DNA of 64,000 nucleotides from Bryoerythrophyllum caledonicum (lineage: Eukaryota; Streptophyta; Bryopsida; Pottiales; Pottiaceae), in the NCBI GenBank assembly GCA_963971425.1, contig OZ020521.1, positions 5,039,519 to 5,103,518 of the forward strand. Direction: 5' to 3'. The position numbers and the translations under genes were made by a program. Positions 1 to 64,000 of the stretch are shown here, piece by piece. Below the pieces are notes generated by a model. The model ran no database searches. It was not told the DNA's origin and saw only the letters and a list, made by a program, of their open reading frames with translations. Each line of letters opens with the position of its first letter. The first letter of the stretch is position 1.

Positions 1-191
1 GGGTCGGAACTAATTCAGGCTTGTGAGGAGAACGATTTTGTCTTGGAGTGAAGGGTGAACAGTGCCTCCGGGATGCCGTGAGCTCTTCTGTGGGCTCGGG
101 AGAAACTACACCCATGCTGGTACCTCTCATGGATGAGCATGTGATGAATGGTGGGTAACCCAAGTTCCCGAAGCCGGGTAAGTAACCCAAT

Positions 192-654
192 GCAATACGT
201 ACCAAGACGTATTGCAATGGTGCGAAGTCAACAACTCTTGACCGACGCCGCCTTCAGCATCCAATGTTGTTGCGATTTAGGGTGAGAGCTGTTGGGCTGT
301 GGGTTTGGAGCACTTTTTATATCAATCATGGCCATTCAAAGTAAACTCAATCAACGATCCACAACACTCTTATGATTAAAAAAATTCATTTTGAATGCAC
401 ATCACTAATCCATGGATTTTGAATCATACCTTCCATTTCAAATGGCATCTTGTATTCATTTGAATCCATATCTTACATAGTTAGAGGAGATCGTACTTTT
501 GAAGGTTTTAGGGTTTTTCTCTTTTTTGATTGAATGGAAGGTATGCTGCAATATGTGCCTGTACGTATTGCTGCAGAAACAGAGCCATATTATGATACAG
601 TCCAACGTTTTGATACGTATTGCACTTCTTGCTTTACGCAACAACACGTATTGC
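192..654. promoter_or_regulatory. Cluster of ACGTATTGC motifs
   Basis: The 9-mer ACGTATTGC occurs directly at 207-215, 563-571, 615-623 and 646-654, and inverted (GCAATACGT) at 192-200. That is five exact copies in 463 bp, the last ending just before the PAL homology starts. I do not know the motif. It could be a binding-site cluster or the remnant of a repeat. Nothing else recognisable lies in 1-655. Confidence 0.4.
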
Positions 655-655
655 T

Positions 656-1093
656 AGCTTAAAAACACATATCGCGATGGCGTCGTATCTCTCCAAGCTC
701 AACTACCTCGCCAACCCGGTCACCACGCACGTCCAGAGCGCCAAGCAGCACAATCAGGACGTGAACTCTCTGGGGCTCGTGTCCGCGCGCAAAATCGAGG
801 AGGCCGTGGAGATTCTCATGCTCATGAGCTCGTCGTTCCTGGTGGCGCTCTGCCAAGCCATCGACCTCCACCATGTGGAAGAAACCATGCAGGCGGCCGT
901 GAAGCAGGTCGTCTCGCAAGCAGCCAAGAAGACAATGTTCATGAGCAAGGACGGCACGCTCCTCCCGTCGTGCTTCTCCGAGAAGGACCTCCTGCTCGAG
1001 CGCCAGCCCGTCTTCTCCCACATCGACGACGCCGCCAGCGAATCCTACCCCTTGATGGAGAAGGCGTCTGCACCTCCTCTTCGCGCCGCCTGA
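656..1093 (+). pseudogene. PAL: Phenylalanine ammonia-lyase, C-terminal fragment
   Basis: PAL deaminates L-phenylalanine to trans-cinnamate, the entry step of phenylpropanoid metabolism. The reading frame matches only the later part of the enzyme: [17 protein letters not shown], then [11 protein letters not shown], then [20 protein letters not shown] and [16 protein letters not shown]. The family is about 700 residues; here only about 140 remain. The N-terminal two thirds, including the Ala-Ser-Gly that forms the MIO cofactor and the catalytic Tyr, are absent. The C-terminus leaves the family after YPLMEK and stops 9 residues later. The usual QSAEQHNQ reads QSAKQHNQ, so the conserved active-site Glu is Lys. 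The ATG at 677 is probably an internal Met codon because similarity extends upstream of it. Base composition is GC-rich like the other genes, so the fragment may be fairly young. A retained exon of a gene split by insertions is the alternative. Confidence 0.8.
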
Positions 1094-1839
1094 TCCTCCT
1101 CTGCACGCATCCCCGCGCTCCTCTGGACCCCCTCCGTTGCACCTCCGCGCGCCTCTCGCCCCTCCTCCCCCGCGCACCTGTCATCCCACCTTCCTCCGCA
1201 CGGATCTTCAAATCTTGATCCCCCACACACCTCTAGCCCTCCAAACCGCGTGATCTCCCTCACTACTCGCCTAAAACCCTAAAACCCTACCACATTCCAG
1301 ATCGCACCTCCTACCTCTCACACATAAATCCTTTTCCTTTACAAACAACATCAAGAAACTTAGTCTCAAACATACCAAGACAGGCGGGCAAGAAGATAGA
1401 CAAGAACCAAGAACGAGGGTGCATGGAGAGGAAGGACTAACCCAACCCTAAACAAACCCATGGTTAACCATGAGTTAAAGTTGCGGATGGGATGAAGGGG
1501 GCTTGGTCTCCTTCCATCCAGCTGGTACAAGCATGGTTGTAGTTTCGCCCAAGGGCTCTTCTGTGAACACCCCAGGCCTCGTTTATAGACAGCGAAAGTC
1601 CAGATCAGCGAAGCTCGCCACGTCCGGATATATTCGCGGTGAAGTCGATTTCTTGTGAAGCGTGAGTCATCCACTAGCCAGGTAATGAGTAGTATCTCCG
1701 CGCCGCGGCGTGCTCGGCGTAAAGCACACTCATGTTGCCGAGAATCTGGCTATCTCCACGTGATTTTGCCCGGACCCTCTGCCATGTCCGAGTCGTCTCG
1801 ACGTGGGACAAACTGGATTCGCGACCAGCTGCCAGTGAC
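1094..1839. other. Intergenic, nothing recognised
   Basis: The first 150 bp are pyrimidine-rich and C-heavy. The rest is mixed sequence with only short open frames that resemble no family I know. The last part is the presumed promoter of the haloperoxidase-like gene. Confidence 0.5.
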
Positions 1840-1846
1840 TATATAA
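1840..1846 (+). promoter_or_regulatory. TATA box of the haloperoxidase-like gene
   Basis: TATATAA lies 109 bp before the ATG at 1955. With a usual 25-35 bp offset, transcription would start near 1870-1880 and give a leader of about 80 bp. Confidence 0.55.
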
Positions 1847-1954
1847 CACTTCGGTCGTTGTCATGGTAGCGATCCGTGGTCGGGAAGCACAGTCCACGAC
1901 TGCAGCAGCCTAGTTATATTTTGGTGTCGAGGAATTGCTTGGATTGCAGTGGCG

Positions 1955-3373
1955 ATGGAGAGATCAGCCACTGGGTTGGTGTTCCTGGTGGTGATCCTGG
2001 CGGTGCAAGCGCCGGGGCAGGTGTGGGGCGTGGTGGACAATGTGGCGTTCCAGTGGACGGAGTTGTTCGACACGCTGATGTGCGCCCAGGCCACGGCGGC
2101 TGGGTCATCGAGCATCCAGCCGCAGCTGCATCTGGCGCAGTGGCACTCGCTGCTGGCGCTCCGGCAGACGGGCGGGTGCACGAGCGAGGAGGCGGTGGTG
2201 GCGTACGCCAGCTACAAGGTGTTGGCCCACTACTTCCCCTGGACGCAGACGCTGGACTTTTACTTGGGCCCGCTGCTGGAGCGGCAGCTGCTGGCGATGA
2301 ACCTCACGACCACGGAGCAGCGCCTCGCGCAAAGGTTGGGGGAGGCCGTCGCTGCCGACCTCATCCGGAAGCGCGACCCCGACGGCCAGTTCACGCTGGG
2401 CGAGGTCAAGAAGGCGCTCAACAGGGCGAAGCAGCCGCCGCCAGTGGGTGTGTTCCGGTACTTAGACGAAGAAGATGCCCCTGGAGGACCCTCGGTCGCG
2501 CGGTTCTACTTCAATGTGGTGCCGAGCTACAAGCCCTTCGTGCTGCCCAACCCGGCCGAGTTCATCAAGCAGTTCTTCCCCAAGCTGAAACCGCCAGTGA
2601 TCCCATCCAAGGAGTGGGACGAGAACTGGGAGGGGCTGAAGAACATCGGGCGCCTCGGGTGGGAGGGCCGCACCGCGGAGATGGACCTGATCAACAACCT
2701 GATCTTCTGCCCGCGCGCCGGGAATACCAAGTGCGCGTTCGAGCAGCGGGCCACGGCTGCAGCGAAGATGGCGCTCCCGAACACCACTTCGCTCTACGAC
2801 TCAGTCCTCTTGCTGGCCAAGATCTCCGTCTCCATCTATGACGGCGCGCTTGCGCAGTCCCTTTTTAAGTATGGGCTCTGGTTCTGGCGCCCCACGCAAG
2901 CGTACCGCGCCGGCGACTCCAAGCACGCGCCCATTCCTGACTGGCACCCGGCCGCCCCCACGGTGAAGGAGCCCGAGTACCCCTCCGGCACCGTCACCCA
3001 AGTCTCCGCCGGCGCGTACCCGCTGCAGCACTTCTTCGGCAAGAACAAGAAGGTGCCGTTCACCATCCCCGGCGGCGGCACCTTCCAGTGCCCCGGATTC
3101 GAGAACACGCCCATCCCGACCCGGAACTACCCGTCCCTCGAGGCGTTCGTGCACGAGGCGCAACTCTCCAGGTTGTACGCCGGCGCGCACTTCCAGAAGG
3201 CGGTGGACGACGCCTACATTCTGGGCAACGCTGTTGGCAAGTACGTCGAGGAGCACTGGGGCGAGACCACGCCGTCCGGCGTCTTGCCTGATCCGGCGTT
3301 CCTGGATCTGGTGTTCACCGTCCCGAACAAGTCCGGCGATTACACCCCACCTCGCTACGACATTCCAGCCTAA
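1955..3373 (+). CDS. Secreted vanadium-haloperoxidase/PAP2-superfamily protein
   Basis: One uninterrupted 472-codon frame without introns. The first ATG is at 1955; the in-frame GTG six bases earlier is not a plausible plant start. Residues 1-25 form a signal peptide (short charged start, hydrophobic VFLVVILAV, cleavage near VWG), so the protein should enter the secretory path. The oxyanion pocket of the vanadium chloroperoxidase and acid phosphatase superfamily is visible. Motif 1 is K305-x6-R312-P313, followed by TQAYRAGD. Motif 2 is P343-S344-G345-T346. Motif 3 is S405-R406-LYA-G410-A-H412, with H412 as the expected vanadate or phosphate ligand. The catalytic His that normally follows PSG is Thr346, and the Asp four residues after H412 is Ala, so classical halide oxidation or phosphatase chemistry may be weakened. 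The overall layout (WRPxxAxRAGD, then EYPSG, then SRxYxGxH) is that of bacterial and algal haloperoxidase-like proteins. The substrate is unknown. Confidence 0.85.
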   Translation: MERSATGLVFLVVILAVQAPGQVWGVVDNVAFQWTELFDTLMCAQATAAGSSSIQPQLHLAQWHSLLALRQTGGCTSEEAVVAYASYKVLAHYFPWTQTLDFYLGPLLERQLLAMNLTTTEQRLAQRLGEAVAADLIRKRDPDGQFTLGEVKKALNRAKQPPPVGVFRYLDEEDAPGGPSVARFYFNVVPSYKPFVLPNPAEFIKQFFPKLKPPVIPSKEWDENWEGLKNIGRLGWEGRTAEMDLINNLIFCPRAGNTKCAFEQRATAAAKMALPNTTSLYDSVLLLAKISVSIYDGALAQSLFKYGLWFWRPTQAYRAGDSKHAPIPDWHPAAPTVKEPEYPSGTVTQVSAGAYPLQHFFGKNKKVPFTIPGGGTFQCPGFENTPIPTRNYPSLEAFVHEAQLSRLYAGAHFQKAVDDAYILGNAVGKYVEEHWGETTPSGVLPDPAFLDLVFTVPNKSGDYTPPRYDIPA

Positions 3374-4428
3374 GTGATTAGCGCGGTCATGACTTCATAT
3401 TCATTTTTCTTCCAAAATATAGTGATCCTTGAGAGAATTTGTTACCAGTTTGACACGCTTGTGTAATTAAGCTTGGAGAGAGTGTTGATCTGAATACAGT
3501 TGATTTCATGTCATCAGTGACCAGTTCTTGTTGTGGAGTTGGTTTGTGGACATGTTCTGTTTTTTCGTCTGACCTATCATTTTTAGCAGGTTAAGTTCGA
3601 TCACGTCTCTATTGTCGGAGCGAGCTCGGCTTTATTGTTGATCCGAGTGCAGTTGAAGATCAGTAGGCATTGACCGGTTGTGGTTCGGAAGTTGGTTCGT
3701 AAACATCTCTTTCGTGTGTAACCTGTCATTGTTCACCTACATATTCAGAATGGATTGTGTCGTGTTCCGTTCAATGTTTAGGTTCGATCACGTCTTTGTT
3801 TTATTAATATCACTCTAGATGCGATCCTTGAGGTTTGAATGAAGCGGGTACCAGTTCGATGCGCTCGTGTGATCAAGCGGGAATCGATTCTTGTTCCGAG
3901 TGAAGTTTAAGATCGGTTCATTTTATGTTGGCAATGTATTTTACACGCTTAGATCGAGATGAGAACATTCAAGGTCGGTTATAATTTGTCTTTTGAAGGT
4001 CGGCTTGTCTTGTGGGTAACCTTGGGATATTCGTGTTGGTTTTTTTCTGTTGCAGTAAGAATCTGGTTTTGGTTTGAAAGTTGCTTTGTGAACTAGAGTG
4101 CAATAAGCAACTAGCGTGTAATAATTCATAAGCTTGGATTTCTTTGTCAAGTTTTTCCCAATTGAACATATTATTTGAGTTCAGGAAAAAAAAGACCACA
4201 GGATCGAAGGTTTTGTTTTACCAAAGACGTTTCCATTTGAAAACTTTGATAAAAGCTCCAATGTAGTTAGTATGGAATAGAGTTACATGAACCACATTCA
4301 CTAATTAAATACATGCGTACTTAAATATTACCTCAAATACATTTCATTGGTGCAAGAAAAGATTGCATGAGATTTTCTCATGCCGTAATTTTTGGCCCTC
4401 TCTCTCATCCTATCGTTTTTTCATCCAT
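3374..4428. repeat. 3' flank of the haloperoxidase gene with diverged direct repeats
   Basis: Within about 3424-3960 several phrases recur in diverged form: GATCCTTGAG (3424, 3823); GTTGATCTGAATACAG, GTTGATCCGAGTGCAG and TTGTTCCGAGTGAAG; and GGTTCGATCACGTCT-like strings (3590, 3777). The arrangement suggests old duplications of a piece of a few hundred bases in the 3' untranslated or downstream region. From 3961 to 4428 I see no structure beyond AT-rich DNA. Confidence 0.45.
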
Positions 4429-4915
4429 GGTAGGGGCACCCAATTCCGAACGGCCACCCAATTCCGATCAGTAGAGTATGCATGGAATGGTGCATGAAAA
4501 TGGTAAATGCATGAAATGGTGCATGCAGCGACCCAAAACCAATAACTCAAAATCTGAAAACTCCAATCAAAATCGGCATTGGGTCATGAAGTGTGCAATT
4601 TTGGGTTGCTCCACCCTAATTGAGCTCTCATTGGCGGCCTTGCCTCGAAAGTTGAACAAGGCCAATCAACATTGGGTACCTCCATGAGTTGGTTATCCAT
4701 GGCATGTTGTCTCTCTTTTTACTCACTCTCACTTGTTGACATTGGGCAAAGGAGGGCACCAATTCTCACCTACTCTACAGTTTGATTCTGGGCTCCCGCG
4801 GTTTTTGGGCTTATAAGTTCAATATCAATTGCAAATCTTTGAGATTAAATTTGAAAAAAATATTTGTTGAGTTTCATTCCTAATTCCACATCTTTCTACA
4901 TAAATGTTTTTGACA
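4429..4915 (-). mobile_element. Truncated copy of the GGTAGAGGCACCC MITE family
   Basis: It begins GGTAGGGGCACCCAATTCCG and is similar along its length to the inverse of 47822-48353. Shared landmarks are GATCAGTAGAGTATGCAT, TTGGGTTGCTCCACC, CATGAGTTGGTTATCCATGG and TTCATTCCTAATTCC. The distal terminal repeat is missing. It is non-coding; the short open frame at 4478-4687 is the repeat itself. Confidence 0.75.
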
Positions 4916-6972
4916 TAAAAGCCTCTCATAAGGAACGGTTCAGGAAGACTATTCAAGAGGCTGAATTTAGTCAAATCTCAGCAACCTAAACACCTCCAGC
5001 AACAGCTTCACTGTAGCTATTCCTCAATGCCATGTACTGTACATTATGTTATGGGCCTAGTCCTAGAGGTTGTTTCCTAGCAAACTTTACAAACTCATGT
5101 GCTTCTAGATGCAATCGTAAGCTGTGATTTCAGTGGCTGTTCTCATAATACTGTCAAGCATTCCATGAAGTGGGAGAATGATACTTAAGGTAACTCTCAC
5201 TTCAGATGAAATCGATTTGAAAGGAACATATTCTCTAAGAATGGGGCACGTGTGACACCCACAATTGTGAACGGCCAAAGTTGTCCAGGTCCAAAGCTCT
5301 GTTCATACTGCTGAAACTGCAGCAGTTTTGTGGAACTTATGACCAATGTTCTCCAAGCTGTTGTGTGCTTCTTCACATCATACACTCTTTGCAGTTACCA
5401 CCAGGGACAATGGTCAAAGATGATAGCCAGCTCCCAGTGCTCTGAATTTGACACTTTTTTTTTGGTGAAGTGCCAACCAGTGTAGAAAATTGTGAAAGCG
5501 TCAAATTTAGAGTGTCCAATAATGGCCTCATTGGTGTTAGTGATGCCAAGAGAAACAACATACATGATGACATAAGATCCCGGCATGACATACTCACATC
5601 ACGCAAGTCTCATGTGGGGGAGAGCCGGAGAAACACATTCAAAATTGTGTTAACTGTCAGATTTAACATCCATGACACAAAATTTGACAGTTTTATACTC
5701 AACACAAGTTTTCAACTCCGAAAAGTGTCAAGCATGTTTTGTTGGACACCCCAAGGGTACATTATCCACCAAAGACGGCATTTGTTCTCAGAAACCATGT
5801 GAAGTCGTGGGTACGAAATTTTGTCTTTGACACAGACAATACAAAGGACAAGTACAGTGTCTTCAACATCCATTCAGAGGTGTGGTTTGGGCTCAAAAGG
5901 TGAGCACAGGTAATGCCAAATGATAGTGGGTATGTCTCAAATACTGTATTGTTTCAGAGTCACCATGGTTGGTGCTGCCATGGATGTTGCAATCTATGAG
6001 CTGGTCAAGGATGTACATTACATTTGAGTTTGGTAGGCCCACCAACATTACATGTTGTGCACAAATAAGCACATGTGAACAAACCCAAACACAAGAATAT
6101 GATACTGGTGAACTTTATTGGACTGGATTCTTGGACCATAGTTAAAATGAAACTCTTTTCTCTTTTCATTGGATTAGGATTCCCATTGATTTCATGGTCT
6201 TTCTGCATTCAACTTCCTGATTGTCTAGTCCAGATTGTGTGCTTTTCAATTGTACCAATACATATCTGATTTTGAAGTAGTGCTCAATTACTTAAATGGA
6301 AAGGGAACCCGTGATTGCAACTACAATCTGGACTACATAACTCTTGAATAGTTCTAAAATTTCTATAATTAGTCAAAGAGAGAAAAGGAAACTTAGATTC
6401 TTGGTACAACATCACCTCTTTTTCTTCCTTCTCAAAGGGAGCTAAATTACTTCTAAATGGAGTTTAGAGACCTCCAAGCTCTTCCATACACAATAAGTAT
6501 TCACAACCAAGCTCTTCCGTTCATCAAATAGCTAAAATGAGTAACGAAATAGTAGACTTATTACAAATCAAGTCTACCATGAAGAGAAGGGATCAAAGGT
6601 AGTATGTGCTATCTACGTCTAGGTGACGTAAGTAGGTGCACTACCATCAACAAACTCTTTAATCACACTAGTCAATTAGATCATTTGTTACTCTTCTTCT
6701 TCTACTATTACAAGCCAACATACCAATATTTTATTGAAGCTTTGGATGACTGTATCAAAAGTTTGGATGGCTTTATTAAAACTTTGGGTAACTTTACAAA
6801 TAACTCTATTAAATCTTGATTTATGGTTGCAATGGTAAGAAAATTTGGAAAGATGTACTCAAAGATTCAACTTGGCTGATGGTTGATCTTCGAGCATAAT
6901 AGATTATGTAGAATGTCATCAACTACACTCGTAGATTCTCCATCAACCATACTCAACACAACGTTAATGGGT
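4916..6972. other. Intergenic, nothing recognised
   Basis: AT-rich DNA. A 110-codon frame at 5470-5802 resembles no family I know, and its surroundings are full of stops, so it is more likely a decayed repeat than a gene. No terminal repeats were found. Confidence 0.4.
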
Positions 6973-7929
6973 TTAATCTCTAAAGGCCCAAGAGTCCCCT
7001 TGGGTGACTCTTGAAGGTTGGGTGGGTTCCTATGGTGTCAATTTATACCATTCCTTTTTTAAATTTCTACTGTAGATGGACATTGCTACAATCTTTGTGT
7101 GAGTCCAATTTTTTTCCTAAATCTGACATTCTATGAAAAAGTTATAGGGTTTTGAATTTCAAATGGGGAAACCGGGCACGTCGGGCAACTCCAAAAACTT
7201 TTCCTAGGACAATCTATTGGATGTGAGATTTTCAATTCTAGCAAATGATATTATTTCATTTCATATTGTCAAGAAAAATCTCTTGTCTTAAGTGGAAAAT
7301 GGCACAATAATCTAAGTCAAACATTTTCACACATTGTCACACTTTGTTGGGCAAGGTACCAAAAAAAAACTTCTTCTTTTCCACATAAAACTTAGAGATC
7401 TTCATATTTCTTACATTTTATTTTTTCTACTACAAGATGTGGTGTATACCTTCTTATTGACCATTTGGAGTATCATTCTAAAACATATTTAGTTCACAAA
7501 AAAATATAACGTGGATTGGCCATTTTTGAACCTCCACTCCTTGCACATTTGTTTTGAATACGCTACACCCCCTTCTCTACCTCTAAAAAATGGTGTGCAA
7601 GGGAATAACATCATGATTAATATGATGGTAATGTCTTCAGAACTTGTGTAGTGCAAAAATTTGACAGCAAGTGTAGTCAAAGTTTGTTAATCCATTCAAA
7701 GCAAGGAAGAAAAAGAACGGTTTTCTCTACTTCAAATACTATAATTTTTCAATCCGTGCGGTCAAGTTTTATGAAATTTTGTGAGGATGTTGATGAATAA
7801 GTTTTAATTTAGATCCTATGTTTAGATGTACAAAAAAAAGGTCGTGATTACCTCGTTTCCCATTGCACTAGAATGAGCAGGTTTTGAAGTGTTTTTGGTG
7901 TGAAAATGCCTTGGGCCTTTAGGGGTTAA
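6973..7929. mobile_element. TTAA-flanked MITE, copy 1
   Basis: Bounded by TTAA at 6973-6976 and 7926-7929. The ends are TTAATCTCTAAAGGCCC and, inverted, TTAACCCCTAAAGGCCC. There is no coding capacity. The interior shares blocks with the copies at 10651-11572 and 34938-35864, such as a TTTTGTGAGGATGTT block next to a CCGTGCGGTCAA-type phrase. Confidence 0.75.
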
Positions 7930-8199
7930 AGAGTGGATAAATGAGGACTTGCCAATTGGAATAGTGTCAATGGAGATAAATTTGGATTGTTCCGAAGGCA
8001 CTATGACAATGCCACTCCGTGAAGTGTATCAAATCTTAAGTCTCATGTAAAAATTGAAGTTTTAACTATATTTGTTACATTGGGCAATTTCACATTGTTA
8101 GTAGTGATCTCCATTGCCCATTTTAAATCTTTCTTCACTCAAGTGCAAATCTCACACGCCTTGTTGCTTCCATATACCGTTGCAAAAGTCAAATTTGGC

Positions 8200-8282
<83 letters not shown>

Positions 8283-9655
8283 CTAAAAAGTAGCTGTCAA
8301 AGTTTTTGAAAATAAAATTTAACCCAGTATAATATATTTTTTCAAGAATTATACCTATTTACCGAACATCTATTTCAAGAAACTATTTAATATTTGGCAC
8401 TATAGTTTCAATCTTGATTTAAAATACAAACTTGGTACAAAATTTTGAAAATTTGTGAATTACACAAGTAGAATTAGTGCCAATGGAAATATAAGAAATT
8501 CAGTCATGGTTGTAGATACAAAATTTGTAATCTCTTACATGAAGTAGACAATTTCAAGCACCAAGTGTCACATTCCATCCTATTTTCATTTAAAATATTT
8601 CATCCATTAAGCTCTTTCAATTACAAACATTGAGTATGCACTACCACACATGGAATACACAACAATTGGTATATTTTGGTGAGAAGTTTACACAATGATA
8701 GATGCATTTATGACTATGGAATCACATACATCCTTAGTTTCTAATACATTATGACTTTACATTAATGATCAAAAGAACATGGAGTAGGTTGCTTTACTTG
8801 GAACCACCAATCAGCACTTAGAAAAACTTTGGATATTATGGCAAGCTTTAGCTTGTATTGGATAGGGCCCGAGAATATTGGTTTATTTAACTAGACAATT
8901 GACATTTCAATGGTGTCAAAATAGATAGTCCTTAGGGCATCGGCACCATTGGCTTGGCCAACATGCACCAAAATATATTATGCAGTGTCAGAGATGCCAC
9001 TTTAGAGGTGATGGCTTCAGAGCCGGGCCCAACGCCACAGCCATGTCCCAATTCTGCCTCTTCTTCAAACAAGTGATTGTGTGAGCTGACCAATGTGGTG
9101 CTTGCAGCCGTAAGGGTCCACCTGCCACGTTAACTTCAGTTCAATAAAATCATAGGATAAACTTGATAATTGTGCTTGAGCGCGCACAAGAAGCTCGAGG
9201 TTTCCCATATTGGAGGATTCGATTGAGGGGCTCGACGACCTCAAGGATGTTGGCCAAGTGTTGTTGCAGAAAATAAAACATGTCTAATTTGCTTAATGAC
9301 CCAATCGCATGTTCGCCAGGCCAATATTGCGGATGTTTTTTTTTAATATTTGTTTCTGACTCCAAGGTTCACTCTTTCTTTCTCCTCTAATAAGACTTTA
9401 AAAAAATAATAATGTTCCACACAACTTTTATCTCCTCCTACATTCTATATTAAAATCCCTTTATTTTTATTAGCTCAAGATCCATGGACTCCCTCGTTAC
9501 ATGTCCTAGCTAAGAAGACATCATAATAGAGAACCAATTCTAAACCAGAATCAAAATGTTTGTGACCCACTCTATCAACAATCTTAAGGTTACTCCTAAC
9601 GAATCTAAGGTTTTGAGATATTGTAATACGTGACACAAAAGAGGCTAGAGTATAC
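7930..9655. other. Intergenic with an (AT)n array
   Basis: Apart from the dinucleotide array at 8205-8278, this AT-rich stretch shows no gene or terminal repeats. The interval 8940-9370 is slightly richer in GC but has no convincing coding frame. Confidence 0.4.
8205..8278. repeat. (AT)n microsatellite
   Basis: About 37 uninterrupted AT units (74 bp), self-complementary and able to extrude a cruciform. Confidence 0.95.
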
Positions 9656-9799
9656 GATACCCTCACAAGTATACGGTACCTCACACAAAAATTGTGTACA
9701 TTACCCTCACATAATTATGTACTTTGCAAATTGTGTACAGTATCCTTACAGAAAGGAAACGTACATAAGAAAAAATTGCATATACTTATGTGAGGGTAT
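9656..9799. mobile_element. Small inverted-repeat element
   Basis: The left end TACCCTCACAAGTATA is matched by the inverted right end TACCCTCACATAAGTATA, giving a unit of about 144 bp. Further TACCCTCACA and GTGTACA phrases recur inside. It is too short to code. It may be a tiny foldback MITE; no target duplication is clear. Confidence 0.4.
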
Positions 9800-9825
9800 T
9801 GTTCACTCAAAAGACCATTGATCGC

Positions 9826-10639
9826 TTAATCCCTAAAGGACCAAAGTCCACTCGGCAGACACTTTGAGTTTCAATTGAGTCCTTCAATCTCAAATATTGA
9901 CATGATTTTTAAAGGTTTTTTTAGTAGAAGGGAGACTTTTTAATAGCTTTTGGTTGACATAACTTTTGTAGAAATATGACCTACGGTTCAAAAGTTACAA
10001 ACATCTTTCAATAACATAGAGTGCAACAATTCACTGTGACATACAACAAAATTATAGTATAGAAAAACTTTAATCAATTTTAAATTGAATAGAAATCCGA
10101 GTTACTGTCCATATTGAAATTTTAAAAAATCCTTTTGGAAAGGGAATGGAAATCTTTGCATCTACTGTATGGATTTTTGAGTTTCAAAAATATGAGAAGG
10201 ATATGATATATGCAAAACTTGAAGTGTATTGTTATTCTTAGCACAAAGTTGCATTGCACAATTTTTAAAGACATCTTCTACCCCTCTTCTACTTCTAAAA
10301 TTTGGTGCAGATGTGCCATACATGATCCTTTTTAAGTTAAAATTAGAAATTCAGGGTCTGTAGTGCAAAAAGTTGCAATAGAAGGTGGTCAAAGTTTGTT
10401 GAAGGTGTTTAGCATGACCTCAAAAAGAGTTTATGTCTCACTTCAAAGGCTATTATCTTTCAATCTGTGCGGTCAAACTAAACAATTTTTTTACCACACA
10501 CACTTGTACAATCCTAGAACAAGATCCTACGGTTAGATATGAAAAAATTGTGTTTATTTGCAATTTGTGTTGAATGCATTGAAAGTGGCAATTTTCAGTG
10601 AGTGTGGGTGCTAAAATGTCACGGTCCTTTAGAGGTTAA
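9826..10639. mobile_element. TTAA-flanked MITE, copy 2
   Basis: Bounded by TTAA at 9826-9829 and 10636-10639, with ends TTAATCCCTAAAGGACC and, inverted, TTAACCTCTAAAGGACC. The interior contains a GTGGTCAAAGTTTGTTGAAG block shared, inverted, with 26167-26959, so these two form one subfamily. Non-coding. Confidence 0.8.
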
Positions 10640-10650
10640 CCCATGATATA

Positions 10651-11572
10651 TTAATCCCTAAAGGACCAAGTGGTCCTTGGGGGGACAATTTTATTTTTGG
10701 GCAAGTTCCTAAAATTAGAAGACGAACAAAATTTGAAATTTTTATACTAGATTGTCCCCAATAAGAACTTTGTGGAGGTATTTTTATTATTATTTTTGGA
10801 TTTGTGGTTTGAAAGTTAGTACCACTCAAAGCTAGAAATGGGGACTCCGGGCAGCTCCAAAAATTTTCTAGAAGTTTCTATAGACATTGAGATTTTTCAT
10901 ACACGTAGAGAATATTACCTTCTTTGAAGATGTCAAAAAAAATTTGTCTCTAGTGTAAGAAATCATTTTAACCCAAGTCAAACATTTTTACACATTTCGG
11001 GCAAGCCGGGAAAAATATTTCATCTTTCCTACATAAACCCTAGAAATCTTCATTTTTTCACATTTTCATTTTTTTTTTTAAATGTCGTGGAAACCTTCTT
11101 GTTGAACATTTGGATTATCATTCTTAAACATATTAAATTCAAAAAAATTAAAAATGTGAATTGGCAATTTTTCAACCTGCACTCCTTCCACACTTGATTT
11201 GAATATGCTACACCCATTTTTTACCTCTAAAAATTGGTGTGTAGGGAACTAACATCATGCTTAACACAATGGTAACAAATTTAGACCTTGGGTAATGCAA
11301 AAATTTGACACCAAGTGAAGTCAAAGTCTGCTCATCCACTCAACGCAGGTAAGAAAATGAATCATTTGCTTGACTTCAAACACTATATTCATTCACTCCG
11401 TCCTATCAAAGTTTATGAAATTTTGTGAGGATGTTACTTCATAAGTCTTAATTGAGATCCTACGGTCAAAACTACAAAGATAAGTTTTTGTTTCCTCCCT
11501 TGCTCATTGCAGCAGAATCGACAATTTGGAAGTGTTTTTCGTGTGAAATTGTCATGGGCCTTTAGGGATTAA
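10651..11572. mobile_element. TTAA-flanked MITE, copy 3
   Basis: Bounded by TTAA at 10651-10654 and 11569-11572. The ends are TTAATCCCTAAAGGACC and, inverted, TTAATCCCTAAAGGCCC. It lies only 11 bp from copy 2 and belongs to the same subfamily as copy 1. Non-coding. Confidence 0.8.
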
Positions 11573-12475
11573 AGCACAATGGTCCTGATTCACAAATCTG
11601 AATTAAGTTGTGATAAAAAATCAGGTTGTGATTAAAAAATAATAATAATAATATAAGATGGGGAAATGGGTGCAAAACCTGAATCCAATATTGAAGTCCA
11701 AGAGAGAGCGCAAAATGCTCGGAATTAGTGACCGTTCCAAGCCAGTTCAAATCTCAATATTTAAAATTGCACCAATGGGGTGAGATACTTTCCATCTGAT
11801 CTACTTTTCTACTAAAATTCTCTTTCATTTGTCCACATGCACTACAGTGCCTCAAGTTGGTTTTTCCTTTTCTTTTTGCGAACAGAGAATGAATTGCAAA
11901 GAAAGAACCGGTGCCTCAAGTTGGATAGTCTCATGAAAAAAATAGTGTTAGCAAATAAATAACAACAAAAAAAACCAAAAAAAACCTTCTTTTTCTCATA
12001 AAAAAAAACTAAGGGGACGAAACGTGGTATCTGAGAATAATAATAAACAAATAAAATGAGGCGTCACCAGATATTTTCCTTTATATTTTTTGTTTTTGTT
12101 TTTGTTTTTTTCCTGTCTATGCCTTCTGAAGAATAAAAGGTGCAATCCGTTTAAAAAGTAGTGCCGAAATCAAGGGAATAAGTGACATGGTTATTTCGTT
12201 ATAAAGTCAACGATTTGTTATTAAAAAATTGGTGATTTTAACTTATTTCATGAACTGTGGCGTGACGTGGCACGGTTTTTGTCTAGAATAGATCGTCAGT
12301 TTTCTAGGGTTTAGCAAAAAATTATGAGCTTGCAGTGGTTTGCCTATGATTGCAATATTCTGAACCCCTCCCAAATTTTAATGTCATCCGCAAACTTCAA
12401 ATATCACCATGGAATTATCAAAAACATCCTACTTGAAAATAGTTGCATAAAAGTCGAATATGAAAATATTATTGA
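11573..12475. other. Intergenic, nothing recognised
   Basis: A- and T-rich with short A-runs and a TTTTTG-type run near 12090. No gene or terminal repeat is visible. The following LINE is 5'-truncated at the right edge. Confidence 0.4.
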
Positions 12476-15400
12476 CATTACCTTAATGACAGACTGGACG
12501 GGCGTATGAAGGCCTCTCTAAGTGCACCAATTCTGGAAGAGGAACTGAAGAAAGCCATCTGTGACATACGCCCAAGCAAGTCACCGGGCCCGGACGGCAT
12601 TGTGGTGGAATTCTGTAAGGCTTTCTGGGACCTCATTGGCACAAAATTCACTATCATGATCCAGAGGAGTATCCATGTAGGCAAGTTACCACCAAGAGTG
12701 ACACACGGCTGGATAGCTCTCCTCCACAAAGGAGGTGAACAGCAGACGTTATCAAACTGGAGGCCTATCTCACTACTCAATATTGCATACAAGATCTATG
12801 CTAAAGCGTTACAGCTGCGTCTGCAACCTATTTAGATGGAAATTATCAGCTAGGAGCAATCTGCCTTTCTCCCCCTCAGGTTCATCCTTGACAATCTACT
12901 ACTCACCCAAGAGATAATGTCCTAGGCTGAGCAATCAAATCAATCACTTCTCTTTCTGAAGCTCGATTTCTCTAAGGCCTAAGATATGGTAGACTGGAGG
13001 TAGATATGTTCAAGATTCTGAAGGCCTTCGACTTCCCCACCCGGTTCGTCGCAATGGTCAAGATCCTCTTTAAAGACGCCACCTCGGCGGTCAAAGTCAA
13101 TGGCAGCCCAAGTTCGACATTCAAGATAGAAAGAGGAGTGCGACAAGGCTGCCCCCTTGCTCCATATCTTTTCATCATTATAGTAGAAGCACTTAACACT
13201 ATGGTGAAACGCGACGCTTGTAAAAGACACGTGGTAGGCATCAAACTTCCAGGCACTGATAGGCAATAGATCCTTGCACAATATGCGGACGATACCTCAT
13301 TCACATTACTAGGGAAGGAGGAACTTGTGAAGCACTTGATCTACACCCTTAACTTATTTTGCCTTGCCTCTAGATTAGTGATCAACTGGTTTAAATCGTG
13401 TGGATATTGGCAGGATTGTGACAGTCTTGGCAGGCCGCCGTGGACTGAACAGCTGAACATTACTTGGGCCGAACTGGATAGTGTCAGTAAGTTGCTTGGA
13501 GCCCCATTCGGGATGACACTTTCCACGGGATCAGTGGATAACTTCCTATATGAACGCATCTCCAAGAAACTTACCTACTGGAGTTCCACAAAACTCAACC
13601 CCACGAGGAGAAGCGTGATTGTCAACAGTGCACTCCTATCTGCTCCTCTATTTTTCCTGTCAATTTGGGGAGGCACAAAAAAGGGCATCACTAGGATTAA
13701 AAGTTTAATCATGAACTACTTGGCCTCTGGCTCGATGAGGCGTTCCCGCACTCGTGTTAGTTGGATTCAATGTTGTCAACCTAAGGCTCATGGTGGCCTG
13801 AATCTTAACAATATCGAAGACGCTACGACGGCACTGTTAACTAAATAGATGCTGAAAGCCATGGAACTGGGGGATTCTAATCTCCATATCCTCCTCAGGT
13901 TTTGACTTGCTTCGTGTCAACCTTTTGCCAATGGTTGGTAGGAAACCAGCCTTGAATATTTTACGTTGACAAAACATCAGGCTAAAAGAGGATCTATTGT
14001 CTGGAACAGGGTGACATCAGCATGGAAATTATCCTCTCCACGTTGAAGTACAGTCCCCCTTCCACTACTGAAGATCTGATGAGGTGCAGCTTCTGGTTCT
14101 GTCCCACGACTCAAGTCATTGGTACAACGTTTTTGCGTGCGAGGGCCCTGGTGTTGCATAAACAAGGGCTTTGTCAACACAAAGACGTCTGGCATGGTGA
14201 TTGCTTCGTCACCTTCAAGGAAATGTGCAACACTCATGCTCTTCTAGAGTTAGAGAGAGGTGCATGGCTTGCCCTCAGGCTATGGCTGAGTGGTTTGTGG
14301 TAAAGTCATCTTCTCACGAATCACCAGCGTACGTCTCCTGGTGAATGGATTGGCATCTTTGGTTCTGAAGAAGCCCTCCTCCCGGTCATCATGGTGCAAG
14401 TTGGCGATTGGTATTGGCGTGCTCTGGGGTGGCATCGCTCGGAGATCCCCTTGAGCAGGGACATCTTCTCGGTTTGAACGGCCACTCACTGCTTGCAAAT
14501 TACCAAGTGGGCAAATCGGTTTACCGTTGCAACAAGGCCTGCAGGATGGAATGTCTATGAGGATGACTGGATCTCCACCCATTTTGGCATGCATCATCGG
14601 GTCAGAGTTGTCAAGGTCACTAGAGGCCCCAAAAAACCGGCATGCACTTATTCTACGGGAGAAGCGATCTTTTGAACTGGGACCCGGACCGCTTTAACTG
14701 GGACAGGGTGACTTTGTTTATGGAATTCTTTGCAAAGCTTGGGCGCAAGCTCTTATCGCAGCAGCAGCAAGTCCCCTCGGTCACCTATCAACAAGTGGAA
14801 TGGGATCCTCATGGCCTCCTATAAGTTGAAATGGCTGAATATTTGGGACGCAGACAGGTCCCAAAAGGAAGCTCGCCTTATTTGGGCCATCTGGCATATG
14901 GCCGTTGCGGTGAAGGTGTAGAGAGAAAGAGTGCAGTCCTCCCTTGATCAAAGTTGCCTTGTCTGTGAACGTGGGTCGCCGGAGACCATTCTCCATCGAT
15001 TCTGGCAGTGCAACTCCGCTCAAGAAGCCTGGTCGTGGTGTGTTGACTTCATACCTGAACTTCTTCCCTGCCACCATGATTAACTTGCATCTCGCAACAG
15101 GAAGGAGAAGTTAGATGCTAAGATGCGCAGGCAGCGGCGTCGGCGTCATGGTGTCCACAGACCAATCCCTAGCTAGCAGAGGAACTTGATGTGCAAAGTA
15201 CCACCGTCTCCGCATCATCTTCAATCTGATACCGACAGCAAGAGTAGGGAGTGTAATGGCCTCGGTGGCACCATGCAGGATCGTGGGATCAACCTGACTT
15301 GGAAGCACGGCATCTTCGGCCATCGTATCCCGAGGCGCTTTGCTTCAGTAAGATCTGGCTTTTGTTGAGGGGTATTATTTTGTGGCAGCTGTGGAGTGAT

Positions 15401-15608
15401 AGGAACGATGCCGCCTTCAACGACTCCAAGTGGTCTACAGAGAAACTCAGAGCTAAACTTTGGCTTGGTATTCTGGACTACGGTCAAGTGGCGTGGTCCA
15501 AGACCCATACATGGTGTCGTCAAAGCCGGTTGAAGAGCGCAAAGCTCACTAAACGTTTTAAGGATCTTTGGTGTTGCAATGATGTTCTGGCTTCTTGGGT
15601 TAACGAGA
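12476..15608 (+). pseudogene. Decayed L1-type LINE, reverse transcriptase to zf-RVT
   Basis: 5'-truncated remnant of a plant L1-type ORF2, broken by many stops and shifts. Readable in order are the finger motif SPGPDGI with WRPISLLN (12506-12835), a FSKA-DMVDW box (about 12960-12995), RGVRQGCPLAPYLF (13006-13269) and QYADDTSF with an intact catalytic YADD (about 13280). A thumb-like region follows (13327-13848). Near 14950 is a C-x2-C...H...C stretch around ETILHRFWQCN, typical of the zf-RVT domain of plant L1 elements. No RNase H is seen. The element is interrupted at 15609 by the younger LINE and resumes at 20486. It is inactive. Confidence 0.85.
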
Positions 15609-15621
15609 AACCGCACAGGCA
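15609..15621. repeat. Target-site duplication, left copy
   Basis: AACCGCACAGGCA. It matches AACCGCACTGGCA at 20473-20485 with one mismatch and brackets the minus-strand LINE. Confidence 0.8.
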
Positions 15622-15689
15622 GAAGAAGAAGAACGTCGGTCTCCAAAGGAGGCCGGCGTGAATAAAGTGTCTGTTCGTTCCACTACTAA

Positions 15690-16041
15690 GGGGCGTTTCA
15701 CACTAAGCCCAAGGGCCGAACTCCATTGAAGACCAAACTATGCCGAGGGGCCGAGTTTTGGAGTTGTAAAAAATTATTAAAATTATTTTAATGAGAAAAT
15801 GTTCGGCCCCTCGGCAAGAGTTTGGGTTTCTATTCTTGTTGGACCCAAACTCTCCTCGAGGGGCCGAACTATTGGCGCCAAAATTCTCAAAAAGTGTTGC
15901 CATGTAAGCATTTTGGTGCCCTTCGGCCCTTGGCCCTTGGCCCCTAGTGTGAAGGCCCACGGGCCGATTTTCAACTCTAGGCCAATCAAATTGCTAGATT
16001 TGCTCGGCCCCTCGAGCTCGGCCCCTAGTGTGAAACCCCCC
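15690..16041. mobile_element. TAA-flanked MITE inside the LINE tail (352 bp)
   Basis: The ends are GGGGCGTTTCACACTA and, inverted, GGGGGGTTTCACACTA. TAA is duplicated at 15687-15689 and 16042-16044. The interior GGCGCCAAAATTCTC...TGCCATGTA block is shared with 49127-49676. A TAA duplication with GGG ends fits PIF/Harbinger-type non-autonomous elements (inference). It splits the LINE tail between ACTACTAAG and ACCATGCCC. Confidence 0.8.
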
Positions 16042-16322
16042 TAAGACCATGCCCACAGGACAAGGAATTAGTAAGCTGGAACTACTTCCCTATCTCGAGG
16101 GTAGACACTATGAAACAGGTAGCCAAAAGAACCACAAACCATCTAATCGCCCAACTAATCACACACCAAGCAGCTAGCCAATGAACCAATCCAAAAAAGA
16201 AGACGAATGCCAGTCTCTGGAGGAGTTTTGGTCGAACCATCCATAGGTCAAGCAAGCAGTCAGAAACCTCAAAACTAACTAGTCATGATAAATCAAGGCG
16301 GGGGAAGAATTTAAGGGGGGTC

Positions 16323-19300
16323 CTATGTATCGGGGAGGGCTTGGTTATTTTCAATTTTGCGTTTATGTAGAAGAATGGACATGGCATATTTAATAGCTAT
16401 GGTGTTAATGTTTTTAAAGGAGGTTTTAATTGTTTCAGTGGGTATCTTGAAGGTGTCTTCTAGAGTTTTCATAGATGGGATAAAGGTGGTGGCACGAGCG
16501 CCGGATGTGAATACAATAAGAGGGTCCACATTCCATCCGAGGGCGATGATGTCGTCAATAAGGGGTTGATATTTATCTATTTTATTTTGGATTGTTTCCG
16601 GGGAAAATCTATCATTGCAATATGTGAATTCAATTAATTGAATGGTGTAGTCTTGGTTGATGTTATCGGGTGGTGGGTCATTATATGATAAACCTTTAAC
16701 ACAAAGAATGTCCGGTTTGAGCCTAGCGTTGCAATGGCATCTTTGGGTCATACAAGAGCATGGGAGTAGCCAAGGGGGGACCGTATTTTCTTGTGGATTG
16801 TTATTATTAAAAGTGCCGGCGTTCATTGGTATATAACATCTCGATTTATTGTAGGAGGTGATTAGTTTTCGGACTTCCCATACCGCTTTATTATGTCTTT
16901 TGACAATTAGAGAGTGTATGTGGTGGTTTTGGCATTTGAGTAGAACATGAAGCCATGTGTCGGGGTCCGTTGAGGGGCATATCGGGCATGTTATGGATGG
17001 AAATCTTTCTATTCCAAAGAAGAGTTGTTTGCGAGCGTTTCCCATATACTGTCCCGTACGGAATTTGATGAGGCATGTTATTTGCGAGTCTGAGATGATG
17101 GGGTTTTTCCAAAAGTTTGTAGAAAGTTCATTGTCTATGTCGTTATTGTTAGTCCATTTTTCTATGTTAGGAATATTTTCTGAGATTGTGTCAAGGTTGT
17201 TGTAGAGGTCTTGTTTTTTGAGATATTTGCCTAAAAATCTAATTGGGCCTTTATCGGGGGTATCTTCTTTGGAAGGCCAATCTTCTTTTTGAAAGTAGTG
17301 TGGGGTAGCATGGGCATGTTCGTGTGGGTCTTTGGCATTTTTGTGTGTTTTTTCTCGGCCTTCTTTTGCTAGTTTGTCTACTTGTTCGTTTCCATCAATG
17401 TTGGCATGGGCTCTCACTTTGTGGAGGGTTGTGATTTGTGTGCGGTTTTGTAACATTTGGACCATCAATGTTAATATGGTTTGGTCGGGGTGACTATTAT
17501 GAAGGGTAGGGTGTGTTATTTGAGTGTTTAGTAGGTAGAGTGCGTTTATACAATCGGTGAATATATGTGCAGGTTCATCCTTGTATTTTGTTGTGATGAT
17601 TTGAAGTGTTTTGTGGATGGCCATGAGTTCTGCTCTGAGGATATTTTGCAGTCCATGTAGTCTTTTGGCTAATTTAATTTCTTTGGTAGAATTATATATG
17701 CCATAGCCAGCTTTTCTCTACGCCAAGAACCTGGGCTAATTTGTTCTGGTGGTTTAAAGGAGCCATCCGTGTAATAACTGTGTGCGGGATTAAATTTTGG
17801 TGTGGTATGGGTTGGGTAGTCTCGAAGAGGGGGAGGTATGACTGAGTAGTTTAATGTATTGTGGACATAGTTTAGTTTTGACCAATTTTTACTTTTGTTT
17901 ACGGGGGTTTGTATGGGTGTTGGTGGGGTCAGTTTTGTGTATAGTCGGTGTATGTCTAGATTGTCTGTTATGGAGGTAAGTTCCGCAAGTTGTTCTAGGG
18001 AGCCAAGGGTTTGATTTTGATGATGGACGCATAGTATTTGTAATGTGGATGGCTCTATTCGGGGGTTTTTTAGCTCGGGTGGGATAGTAGGTTCTTCGTA
18101 TGGTATTGTGTCTGCTTCAAATAATGCAATGATATGGGAGTCTGGGAATGGGTTTGAATGTTGGTTGTTGTTTTGGTACCAATTATTGTTCGGTGTGATG
18201 ATGATTGTATTTGTGTTATTTGGATCGTGTTTGGCGGCAAGTCTAGCCCAATGTATGACTTTTTCCATGTCTTTCTCGTTGTGGGGGTGAGCTATAAAAT
18301 TACCAATCCATTTATAGTCAAAGGCCTTGCCTAAGGATCCGAATATTTTGTCTCTTTCATAGGGTGAGTAGAATTTTTTTAGTTTGATAGAACATGTGAC
18401 CGGGGAAGAAAAGAATGATTGTTCGATGTTAAAGGATGAGATTAGTGAGTCTAAAGTGGGAGTGGGTATTGTGTATTGCGCATTTTTTAGGGGATCAGTT
18501 TTTGGTATTCGGTATTTATACCTTTGGTATAGCCATATTAATTCGGTTTCAAAGGATTGGGTCATTGGTTCAATGTTTGTAGGGGTTTGTAATTTTGTAT
18601 TATATTGATTCCATAACCATTGAAGTCGAGTAACGGGGATGGTGTGTAAATGTCGGCCATTTTCTTCGTATAGATGTGTTTGGTTGTTATCTATTTGAAT
18701 TGTGTTTGAGGTTGTAAGAATATCGTTTTCGGGATTGCATTCTGTTGTGTAGATGTTTAAGAGTGGGATATTTATGGGTGGTGTTACGGATCTTGAGTCT
18801 AAGAATTGCTCTTGGGGGTGGTGGGCTAGGATGATATCCGAGTATGTTTTGTTTTGAGTTTTTTGGTAGTATTGTTTTAATTTTTCGGTGTTTTATGTGG
18901 AGGTATTGGTGTTGTGTCGTGGAAAGAGGTCCCTTTGGGAAAGCCATTTATTGTATGTATTATCATTGTGTTTCCATTGGCATAGATATTTTGTGTAGGT
19001 ATTTTGTATGTTATTTATGTCTATGTGTTGGATATGTTTGTGGCGTATGATGTTGTTAATGGGGTGTGTGGTAGGGTTTTTGGGAATGTATGTTGGGGGA
19101 CGGGGGTGGTGTGTATGTGGAGGGTTAAGGGGATTGATTGGTGTGGGGATATTTCTTGGGGTGATGCTATTGTTGAGGGTAATGAATGAATCTTTAAGTA
19201 TATGAGAGTATGGATGTATGTTACAAGGATTTTGACATGTAGTGGGGCACGTAGGGTGGCAGAATAGTTGTTTAGCAACTTTTAGGGCACTTTTTACTAA

Positions 19301-20472
19301 TTTGGATGGGGTGAAGTCGTAGGTTTTGAAGTCCTCATTGTTCATGATGTGTGTGCCGTTGGGTAGAGTAATTTGGGTTAGTTCAAAAATATTTTTTGAG
19401 AGGAGTTTTTGTAGAAGCTTTTGGGAGAGTTGGGCATTGAGTGTGTTGTGGTTTAGTGTTTCTTGGCGCCATAGTATTTCTAGTGATGTAGGGTTGATGA
19501 AGAAGTTTGGGAGCGTACTTTTAAGGTGGACTTTAGCTATGTGTTTTATTAAAAAGAATGTTCGTGTTATTGGTGATCTTATGCAGTCGCTTTTTTTAAT
19601 TCTGGGTATGTATTCGGCGCCACCGTATTGGGCAAGGACATATTGAGTTAATCCATTATATATTTTTCCAAGTCTACCTTTATCGTTTAACGCATTTTGT
19701 AGTTGTTCGCCTATACATCGAAGATATGCGTTTTTGAGGGAGAAAGCTTCAAGTCCAAATAGGTTATGTGGGAGTTGGGTTATTGCGTTTGACATACATT
19801 TTGGTAATCCACATATGGTTTTTTGTATGGCTATTATTTTTTGATCAAGTTTTTTGATAGCTGGCATAGAGTATGGTACACCGTAGAAACTATATGCCAC
19901 ACCTGGACGTATTACGGTGTCAATCATTTTTATTTTTTGTTTCATGGTGGCCGGACATGTTGTTAGTTCTTTGCATTGTTTGATGAGTTTCGTTGTTGTA
20001 GCGTGGATTTGGATTTTCCATTTTAGTGATGGAACAAGATTTGTACCTAAGTATGTGTATGGTTCATTTTGGTGTAGTGTGGGGATCGGTTGATTGCGGT
20101 AATTGATGTTAGAGGCTTGCATTAGGGCTTTGAAAGTGGTAGGGTTCAATTTGGATTTCTTTGGGCATCCGGTAGCGGCACATTTTGGGACACCTACGTC
20201 CATACCGGCCCATTTACAATATCTATCAATTTTATTGAGTTGTATTTGTATATGTTTGATTTTATTAGTTATGACGGCGAGGTCATCTGTGTATGCGGCA
20301 GAGTTTATTGTAACTTGTGATGTGCCAAACGTGTATCCGTTGTTGCCTCGTTCTAGCCATCTAAATAGTGGTTCTAAGAATATAATGAATAGGTATGGGC
20401 TAAGGGTGTCTCCTTGTATGGTTCCTCTTTGTATGGGTATAGGTTTTATTTTACCAAAATGTTCACCAATAT
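16323..20472 (-). pseudogene. LINE ORF2, reverse transcriptase half to RLE-like end
   Basis: Read on the minus strand, this is a nearly continuous polyprotein. 20472-18893 holds reverse transcriptase boxes RGTIQGDTLSPYLF and AAYTDDLA (catalytic YADD changed to YTDD) and the thumb. After one stop the same frame continues at 18565-17669 to the RNase H start YYTDGS. A one-base gain in an A-run near 17700 shifts the frame. 17624-16323 then carries RNase H residues AEL, FTDC and HANIDGNEQVDK, a CPIC-x9-H-x4-C finger (16940-16990), RHN, KPDIL (near 16710), IEFTYC (near 16630) and KIDKY (near 16572). The order CCHC, RHN, KPD, acidic residue, K-x-x-K-Y is the signature of the restriction-like endonuclease of R2/R4/NeSL/Dualen LINEs. 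RNase H removes the RNA strand; the end domain would nick target DNA. Confidence 0.8.
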
Positions 20473-20485
20473 AACCGCACTGGCA
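20473..20485. repeat. Target-site duplication, right copy
   Basis: AACCGCACTGGCA, partner of 15609-15621. Confidence 0.8.
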
Positions 20486-20690
20486 TTTGTACCATAATAC
20501 TCATAGTCCTAACTCTAGATCTAACTTTAGGTCTAACCCCACTTTTAACACCTGACTCTGGCCAGGGCTTCCTGCCCGACCTTGCCGGCCCTGGCGGGAT
20601 CTGCCTTTTTTGTTGTTCTCCCTCTTTTCTTTGCAGTAAAGGTTTTCTTTGCTTGTGTCAAAAATTTATAAAAATAAAATAAAATATCAA
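20486..20690 (+). mobile_element. 3' end of the interrupted L1-type LINE
   Basis: Directly follows the target duplication, so it should continue the L1 at 12476-15608. It contains GGCCCTGGCGGG, a CTCCCTCTTTTCTTTGC run and an A-rich end, as in many plant L1 3' regions. This is inferred mainly from position. Confidence 0.55.
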
Positions 20691-21510
20691 TGACATATCA
20701 AATAGGAAAATATTGTGCTAGTACTACTAGGGTATACCACCATACAAGTAAACCCAATATTTCTAAAAGAAAAACAAATAATCCAATTCAAATAGAACTC
20801 AACATTCAGAAGGAAAATATCATGATCAATTGCCAAAGTTAAATAAGAACTAATCTACATTTTACTTTTGTTTTGAGAAAACTTTTTGTACATTTCAACA
20901 TAAAGTTGCACAACACTGTACATCGTGGATGATAAAGCTAAAAAATATAATTGTTGATACAGAATCAACTAACTATTAGTTGATCCTTCAAACTACTTTA
21001 CCATCATCTTAAGAAAATTAATTTTCATATAGAACATTAGCTCTTTTACCTCCTTTCCTGATCAGCTCGAATCAACTCCTTATTGACTTCTTAAGCTTAA
21101 AAGAAAAACATAATTAGACATTAATCAATCATAATTCTAATCATAATTCTAATCATAACAACCAATCATAACATCATAGCATCCTCCTCCGTTATTTTTT
21201 TAAAGTTTTGAAATATCTTCTTTTGAGTTTGCTTATTCTCCTTTGGCCTCGAATGCTCTAATCTTTGAGTACATGTCATCCACATCATTACATCCAATAC
21301 TTTTGATTACAATCCTCTCCACAGCAGAAAGCGGAATCAATATTGGAGAGCAATTTGCCCACATTGGTGGTGTTGGACTACAAATGTTTCAATGTCGCCT
21401 TTGTGATACCCTACATGTATAAAGAAAATGAGAACACCGCAAAATATGTCCAAATTTAATGAAAGTTTATTTCAAGAAAAAAAATGACTATAGACATAAC
21501 ACTTACTGGT
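20691..21510. other. Intergenic, nothing recognised
   Basis: AT-rich with repeated AATCATAA phrases near 21130. The inverse strand around 21170-21400 has short open runs but no family I recognise. Confidence 0.4.
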
Positions 21511-22042
21511 TGACTTAAAAGTTGTTGTATAGTCGTTTACCCTCAAGAGGGGGGAGTAGTTCCATACTACTAAAGAAAAGAAAAACTCCGGTCTGTGAAG
21601 GAGACCGGCGTGAATATAGTGTTTGTTCATTCTCTTCACTAAGCATATGGCCACGAGACATAGGCTAGTGTAATAGAACTACTCCCCCCTCTCAAGGGTA
21701 AACACTTTTCTACACTAAGTGCTCCCCTACACTAATTGCCTTAGAAACAACCGGCATGTCATCTCCCCCAAGGGCTTTGTGGGTCCCCATACAAGGAGGC
21801 CTTGGGACCCCACCATAATTGGGTGGACTATGGTCGTAGGTACCATGCCGGCAATAGGACTTGAACTCACAACCACCTCACTGGTGTGCCATGACCCAAA
21901 CCACTACACCAAGGACGTGGTGCCTTCCATACTACTAGATCTATGTCTGGTGGACATTGGTTGAGTGGTGGAACGAACAGACACTTTATTCACTCTGACC
22001 CTCTTAAGTGAGGACCGCAATTCTTGTTGTTGTTGTTGTTGT
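21511..22042 (+). mobile_element. Truncated LINE tail split by a SINE
   Basis: The outer pieces 21511-21572 and 21938-22042 together make one plus-strand copy of the LINE 3' tail: TTTACCCTCAAGAGGGGGG, GTAGTTCCA, then GTGGACATTGG, GGAACGAACAGACAC and a GACC...GAGGACC step. The terminal repeat here is (TTG)6 rather than (TTC)n. The interior is the SINE at 21573-21924. Confidence 0.75.
21573..21924 (-). mobile_element. tRNA-derived SINE with LINE-like 3' tail
   Basis: 352 bp on the minus strand, flanked by the perfect 13-bp duplication TTCCATACTACTA (21560-21572 and 21925-21937). Reading 5' to 3', it starts GGCACCACGTCC. It has an A-box-like TTGGTGTAGTGGTT and a B-box-like GAGTTCAAGTCC, spaced as in RNA polymerase III promoters of tRNAs. 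A unique body follows (CTACGACCATAGTCCACCC...). The last 130 bp or so match the LINE tail (TTTACCCTTGAGAGGGGGG ... GAACAAACACTATATTCACGCCGG ... GAGACCGG?-type step) and end in a T/C-rich run. Such shared tails let the partner LINE's enzyme copy the SINE RNA. A second, less complete copy is at 48888-49126. Confidence 0.85.
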
Positions 22043-24715
22043 TCTATAGTCTACTCTTCTTTAATGTCACATTCTTTTTCTTCAGAATCTTCCATTGCAA
22101 ACACTAAATTTTCCAACTGAGCATCACAAACTAAGTTGTTTGTAACAACAAATTCCAACTCTTTTGTATTCACATTTCAAAAATGGCATCAACAATAAAA
22201 TTTACATATTGCAAATAAAAAGAAGGTTTAGGGAAAAATAAACCATTTTGTTCTTGTAACAAAATACATACTTTGTCTTCTTCTCACTTTACTACCGGAA
22301 GTTCATAAGTATGATTGTTGACCAGGCCTTCTTTAGCCTTTAGAATAAGCCATTAATGTGTTATGATTCATTAATAAATTCAAAGGTTACTCAATGCTAT
22401 TGAAAGTTTGTAAAAAAAATTGAAAAATTCATTCACCTTCATAGTGCATAGTGCAGCATTTCTTTCATAGTATTATAAATTCTTTTGGTTGTGCTTTGAA
22501 AGTAGTGGATCCAAAATTTAGAAAAGGCCAATTCTTTTTTTTTTGTTCTATAAACAGATTCAAATTTGCAGCTACTTCTGGTACTCTTAGATTAGGAGGA
22601 TTGTTAAACAAGCCATAAAAAAGTTACCACTCTTTAATAATTCTTTTATTTGTCATGAACTTGAGATAGATTGATTTTAACTGAGTTTTTGAAGAAAACC
22701 TTTACCAAAAACTTTCCCTCGTTCCGTATACAAATAAGGTGGTGGGCAAAAGATTTGTCTGTACAATGGTACTTCAACTATATTTGGCTTTGACACCACA
22801 ACATATGCCGTTCAAGTTCAAATTGCGGTTGTTGTTCATTGCATCTTCAAAGGTTTCAACCACAACATTTTTGGCATTTACAATAGCATTTTTCTTATAA
22901 GTGCAAATTCCAAGCGTTTTTTTACAAAATTCAACTAACAAAAATTCACATGCAATTTTAGGTGAAACACCCTAAAACCACAATACATTAAAATTCAAAG
23001 TACATACAAATAGGTCTTAGAAGTTTCATAGCATTAAAAAAAACAATACACTTCTTACCTCCGAATGTTGTGACCAAATTTGACAACCTTTTTTTTTTGT
23101 AGAATCTACTAGTTTTGTAGCATCCACACCTACATGACTTTTTTTTATAAAATAAAACATTGTAGCGGTACTAGATCCTCTATTTGTTTTGTATTAACAT
23201 TCCTAAAATCAAAATACAATTTGACATTCATATTCATATTATATCTAGATAGAAACAAAATCCATTTAAAAACTAATGACGTCTCAAATAAGAAATAAAT
23301 TCTGCAAAATTAATAAATAAAAATATAAAATAGGAAATTAATTAATCTTGAGAAACTATATATATAACAAGAAATATATAGAGAAACTACATTCCTCTAT
23401 ATTCCAATGAAAACTTAAATAGATGAAAGTGAAACTATATTTTTTGCCTGATATAAGGGTTGTTCACATTCACGTTCATGCGCCACCCTATTTCTGTGAG
23501 CTCAAAGGATGTCCATGCGTCTGGCACATTGTTCTTGTGCTAGCTGACTACTTTGAGTTTGAATTTGCATGTCCTTGTTGTCACAATGCACCCCCTCTTG
23601 AGCCATGTCTTCAAAAACAATAAATCAGATTTGTCTTATGCACAATGTGCAAGTGAATTTTTTTGCAAGGGCTTTCCCCAAGATTAGCCACTCATAACTC
23701 TTATACCTTTGAAATCCATGCAACAAAGACTTGGAATCGTATTGAGGCAAGGAGTGGAGGGAAAAAGTGACTTTGGCAATGCGAGACATGCCTTTATATA
23801 GGCTACGAAGGCATCTCAAAAGTGAACATGAGTTAGCTTGGGTAAGTTTTTGTATTGTCAAGTCGTTGTGCTTAGCGTGGTAGAAACAAACTTCAATTGT
23901 ATAAATTGGACACAAAATTAAGCAGTGGCCCCTCTCCCACCATGCATCATTTATGGAAGCTTTGGTGCCCCCTGCAGCACTAGGGTCGTAACAAAAAGCG
24001 CCAACAGCTCCACTGCAAGTGATGGCCAAGACTCCAAGGTGTGTCCAATATTTTCCTTGCCTTTGGTGTTCAACAAAATCTTTTCAATCACATCGGTTTT
24101 GTTTGCCATGTTTGCATGTTGTTGGACGATCCCTAAATGGGTTGTTGATGGATCGGCAGTGCTGCATGCACCCGAGAATCAATAGGCCTGGCTGCTCCTA
24201 ACTCCAACATGTGTCATCACAATGAGGCAAGAAGGCCAAGGGGATATCACTGGGTAGGATGACCAGGCATACCTCCTTGTGCATTTATACAAAGGGATGT
24301 TATATGAAGGATGACTATTGAATAGAATTCTACCATTCATCATTAAATTCTTTTGAAACAAAAAGCTTGCAATATAAAGCCACCAAAAGGAACTTCTATG
24401 AGCTCTTGAGTTTGAAAAATGAAATTTGGTATTTTCATTAGAATCATATATTTCAACCAATATTTGAAATTGAAAAAAACAAACATAAAAACTTTACTTC
24501 TAATTTCTCTTATATATATGAATTGGATTTACTTACTTTTTAATTTAGCAAAAAATTAAACTCATTTAAACTATAATTTTATTTTGAAGAAATCCCCTCG
24601 TTTTCTTTTGAATTTTTTTGACAACAAACTTGTTGTACGGATTTGACATGTGCTTGGTTGTAAGGTAGATATTATCCTCAACTAAATCCCGTTGCTTTAT
24701 GCTTCTAAAATCCAA
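22043..24715. other. Intergenic, nothing recognised
   Basis: Long AT-rich stretch. Short frames (23423-23623 +, 23625-24029 -, 23925-24185 +) overlap on opposite strands and match no family I know. A decayed transposon is possible but I cannot name one. Confidence 0.4.
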
Positions 24716-25035
24716 AACCTCCAACAATGAACCACAAGAAAACACGATCTCTCCATGGCTACTTCCATGCACATGTGAAACCCAAAGATGTCACTACAAT
24801 GCCAGATTTAAACCACACATATTATGCATCAAAGGACTACTATATAAAGATCCCACATGGGCCATGAGACCACCTAAATACAAACCTTACTATCCAATTC
24901 ATCAAATTCAAATATTGTAATGACAAATTTTTCCTACAAGCAATCGATTTTCTTTTAATAAACACCAACCACTTATTAATGACATTGTAGCTATTGAATG
25001 GATAGTTGATCCCGTTATTGTCATTGCCGTGTTGT
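24716..25035 (+). pseudogene. Internal LINE fragment (RLE-like region)
   Basis: Encodes NNEPQENTISPWLLPC, then TQRCHYNARFKPHILCIKG, and out of frame FEYCND- and DPVIVIA-like pieces. These align with the CCHC-to-KPD-to-end region of LINE copies 1 and 2. The tail is missing. The catalytic KPD reads KPH. Confidence 0.75.
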
Positions 25036-26166
25036 GTAAAGAAAGATCAATAATCACAAGAGATCAAGAGTCCTAACCAACATCAAATAAACAAAAACAT
25101 ACACTAAGACTACATATACGTAGAATTTTTGGAGAGAGCCACGGCTTGAACGAGGTACTAGAAATATGGCCCTTCTAGCGTGTGGACACCAGATTTGGAA
25201 GGAGCATTGAAATTTTTTGGCGTGTGAGGGCCTTAGTGGGGAGCCGCAAACTCCACTTCAACCTAAAACCTCTTGTCGAGGGACCTATCGAGGGCGGTTC
25301 AGGGGATACTCTAAGGGTCATTGTGAAAAGTATCTACATTACTCCCTCTGCTACATAGTTACACATCCACTTGACTCCTCAAATATAGCCCTGTTGTAAG
25401 TTTTGAATGAATACCTAGTTCAAGGACAAAAAGAGTATTTGAATTGGGTTGTCTGTGACATGAGTAGCGTACTAGGGAGCACACTTTGTAATCATGTTAA
25501 TTGTCCCAGAAGGTGATCTTTCACATCACATATAACTCTCTGTTTACTTCAGGATTGAGATATGTGACCCAAAAGGGGAATGAGTACTTTTGACCTGCCT
25601 CTTAAAATGTACCATTTGGTTGCGTTTTGCATTTTTTTTTTTGTAGATTGCATGACAAATTTCCTAAGTGATGTTTTGTGTAAATTGAAACAATTTTTAA
25701 AATACTAATCTAAAAGCATTTTCTCTACACGATGAAGAATTTGGATGTGGGAAAGAGGAAAGCTTTTTCAAATACGTTTGACATCAAAAAAAATAAAAAA
25801 TAAAAATGCGTTTTGTAAAGATAATGACCTTCATATGGGTAGGATTTTTTTAGATATATGGTTTATAAATTGTATTTAATTCTTCATGTTGCATCTTTCG
25901 ATTGGTGATCGACTAACAGTGGTTCATGTTTGTACTATGAAGAGTGAGGAAGCCCAAGATTGAAGTGCTAAAGCATTTACTATGCTAAACGACCATAAGC
26001 AATGAACATGTATCAGGTTTGTTCATTTCAAAAGACATAAAAAAAAGTATTAAAAATGTAGCTCTTTAGTATGTGACTTCTTCTTTGCTACCTAAACTAC
26101 ACAAGCCATGTGTTGCAAAGTTACAACTCCACTTTGAATTGACCAAACATGGTACATATTAACTAC
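25036..26166. other. Intergenic, nothing recognised
   Basis: A short frame at 25217-25399 has no recognisable relatives. The rest is AT-rich without visible terminal repeats. Confidence 0.4.
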
Positions 26167-26959
26167 TTTACTCCTAAAGGACCAAGACATTTTCCCCTCA
26201 AAATCACTCCAAAACTGCCATTTTCAGCGCATTCAACACAAAATGATACACAATGTTTTTTTCTGAAAATTTAACCGTAGGATCTTGTACTAGAGTTGTA
26301 TGAGAGTGTGTGGTGAAAATTTTGGTAAGTTTGACCGCATGGATTGAAAGATATTAGCCTTTGAAGTGAGACATAATCTCTATTTGAGGCCACACTAAAC
26401 ACCTTCAACAAACTTTGACCACCTTTTGCGGCAACTTTTTGCACTACGGGCCGTGAAATTATTATGTCAACTTGGAAAGGATCATGTTAGGCACATGTGC
26501 ACCAAATTTTAGAAGTAGAAGAGGTGTAGAAGAATGTGCACCAAATTTTAGAAGTAGAAGAGGTGTAGAAGATGTCCTAAAAAATCCTGCAATGCAACTA
26601 TGTGCTAAGAATCAACAATACACTTTATATTTTGCATACATCATATCCTTCTCAAATTTTTGAAATTCACAAATCCGTACGGTTGATGCAAAGATCTCAA
26701 TTTCCTTTCCAAGAGGAAATTTTCTTTCTTTTACATGGACAAAAACTCGAATTTCTATTGAATGTAGAAGTTATTAGTGTTTAGTGACAGTATTTGTGAT
26801 ATGTCACACTAAACTGCTGCACTATTTGTCTACACAAAGCTAATCAAAAGTTGTCCATTCAATAAAAAATCTCAGAAAATAATGCCTAGAATTGAGACTG
26901 TGGTACCTTACCCAAACTCAAAATGTCCCCCGCGGGGACTTTGATCCTTTAGGGGTTAA
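26167..26959. mobile_element. TTAA-flanked MITE, copy 4 (inverted)
   Basis: The left end TTTACTCCTAAAGGACC has one change in the flanking TTAA. The right end, inverted, is TTAACCCCTAAAGGATC (TTAA 26956-26959). The interior is the inverse of copy 2. A 36-bp segment with GCACCAAATTTTAGAAGTAG is tandemly doubled at 26499-26571. Confidence 0.75.
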
Positions 26960-27558
26960 GATCAATCACCATTTCCAAGCATCCAACTTTGGTCCGTCCA
27001 ATTTGCCCATGTGGATGCTTTCAGCTCCAAGTTCCCATTTGACCTCAAATCCATTCGAGATAACAAATTTCCCCCTGAACACAATGAAAATGTGGTTGGT
27101 TGCTATAAAAGCACCAGGCGACATAATACTGTGTTATGTACAACAGTCTTCATTGTAGCACAAAATTGTAGCTACATAGTACATGGGTTAACTTTTTGGG
27201 TTACAAAACACAAGACATGACTTTCAATAACCTTCTGTCCTGAAATGAAGGAGCATTGTAGATATTCCGGTTAAACATCTCACAACAACCAACAATATTC
27301 CAAACGCAACAAAAAAAATACACCATTTTCCAAGCTGATCCAGGAAAGGACTTTGACAGAATGGCCAGGGATTGCCCGTGCCCTGAACACATGAAACAAT
27401 GTCCACTTCAATGTGGCACAAATGTATGTTACAGTGTCAGGGCTCCATTCAATGAGCACTCTGTATCCAATGTCGGATGTTGATGTGGGCCAACGGTTTT
27501 ACTGCATTCATCTCAGGATTTTTACAACAAATAAGTCCATAGAGTTTTCCTGAAAATC
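26960..27558. other. Intergenic, nothing recognised
   Basis: Mixed sequence with short overlapping frames on both strands (27011-27220 +, 27201-27392 -); no family recognised. Confidence 0.4.
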
Positions 27559-27567
27559 TTATCCAAC

Positions 27568-27824
27568 GGCCAGGGCAAATTGACCCCCTTGCTGGGACTT
27601 ATCCAAGGTGGGCCCCATCTTAATTGCATGGGTCATTTTCTGGCCCTCTTATTTTGGGGGGTCCGGAGGCTTTTTTTTGGATTTTTTGACAAATTTGGGA
27701 CCTTCGACCATTGTTTACCCTTGAGGACCCACCCTTGCTATAAACAGGGACCCATCCAAAAACAAAATAGGGGCTAGGTTTGGCCCTACCACCTTGTGTA
27801 AGTCCCAGCGAGGGGGTCATTTCC
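27568..27824. mobile_element. MITE with 9-bp target duplication (Mutator-like)
   Basis: The perfect duplication TTATCCAAC lies at 27559-27567 and 27825-27833. The ends share AAATTGACCCCCTTGCTGGG (left, after GGCCAGGGC) and, inverted, GGAAATGACCCCCTCGCTGG. The element is 257 bp and non-coding. A 9-bp duplication and ends starting GG fit Mutator-type elements; the assignment is inferred. Confidence 0.65.
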
Positions 27825-27934
27825 TTATCCAACAAGGTAGGAGAAGGTGAACTTAGGTAAGATATTAAAATAGAATAAGAAAACCAGCATGAGCGTGCTC
27901 TGTTTTCGACAGCAATGAAATGTATGAGTAGTAA

Positions 27935-28222
27935 AAAAATACATTCAAAAACTTTAACACCATCGCTATCCAACATGCTATGTCTATCCTCCTACACAAA
28001 CGGAGACTTGAAAACAATCAACCAATGCCTGACCCACATACCTCTTAAACTTATCCAACTTGCCAAGTTTGTTTTCCAAATTACCAATCTTCCCCTTGTC
28101 TTTGTTCCTATAGTGTCTACCCTTCTTTTAGTAAGTGGTACGAGAAGGTGAACTTAGGCTTCGTTTTAGTAAGTGGTACGAATAGACACTCTTTTCACGC
28201 CGACCTCCTTTTCAGAGACCGG

Positions 28223-28253
<31 letters not shown>

Positions 28254-28799
28254 CTTCTTCTTCTTCTTCTTCTTCTTCTTCTTCTTCTTCTTCTTCTTCT
28301 TCTTCTTCTTCTTCTTCTTCTTCTTCTTCTTCTTCTTCTTCTTCTTCTTCTTCTTCTTCTTCTTCTTCTTCTTCTTCTTCTTCTTCTTCTTCTTCTTCTT
28401 CTTCTTCTTCTTCTTCTTCTTCTTCTTCTTCTTCTTCTTCTTCTTCTTCTTCTTCTTCTTCTTCTTCTTCTTCTTCTTCTTCTTCTTCTTCTTCTTCTTC
28501 TTCTTCTTCTTCTTCTTCTTCTTCTTCTTCTTCTTCTTCTTCTTCTTCTTCTTCTTCTTCTTCTTCTTCTTCTTCTTCTTCTTCTTCTTCTTCTTCTTCT
28601 TCTTCTTCTTCTTCTTCTTCTTCTTCTTCTTCTTCTTCTTCTTCTTCTTCTTCTTCTTCTTCTTCTTCTTCTTCTTCTTCTTCTTCTTCTTCTTCTTCTT
28701 CTTCTTCTTCTTCTTCTTCTTCTTCTTCTTCTTCTTCTTCTTCTTCTTCTTCTTCTTCTTCTTCTTCTTCTTCTTCTTCTTCTTCTTCTTCTTCTTCTT

Positions 28800-28830
<31 letters not shown>

Positions 28831-28832
28831 TC
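27935..28832 (+). mobile_element. 5'-truncated LINE copy with giant (TTC)n tail
   Basis: Flanked by the exact 11-bp duplication ATGAGTAGTAA (27924-27934, 28833-28843). It begins in the last codons of ORF2; the stretch around CATTCAAAAACTTTAACACC aligns with the 3' end of copy 2. It continues through a partly deleted and locally duplicated tail (TTTTAGTAAGTGGTACGA occurs twice near 28128 and 28168) to CACGCCGACCTCC, GAGACCGG and the TTC array. Confidence 0.85.
28223..28829. repeat. (CTT)n / (GAA)n microsatellite, about 202 units
   Basis: 607 bp of uninterrupted CTT read by eye, with no variant unit noticed. Long frames coding only Ser, Leu, Lys or Arg across it are artefacts. GAA/TTC tracts of this length can form triplex DNA. 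Confidence 0.95.
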
Positions 28833-28843
28833 ATGAGTAGTAA

Positions 28844-30159
28844 CCAATATCTTAATGGTAATCGATGTTCAAAGGTTGTATCCAAGCTGGATGTGCCTCT
28901 CTCAAGCTAAGTCACCTCTCCTAGTTACTATAAACACATTGTAAAGTAAGGGGTGACAAAAGGGGTCACTCCTACACTTTCTTAATACTTAAATCATATG
29001 TAAGTGCACGTATTTTATTGAATAGAATACAAAAAATATATTAAATTCTAGCAAGACTTACATCTTTGGATTGAAGATTTTTCAATAAACACCTTCCATT
29101 TGAAGGTCATTTCAATATATGAACCTTATCATATCCAAAAACAACACCGCATATGCATAATTTAGTGGCCACTACACTAAACACTGAATATAATATGGAT
29201 TCATTATTGATGTGGATCACCCACGCTAATTTCCATCAAAGCATGTGCATGCCAGGTTCTAATTGGGTATTTGTTCTCAAGTAAGTGTGTGTCAGTTAAC
29301 AATTGCATGTAAGTTTTCAATTAGTGTAGGAAATTTCAAATAGTCTAGTCTACACTGTATTCAGGGAACGGTGTAGTGGGCTGGTATGACGTTTCAGGGT
29401 TAAAAATTCAAGTCTTACCACTGACCTAGTTATTTCTTTGAGTTGTTTGTTACACTCCATAAGTCTTGGTGATTAAATATTATAAAAAATATAACCTATA
29501 GGTGAGATATTCCCTTGATAACATCTACAAAGTATCACTGTCTGAACATGACACCATCATGTTTTAGAAGTGTTAGTAAATATCTTGGCTTCAAGGAAAA
29601 AATGATTAAAAGCCACTGTGTTTTATCATTTTGTCAAATGTGACATACCTTGATAACAGTGGGATGTTGTCACAATGATTGGTGTGCATGTTCATCCCGT
29701 GTAGTGGTCCAATCAAATGCAATATTGACTACGTGACCAATACCGTAACCAAGTTTGAAGGATTTTTGTAGCTTTGATCATCATCCACGTAAAAGTCAAA
29801 GAGTTCAATTCAAATCTGAGTCAAAGCAACAATCTCATTTGGGGTGCTCCATTCCTTGACATGTTGTGTTAGTTCAGTATTTGTAGGATTTAGATGCTAT
29901 AATGTGCCACAATGCTAGGTGCATCAACCATCACCGGCGAGACCTAGGAGGTTCTATGAGCATGATAGATTGCGCAAAACATCATGTATGCATCGTATAC
30001 ATATCACCCCAACATTAATTCTTGAAAATCATTGAAGTTTGTTAAAGCCTGCATTGATTAGTGCGGCAATGGTCTCATTAGAATCATTATAACATGGGCT
30101 ACGTTCGTCGCAAAGAATGTTTTGTGCTAGTTTCTTCTATTGACTATGACGTTGCGTTT
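28844..30159. other. Intergenic, nothing recognised
   Basis: AT-rich with no convincing coding frame. It should contain the body of the element whose right end is at 30160-30206, but its left end was not found. Confidence 0.35.
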
Positions 30160-30206
30160 TCACCCCCAAGAGACCATATTTAGGCCTCTTAGGCACTAAA
30201 GGATTA
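30160..30206. mobile_element. Isolated end of a TTAA-type element
   Basis: Inverted, it reads TTAATCCTTTAGTGCC then AAGAGGCC and GGTCTCTTGGGGG. It resembles TTAACCCTTTAAGGCCGGG at 30661-30679, which faces the other way. The two ends point outward from 30207-30660, so they belong to different element copies. Confidence 0.4.
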
Positions 30207-30660
30207 ATACTCATAATTTTCATGCATAGTTTTTTTTTATATATAAATATTTTTGGCAATTTGGAGCCAAATGGCGAATTTTTTTCCAATAAAAGAATAT
30301 TCCCAATAAAGTGGGAAAATTGAAATTTTATATTGCCAAAATTGCATTGATGGCCGTTTCCATATTGCCATATTGCTACTAGTGAACAATAGGGACTCCA
30401 TCTTGTCACCAAAAAGGATGTACAAACCTATGATTATGGAGGTGAATTCTCCAAAAAAGATATTTATGGAGAAAATTTGGTTTTCTATGGTTCCAAGAGA
30501 AACTTTGTGTTGCCACATGTGTGGTCTCCAAAAAAATTCTATCGCCTCTCTGGCGAAAACTGTGGAAAAAAAAACCATCTTTTCATGTTTTATTTCCTAG
30601 TGAGTGTCATCTTTCTTATGGTCCTTATTTTTTACATGTGTGCAAACATGGTTACAAGGC
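30207..30660. other. Spacer between two outward-facing element ends
   Basis: AT-rich. A 75-codon frame at 30373-30600 and its overlap on the other strand have no recognisable relatives. Confidence 0.35.
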
Positions 30661-30702
30661 TTAACCCTTTAAGGCCGGGAAGACCCATATGTGATCTCTG
30701 GG

Positions 30703-30822
30703 CAGGGGGAAGTAGTTCCATCTTGCTAATCCTTTGTCCAGTGGACATCGTTTTAGTAAGTCGAATGAACAGACACTCTATTCACGTCGGCCTCCTCTGG
30801 ACACCGGTGTTCTGCTTCTTCT
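30703..30822 (+). mobile_element. Truncated LINE tail
   Basis: GGGGGAAGTAGTTCCATCTTG, then CAGTGGACATCG, GAACAGACACTCTATTCACG, CGGCCTCC, ACACCGG and a short TTC run. Flanking TGATCTCTGGG (30692) and TGATCTCCGAGG (30823) look like a slightly decayed target duplication. The insertion lies just inside the TTAA-type end at 30661. Confidence 0.75.
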
Positions 30823-31080
30823 TGATCTCCGAGGGGTTATAATCACACCGTAACATTGAATTGAGGAAACATGCTTTAAAATAGTCTCCACGACAGACGC
30901 GCAACATGTTACGATGATTTTGATGAGACCATTTGGGCACAAATTGGCGGCGGGAGTCGGTGGTGAGCCTCACTTGTGTGAAGTGGGATTGCGACAAAAT
31001 GTACCCCCTCCGTAGATAGATGATTCTTTGTGATCTATTATATTCAGAGATTCTTTCCAAGCTTCGTGAGCTCTCAAGCC

Positions 31081-31780
31081 TTAACCCTTCACCACCCAGG
31101 GATGTTTATGGAAAAACCAAGATTTCTGCTAATTTTTTTTCTTTGAACCGGATTTGATGGAAATACAATGACTAATATTAATATCTAACCTTACAAAATT
31201 GGACTTAACCCATGACCTGAACTTTGGGAAATTTTTACACAACATCCAACAGTTGATGGAATAGATTATAGTGTTTAAAGTTAGCGTATATTGGTAGTGA
31301 AAATTGTGGATTTTGGAGGGTGTACTACTTTATCCATCAATAGATTCTTGCAAGAATTTTTTACTTTGAATTAGAGTGGTTCACATGTGCACTAGGTTGA
31401 TAGCTTTGCATTGACATATCATATGTGAAGAAAATATTCATACACAATTATTGGTGATTTTTTTTCTTTTTTCTACTTGATTGTATACAAAAATCAATGT
31501 GCATGTGTGTGAAATACAACATAGTATGTGGCATAGTATTCACTATATACACTGTATTTTAGTGTATTTGGTGTATTTTTTAATTGTATTCCTAGCTTTT
31601 CCAAGAGTTCTATAAATCCAAACGATGATCTGATTGTTGGAGAGTGTTTGTGTAATGAGTGCGCAAATCTACACCTCGTATCTCAAAGCCTAGTTCCTCA
31701 TGGATTGCATGCAAATTGAGTTTTAGCATCTCCGGGGTCCCATTTCAAGCTTCCTGGGCGCTGAAGGGTTTAAGGGTTAA
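31081..31780. mobile_element. TTAA-flanked MITE, divergent copy
   Basis: TTAA at 31081-31084 and 31777-31780. The left end is TTAACCCTTCACCACCCAGG. Inverted, the right end reads TTAACCCTTAAACCCTTCAG, then CGCCCAGG. The interior is related in layout, not closely in sequence, to the other TTAA copies. Non-coding. Confidence 0.6.
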
Positions 31781-31959
31781 TTACTTACTTGCAGAAGGAA
31801 GTGCCCTCATGTATTGAGATTTAAGTGTTGGTGGGAAAAAACAAGACTCATTAGGAAACATGACGCGGAATTCAACCATGTAGAACTTCTTTTTATCTGG
31901 AATCTGTTGGATATGAGAAACGAAGGAGAGGGTGGTTGTTTCAAACTAGAGAGCATGCC

Positions 31960-32197
31960 CAACTGGGATATTACTTCATCAATATCCACATGGGGTATTG
32001 TAATATTTGGTTGTATTATCCACATGGGGTATTGTGATATCCACATGGGGTATCGTAATATCCACACGGGGTATTGTAATACCCACATGGGGTATTGTAA
32101 TATCTGGTTGTTTAAAAGTAATATCCACATGGGGTATTGTAATACCCCATATTTTAGAGAATTGTTTTTAAAAAGGTAATATCCCAACAGTTGGAGA
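31960..32197. repeat. 21-bp minisatellite between inverted repeats
   Basis: Four contiguous 21-bp units with core CCACATGGGGTATTGTAAT lie at 32041-32105 and just before, plus two dispersed units near 31985 and 32125 (31981-32149 overall). GGGGTATTGTAATACCCC near 32132 is an exact palindrome around GT. The flanks CAACTGGGATATTAC (about 31964) and GTAATATCCCAACAGTTGG (32179) are inverted relative to each other. The unit length is a multiple of three, which keeps a frame open on the minus strand; I do not call that a gene. Confidence 0.7.
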
Positions 32198-32209
32198 ATT
32201 GATCTAATA

Positions 32210-32640
32210 AAAGTAAATGCCACATGTTGCCGCCTCCTACGATGGGTATCACCTAAGTATCCCTGGTTTCCATCACCGGGTATGTCCCTTCCTCTCTTAT
32301 CTAGCTATTGCCATGTGTCAAGGAAGACCAATATTGGGGTAGGCCCGGTATCGCCACTGGCGCAACGGATTGCATAGGTACCAACCGGGCATTAGCCCCT
32401 TCTCTTTTATTGTATACTAGTGGACCGCCTGTTGTCTTCAACGGGCCAATGATAATCCTCAATAAAGTAAACATATGCTCATTATTTAGATACCCGGGTC
32501 TCCTACGTATATGAAGTAAAAGTAACCCAAATACCTCCACGTGGCGCATTTTGAGATGCCTAGGTATAGGTCCGGATATTAGCCCTTGGCCATTTATCAT
32601 ATGTTGTAGATATACTAGTGCATCTCGTGTCCTTCCGACA
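32210..32640. repeat. Dispersed repeat with G-box, two units
   Basis: Two related units of about 210 bp. Each ends near TATACTAGTGGACC or a variant and carries GCCACATGTTGCC or CCACGTGGCGC. The same units occur in swapped order at 34190-34700, so the family was once tandem. Confidence 0.6.
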
Positions 32641-34189
32641 TAGTATTGTTTTGAATTAAGTTCCTTCTAAAACCTTAATGTTTATTTTTTGAAAATTATT
32701 TTTAAAGTGTCAAAGTAATAATCTCATGTATAGAAAAAATAATCTTGTGTACAGAAAAAATTGGGAGTGTAGGCATTACCACTTTATACATAGATTGTAT
32801 AATTGCTAAGTGTAACATTTTTGAAAGTCTACAAATCATAAAAATATGCAATAAACATTAGCATAAAGTCATCATCAACTTAGAGACAAAAATCTTCATA
32901 TAGAACAGATTACAACAATGAATAAAGATTTTGCAAACCATAAATACATCTCAAATTATACCTTGACCAAACATGACCAAGCTCAGCTCTGATATTACCC
33001 CATTTACCATCAGAAAAAAAAGTACACAACATAGAAATCCAAACATGCAAAGCTAACCAATCATCCAAAATTACTCCATGTAGGTGCTCCACTATCCACA
33101 AATGAGCTAGGAAACTTCTGAATCATATTCACCAATTTTGATGAAATAAACAAGCCATTTGCACCGATACATGTCTTTGTATTGTCTTTGTATCTAGTCG
33201 TCAAAACATCTTTTTGAGAATGTAACCGTAGGATCTTCTTCTAAAAGTTTAGTCTCCACTTTTCTCGTCCCGATTTCCATCCCTTGTTCATGTCCCCGTC
33301 CCTGTCTCTCGTTCCCCTCCCTGCCCCTTGTTCCCGTCCCCATCCCTCTAACTAGCCGTCCCCCCGTCCCCGTCCCCATCCCCATCCCCGTCCTTGATCC
33401 TCTACCCGCCATCCCTCATCCATGTCCTCGTCCCTGCTTGGCAACGTAGCGCTTGAGCAATGAAAGGTATGCTGCTAGATTTTGGATAAGTGACAAGAGA
33501 GCATTTTTCTAAGTAGAAATCCACAGTCTATGTTAACTCTTATGTGTGATCTAGTCGTTTTCTACCGTCTATTCTTTTGGATTAAAAGCTCTACAACAAT
33601 GTTTTTTTACTTGTGTGACTGTCCATGGCTCTTGAAAGATGACAATCATTTATAAGTCTAACTTGCTGGTACAAGTTGTAGGATATTGTGATACATAGTG
33701 TATCACCAATTGGAACTCTAACCTGGAAGGTAGTTGTGGTGAAATGAAGTCAGAATATGAGACACCAGTTAAAGACTTGGGGCCATCTACTCTTGTAGAC
33801 ACTACACTTCCTTCAATGGATATCTCTACACAATAATTACATCCATAATTTCCATTCCCATATTGAATCATATTACAATCATATTACAATCATTTCAATA
33901 TTGAAAGGGTATAATAGAGGCAATTTTTGATTTTATGACTTTGTTTCAATGCTATGCATAATTTTTAATTCAAATAAACCAAACATTGATACTTTTGCCA
34001 TCATCTTTTGGGGGTTCACATATCCTAAGAAAAGAAGCTTTGTTGTTGAAACATGACATTTATAAAACTATAAAATAAAATTTTGTAAAGAAAAGTTTGT
34101 AAAATAAAAGCCTCAAGGTAAAAGCACAAAAATCTTCCGATAACGTAGATACGCTTGACGGCACAAACACACGCACGCACATAATCCAA
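32641..34189. other. Intergenic with a C-rich tract
   Basis: AT-rich DNA except for the C-rich block at 33241-33430. No gene recognised; short frames at 32910-33101 and 33650-33871 (-) have no relatives I know. Confidence 0.4.
33241..33430. repeat. Degenerate CCCCGT/CCCATC hexamer tract
   Basis: Irregular hexamers such as CCCCGTCCCCATCC fill about 190 bp. Between 33360 and 33390 the minus strand has at least five runs of four or more G separated by 2-base spacers (AC, AT), a strong G-quadruplex pattern. Confidence 0.75.
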
Positions 34190-34700
34190 TTCTATTATTA
34201 ATATAGACTAGTGGACCCCCCATTGTACTCAATGGCCCAATGATAATCCTCAATAAAGTAGACATATGCCCATTATATGGATACCCGGACTTCCTACGTA
34301 TGTAAAGTAAAAGTAACCTGAATATCGCCACGTGGCCCATTTTGAGATGCCTAGATATTGGTCCGGTTATTGGCCTTGGCCATTTATTATATAGAGAGAC
34401 TAGTATAACGACTTGTTGTCTCCAAACGATAATGTAAGTTAAGGAAGTTAACTAAAATGATAAAAGTAAAGTAGAAGTAAATGCCACATGTTGCCGTCTC
34501 CTATAGCGGGTATCACCTAGGTATCTCCGATTTCCATTATTGAGAATGTAACTCTTTTTTCTAGCTATTGCCATGTGTTAAGGAAGGCTGATATTAGGGT
34601 TGGCCGGGTATTACCACGTGGCACAACGGATTGCTTTGGTTCGAACGAGTATTGGCCCTTCATTTTTCATTATATGTAATAGATATATATACAAAGAAAA
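34190..34700. repeat. Dispersed repeat with G-box, two units (swapped order)
   Basis: Same units as 32210-32640. Shared landmarks are CCAATGATAATCCTCAATAA, GCCACGTGGCCCA, TTTTGAGATGCCTAG, AAATGCCACATGTTGCCG and TACCACGTGGCACAACGG. CACGTGGC is the plant G-box core. Confidence 0.6.
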
Positions 34701-34937
34701 GAGACTAGTGGATCCCTATTGTCCCCTATGGACCAAGGTAAATCCCTACTTAATTAAATGTATGTGAATGTATACATGTTATATACGCGTCATTTACTGT
34801 AAAAACCCGTTATTTACTTTATATATCTGGGATAGTATACCCCATACTCTCATCCAAGTAATTTTATCTTCTGTTAAGTAAGTTTGTCTCATGAATTCCA
34901 ATGTGGAATTATTGGGGATTGCTGGTCTAATCTTTTA

Positions 34938-35864
34938 TTAACCCCTAAAGTCTCAAGGCACTTTCACTCCAAAAACACTTCAAAGCTGCTTGTTCTAGTG
35001 CAATGAGTAAGGAAGGAAACAAAAACTTCTATTTCTACATTTAATCATAGAATCTCATTTATGACTTATTAAGTAATGAACTGGCAAAATTTTATAAACA
35101 TCGATTGGATGGATTAAAAGATTATAGCATTTGAAGTAAAGAAAACATATCATATTCTTTCCTACGTTGAGTGGATCAGCTCACTCTCTCTTCACTCGGT
35201 CTGAAATTTTTGCACTACACGGTCTAATTCATTACCATTGTGCTAAGCATGATGTTAGTCTCTAGTACACCAATTTTTGGAGTTAGAGAAGGGGTGTAGC
35301 AAATTTAAATCAATTGTGCAAGGAGTGGAGGTTCAAAAATTGCTAATTCACATTTTATTTTTTTGTGACCTTAACTTGTTTTAGAATGAGAATCCAAACC
35401 GTCAATAAAACAGTTTACATCACATCTTGTAGTAGAAAAAATAAAAGTAAATAACATGAAGATCTCTAAGTCTTGTTTGGAAAAGAAGTAGGTTTTTGGT
35501 ATCTTGCCTGACAATGTGGGATAATGTGTGAAAATGTTTGACTTAAAGTAAATGTGCTATTTTCCACTAAAGACAAGGATTTTTTTGACAATATGAAAGT
35601 AAATAACACTACTCGCTAATATTGAAAATCTCACATTTGATAGAGTGTTCTAGCATAAATATTTGGAGTTGCCCAACTTGCATGCTCTTAGGATGTGTTC
35701 CTTTAAGATGGCATAACTTTTCATTAAATGTTGGTTTTGGGAAAAGAATTGTACTTACACCAATCATTTAGTAATGTCCCTCTACAATAAACACTTAAAG
35801 GAAGAATGACACCATAGGAACCTACCCAAACTTTCAAGAGTTCCCTTGGGACTTTGGAGGTTAA
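34938..35864. mobile_element. TTAA-flanked MITE, copy 5 (inverted)
   Basis: TTAA at 34938-34941 and 35861-35864. The left end is TTAACCCCTAAAGTCTC; the right end, inverted, is TTAACCTCCAAAGTCCC. The interior is the inverse of copy 1. Non-coding. Confidence 0.75.
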
Positions 35865-35874
35865 CAGAGATGAA

Positions 35875-36130
35875 GGTAGTGTCATGTGGAAGCCTACATG
35901 CATAGAGTGTTTATTTGTTCCATCACTAAGTCGATGCCCACCAAACAATGAATTAGTAGTATGGAACTACCTCCCCATCTTGAAAGTAGACACGAGAAGA
36001 GAAGTAGATATATGGTATTTAGATAGAGATAGAATGAGACGCTATTTCTATTCATACTAACTTATGACCTATGGGTATAGGCTTAGTAAATGAATGAACA
36101 CACACTCTTTTCATGCTAGACTAGAGTTCA
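35875..36130. mobile_element. Decayed LINE-tail fragments, head to head
   Basis: 35900-35995 is a minus-strand tail (GAGTGTTTATTTGTTCC, CGATGCCCACC, AATTAGTAGTATGGAACTAC, AAAGTAGACAC). 36075-36115 is a plus-strand piece (CTTAGTAAATGAATGAACAC, ACTCTTTTCATGC). Both are diverged. They end about 660 bp before the myosin ATG. Confidence 0.55.
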
Positions 36131-36189
36131 TCATTTAGTGGTGCAAACATAACGGAAATAGAACCCCTTGAATAACCCCCAAAACCATT

Positions 36190-36343
36190 CACCAACAGAA
36201 AGCATCCAACTCTCGTCCACATCAACAGAGATAATCCATCCATCGTCATCACCAACAGAAATCATCCATAACTCGTCCACTGTAACAGAAAACATCAGTC
36301 TTCATCCACACCAACAGAAATCATCCATCCCTCGTCTACATCG
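36190..36343. repeat. Minisatellite upstream of myosin
   Basis: Five diverged units of about 27-33 bp around ACCAACAGAAATCATCCAT and CTCGTCCACAT. It lies about 450-600 bp before the myosin start and is probably promoter or leader DNA. Confidence 0.6.
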
Positions 36344-36374
36344 GAGAGCAGAGACGACGATGAGGCGGGCGATG

Positions 36375-36395
36375 GAGAGAGAGAGAGAGAGAGAG
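36375..36395 (+). promoter_or_regulatory. GAGA repeat upstream of myosin
   Basis: (GA)10, the type of sequence bound by plant BBR/BPC GAGA-binding factors. It is 400 bp before the ATG. A regulatory role is inferred. Confidence 0.4.
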
Positions 36396-36794
36396 CGCGC
36401 AAACAGCAGAGACGTTGGACACGCCTGCAAACAAGCGCATCGACCACAACCACTGCGCTGGTACGTCTGTGGCGTGCTCAGCCATCATCGCCAAACCGCA
36501 ACCGTCATCACCACAACTGAACCGTTGCAGCATCACCTGCATTTTCCTCCTCCTCCTCCTCCTCTCTTCTCTGCTACTGCTCTCGTGGACATCGCTAGTC
36601 GGAGACCTTAGCTGAGATCGGGCGCCTCATTGGTTTTGCTTTAGGAGCAGATTTCGTGGACAATTGTGAGATGAGAGGACGCAGCATTGGAATGTGAGTT
36701 GGATGGATCTGGATTAGAGCTGCATTGAGGGAGATGCTAGGCGTTTCGTGAAGGTTTGGGATTTCGAGGTTGGAGTTTGGAAAGGGAGAGTGCG

Positions 36795-39700
36795 ATGTTG
36801 TCTCCGGAGGCCGGTCGGAGCACGTTGGAGGAGATGCTGGATTCCATGAGGACGGAGGAGGACGAGAGGCTCATTTTGAGCGACGAGGCGCGCGGGGAGC
36901 TGCCGCCGCTGCCGTCCAGGCCGACGTCGCGGGCGCGCCTGCCGTCGTCGGTGCGCGCGAAGAAGGGCCTGGGCTCCTGCCTGGACAATCTCGCGCTGCC
37001 AGCCACGGGCTTCGGGACGGAAAACCTCGCGCTCGCGTCGCCCGTGGCGAGCCTGGTGCTCGATCCGTCTCTGCCGTCACCGGCATTTGATGAAAATGCG
37101 CGCACGCCACAGGTGTCCTCTTCTTCCCCGTCTCAGATTCCCGATATCTCCACTCCGGCGGGGGCCGCCATTGCTCTAAGTTTTAACGAAAGAATAAACG
37201 CTGCTGCTGCTGTTGCGCAACCGAGCTTCAGCTTCTTAACTGCGCAAGAGCCCCAGGCTGCGCCTCCTACGCCGCAGACTCCGAGCTCCGTCCCGCAAGA
37301 CCCCGCGCTCCCTGTCACCACGCCTTCCTCCGCAGGCAAGAAGTGGAAAGATGATGGCACATTGCGCCTCAAGAAGGTAATATTCCAATTTCTCACCTAA
37401 CTCCTCATCAATTCCTCACCAAACTTCTCACCAAACTCCTCATCAATTTCTTATCCATTTCTCATGAATTCCTTCTGAATTCCTCTTCCTTATCAATGTC
37501 TTATCAGCTTCTTATCGATTTCTTATCATTAAAATTTTATTTTGATCAATTTCTCATCAATTTCTTCCCATGTCTGTGCTCTGACTGCTCTTAGTTTGAG
37601 TGCAGAATCTGCGGGTGTGGGTGTTGTCTTCGGAGTTCAACTGGATTGGGGGAACGATCGTCTCTGCCGAAGATTCTGAGGCTATGGTCCGGACTTCAGA
37701 TCGACAAGTAAGAAGCTCTGAAACATCAGTTCGAAATTCTGGAATTTGAACACTCTTAGCACAAAAGATTTCTTAAACTCTGAGACAATTGTTTGAAACT
37801 TTGAGAATCCTGGAATTTGAAACTTCCTTAGTACAAAGGACTGCTTGATTAAGTTCTGAAGTTAGACTTTGGGCAGTAGGTCGAGATCTGAGAGTTCTGG
37901 AATTTGTGATGCAGGTGATCAGAGTGAATGCCACGAGATTGCAGCCTGCCAACCCTGATATCTTAGAAGGCGTGAACGACCTTATCAAGCTGAGTTACCT
38001 GAACGAACCTTCGGTTCTACACAACTTGGACTTCCGATATGCGCACGACAAGATTTATGTGAGTGCTAGTATATTCATGAGCTTAAATGCAGGATACGTG
38101 TGAGTTTAAGCATGTGCCGGTGAATGTGTTCTCGTGCTCTTACTTTAGGCTTTGAGTGCAAGCCTGTTTTAAATTAAAGATGTGTCTGAGTTTGAATTCA
38201 AGATGTATGTGTTTATGTGAATTTGTTCTCGAGCTCTTTCTCTAGAGTTCAACAAGTTACATGCGAATGCAAGCATATGGATTTGACATCAGCATTCTCA
38301 CCTTGGTGTGCAGACAAGGGCTGGTCCAGTCTTGATTGCTGTGAACCCTTTCAAGAAGGTGCCCATTTACGGTCCAGAAAATGTTCAAGCGTATCAGAAG
38401 AGAACCCTCGAGAGCTCTCATCCTCATGTGTACATGACAGCCGACAGCGCCTTCAAGGCCATGGTCCGAGGTACCTGAAATTGATTTTGCGTTACCTTGG
38501 AACCTTGTGCTTTTTCTTGTCTTGCTGAATTTCTCCCTTGGAACATGTGCAGATGGAATTAATCAGTCAGTCATCATCAGGTACGTCAACTAGTTGATGT
38601 TTTAGGTTCTTTTTGGTTATAAGGACATATGACCTGCAAACTGGTATATTTTGTTTGTACATGACTTAAGAGGAGGAATGAAAATCATGGAAATATGTTC
38701 TGAACCTATGTAGAATTCTTCTGTTCATATTATATAATACTGTGTACCGCTTGTAATTGAACTCAAATGGTTGGAAAATATACATAATGCAAGCAGGATG
38801 ATGACCAAAGAGATGTGATGTTTGTTACAGTGGAGAGAGTGGTGCTGGGAAGACGGAGACGGCAAAAATCGCCATGCAATATCTAGCTGCACTTGGAGGC
38901 GGTGGTGGGCTTGAAGATGAGATTCTGCAAACGAACCCCATTTTGGAAGCGTTTGGGAATGCCAAAACCTTGAGAAATGACAATTCCAGTCGCTTTGTAA
39001 GAATTCTGACACCCTTACTTTTGGGTCCGTATCTGATTTTGAAGCAATGACTGGCTTTGAGGTGACACTGTTGTTCATGTTCACAGGGCAAGCTGATCGA
39101 CATCCATTTTGACAAATTGGGCAAAATATGTGGGGCAAAGATTCAGACCTGTAAGCAATATCAAATTTCGCAGTTTGTTTGCTAAATTCTTGTTGCAACA
39201 ATGCTATTTCTCTGGTACACACGTCGGCGAACTTAGAACCATATGCATCTAACTTTGATTTGGTGTGGTCTCTTGTGGTCTCGTGCGCAAAGATCTATTA
39301 GAAAAGGTAAGCCATCTTCAAAGTTGGACCTATTCATGCTTGGTTCATAATGGCTGCTTTATCAATTTTAGAAGTACATTAGTCTGGTCATGATTTGGTG
39401 CTTGAGCTACAGAACATATCCGTGAGTTGAAAGGTTATGATTTTGGGCTACTGTAATAGTCTTGCCTGATGTGCTTTAGTGTGTCGTGATTACAGTCACG
39501 AGTTGTACAGCAAGCTGAGGACGAGAGGTCTTATCACATTTTCTACCAGCTTTGTGCTGGAGCTGATTCAGATTTGCAAGGTGACATTCATATTATTAAA
39601 AAGAATTCCTTTCAGCTGTCAATTTGGATTTGTACGCTAGGTTGTGAACAGTAGTAATTATGTTACGAGATGCCCTTAAAGACAATCCTGAACTGTAACT

Positions 39701-42700
39701 GTTTGCATCTTTGAGCAGAAAGATTACACCTAAAATCCGTGGAGGAGTATCGGTACCTCAATCAAAGCAACTGTTTGTCTATTGAAAATTTTGATGATGC
39801 CGAGGAGTTCCGACGTTTGCGGGTGAGTCTTGATCACTTTCGTGCTTTGTAGATTCTTCATAAAAAGCATATGTCTTCTTGACTGGTTAGATGCACTTGA
39901 AACTCTTCCGTTGAACTCTTTTAGTTGCTCTGGATCTTGACCGATCTTAAAGAAAATCGTTTAGTTGCACACTTCTAACTTTTAACTGTCAATACGGAAC
40001 TAGTACTGCTGAGTTATTTTCATTCCTCGTCAAATTCAATAATGTCTCTTTGGTCATGTAGTGTACAACTGTGTTTGCCTTGCAGAATGCTATGAATGTG
40101 GTGCAAATCAGCAAAGAGGACCAAGAGCAAACCTTTGAAATGTTATCAGCTGTCCTGTGGCTTGGCAATATCACCTTCGGCGTTGTTGAGCATGATAGTC
40201 ATGCTGTTGTCGATGAAAACGAAGGTACTTTTTATTCGCACAAAATTTCACAATAATAGTCATTTGTTAAGTCACCTGAAGTTTCAATAAGATACCGCTT
40301 GTGATTTACTACGCTAACTCTTTCCTCACTCCAAATAGTCCTCAGATCAATAGAAGATCTTGGTGATCTTTTGATTAAAATCCTTATTAAGTATGGAAGA
40401 GCTTGGTGGTCTCTAAACCGAAATCAAAGTAGTTCTAGCTGTCTTTGTGAGTGAAGAAAGGGCTTCCATGAGATCAACCGTGACGAATGTTGGGCGCCTT
40501 CACCTACTGTCCTTTTTATATGTGCAGCGGTGAAAGTAGCAGCGACATTGCTTCACTGCGACGCCGATGACCTCGTTAAAGCTCTGACCACTCGAAGAAT
40601 CCGCGCAGGAGGGGATGACATTGTGCAACAATTGACCTTATCTCAGGTATTATTTCCTGTTACATTGAACTGACGAGCTTAATCAGCTAAAGTATTGATG
40701 TGAATGATCTTTGTAGTCTTTTTCTGGAAGTTCTGATCGTCTTTTGCATGTGCAATTGATGTAGTACGACAGTTATTTGCGCACAGGCTTCTAAAGATCA
40801 ACTTGACTAGTGCATACTTATTATATAATTCCAATGTGCATTTAGAGATAATATCTTATAATTATGATCAAGTAGATTTGATATTTGTGACCAATTCGAC
40901 TGAACAACTTGGGATCAAACTGATTATTTCTACTTCCTAATTTTTTTTTTTTCAACAATCCTTTGATAAGTCATTCAACAAAGTCCAGAATTATTGAGTA
41001 GATTAAACCAGGTTGCTTTATAAAAGAGATTTTTTTTAAACAAATGATCCACTATGTAGTTGCAAGTAAAATTGGGACTAACACTCAAGATAAAATGTAA
41101 TATAGTGTTAGTATTTTCTATCATCGTCTTATCTTTCTTATAGTTCTATAATTCAATAGTTATGCCTCTCCAATTCTATCCGTAGAATCACTACTGTATA
41201 CCCTTTGAAACCTGAAGCATATACCTCTTGACATCTGTCCCCCTTTTTTTCTTTTTTTTTCACATCATCATTTTAATCGGGAAGTAAGCTAAGTTGTATC
41301 CTCTCTTCATATTGACTTCAGGAAAATCACTCCAAAACAAAAAAGTCCTTGCTGTAGGCTCACAGTTGACTTCCTCTGGGTTGCAGGCAACTGATTCCAG
41401 AGATGCTCTTGCTAAAGCTATCTACGCAAACTTATTTGACTGGTTAGTGGAGCGTATCAACAAGTCTCTGGAGGCTGGCAAGAAGCGCACGGGAAGGTCA
41501 ATCAGCATACTAGACATTTATGGCTTCGAATCTTTCAAGGTAAAATCTAGGATATTATACATTCTTCAATTGATCTCTGGATGTCTGTATTTTGAAGTTC
41601 GAATTTGATAAGTACGTAATTAACCTGCTACATTGTGAAGTCTGCACTCCCTCACCTGATCCATCTCAATCTTTTTTCTGGTGATTGCAGAAGAATAGTT
41701 TTGAGCAGTTATGCATAAACTATGCCAACGAAAGGTTGCAACAACACTTCAATCGCCATCTGTTTAAGCTTGAGCAAGAGGTATAAGGCGTGGATTTTCC
41801 TGTTATCGTACAACTCCTATGCTCTAGATCTGAGTTTGACTAACAGAATATTGACTGTTAATGACTTTAGGAGTACACCTCTGAAAACATTGATTGGACT
41901 ACAGTGGAGTTTGAAGACAATCAAGAGTGCCTTGATCTCATCGAGAAGGTGAACATGTCATTACCCAAATGTATGAAGTAAAGTATTCTGAAATTGATAG
42001 CAAGATAATATACTGATCTTTGTTGTCTGGAGTTATGTTGGAGCCACAAAGCTGACTATATTTGGGACATGTGTTGTGCAGAGACCATTAGGATTGATTT
42101 CATTACTAGACGAGGAGTGCATGTTCCCACGATCTTCGGATTTATCTCTTGCCAATAAATTGAAGGAGCATTTGAAAGGGAACGATTGCTTCAGAGGGGA
42201 ACGAGACAAGGCATTCCGAGTCTGTCACTATGCTGGAGAGGTATTTTGGCGAAAGCTCATCAGACATTCAAAAGCATTCTTAATTAATCAATCCTGTTTC
42301 ACAAAATTTCTTGAGACATAGAAATTGATATATGTGATGGTCTGGACTGCTTTTTCTTATCTACTGCTCTCAAGGTTTTTGTTTATGATCTTCTTGCATC
42401 AATTTCGGATAGTAATGTTGAATTCGTTGTTTCAGGTTGTGTATGACACAAATGGATTTCTGGAGAAAAACAGGGACCTTCTTCACGCAGACCTGTTGCA
42501 ACTATTAGCATCTTGCGATTGTGCATTGCCACAACTTTTTGCTGCCTCTATTGGAGAGGGTGCTCAGAAGTTGCTGAGCCCTAATCGTAGAGCCAATGGC
42601 ACAGAATCACAAAAGCAGAGCGTGGCTGCAAAATTCAAGGTCAGTACCTTCCATCAGTGCAAACCTTTATCTTCCATCAAATTTTCGTGCAATTATACAT

Positions 42701-45390
42701 ACATGTATTTTGGTTATTAAAGCCGTGACGAGTTACTTTCAATTAAGCATGTGCATTGCTTTGCATAATTGTTCTATCAGCCTGTAAAATGTGAGCCCTT
42801 GTTTCGCCAACTGGGGTAACTGATTGTGATTTTGTTGATTTTATGGGGTTACAGGGCCAGTTGAACAAGCTGATGCACAGATTGGAGGGCACTGAGCCCC
42901 ACTTTATAAGGTGTATCAAGCCCAACACATCACAGCTTCCCAATATTTACGAGCAGGAGCTGGTGTTACAGCAGCTTCGATGTTGTGGAGTCTTAGAGGT
43001 GGTTCGTATTTCACGTTCTGGCTACCCAACCCGCCATTCACATCAGGAGTTCGCAAGCAGGTAATATCATCCCGACTTTTCAAATTTCGTAACAATTGTC
43101 ACTAGCCTCTTTAAGTTTTGCAAAGAAGAATAATTTTCGGTCTATCCACATAGTAGTGCAATATTCACAAAATTGTTTTATGTTTTGCGCAGGTATGGTT
43201 TCCTTCTTCCAAGAAATCTGTCCAACCAAGAAGACATGCTGAGCATATGCGTCTCCATACTCCACCAATTTGGCATACCTCCAGATATGTACCAAGTTGG
43301 TATTACAAAGTTATTCTTCCGAGCTGGACAGGTAAGATGCACCCTCTTCTTGTCGTATAGAAATAAAAGTATGTGCTTTTTTGACATCTAAGTGCATCTT
43401 GTTATCTGGATTTTATTATGGAATTTTTAGAGATTCTTTTTGCTAACATCTCTTGCACAATCTGTGTTGCAGATAGGACATTTGGAGGACGTTAGATTGA
43501 GAACCCTTCAGGGCGTCACTCGGGTTCAAGCGTTGTACAAAGGCTATAAAGTTCGTTGCAACTATAAACAACGACGGAAGACCACAATTTTCTTACAATC
43601 TAGTGAGACTCTTCTTTATAGCCTCATTGTTTCAAATTGCATTTTCTATATTTCCCATGAAGCATGCAGATCCAAGAATTCCTTCCTTTGGACTGATTGT
43701 CTAAAGCTTCTCCCTTCACGGTTTCACTTTCATCCTTGAGATTGTTACAAAACGAATCCTGCTGAATGGTTCCCTGCTGATGGATCAAAGATTTAGTACT
43801 CTTGTCAACAGCATGTGCCGTGAGTTGATCGGTTTCGCTGATTGGAATGATTCAGTGGTGAGAGGGGCATCAGCACGACGGCGATTTGAGGTGTTGCGAG
43901 AGAGGCATTGTGCAGCTGTAATGATACAAAAGTACGCACGAAGGCAGTCAGTCTGCCGTAAATACCAATCAACCAAGGACAGGATAGTGAAGCTTCAATC
44001 AGGTACTGGCTTCCTCTTCGATGTTCTTATTTATCTATGACTTTCATGTGTTCTGACCAACTCTAACTTGAAAGTTTCTACGGCAGTTGTTCGCATGTGG
44101 TTGGCGAGGAAACATGTACTTGCTCAGAGAAGAGAGGCTGAAGAGAAGCTGGCAGCTGAGGCGAAGCTAGCAACGGAAGCTAAAGCGAGGGAGGATGCTA
44201 GAATCCAAGAGGAGGAAGCCAAGATCACGGATGAAGTTGCTAGCGACGGTGATGGAACTCACGAGTGTATCAAAGAGGTGGCAAATTCAGCACCTGTTGA
44301 ATATGTCGCAACAAAGGTGAGATGACTATACTTGTTCATTGGCAGTTTTCAGTACCAATGGCACTTTCGTGGAAACCTTTTTGCATGGGAATTTTAACTG
44401 CAATTCAAACATTTCTGAATTCTTAATTGGCATTATAGCGTGGATGCATGCTAGATTCATCACGTGAGTAGAGGAAAATTCAAAGAGATCGCACAAAATG
44501 GCAATATGAAAACCTCCACATGATAATGAATATATCCCTAACGCCTTACTTCTCGCAAACGTAGTTCATTGCTCTGTCTCATCTCAGGCCTCATATTCAG
44601 CTTATTGCAAATCTATGGTCATGGCTCGTTGCAAACCCAGTGTCACAGCTCATTGCAAATCTGTAGCTCGATCACAACGTAGGCCTCCGATTCACCGTGT
44701 GTTTTCCTAATTTTACAGGAGGTGAAGGAGGCCACGATCAAAGTGCAGCCCTCGTACCTCCTGGAGCTCCAACGGCGGGCAGTGATGGCGGAGAAGGCCC
44801 TCCGAGAGAAGGAGGAGGACAACGCCATCCTGCGGCAGCGCCTGCTGCACTACGAGGCGCGGTGGATGGAGTACGAGGCGAAGATGTCTTCAATGGAGGA
44901 GATGTGGCAGAAGCAGATGGCGTCGCTGCAGCTCAGCTTAGCCGCCGCCAAGGAGAGCCTCGCCTCCGACGACCACCTGGTGGAGCGCCACATCAAGCGC
45001 CAGCTGCTGCCTCCGGACCACGAGGAGGACTTCGACTGGGATGAGCAGAGCCCGGACAACAAGTACTTGGTTAGAGCCTCGGACGACTTGGAAGCCGCAA
45101 GGTCAGTGGTTGGTCATCTCATGCGAGAGTATGATCACAGGGCTCAGGTGTTCAACGACGACGCGGATTTTCTCATTGAGGTGAAATCTGGGATGACGGA
45201 GGCGAACCTCAACCCGGAGGAGGAGCTCAGGAAGCTCAAAGTCAGGTTCGACGTGTGGAAAAAAGACTTCAAGAACAGGTTGAGAGAGACGAAGGTGGTG
45301 CTGAATAAGCTGTGTAGTATTGACTCTGCTGAGAAAGACAAAGACAGGACACCCCGCAAGTCATGGTGGGGCAAGCGAACAACACCTTAA
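36795..45390 (+). CDS. Class VIII unconventional myosin
   Basis: Actin motor of plant plasmodesmata, cell plate and cortex. 23 exons with GT/AG borders that keep frame (1303 residues): 36795-37376, 37606-37707, 37915-38058, 38314-38470, 38553-38580, 38831-38996, 39087-39150, 39293-39306, 39496-39580, 39719-39822, 40086-40224, 40528-40646, 41387-41539, 41691-41780, 41871-41948, 42082-42240, 42436-42639, 42855-43060, 43193-43331, 43473-43602, 43856-44002, 44087-44316, 44719-45390. Order: N-terminal extension rich in Ser/Pro/Ala (1-190), SH3-like domain, P-loop GESGAGKT (339-346), switch I NDNSSRF (387-393), class VIII phrase [13 protein letters not shown], switch II DIYGFE (611-616), actin contact region HFIRCIKPN, three to four IQ motifs for calmodulin (about 912-1010), a Glu/Ala-rich helix, a short coiled coil (about 1095-1160) and a basic tail. 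The first in-frame ATG of exon 1 was used. Exons of 28 and 14 nt are predicted. No stops interrupt the gene, so it appears functional. Confidence 0.93.
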
Positions 45391-47821
45391 AAATCTGGAG
45401 CAATCCCTTGAAAACCTTCAGGAAGACCTTGAAACCTGTGTAGCATAATGGCAGTTCACACCTCAGTGAATTCAGTCAGGATCATCAGCGCCATCACTGG
45501 GTACGTTCTTTTCGCTCCTCTCTTTTCTATGTTAAAAAGCATCGTAATTGTTGGAATAGGTTGATGAGGAGAAGGTACTATATTTTCATGTGAAGTGATC
45601 GGATTGGCTCTCGGCCATGACGATGTATATATTTGAGACCCCTCTCCGGACGTCGCCCATGCCGTTGGGTTGAGCGGATGGACAATGGTGGGGTTTTTTA
45701 CAGGGGACCTTTCTCTCTCTTGAGCCTGAGTTGAAAGTGTGTTCTCTAAGGTGATGTGATGTTCTGTTCATAGATGAAGATTTTGATTTCTTTTGAGAGT
45801 TGCTTCAGAAGTAATGCAATACACCTCATGATATTCTCTTAACTGCTTCATTACTTGTTGCCATGTAGGGATAACCTAAATGATAACCTATAATCTTCTC
45901 TTTTGTAACTCAGACACAATGATTTAACATTTAGAAACCTCGTTTTTTCATATTAAAAAAGAGTAAATTTGAGTTTATTCTATCCAATAGTATGGATATC
46001 GTATTGATATCACATGTTTGATAATGGTTTGATTTTACTAAAATTGAATGTCAAATGCAAGCTTGTCATGTGTAGTGTAATTGATTCCCTCTTGGTCTGG
46101 AAGAAGTTGTGAATAGTGAAGACTACCGAAATTGTTGTGTCTACCGTATTTGGAGATAGTTTAATTTCTCAAATTTGAAAATCCAATTCTGTAAATCCTT
46201 AAATTGTTCTTCCATTCTAGCATTGAAAGTTTCTTTTAAAAACTCTAATATAAGACCTTCATGATCCAACGTGTGTTATTTCTCAAAAGCACCATCAGAT
46301 TCTTTTATGCTAACCTAAAAAGATGTAGTGTTTTCCTTTTGCTAATAATAATAATTCGTCACTTTAGATTTGATATGAAAAGATACCTGAAAAAAAATCT
46401 ACCTCAATTAAGTGAAACATGTCCATAGAGGCTAATCTTAAAACGATAGGTTCAACTTGAGGGGTTAGATTTTTGTAATTTTGATTGTGATTATTAAATA
46501 TGGCTTGTTTACCTTGTGTCTCAAAAATGAGGCATCCACTTGATTAATAAATCTATAATTGAGTTATTCGTATAGGGAACCGGTCTTTTGTCCCCCTTTT
46601 TTCATGGAAATGAAAATCTAACCTGTATTTGAGTGTAGCCGCAAAGTAATCCTATGAAATAAAGTCAGGATTTGAAGGTTTTATGGAGGTGTTATTAATG
46701 GCACAAATGGCACAAATCTCCCAAAAACAAACAAGAATAGTGTTGAACGTCATGACAATCTGGCATGTATCCTACAATCCTAGAGTTGTGCATGAATTGA
46801 AGGGTCAGAGTTTGCTTAAAATAAAAGCCTGGCACAAATTGGAGTTTGGGAGTTGTAAGGCTCAAAAACTAATCTATCTAGTGTTCTATTCAAGGTCTAC
46901 AGTGAAACCCTGCCAGTGGACTCGGCGACCCTGGCTTTTCCATTTTATAGGTTAAAAACTGAGGATTTGGGGTACTTTGCAGAGAACTCTAATGGGTATG
47001 AATTTTATAAGGCAATTGGATACATAATTATGGAATAAGGAGAGTATATATTTTTCTAAGTTTAGATTTGTCCTTCAAAGAGTGATGACATCAGTTATGA
47101 GTTGTACTTAGGTCCAAAACAGTAAATTGTGGAGTAAATTAGAGAAAAAAGATGAAATATAAGTATCTACCTCAAAACACAATAATCTATGGCTTCCAAT
47201 AAATCACCCTTTATTGTATTCAACTTTAGCTAAAGAAGGTTTATAGTAAATATAGAATCATAGGTGCAATATAATTATGCCCCATATTGGCCACTATTAG
47301 AGAGGAGAAGGTTTATCTAGAGAATGAGGGTATTCATAACACATTGTGGGGGTATGTTGGATGGATTGTTGGATGAACATTGAGCAGCCAATAAAGAGGC
47401 TAAATGTTGTTTGTGCTTTGATCTCCTTCAAGGTGGGTTGATCACCAAGTGGAATATATGGTCTCCTAGAGGAGTGATTAAAAGTGTATCCATGAAAGAA
47501 TAACTCAAAAACCTGTAAGAGCATCAACGTAGTATGTGCTCTTATCGGGAAAAGATTGGTGACCATAGTATTATCCCATATAAATCTTGTGGTGACCGGT
47601 CTAACGTGGACGCAATGGTCTTGTCATCTTTTGCCCGACAACACCTAGACGTATTCTCTTGCCATGTTTCAATGACTATGTATTCAATGTATCCCACTCT
47701 GAATTTGCTGTTAGAGTTAGTTTTTGCTTATAATCTCTATTATCAAACATGGACAATGAGCGGGATTGGTCTAGAACATATTCCATGTGAGTTGGCAATG
47801 TGAAAGCCGCTGTTGATATAC
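45391..47821. other. Intergenic after myosin, nothing recognised
   Basis: Starts with the presumed 3' untranslated region. The remainder is AT-rich; frames such as 46683-46955 resemble no family. No terminal repeats were noticed. Confidence 0.4.
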
Positions 47822-48353
47822 AAGGTAGAGGCACCCAATTCCGATCACTTCAGCCAGTTCGGGACTCAAATGACATTGTATGTTACAAACATTTATGTAG
47901 AAAGATGCGGAATTAGGAATGAAACTCAACGAATATTTTTTCAAATTTTATCTCAAAGATTTGGAATTGATATAGAATTTAAAAGCCCATAAATCACCGG
48001 AGCCCATAATCAAACTATAGAGTAGGTGAGAGATTTAGTGCCCTCTTTTGCCCAATGCCAATAAGTGAGAGTGAGTAAAAAGAGAGAAGACATGCCATGG
48101 ATAACCAACTCATGGAGGGTATCCAATACCGATCGGCCTTGTTCGACTTTCAAAGCAATGCCACCAATGAGAGCTCAATTGAGGTGGAGCAACCCAAAAT
48201 TACACACATTATGACCCAATGCCGATAATGGCTGGTGTTTTCAGATTATGAGTTATCGGTTTTGGGTCACTTCAAGCACCATTTCAAGCATTTGCCATTT
48301 TCATGCACCATGCGATGCATACTCTACTGATCGGAATTGGGTGCCTCTACCTT
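47822..48353. mobile_element. Complete GGTAGAGGCACCC MITE (532 bp)
   Basis: The two ends are near-perfect inverted repeats of about 26 bp, starting AAGGTAGAGGCACCCAATTC and continuing CGATCA. Non-coding. A truncated relative in the opposite direction is at 4429-4915. I could not define the target duplication, so the superfamily is open. Confidence 0.8.
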
Positions 48354-48542
48354 AATTTCCTTCCCTTTGGCTCAACAAAGAGAGTGTAGATGACAAAGCA
48401 ATGAACCAAGGACTATGACTACTAATGAAAAAGATGATTATATGTGTTCAACTCTTTGAGAACATAGGAGATGATCGGAGAGCTTTAGTGTGCATTGGGT
48501 AGGGCTCCATGAATTCATTGCTATGCTAAAGCTATTTCATGG

Positions 48543-48618
48543 GGATACATAGCGGATGTAGGGCCACATGAATGGAGGAGTTTCATCCTCCATTCATGTG
48601 GCCCTACATAGCGGATAC
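48543..48618. repeat. Perfect 23-bp hairpin with direct-repeat flanks
   Basis: The arms 48557-48579 and 48586-48608 are exactly complementary around a 6-base loop GTTTCA. The arm core is GGGCCACATGAATGGAGGA. ACATAGCGGAT occurs directly on both sides (48547 and 48604). Confidence 0.8.
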
Positions 48619-48887
48619 ATTTCATTGCAACTCCACTCTACAAAAATCATAGTAATTTGCAAATGCCTACATCGATAAAAGATCAAGGAAATCTATTGAA
48701 AAGCTAACAATTTCCTTAAAGTCCGCGACAACAATGGCCAATGTTATAAAAAGTTAAAACACCAATCGTATCGTAGGCAATAAAATCTCACCCTAATTTT
48801 TTCATTGCTTTCCTCTTTAGAAATACTTTTAGGAAAACTCTAATGACTCCCGAGTACTTGACTTCTTCCAAACCACTAAATACATAG

Positions 48888-49126
48888 GGCACCCTCGAAC
48901 CAAAGCCTTGGTGTGGTGGTTTGAATCATGGCACACCAATGAGGTGGTTGTGAGTTCAAGTTCCATTGCCGGCGTTGTGCCTACCACCATAGTCCACCCA
49001 ACTATGGTAGGGGGTTCTCAAGACCTCCTTGTATGGGTATCCACAAGGCCCATAGAAAGGATGACCTGACGGTTATCTCTAAGGCACTTAGTGTAGAAAT
49101 TTCCCATAGCCATAGGCAAACACTAA
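48888..49126 (+). mobile_element. Second copy of the tRNA-derived SINE
   Basis: Starts GGCACC, then TTGGTGTGGTGGTT (A box) and GAGTTCAAGTTCC (B box). The body ACCATAGTCCACCC, CCTCCTTGTATGGG, TCTAAGGCACTTAGTGTAG matches 21573-21924. After about 49098 the LINE-like tail is not recognisable, and a MITE is inserted at 49127. With a one-base change in the A box and no acceptor-stem pairing, it is not a functional tRNA. Confidence 0.8.
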
Positions 49127-49676
49127 GGGCCGCTTCACACGAAGGGCCGCTTCACACCTGGTCGAGTTAAGAGTCCGTCCGTCAAAATTTCTGCCCAAAC
49201 TATGGCAAGAGTCCAAACTTTTGGATTAAAAAAAACATTAAAATATATATATTGAAGCCTTTGGACGGCTGAGGTTTGCAGCCCAAAAGCCCAAGTCCAA
49301 AGTCCAAACCCCATATCATTATGCCAGAAAAAATAAGCCCAAAAAAATCAACCAAGAATATCAGCCAAAAAATTTGGCCTCTTTTATCTAACAGTCCATA
49401 TCTTGTCAGATTTTGATTATTTTAGTGAAAAATTTGACGGACTCTCGAAGGAAGCTTGGGTCAACTAAAAACGGTGACCCAAGTTCTGCTCGAGAGTTCG
49501 TCGCCTTGGCGCTAAAACTCTCCAAAAGTACTGCCATGTAGGCACATTGGAAGACGACGGCCTTCGGACTTTGGCCTTTGGTGTGAAGGTCGAGAGGCCG
49601 GACTTTGGCCATTCAAGCAATCTCGTTAGTGGAAACCGACGGACTCTCGACTCGGGCGTTAGGTGTGAAGCGGCCC
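49127..49676. mobile_element. TAA-flanked MITE (550 bp)
   Basis: The ends are GGGCCGCTTCACAC and its inverse; the left terminal repeat is doubled (49127 and 49144). TAA is duplicated at 49124-49126 and 49677-49679. Related inside to 15690-16041. A GACGGACTCTCG motif recurs near both ends. Confidence 0.8.
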
Positions 49677-49679
49677 TAA

Positions 49680-51112
49680 GCCAACGCCTATAAAATTGGG
49701 GTATATCCAACCCTCTTCGATCCCATTACCACCAACTCAGTTCCAAATGGAGGTTTGCTATTAGTTAAGATCCTTCTTGAAGATGGAATAGGTTGGTATG
49801 TTGTTACCTTCTATTGATGTGACTTAGAAATGAGGGCTAGGTGAGCTCCGTTTTTTTTGGTGAGGGAGGAGGAAGGGCTTAGCCTCAGAAGTAAGGTTTA
49901 TGGACGACAAGAGTGTCTGGCCTTGTTGAGAGCCTCCATAAGCTGTAGATCTGAGTGCAAAGAGGTTTGGGAAGCATTGATTTTGTGTTGGAAAGTGCTC
50001 GCACACCAGATCTGAGGCTAGTTGACCACAAAACGTGTATGAGGGACGGATTTATGCAAAGTCGGTCTGAGAGCGAGGGTTATGTTTTGGTGCATAGATC
50101 CATACATGCGTGCTATTAGAGGTCTGATCTGACTCACATCTAGTGAGGAAACAATAGACTTGCTACCTCTTACAAGTCTCTCCCTTCTTCCCGACCCAAA
50201 CACTCCACAAGCAAGATTGAGCAAGAGATCAACGCGACATCGGTATTTGGCATCAACTTCCCACCACTTCAAGTTATACTTAACTCATCGCAATGTTTTT
50301 ACATATTATGGATCACTCTTCATAGGCACATCACACATACTAGGCACATCACCTCAACCCACACGTACACTAGGCACAACACCACGGACATTCACCTTGC
50401 CACTAATCTTCTAACCTTTCGGTACAATCATAGGAAGTGTGTATCTGCACGCCGCATGCGGCAGCCTTGGCAAAACTCTTGCAAATCTAAACACCCAACA
50501 CGAGGAGCACACCAAGACGCCAACTTGGAGCCACTCCGCGCGCATCCACAGACGAGTTGTAACACCATCACAACCCCACATATCATCATCAATAGAGACA
50601 AGCGATCTGGAAGCGGCCCCCTAAGGTGACCTGCAGATCAGCAATAACAATATGTTGACAAGCGCGGCAGAAACACGCAGATTCAAGAAGACAACCAAAA
50701 AAAAAGATAGGTACATCCAAAAAGCCCTCAACTCCACTCAACCTTCACAACCCTCCTCTCTCTGCAACACGTCCCTCTCCCTCCTATCCCATCTCTCCCT
50801 CTCAACCATCTTTCTCTCCACCCCTTCCCCCTTTCCCTCCCCCTCCAGCCCTCTCCCCTCCTCGCTCTCTAGGAACCCCCTTTTCCTCACAGCCCCCTCT
50901 TAGTCACGCAAGTAGCGAAACAAGGGAAAAATGAGGAAATTCCAACCCCAGACCATCCCTACGAGACAAACAAGATCAAACGACACTCAAGCCCCCCCTC
51001 CCCACGCGCAGCTATTAGGGATACGCATACTTCCCTCCCCCCTTGCAAAGCTCCCATTCCCGAGGATAGGGACCTACCTGAAGGAACGCCCCCTGCAGCC
51101 TGCAAGAAGAAA
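49680..51112. other. C-rich leader-like region, no gene recognised
   Basis: From about 50150 the plus strand becomes rich in C and poor in G with CCCTCTCC-type runs (50750-50900). It leads into the open frames at 51113 and 51817 and may be the 5' untranslated part of that unit. Confidence 0.4.
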
Positions 51113-51637
51113 ATGAGAGCTGGGACGAAATCGAGTCCTCTGGACTGTGAAGACACTGCTTGCAACAAAAATGCGACCCTCCACAAACCCAACATCGCGA
51201 CCTCCACACGCAACCTCGAGCTCGACCACAAAGATACCCCAACACTGCCTCCACGCTACACGTGCGCTCTTGAGCTCGTCCACAACGTGTCCACGCGACC
51301 CTCCGAGCACCTTGCGAGACCACCTACACCTCGTGGGACCTACACATACGCCCGCCCGCAGCAGGATAAGCAAGCAATGACATTGATCCCCACCGACCCC
51401 CGAGCCTGCGCGACCTGCGTACCTGCCCGCGCACAGCCAATTAAGAAGGCAACGGCAATGACCCCCGCCGACCCCCGAGCCTGCGCGACCTGCGCATACG
51501 TCCAAGTACATCCAATCAAGAAGACAACAACACTATTCTTCAACGACCCCCGAGCTCGTAGGAATCGTAGGCAGCCTGCTAGAACCCCAACTAAACTAGT
51601 AATAAAACTACAAGCACTACGCTCGAGAAACCCCTGA
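51113..51637 (+). CDS. Open frame of unknown nature in the leader
   Basis: 174 codons from an ATG. The only visible structure is a doubled segment with DPRACATC (third, partial DPRARRN) and a KK(A/T)T pair, caused by the tandem repeats at 51385-51560. The product would be basic and Pro/Arg/Thr-rich. It could be a small upstream ORF of a retroelement or just an open stretch in GC-rich DNA. No family recognised. Confidence 0.25.
   Translation: MRAGTKSSPLDCEDTACNKNATLHKPNIATSTRNLELDHKDTPTLPPRYTCALELVHNVSTRPSEHLARPPTPRGTYTYARPQQDKQAMTLIPTDPRACATCVPARAQPIKKATAMTPADPRACATCAYVQVHPIKKTTTLFFNDPRARRNRRQPARTPTKLVIKLQALRSRNP
51385..51560. repeat. Imperfect tandem repeats of about 75-80 bp
   Basis: Three partial units share CGACCCCCGAGC and, in the first two, CTGCGCGACCTGCG, followed by CCAAT(T/C)AAGAAG. 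Tandem monomers of this kind occur in promoters of some LINEs; the role here is inferred. Confidence 0.6.
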
Positions 51638-51816
51638 GCTGCGACCTCAACTCAATAGCGACCCCCAACCCCCAGCGACCTCCCACCCTCTACCGACCCC
51701 CTCTTGCGACCCTCCTCTCCTCACAAACCCCCCTTCTAGCTTTCTACGACCTCCTTCTTGAGAACTCCCTCCCTTTCTAACCCCCCTCTCTAACCCCCTG
51801 CTGCCATACTCTTCCC

Positions 51817-53518
51817 ATGAATATGACGGATCAAACCCCGACCATACTACACATGGTAGCAATGGACGTCGAAAACCCTACATTCTACACCAAAAAGCCC
51901 TCGATAGAGAATGCCTCCACCTCCTCCAACAAAGACACCCCACACCTTGCTAAGAAGCCTAGAAGTAGTTCTCATGGCATATGCCATGTCTCAGTCCCTG
52001 ATTTCACCACCTTCAAATTCTGGCTAGGCTTCTCTACCATGGAGAAACTAGCAGAGGACGATGGCCAAGAGGTCCTCAATAGTGGAGAAAATGTGAGAGA
52101 TGTGATCACTAGAGGTGTACCCAAAGGAGAAGCGGAAGAGGCATTGAAGGCCACTATAGCTTACCCTAGGATCCCACAGATACTCTACCCCAAGACAAGA
52201 AATGATGATGTTGAAGGACAACACTTCAACATTACTCAAGTCCCCTTCGACATCTCTACTAACCTAAGGACCGATTTGGCATATGACTTCCATGTGGCCA
52301 TATACTTTGAATTACCTAACCATCCTCTATACCATGATGACATTAAAAAACTTGTTAAAGCCATACTTGTACACATGAACATACCATTGGGTACTAACCT
52401 TATTGACCCTCTCGCAATCCTTTGCAAAGGGGTTAAGAATGAGGAACATAAGGGTGTTTTCTCATGGATTATCAAGATCCACTTCCTCCATCGAGAGGTG
52501 GATGCCATATCACTCCTCCGGGGCACCCGAAACTTTGTTTTGCCACTTGATCCCATGGGTCTGCTATCCTTGAGGAAAGTGTGCAAAACTTGGCATGCGG
52601 TGGCTCGTCAGGGCCTCTCGGTCCGCATTAAGAGTGACAACTTGAAGGGAGTCACCGCACGAGTACTCTTTCAAGACGTGGTACAAAACGATTTCGCTAG
52701 AAACCTCGAATTTGAAGTGACGAATATGGAGAAGGAGGTAGCAGAGTCCCATGCTTGGATCATCGCACCCACTCCCAAACAAGCCAAGAAACTGGAGCGC
52801 CACTAAGTCACCACTTTTCAAGAGATCTTCTCCACCAAAGTTAGCAGTTCTCGTGACTTCTCCACCTCCGATAGGGCCAAGAAGGACGCTTTAGCCTTTG
52901 ATACTAATCCTATCACAACTACCCATTCTCATGAGCGTGGATGACACCACGACAACCATCACCCACGCCCTCCAAGCCAAAAACATTGTCACTATATGGT
53001 TCCATAGACAGATAAAAAGCAAGCACAATGGATCCGCCAACATCCAAGTTATCAACCCCATTGTGTATCGACAACACCTCAACAAAACCTTCAACATTGG
53101 GCTTCACCAAGTAGAAGTCCGCCGGCATCGAAGAGGCCTAGATGGAGTTGACTCCCCATCCGCTACATTGGTGGAGAAATGGGAGTTCAATGACATCAAT
53201 ACGGCCTTGGTTAACACGGTGGCATCCATGAAGTCCACCCCCACCTCCACCAACACCTCCACCAACACCCTACAGGCGGAGATGACCGCGATTGTGGATG
53301 AAGGTTGCAAGCAACTTCGAATGGAGCTCTCCTCCTTCAAGGAAGACATTATTCGTGAAATCCAAGAATACACCGTTGTCCGCACGGATGAGGTAAAATC
53401 TAAACTAATCAATGTTGAGAAACTAATGCTGAATGCCCTTTCGGTGATGCAAGGTATCAATGGAAGCGGTTCGGTGCCTTCTCTTCCACCCCCAAATGGC
53501 CCGTCAAATGTGGATTGA
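51817..53518 (+). pseudogene. ORF1/gag-like coding region, broken
   Basis: 329 codons run from 51817 to a TAA at 52804. Similar-quality sequence continues past the stop (VTTFQEIFSTKV) and, after a frame change near 52925, continues at 52930-53518 (MSVDDTTTTITHALQAKN...). Together this is a unit of about 560 codons. There is a hydrophobic and charged middle (VLHMNIPLGTNLIDP-like, GVFSWIIKIHF) and a predicted coiled coil near the end (LRMELSSFKEDIIREIQEYT), followed by a Ser/Pro/Gly tail. No zinc knuckle was seen. It resembles the RNA-binding first ORF of a LINE in position and in having a coiled coil, but I recognise no family. The candidate 5' border of the following LINE at 53952 suggests it belongs to another element. 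Confidence 0.45.
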
Positions 53519-53938
53519 CCACGGACCACCCACGAATGACTCACCAACCACGTTGGCATTGGTTCTCCCTCTCACTAGCTCTACCTCCTCCCCCCTTTAC
53601 CCCTCGTTAATATCTTTTATGCCACCATTATGCTTCATCTCCTAGATCTCTACATAGTTTAACTCCAAGCTATAGCTTTGTTTGTAAGTCCATCCTCAAT
53701 ATATCCATATTCTTGTTCTCTCTCCACTCTCATAGAACACAATAGCTCTACTACACACCTCATCCCTCTCTCACTCACTATCTCCTTCAATTACATTTGT
53801 CACATGTTTGTAGTTAGCCTTGTTAAAATATCACCACACTTTACATGTATTATTCAAACAATCATAGCAATAAATCGTAGACTACATCACTACCTCAACA
53901 CCCCTCCCCACTTATCAATGCCAATGGCATTGGAATAT
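53519..53938. other. Spacer, nothing recognised
   Basis: CT-rich then AT-rich. It ends at CCTTACTCTTTGG (53939-53951), the candidate left target duplication of the LINE. Confidence 0.4.
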
Positions 53939-54245
53939 CCTTACTCTTTGGGGTAACCTCCTCACCAAACACATACCACACACCAAAACACAAACAAAAC
54001 CACACCTACTTAACCAAAAGCACTCACATACAACCACTCCTAGAAAACATTCCCACCACAGTCTACCAACCCATACAAAACCACAACCAACACACAATAC
54101 ACACTCAAAGGGAAGACACACTACAAACACAACAAACCCAAACAAAGACACACACACACTTCCAAACAAACATAACCCCAAAAAACCCCAAAAAATTATT
54201 ATACAAAAAACAAGCATTCTACAACACAACAACAAATCTAAACAC

Positions 54246-54968
54246 ATGAAAATCCTACTACTTCTAGGCGGAGACATAGAAACCAACCCGGGACCAATGC
54301 CTAATATACTAAAAACCCATCCCACATCACATAAGAAAAATGCCAAAATATACTTTATACCAAATACCATAAAACTACAACCGGAATACAAACACATCGC
54401 CCAAACATTTGCACCTCTCTTAAAAACCACACATACACTACATCACTCACATAACAATACACATCCAAATATTGCCCGATATATACAACAACAAAATACA
54501 CACCCACCAACACACATCCTATATGCCCTAATAATTACCACCCATCCAAACATAGACGAATGTATCCATCTCCTAAACCCTCAAAACCCGAATATAATCA
54601 CATGGACAAACACACTACTACAAACCTTATCAAACTTACAAAACCTCCCTGAAAGACATATTCATACCCCGCACCCATATACAAAATTTCTTGAAGAAAA
54701 TCAAAGTATTATAAATCACGGGAACTCAATACATAAAGAATTATACAACTTTCTACATAGCCAAACCACACCACCCTCAAGCACTACAATAAAACAAAAA
54801 TTTCCTTACCTCCCTAACAATCTAATTAACGAAACACAAAAATGTCTTGACCCCATAGTAGAGTATACCCACCCACCCCCTCCCCCTTTTTTCTTCCCCC
54901 ACAAAACCAAAATACTAACACAAACAACAAAAATACAAACATCATTACATGGAATGCATCTTCTCTAA
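54246..54968 (+). pseudogene. LINE polyprotein N-terminus with 2A-like motif
   Basis: Begins MKILLLLGGDIETNPGP (54246-54296). D-I-E-x-N-P-G-P is the consensus of 2A-type sequences, which make the ribosome skip the Gly-Pro bond; the predicted break is between codons 54291-54293 and 54294-54296. The Leu run before it could also act as a short signal-like segment, as proposed for some 2A sequences. The following 220 codons are Thr/His/Asn/Pro-rich with no domain I know. The frame is open upstream to 53874 but without an ATG, which is expected in such G-poor DNA. A frameshift near 54930 leads into the endonuclease. Confidence 0.7.
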
Positions 54969-55860
54969 ACACTGCTCTCCCCAGCTTACAAACTTTGACC
55001 ACATATGCAACAACACCACCGGTCCTCATAGTCATCAAAGAAACAAAAATATCAGCCACAAAATCTACTAAATACATACAAAACATATTCCATGACTATA
55101 AATTTATTTTTAATAACACACATACACTCACAAGATGCATCCAACAACGAAGACCATATACACCGGGCCAAGGTGGCCTCTTTACACTAATACACAAAAA
55201 GTATGCCTTCCCGGGCAACATCACTGAAAAAATCCCTACTCCAATGAACATATCCCCCTACCTCCAAATAATTAGAATTACTAATCAACCACTACAACCA
55301 TGATTAATCTTCCACATGTATATGCCATCCCATCCCGAAGGTACTAGATTTATTAGAGACATACAAAACACCATTACATCCTAAATAAACCAAAATCCTA
55401 ACCATACCTACTTGTTGTGTGGAGACTTCAACAAAGACATAACATTAATTGGTAGACAAAACGGAAATCTTCACACCCCCCTCAAACCATAGATTACCAA
55501 TGGCGCCACTTCACAAAAAACCTAAACCTCACCTATGTAGACACCAATACACAATACTCCAAACAAGGCGGCTATAACTATAATGATTGGAGCCTAATAG
55601 ACGGCTTCTATGTAAACACAAATAATAATACACGATACACTTCCACAACAAACAAAGACATTATTCTCAACTCGGATCACTCGTCCAAACAACTCCACAT
55701 CCCAAATAACATATTAATAAGCCGTATCTCCACAAACACAAATATTAATACTAAACGCATACTTAACTCCATTCCAAAAGATAACTTAGAAAAATTCAAC
55801 ACAAAGTTCTTAGAAGAAAATTCCATACAAATTGACTCTCTTATAAACATACTTGAAAAC
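54938..55860 (+). pseudogene. LINE APE-type endonuclease domain
   Basis: Apurinic-endonuclease fold that nicks target DNA before reverse transcription. Landmarks in order: NIITWNA (54938), VIKETK with the catalytic Glu (55040), GQGGLFTLI (about 55172), LLCGDFN (55421-55432), LIDGFYVN (about 55590) and the catalytic NSDHS (55669-55683). Spacing is as in other LINEs. In-frame stops occur near 55303, 55382 and 55488, and at least one frameshift lies between GDFN and SDH. Confidence 0.8.
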
Positions 55861-55896
55861 AATAACCAACTCTCTCAAACACAATGGCACAAAACA

Positions 55897-56065
55897 TGGG
55901 TATGAACATGATGGTTTTGTGGGTATGGGGTTGTGGTGTGGGTTTTGTGAGGTGGGGTGGGAGGTGGTATTGGATCTGCGGTAGGTATTCATGATCTTGT
56001 TAATGGAGTGTAGGTGGTGAAATAGAGAGTGTTTTCTAAGTTGTAGTTGTGATGTTCAGGTGAAG
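55897..56065. other. Inverted segment inside the LINE
   Basis: About 165 bp in which the plus strand is suddenly G/T-rich and nearly C-free, the mirror of the element around it. Its inverse is again A/C-rich and reads LRKHSLFHHLHSINKIMNTY and onward, as expected for the stretch between endonuclease and reverse transcriptase. The finger region of the polymerase that should follow is missing, so inversion and deletion went together. Confidence 0.7.
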
Positions 56066-56079
56066 ACACCAATACACTT

Positions 56080-58889
56080 ATGAAAATATTATCCTCGAAT
56101 GGCAAATTGTTTAAAATCCTACACAATAGTCAAGAAGGTTTTAGAGCAGAGAGAAGTACCTCTAGACAAATACAAACTATAATAGCGGCACTAGAAGAGG
56201 CAAGATTTACAAATCAAGACATATATGTTTTACATGTTGACTTCAGAAACGCCTTTGGCTCTATAGACCACGCCCGACTATTAGCAATAATGACTGACAT
56301 TGGGTACCCAACAGATGCAACTACACTAGTTGAAAATATATACTCCCAATCATCTACTTACTACACCGGGGAGCACTTTGGTAAAACTAAGCCCATCCCC
56401 ATCCATAGAGGCACTATACAAGGAGACACCCTTAGTCCATACCTATTCATTATATTTTTAGAACCACAACTTAGATGGCTAGAGTGAGGCAACAATGGAT
56501 ATACTTTTGGTACATCACAAATCACCATAAACTTCGCCGCATACGCCGATGACCTTGCTGCTATAAATAACAAAATAAAATCACTACAAACACAAATTGA
56601 TAAAATCGATAGATATTGTAAATGGACTGGTATGGATGTAGACGTTACAAAATGCGATGCTACTGGATGTCCAAATAAATCTAAAATGAACCCAATTACA
56701 TTTAAAGCCCTAATGCAAGCTTCTAACATCAACTACCGTGGTCAACCAATCCCCATACTACATCAAAATGAATCATATGTATACATAGGCACAAATCTTG
56801 TTCCCTCTCTGAAATGGAAAATCCAAACTCACAATACGACCACAAAACTCATTAAACAATGCAAAGAATTAACAACATATCCGGCCACTATGAAACAAAG
56901 AAATTAAAATGGTTGACACCGTAATACGCCCAGGTGTAGCATACAGCTTCTATGTTGTCCCATACTCTATGCCAGCCATTAAAAACTGGACCAAAAGATT
57001 ATAGCCATACAAAAAACCATTTGTGGTATGCCAAAATGCATGTCAAACTCAATAACCCAACTCCCACATAACCTATTTGGACTTGAAGCTTTTTCCTTCA
57101 GAAATGCCTATCTCCGGTGCATAGGGGAACAACTACAAAATGCCCTAAATGACAAAGGTAGGCTCCGAAAAATATATAATTGACTAACTCAATATATTCT
57201 TGCTCAATATGGTGGGGCCGAAAATATACCTAGAATTAAAAAAACGGATTGTATAAGATCACCAATAACTCGTACACTCTTCCTATTGAAACACGTAGCT
57301 AAAGTTCACCTTAAGAGTACACTTCCAAATTTCCTCTTTGACCAAACATCATTAGAAGAAGTATGGCGTCAATAAACACGAAACCATAACACACTCAACG
57401 CCCAACTCTCCCAAAAGCTTTTACAAAAACTCCTTTCAAAAAACATTTTTGAACTAAAACAAATCACTCTACCAAACGGCACACACATCATGAACAATGA
57501 GGACTTCAAAACCTTCCACTTCACCCCATCCAAACTAATCAAGAGTGTCCTACATGTTGCCAAACAAATTTTTTGCCATCCAGCATGGCCAACTACATGT
57601 GATATCGCTTGCAACATACACCCATACTCATACATACTCCAAGACCCATTCATCACCATCAACAACAACATCCTCCCAAGAACTACCCTACCACCAATCC
57701 ATCCTCCCAACCCCTTATACCCACACCACCCCCGGCCCCCAACATACATCACCAAAAACCCCACCACATATCCTATTAATAACATCATACGCCATGAACA
57801 CATACAACATATAGATACCAACAAAATACCTATACAAAATACTTATGCCAATGGCAACACAACAACAATACATTCAATAAATGGCTTCCTCAAAGAAATC
57901 TTTTTCCAAGGCACGACTGTAATACCTCCACATATAACACCAATAAACTAAGACAATATTATCAAAAAATTAAATATAAATTCTACTCGGAAATCATCCA
58001 AGCCCACCACCCCCAAGAACAATTACAAGACTCAAGATCCGTAACTCCACCTGTAATCATCCCACTCCTAAACATCTATACAACGGAATGTAACCCCGAA
58101 AACGATATTATCACAATCTCAAACACAATTAAAATAAAAAACAATCAAGCCCATCTATATGAAGCAAATGGTCGACATTTACACACTACTCCCACTACTA
58201 GACTCCAATGGCTATGGAATCAATACAACATAAAACTACAAACTCCTACAAACATTGAACCAACAACCAAACCATTCGAAACCGAATTAATTTGGCTATA
58301 CCAAAGATATAAATACCGCATTCCAAAAAATAATCCCCTCAAAAATGCACAATACACAATACCCACACTTATTCTAGACTCATTAATTTCATCCTTTAAC
58401 ATCGAACAATCATACTTCTCCTCCCCCGTCACATGCCCCACCAAATTAAAAAAATTCTACTCACCCTTTGAAAGAGATAAAATATTTGGCTCCTTGAAAA
58501 AGGCCTTTGACTATAAATGAGTGGGTAATGGTATAGCTCACCTCCACAATGAGGAGGAAACTCAACAAGTACTACATTGGGCCCGTCTTGCTGCTAAAAA
58601 TGACCCACAACACACATCTACACTCATTATCACTCCAGACAAAAATTGGTACCAAAACTTTAATCCACACTCAAGCCCATTTGCAGACTCCCATATCATT
58701 GCAATATTTGGAGCAGACTCAATTCTATACAAAGAACCTACCATTCCACATGAACTAAAAAAGCCCAGAATTGAACCATCTACATTACAAATAATATACG
58801 TCAACCACCAAAACCAAAACCTTGGCACCCTTGAACAGCTTGCTGAACTCACCTCCATAGCAAAAATTCTTAATATAAATCGGATATAA
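56080..58889 (+). pseudogene. LINE reverse transcriptase and connection region
   Basis: 56080-56907 reads GFRAERSTSRQIQT, VDFRNAFGSIDH (catalytic Asp 56239-56241), RGTIQGDTLSPYLF and AAYADD (YADD at 56542-56553), interrupted by one TGA at 56485. The thumb and linker follow with several shifts (56900 to 57490). Recognisable blocks at 57490-57951 and 58521-58889 align with copy 1. The Trp codon TGG in DYKW of copy 1 is TGA at 58518. The finger motifs are lost in the rearrangement upstream. Confidence 0.8.
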
Positions 58890-59039
58890 ACAAAGATGGC
58901 CCCACCAACACCTATACAAACACCACTCAACAAAAACAAAAATGGTCAAAACTAAATTACAACAACAATACACTAGATTACATATTATCACTCCCACCCC
59001 TCCCGGACTACCAAACTACCACCTCACCAAAATTTGACC

Positions 59040-60525
59040 CCACATATAACTATTATACCGATGGCTCCTTAAAACCACTAGAACAGATTAGTCCGGGTAA
59101 TTGGCATAGAGAAAAAGCCGGCTACGGAATATACAATCCTACAAAAGAAATCAAACTAGCCAAAAGACTACACGCACTACAAAATATCCTCACAGCAGAA
59201 CTCATGGCCATCCACAAAACACTGGAAATTGTCACAACGAAATACAATAATGAACCAGCGCACATATTCACAGACTGCATTAACGCACTATATTTATCAA
59301 ACACCCAAATAACACACCTTACCCTCCACAATAGCCACCCCAACCGAATCATACTAAAATCTATGGTCCAAATGATACTAAAACGAAGACAAATCACAAC
59401 CATACACAAAGTTCGAGCCCACGCTGATATTGATGGTAACGAACAAACCGATAAACTAGCAAAAGAGGGCCGAGAAAAATCATAAAAAAATGCCAAAGAT
59501 CCACACAAACATGCCCACGCCACCCCATACTACTTCCAAAAAGAAGACTGGCCCTCCAAAGAAGACACCCCCGACAAAGGTCCGATTAGATTCTTGAGCA
59601 AATACCTCAAAAAACAAGACCTATATAATAACCTTGACACAATCTGAGATAACTTCCCTGACATAGAAAAATGGACCAACAACAACATAGACAATGAACT
59701 CTCTACAAATTTCTGGAAAAACCCCATCATCACCGACTCACAAATAACATGTGCTATCAAATTCCGTACCGGACAATACATGGGAAACGCCCGAAAACAA
59801 CTCTTCTTTGGAATAGAAAGATTCCCATCCATAACATGCCCAATATGCACGTCCACGGATCCCGACACATGACTACATGTTTTACTTAAATGTCACAATC
59901 ACCACATTCACTCCCTAATTGTCAAAAGACATAACAAAGCCGTATGGGACTCCGTAAACTAATCACCTCCCATAACAAATCGAGATGTTTTATCCTCATG
60001 AATGTTGGCATCTTTAACAACCCACAAGAAAACACAGTCCCACCATAGCTACTCCGATGTATATGTGAAACCCAACGATGTCAGTGCAATGCTCGACTCA
60101 AACCGGACATACTATGCGTTAGAGGCCTACCATACAATGACCCCCCACCCGACCACATCAACCAAAACAATACCATTCAATTCATCGAATTCACATATTG
60201 TAATGATAGATTTTCTCCAGAAACAATCGAAAACAAAATCAATAAATACCAACCCCTTATAGAGGACATTATTGCCCTCGGATGGAAAGTGGACCCCCTT
60301 ATGGTAATCACGGCCGGCGCCCGCGCCACCACCTTTATCCCATCTATAAAAACCCTAGAAGACACCTTCAAAATTCCCATTAATACAATTACAAACACTT
60401 TCAAGAATATTAACATCATTGCCATACAACACGCTATGTCCATCCTTCTGCATAAACGCAAAATTGAAAACAACCAAGCCCTCCCCGATACACAAGACCC
60501 CCTTGAAAACTACCTTTTTACTTGA
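59040..60525 (+). pseudogene. LINE RNase H, CCHC finger and RLE-like domain
   Basis: RNase H: YYTDGS (Asp 59060), AEL (Glu 59198), FTDC (Asp 59273), RAHADIDGNEQTDK (His 59420, Asp 59450), a full set of catalytic residues. Then a CPIC-x9-H-x4-C finger (59837-59895), RHN (about 59928), KPDILC (60100), LIEFTYCNDRF-like (FIEF at 60181, Glu 60187) and NKY (60245). This is the order seen in restriction-like endonucleases of R2/R4/NeSL/Dualen LINEs, although the gap from PD to the acidic residue (26 residues) is longer than in R2. Stops: TGA near 59648, TGA 59870, TAG 60046, plus shifts. The final frame 60289-60525 is intact. Confidence 0.75.
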
Positions 60526-60821
60526 AATTAATCTGTGATATTGCGAAACACTCCCTCTTCTCCATCTGTCCCTCCCCTTCTTCTTTTTCTCCTCTCCCTC
60601 TCTCCTCCCCCCTCCTACATCCTTCCTTGTTACTCTTGTGGTTGATGGGTTATGTGGTTTTTGGCTACTTGTTACATAGTGTCTACCCTCAAAAGGGGGA
60701 AGTAGTTCCAGCTTACTAATTCCCTGTCCAGTGGGCATGGTCTTCGTAGTGGAACGAACAGACACTTTATTCATGCCGGCCTCCTTCGGAGACCGACGTT
60801 CCTCTTCTTCTTCTTCAAGAC
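60526..60821 (+). mobile_element. LINE 3' untranslated region and (TTC)n tail
   Basis: A CT-rich stretch (CTCTCCCTCTCTCCTCCCC), then the family tail: TTTTTGGCTACTTGTTACAT, GTCTACCCTCAAAAGGGGG, AAGTAGTTCCAGCTTACTAA, GGAACGAACAGACACTTTAT, CGGCCTCCTTCGGAGACCG and (CTT)5. CTCCTTCGGAG is a small perfect hairpin that persists as complementary changes in other copies (CTCCAAAGGAG, CTCCTTCACAG), a plausible recognition stem. Confidence 0.8.
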
Positions 60822-60833
60822 CCTTACCTTTGG

Positions 60834-62090
60834 TCGTCGGTCATGGCCCACCAAACATGGCTGCACAGTTTGAAAATTCATAACTAATTCAATTTTCATT
60901 GGAAAAATATGAAATCACTTGGGTTGGAATTATAACTCTATTGGCTATCACTAAAAAGTAATAGTATAATTATCTCCTCTCCATATATGCACATTCCTTA
61001 CCTTGTCGGTGTTAGGGAGCTTACCTTATATTCACGTCAGTCTCCTCCAGGAACCAGAGCTCCTCTTCTTCTGGAGCACCCTCCACATTGCTCCTAAAGG
61101 TGGGACTGGATTCCCGGCCCCTAAAAGCAGAAGGAGCGAAGCATGTTGCCGGCCCTACCCGCTCGCGCTGCGGAAGCAGCTGCAACGTCTCCAACACGTC
61201 CTGATTTCCAGCTCGCAAGGGCACGCACCTCCCGCAACAACACGAGTCATGTCTCTCGTGCACCATCATTCACCTTCCCTTCAAACAAAACAAAACAATA
61301 ATTGCATCTCACCAGATGTGCACGGAAACCTCGCCTCTGGTCGGTGTTGCAACTTCACTCCCCTCCTCTACAAAAACACATATCTTACCATGCCGTCTTT
61401 TCCCACGTCTCGACTCCCATTCTTTTCACTATCTCACGCCTCTGCTTTCTCGTTGAAATCCCTCTCTTCAGCTAGTTTTGTTTGTTTTTCTAACGACCAC
61501 ATTCACCTCATGCAGAAGCTGACATTCACCTTCAAACAACCACTCTGATCAGTCCAGTCTTGTTCCCCAAGCTGAGGTTTATCCTCTTCTTCTTGTTGTG
61601 GATATATCAGCACACTCCAGCCTCATTTGGAAGTTGACGCTCTACTTTTAGATACAAGGTACTGGAAAAACTGACCAAACTCCTCACTTTTAGGCGGTTA
61701 TCACCACATTTTTTTTTTTCCCTTGGGAGCGAATTCGGAGATTTTTGAGGTGAGGCGTTGTTGGAGGAGCTTGAAACTGAGAGAAGTTGAGTTGAGGGCG
61801 TTCGTTTCTAGTCTAGTGGGAAAGTGTGGAGAAAGATCAGATACTTTCTCTGCTTCAGAGTTTCACACTTGCACGTGTTTTCCTTCGGAGTTTTCCAGAC
61901 GACACGGATGTGCACAGAATGTTCACGTCTCTTTCGAAGCTTCACGAGAAGATGATTAGTTTGACTCCTTCTATGGAATCCATTTTTATGTGCGATTTCT
62001 GCAGATGTTGTAGAATGGAACTCTAAGAGGAGGCGGTTATGGTTTAGGGCGTGGGTTTTTTTTTTGGTGGGTTTCGGAGCGGTCGTCGCG
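60834..62090. other. Upstream region of the PILS gene
   Basis: A degenerate LINE-tail piece lies near 61010-61080 (TATTCACGTCAGTCTCCTCC ... TCTTCTTCTGG). A 181-codon frame at 61003-61548 runs through it and matches no family, so it is not called. From about 61720 the DNA looks like a transcribed leader with several short upstream ATGs. Confidence 0.45.
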
Positions 62091-63709
62091 ATGAGGCTGC
62101 TATCGGAGCAGGGAGTGGAGATGGCGGTGCGGTTGGGCGGCGAGATCCGCTACATGGTGGAGCTGTCCGTGGTGCCCGTGATGAAGGTGCTGACGATGTG
62201 CGCGCTGGGGACGCTGCTGGCGCAGAAGCGCATCGGCGTGATCACGCCGGCGGCCACGCGCCTGCTCAGCAAGCTGGTGTTCGCGCTGTTCCTGCCGTGC
62301 CTCATCTTCACGGAGCTCGGCGAGTCCATGACGTTCCACAACATGCTCAAGTGGTGGTTCATCCCCGTGAACGTGCTGCTCAGCTACTTCATCGGGTGCA
62401 TCGCGGGCGTGTTCGTCGCGCTCGTCTGCAAGCCGCCCCCGCAGTTCTTCCGCTTCACGGTCGTAATGACCGGTATCGGAAACGCGGGCAACCTGCCACT
62501 CGCCATCATTGGATCGCTCTGCCATGGCCAGTCCCATCCCTTCGGCAAAAAGTAAGATCATACTCAAACTTGTCTTTGCTACTCATATTATTGAATAATG
62601 TAGCCCTACTTTTTTTGAATCTTGGACCATTTTTTTAATCTTGGACACTGCTCGTACGCAGGACGCCTTAGGGTTTGCTGAAAATCTCATGGAAAATCTG
62701 ATGTTATTGATGGCATGACATAGGTGCAATCAATCGGGAGTGGCGTATGTAGCGTTTTCGCAATGGATCGCCGTCCTGGTGATCTACACGTTCGTGTACC
62801 ACATGCTGGAGCCGCCCGAGGAGTACTACGAGCTGGTCTCAGAAGACGGAGAAGACGCGTCGGTGAAGGGTGGCACGGCGGCGCTGGCCGCGCTGGAGGC
62901 CGAGGCCATGCCGTCCGTGACCAGCGCCGAGTGGCCGGACGTCAGGGACGCCACCACGGAGGATTCGCGCATGCCGCTGCTGGCGCGCGTGTTCCGCTAC
63001 CCTTCGTTGACGTCGCTGCCATCCGGAGGTGAGGAGAGCACATTTCTGTCAATGGAGAATCTGGGTGGCCATAGCTTACTGATATTGACATACTCCGTCT
63101 CATGTTGCAGTTGACGGAGATAGTCCGCGAGCGAGCGTGCGCTGCCTTGCGGAGCCGCGGGTGATGCGCAAGATGCGCGTGGTAGCGGAGAAGACGCCGA
63201 TTCGGTACCTGATGCAGCCGCCGATCATCGCGTCGCTGCTCGCCGTGGCCGTGGGCGTGTTCCCCGACACGCGCGCGCTTCTGTTCGGGGACGACGCGCC
63301 GCTGGGGTGGTTCACCGACAGCCTGACGATCCTGGGCGCTGCGCTGGTCCCGTGCGTCATGCTGGTGCTCGGCGGCACCCTCTCAGTGGGACCAGGGAGC
63401 TCCGAGCTCGGGCTACGAACCACGATCGGGATCACATTCACGCGCTTGGTGCTCCTCCCCCCCATCGGCATCGGAGTCGTACTGCTCGCGCACAAACTCG
63501 GCGTGCTCCCGCCCGGCGACAAGATGTTCATGTTCGTGCTCCTGCTGCAGCACACCATGCCCACTGCCATCCTCTCCGGCGCCATGACCAGCATGCGAGG
63601 CTATGGCGAGCGCGAAGCCTCCGCGCTCCTCTTCTGGCAACACATCTCTGCCGTCGTCACCATCGCCGCTTACATCGTCATCTACCTCAAGATCATCAGC
63701 CACTTCTAA
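62091..63709 (+). CDS. PIN-LIKES (PILS) auxin carrier, PILS2/6-like
   Basis: Auxin carrier-fold membrane protein; PILS proteins sit in the endoplasmic reticulum and lower nuclear auxin signalling. Three exons, 62091-62551, 62724-63028 and 63111-63709, join in frame to 454 residues, a normal length. The N-terminal half has about five membrane segments, starting with ELSVVPVMKVLTMCALGTLL (24-43), then KLVFALFLPCLIF, WWFIPVNVLLSYFIGCIAG and the signature GIGNAGNLPLAIIGSLC (128-144). The segment HPFGKKCNQSGVAYVAFSQW with YTFVYHMLEPPEEYYE is typical of the PILS2/6 group. A hydrophilic loop spans about 183-285. The C-terminal half (about 289-454) has five more segments, including LVPCVMLVLGGTL and LLLQHTMPTAILSGAM, and ends YLKIISHF. 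The ATG at 62091 was chosen; an ATG at 62121 is an alternative. The last 291 bp of the window are its 3' flank. Confidence 0.92.
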
Positions 63710-64000
63710 GCTCACTTCAATGACGCTGCTGGTGAGGAGCTGAAATGGGCCGCAACAGCTGGCTGATATGTACAGTACTAGGATTAGGTCGCATAGGAAT
63801 CTGACCCGATCATGTTGTAAATTGTCATCTTCTATGTGAAGGTGCCCAAAGAAAATTAAACCAAAGGATTCTCATCTGTATTTCACACTATAATTCCTGC
63901 TCTTGCTATTGTTGGTGAAGCTGTCATATTTTCTTAGGTTGGGAGATAGAGAGATTGCTGGTGCATTTGCGAAATTTGTCAGTTGGGTGGGTAAGTGGGT

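Follow-up and report, generated by a model that had tools for sequence, protein, structure and literature searches.

The window, that is the whole 64,000-nt stretch of DNA analysed here, contains two main copies, both decayed, of what is very probably a recently active giant LINE family of the dual-endonuclease kind, with a 2A peptide, a PCIF1-related domain and a full length of about 12.6 kb. Its closest known kind is Dualen/RandI. The 437 Mb genome of the window contains intact relatives of these copies. A full-length genome copy measures ~12.61 kb, carries a 546-aa ORF1 and an ORF2 that is a single frame of ~2800-3100 codons, and ends in a simple repeat other than poly(A), of (CTT)n type and once (TTG)n. 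In the 2809-aa frame, the order is 2A-like peptide, APE, RT, chromo-like patch, PCIF1-related domain, RNase H, then a zinc knuckle with RLE motifs; the 2A peptide, APE and RLE motifs were found in that order in the copy on contig C1, in L086 and in L088. The original prediction of a plant LINE with an APE, an RLE-like endonuclease and an RNase H is supported by one intact ORF of the same genome, and the presence of APE, RT, RNase H and RLE-type C-terminus in one intact ORF indicates that their combination is no artefact of nested or broken copies.

Domains of the polyprotein

Pfam matches of the intact ORF2 comprise an RT (PF00078, 6.7e-26), the PCIF1-related domain (PF12237, 7.1e-10) and, as in Dualen/RandI, an RNase H (PF00075, 1.5e-11). 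The APE, N-terminal to the RT, is recognized by its motifs and by alignment. The intact ORF2 can be aligned without interruption to relatives with an APE above the cut-off (P0082, 45% identity; P0040, 71%; P0069, 64%; P0080, 52%). In the joined piece of copy 2, Exo_endo_phos_2 (PF14529) lies just under its cut-off (8.3e-6, score 26.1 vs 27.4), and with E values up to 0.1 allowed, Pfam lists no APE family in the intact ORF2 of 2769 aa. Among eight relatives scanned, the APE match is above the cut-off in three, below it in P0025 and absent in four. The nearest solved RT is that of an R2 protein (2.7e-32), with chain 8c8j behind (4.8e-16).

The intact ORFs carry, C-terminal to the RT, the RLE motifs C-x2-C-x(8-9)-H-x4-C, RHNK, (K/R)PD and E in fixed order. 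The same order is found in P0091 at 25% identity, and the second Cys is lost in P0021. Profile searches of the C-terminus had been proposed along with the original prediction. Against all PDB sequences, the profile recovered only 8gh6 and 8ibw, which we take to be Bombyx R2, through the zinc-knuckle/RHNK region alone and weakly (E 0.33), and the Pfam search returned no family near its cut-off. The motifs, the selection described below and the weak R2 match support the assignment of this C-terminus as a putative RLE.

Two features absent from the original prediction are the 2A-like peptide ahead of the APE and the PCIF1-like domain between the RT and the RNase H. The 2A core (D/G/C/N)(V/I)ExNPGP occurs as GDIETNPGP in copy 2, the C1 copy, L086 and L088, which makes the peptide a candidate for ribosome skipping; the GDIQPNPGP variant of P0082 falls outside the core. 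A chromodomain was also hinted at by an AF2 model and by pattern. It is not claimed here, because Pfam Chromo stays under its cut-off (E 0.11 and 0.083) and is unlisted for four segments.

Copies in the window and in the genome

The two main window copies and a third, fragmentary one are detailed in Table 1. In copy 2, the front motifs described earlier were recovered on the + strand (ITWNA, KETK and GDFN in 54851-55456; SLIDGFYV and SDH in frame from 55456), as were the YADD and RNase H (58874-59485) predicted for the middle of the element. The C-terminal motifs are found in copy 1, whose end block, reported as nearly unbroken, is a stop-free frame of 464 aa (16323-17717). The start initially set at 53952 has to be moved, copy 2 beginning near 49827 according to 5' UTR and ORF1 matches to an intact copy. 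An opposite skew is seen at 55900-56199, around the break in copy 2, and inspection of the flanks of this copy revealed no target duplication. The database proteins P0082, P0025, P0053, P0002 and P0005 align collinearly with the window copies at 30-72% identity. This collinearity, together with dN/dS of 0.08 between the two copies for both RT and C-terminus, indicates that the motifs are not due to chance.

Table 1. Positions of family features within the window
Feature	Position	Strand	Evidence or remark
Copy 2, 5' UTR (nt 2-1139 of intact copy)	49827..50879	+	58% identity, E 4e-17
Copy 2, decayed ORF1 (nt 2477-4060 of intact copy)	51938..53547	+	64.9% identity; frame pieces 51817-52806, 52898-53518
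Copy 2, 2A-like (StopGo) peptide HMKILLLLGGDIETNPGP	54243..54296	+	Also in intact C1 copy, L086, L088
Copy 2, APE-type endonuclease with frameshift; first part has two in-frame stops	54899..55893	+	tblastn with P0082, 42% and 36% identity
Copy 2, break; other sequence (~170 bp) replaces ~0.97 kb of APE-RT linker and RT N-terminus	55899..56067	.	Intact-copy nt 6913-7879 missing
Copy 2, RT and tail, YADD in 56488-56907	56068..57474	+	PF00078 2.4e-15 on 56053-56484; 64% identity to P0025
Copy 2, tail, chromo-like patch, PCIF1-like domain	57651..58940	+	51% identity to P0002 residues 243-685
Copy 2, RNase H, C-terminal domain begins	58901..59950	+	58% identity to P0002
Copy 2, RLE-type C-terminus (putative)	59950..60495	+	61% identity to P0005 residues 1104-1286
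Copy 2, conserved 3' end, (CTT)n tail	60742..60816	+	Same 3' end recurs elsewhere in window
Copy 1, 5'-truncated at ~20475 (nt 8172-12548 of intact copy)	16041..20475	-	90.9% and 89.1% identity
Copy 1, last 64 nt, beyond 350-bp insert	15627-15690	-	Comparison with intact copy
Copy 1, chromo-like patch	18896..19069	-	AF2 strands and helix, pLDDT ~84-91 at model residues 1-50; Pfam Chromo E 0.11
Copy 1, PCIF1-like domain	18185..18589	-	PF12237 E 5e-13, above cut-off
Copy 1, RNase H	17355..17714	-	PF00075 2.6e-11
Copy 1, zinc knuckle and RLE motifs CPIC, HVLLKC, RHNK, KPDI, IEFTYC, KIDKY	16569..16988	-	Motif conservation, R2 match
Copy 1, probable 3' target-duplication copy GCCTGTGCGGTT	15609..15620	-	One mismatch to 5' copy
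Copy 1, probable 5' target-duplication copy GCCAGTGCGGTT	20473..20484	-	Flank comparison
Third, fragmentary copy (C-terminus)	24675..25024	+	Further piece at 27935-28056; intact-copy comparison

In the genome search, an open frame of exactly 2809 aa encloses 14 of 91 scored matches, and a frame of 3087 aa encloses 33 of 150 scored matches to PF12237; PF12237 had no match in 14 control genomes. Four full-length copies, out of six fetched, all keep both the 546-aa ORF1 and the 2809-aa frame intact and differ by only 7-10 substitutions in ~12.6 kb (0.06-0.08% of sites), so the family moved recently. Its proteins are under purifying selection, dN/dS being below 0.26 for all stretches measured in two comparisons: copy 1 with copy 2 (RT 0.08, PCIF1-like 0.17, RNase H 0.12, RLE 0.08) and an intact copy with a second subfamily (APE 0.11, RT 0.02, PCIF1-like 0.25, RLE 0.08). 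Target duplications flank 13 of the 15 copies with an A-type 5' end, and the target sites are unlike one another. At the conserved 3' end, two-sided changes affect only 2 of 18 predicted pairs of a possible RNA hairpin, and single RNA folds are unremarkable in three of four cases (one on a shortened sequence). Since Dualens are recorded in the literature from green algae and cryptophytes, contamination of the assembly by an alga or protist could be considered. It is most improbable, given that the matches are spread over contigs C1-C4, C6-C12, C14 and C15 (~20-65 Mb where a length is shown) and that the window holds, ~1.15 kb from copy 2, an ORF for a PF03547 transporter of PIN-LIKES type (1.8e-32), which also points to a land-plant host. 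In viral contigs, none of 43 pattern matches was confirmed as a relative.

The PCIF1-related domain and a putative insertion mechanism

PCIF1, or CAPAM, is a cap m6Am methyltransferase. Its motif is NPPF (PMC8868631). PF12237 exceeds its curated cut-off in copy 1, the intact ORF2 and genome matches. The match to solved PCIF1 is weak (E 0.026; 0.21 with a profile), over a stretch that ends in NPPF, and the AF2 model of the core is poor (pLDDT < 50 over residues 217-260). At the NPPF position, the covering rows read AHP (19/21) or AYP (2/21), one further row being gapped; AHPH or AYPH is found in 9 of 12 genome frames and was not seen in three fragments. As NPPF is replaced in 21 of 21 rows, the domain is probably a catalytically dead enzyme retained for RNA or cap binding. 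A live methyltransferase in which AHPHN replaces NPPF, and which would mark the element's own cap or RNA, is unlikely: (F)SSP-TC and FGS-G, two nearby motifs that resemble those of PCIF1, are nearly invariant and the domain is under purifying selection, but neither the Asn nor NPP is kept in any of the 21 covering rows, and the dN/dS of the domain ranks third highest of seven stretches between copies 1 and 2 and highest of nine between the intact copy and the second subfamily.

Dissimilar fillers of 1-22 nt separate the duplication from the 5' end of the element in the 13 copies with a target duplication. Nine are 15-22 nt long, the first base is A or G in all 13 and the last is G in eight. 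Copying from the element is not supported, the longest match to it being 9 nt among the ten fillers of at least 11 nt. Read-through from donor flanks is also an unlikely source: it should give near-identical copies a common leader, and the single filler that was mapped, a 22-mer, has no other exact match in the genome. The dead PCIF1-related domain might be a cap-binding module tying RNA 5' ends to the RT, with each insertion capturing a short piece of another RNA's 5' end ahead of the element, in an analogue of cap-leader capture. This is very unlikely; the uniqueness of the 22-mer fits untemplated or patchwork end-joining better than leader capture.

All enzymatic activities, like the way in which the two endonucleases share the work, are what we infer from sequence. 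At translation, the 2A peptide would separate the polymerase protein from a leader of low complexity. The APE would nick the first target strand, the RT would copy the RNA starting at its conserved 3' end, and the RNase H would clear the hybrid of its RNA. Target binding may fall to the C-terminal zinc knuckle and RLE, which may also carry out, or assist in, the second-strand cut that would lead to the target duplications of 10-13 bp. For the PCIF1-related domain, devoid of NPPF, RNA binding is the most likely role, and what it binds may be the element's own transcript at the capped 5' end. A relative of a cap methyltransferase that is kept under selection without NPPF suggests a step in which a cap or RNA is recognized, and to our knowledge LINE models include none of this kind.

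Relationship to known elements

Dualen elements have the domain order APE-RT-RNase H-RLE. The family could be an ordinary Dualen/RandI member in a host without earlier record, described Dualens perhaps carrying a PCIF1-like domain that went unnoticed; this is slightly favoured. The same domain set of APE, RLE and RNase H (PMC4640811) and the non-A 3' repeats of RandI (PMC3747384) speak for it, as does one EukProt source that holds both P0093 (APE-like and RT, by motif reading) and P0091 (RT-RNase H-RLE). P0091 shows, at the right place, a weak PCIF1-like stretch (hhalign score 26.3; the maximum was 19.7 over 120 shuffles and 18.8 over 25 natural segments), but its hhalign probability is 7% and hmmsearch does not list it at E up to 1. 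Moreover, the likeness is drawn from published descriptions, and the RT tree holds no named Dualen references. A separate clade, in which both endonucleases were assembled independently, is rather doubtful: the extra domains (2A, PCIF1-like) and an RT that shares only 29-42% identity with second-tier relatives are in its favour, but the order of APE, RT, RNase H and RLE equals that of Dualen, and an independent gain is less simple.

Compared with known systems, the family shares with Dualen/RandI the presence of APE and RLE in one element, the RNase H and the non-A 3' repeats (PMC4640811, PMC3747384, PMC12747079), and appears to differ from them by its 2A peptide, chromo-like patch, PCIF1-like domain and land-plant host. 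In the literature covered here, dual-endonuclease LINEs are on record from algae and cryptophytes. Their RT position has been used to argue that replacement of an RLE gave rise to APE-type LINEs (PMC4640811). A high-copy, nearly identical and intact land-plant family makes the roles of both nucleases directly testable.

RLE-only LINEs show, for the most part, target specificity (PMC4640811). An R2 protein has the nearest solved RT, and the C-C-H-C knuckle and RHN recur in the R2 match, whereas the family carries an APE and an RNase H and its target sites are unlike. In R2, the motifs follow the order PD, E, K; R2 and other RLE-only LINEs lack, as far as we know, APE and RNase H and are mostly site-specific.

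Land-plant L1 and RTE elements resemble the family by their APE, RT and, often, RNase H. They end in (A)n and (GTT)n, respectively, whereas the family has RLE motifs and (CTT)n; we know of no RLE in land-plant L1 or RTE. A 2022 review lists only these two groups for land plants (PMC9033089).

The GDIE-x-NPGP-type peptide in the polymerase ORF recalls non-LTR retrotransposons of trypanosomes and animals, in which 2A peptides are reported for APE-type elements (PMC4981915). For plant viruses, a 2026 survey reports no evidence of translational skipping (PMC12846837); the 2A peptide of this LINE is a natural candidate for such skipping in a plant genome. Among the literature matches listed, with subscription papers mostly outside the scope, no title or abstract opening names a PCIF1 domain in a retrotransposon. 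With PCIF1/CAPAM itself, the family shares the PF12237 match above cut-off and the weak alignment to the solved protein; it differs by AHPHN in place of NPPF and by the location of the domain inside a LINE polyprotein.

Intact copies and domain architecture

The elements studied here form a family of recently active giant dual-endonuclease LINEs that carry a 2A-like (StopGo-like) peptide and a PCIF1-like domain without NPPF. A search of the window's genome (437,360,962 bases, 894 contigs) with the C-terminal protein gave 91 scored matches and 10,310 loose candidates; 90 of the scored matches are stop-free, and for 14 the surrounding open frame measures exactly 2809 codons. Six copies were fetched whole, of which one is 5'-truncated (C7) and another represents another subfamily (C8), leaving four for comparison. 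These full-length copies (12,608–12,626 bp) differ pairwise by 7–10 substitutions, and ORF1 (546 aa) is preserved in all four, as is the 2809-aa frame, in which motifs of 2A, APE, RT, PCIF1-like domain, RNase H and RLE follow in this order. Thus, the original prediction of a dual-endonuclease LINE was right, since APE, RT, RNase H and RLE motifs share one intact frame; the most surprising parts of the LINE were absent from it.

Pfam confirmed RT, PCIF1-like domain and RNase H in a single 2769-aa translation; for APE, it listed no family up to an E of 0.1. The APE predicted in intact ORF2 rests on motifs and on continuous alignment with the database proteins P0082 (45% identity, ORF2 residues 456–1468), P0040 (71%), P0069 (64%) and P0080 (52%). 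An RT database search gave 75 rows. Among the relatives, APE above the Pfam cut-off accompanies RT in P0082, P0088, P0040, P0069 and P0080; it falls under the cut-off in P0053 and P0025, and the Pfam search found no APE family in P0061, P0063, P0058 and P0057. P0082 also carries a 2A-like GDIQPNPGP upstream of its APE. RNase H and RLE motifs co-occur in P0002, P0005, P0020, P0021 and P0091 (25% identical).

In a second subfamily (L086), the motifs follow in the same order within a frame of 3087 codons, a length also seen for 33 of the 150 PF12237 matches scored in the genome (from 2614 candidates); the PF12237 search of 14 control genomes gave no match. The ORF1 and ORF2 frames overlap by 124 nt in different phases (nt 3908–4031, intact copy L009/L015), the first ATG of the ORF2 frame lying ~155 nt downstream of the ORF1 stop; ORF2 may start by frameshift or re-initiation. 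One copy (L088, frame from 552) shows a tandem pair of 2A-like peptides, and the C8 copy (L013/L019) an extra degenerate 2A (NPRP) and a long polyglutamine run, both ahead of the canonical 2A.

In copy 1, Pfam places PF12237 (PCIF1_WW) between RT and RNase H (5e-13). A database search with this region retrieved 19 proteins, 18 of them with PF12237 and nine with both PF12237 and RNase H (precomputed annotation). The LINE aligns with the PCIF1 of 6irx, which we take to be zebrafish, at E 0.026 (SFFSSPVTC opposite ECFASPLNC, FGSLG opposite FGSRG, AHPHN opposite ANPPF). Across the 21 rows covering this motif in a 22-row alignment, 19 read AHP, two AYP and none NPP. Copy 2 has AHLHN; intact copies also read AHPHN, so the replacement is not decay. 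NPPF is presented as PCIF1's motif in PMC8868631. As it is replaced, intact copies included, methyltransferase identity is not claimed. A structure model (mean pLDDT 61) is good just for the chromo-like part and a stretch behind it.

Selection looks to keep all stretches, both nucleases among them. Nei-Gojobori dN/dS between copies 1 and 2 is 0.078 for RT, 0.227 for the tail, 0.111 for the chromo-like part, 0.172 for the PCIF1-like domain, 0.191 for the linker, 0.118 for RNase H and 0.079 for the C-terminus. Between an intact copy and the C8 subfamily, it is 0.124 (post-2A part), 0.106 (APE), 0.191 (APE-RT linker), 0.021 (RT), 0.127 (tail), 0.057 (chromo-like), 0.065 (RNase H), 0.078 (C-terminus) and 0.253 (PCIF1-like, from 17 synonymous and 16 non-synonymous differences).

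The copies in the window and insertion junctions

All the motifs originally named were found in the window. The extent originally given for copy 2 (53952–60821) is too short: the alignment blocks of an intact copy begin at 49827, so that the element includes 5' UTR and ORF1, and it lacks ~0.97 kb between APE and RT. The near-unbroken end block originally noted in copy 1 corresponds to an uninterrupted 464-codon C-terminal frame, and the 12-nt near-repeat GCCAGTGCGGTT / GCCTGTGCGGTT lies on both sides of this copy. The insert in copy 1 looks like a MITE. By our reading of its sequence, the PF03547 ORF would be a PIN-LIKES gene of land-plant type. At 28224–28829, it is as if the LINE tail had seeded the microsatellite.

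Features of the window
Feature	Positions	Strand	Details
ORF with VCPO_2nd (vanadium chloroperoxidase-type)	1949–3370		Pfam 5.5e-7
Piece of another LINE RT	12500–13215		~23–35% identity to the dual-endonuclease family
Insert within copy 1	15691–16040		~350 bp; terminal inverted repeats similar to GGGG(C)GTTTCACACTA; short TTAG-like duplication
Copy 1	20475–16041	minus	5'-truncated
Short 3' ends of same LINE type	21579–21706, 21925–22037, 30686–30823, 35866–36007		(TTG)n in place of (CTT)n tail at one of four
CTT microsatellite	28224–28829		202 unbroken units right behind LINE 3' end
Copy 2, blocks aligned with intact copy	49827–50879, 51938–53547, 53973–55898, 56068–60805	plus	
PF03547 (Membrane transport protein) exon-like ORF	61965–62552		Pfam 1.8e-32; ~1.15 kb from copy 2

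Of 24 loci examined, 15 begin with the A-type end, which reads ATCGAGATGAACACTG or lacks as many as three of its bases. Target duplications flank 13 of these 15 copies and measure 10–13 bp, except for a longer one in a TA-repeat target; none flanks C7b, and a 7-nt match at C11 was not accepted as one. The A-type end is absent from C201 and eight other loci, including C1c, which has a 13-bp duplication and a different 5' end. Filler separates duplication and element in 13/13 closely related copies (L015, L016, L018, L020, L021, L023, L025, L029, L031, L037, L039, L061, L075), all different and 1, 6, 8, 11, 15, 15, 17, 17, 18, 20, 21, 22 and 22 nt long. One consists of G alone, as a copied cap might produce; the single filler mapped, 22 nt long, has no second exact copy in the genome. 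Among 11 copies of other subfamilies, C4, C6c, C6d, C11b and C11c show a duplication, an unlike stretch and then a GAGCTCC core; C7c and C8 have a duplication and no such core in the stretch examined, and no clear duplication was found for C9, C7d, C8c and C10c.

The two endonucleases and placement among LINEs

The APE identity is firm. The C-terminal motif order is that of R2-type elements, and the putative RLE rests on this order, on conservation down to 25% identity (C95, H108, C113, R125–K128, P186, D187 and E214 invariant in the C-terminal alignment) and on the PDB matches of the C-terminal profile. P0021 is without the second Cys of the zinc knuckle. Against 177,635 PDB sequences, at E up to 10, the profile lists just 8gh6 and 8ibw, presumably Bombyx R2; the match (E 0.33) falls on the zinc knuckle and RHNK. 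P0091 aligns with an R2 chain at the same place (6 bits, not significant).

Among solved proteins, the RT of P0053 best matches R2 proteins (2.7e-32), then 8c8j (4.8e-16), an RNA-directed DNA polymerase that we take to be L1. In a tree of 68 relatives, with no named Dualen, copy 2 groups with P0029, P0040, P0023, P0024 and P0038 at a weak fork (85/25). The LINEs of land plants are given as L1 and RTE in PMC9033089; for Dualen/RandI, green algae are the only hosts listed in PMC4438587 (2015), cryptophytes being added in PMC12747079 (2025). We claim that this LINE works like Dualen and, the comparison holding no named Dualen, do not assert membership.
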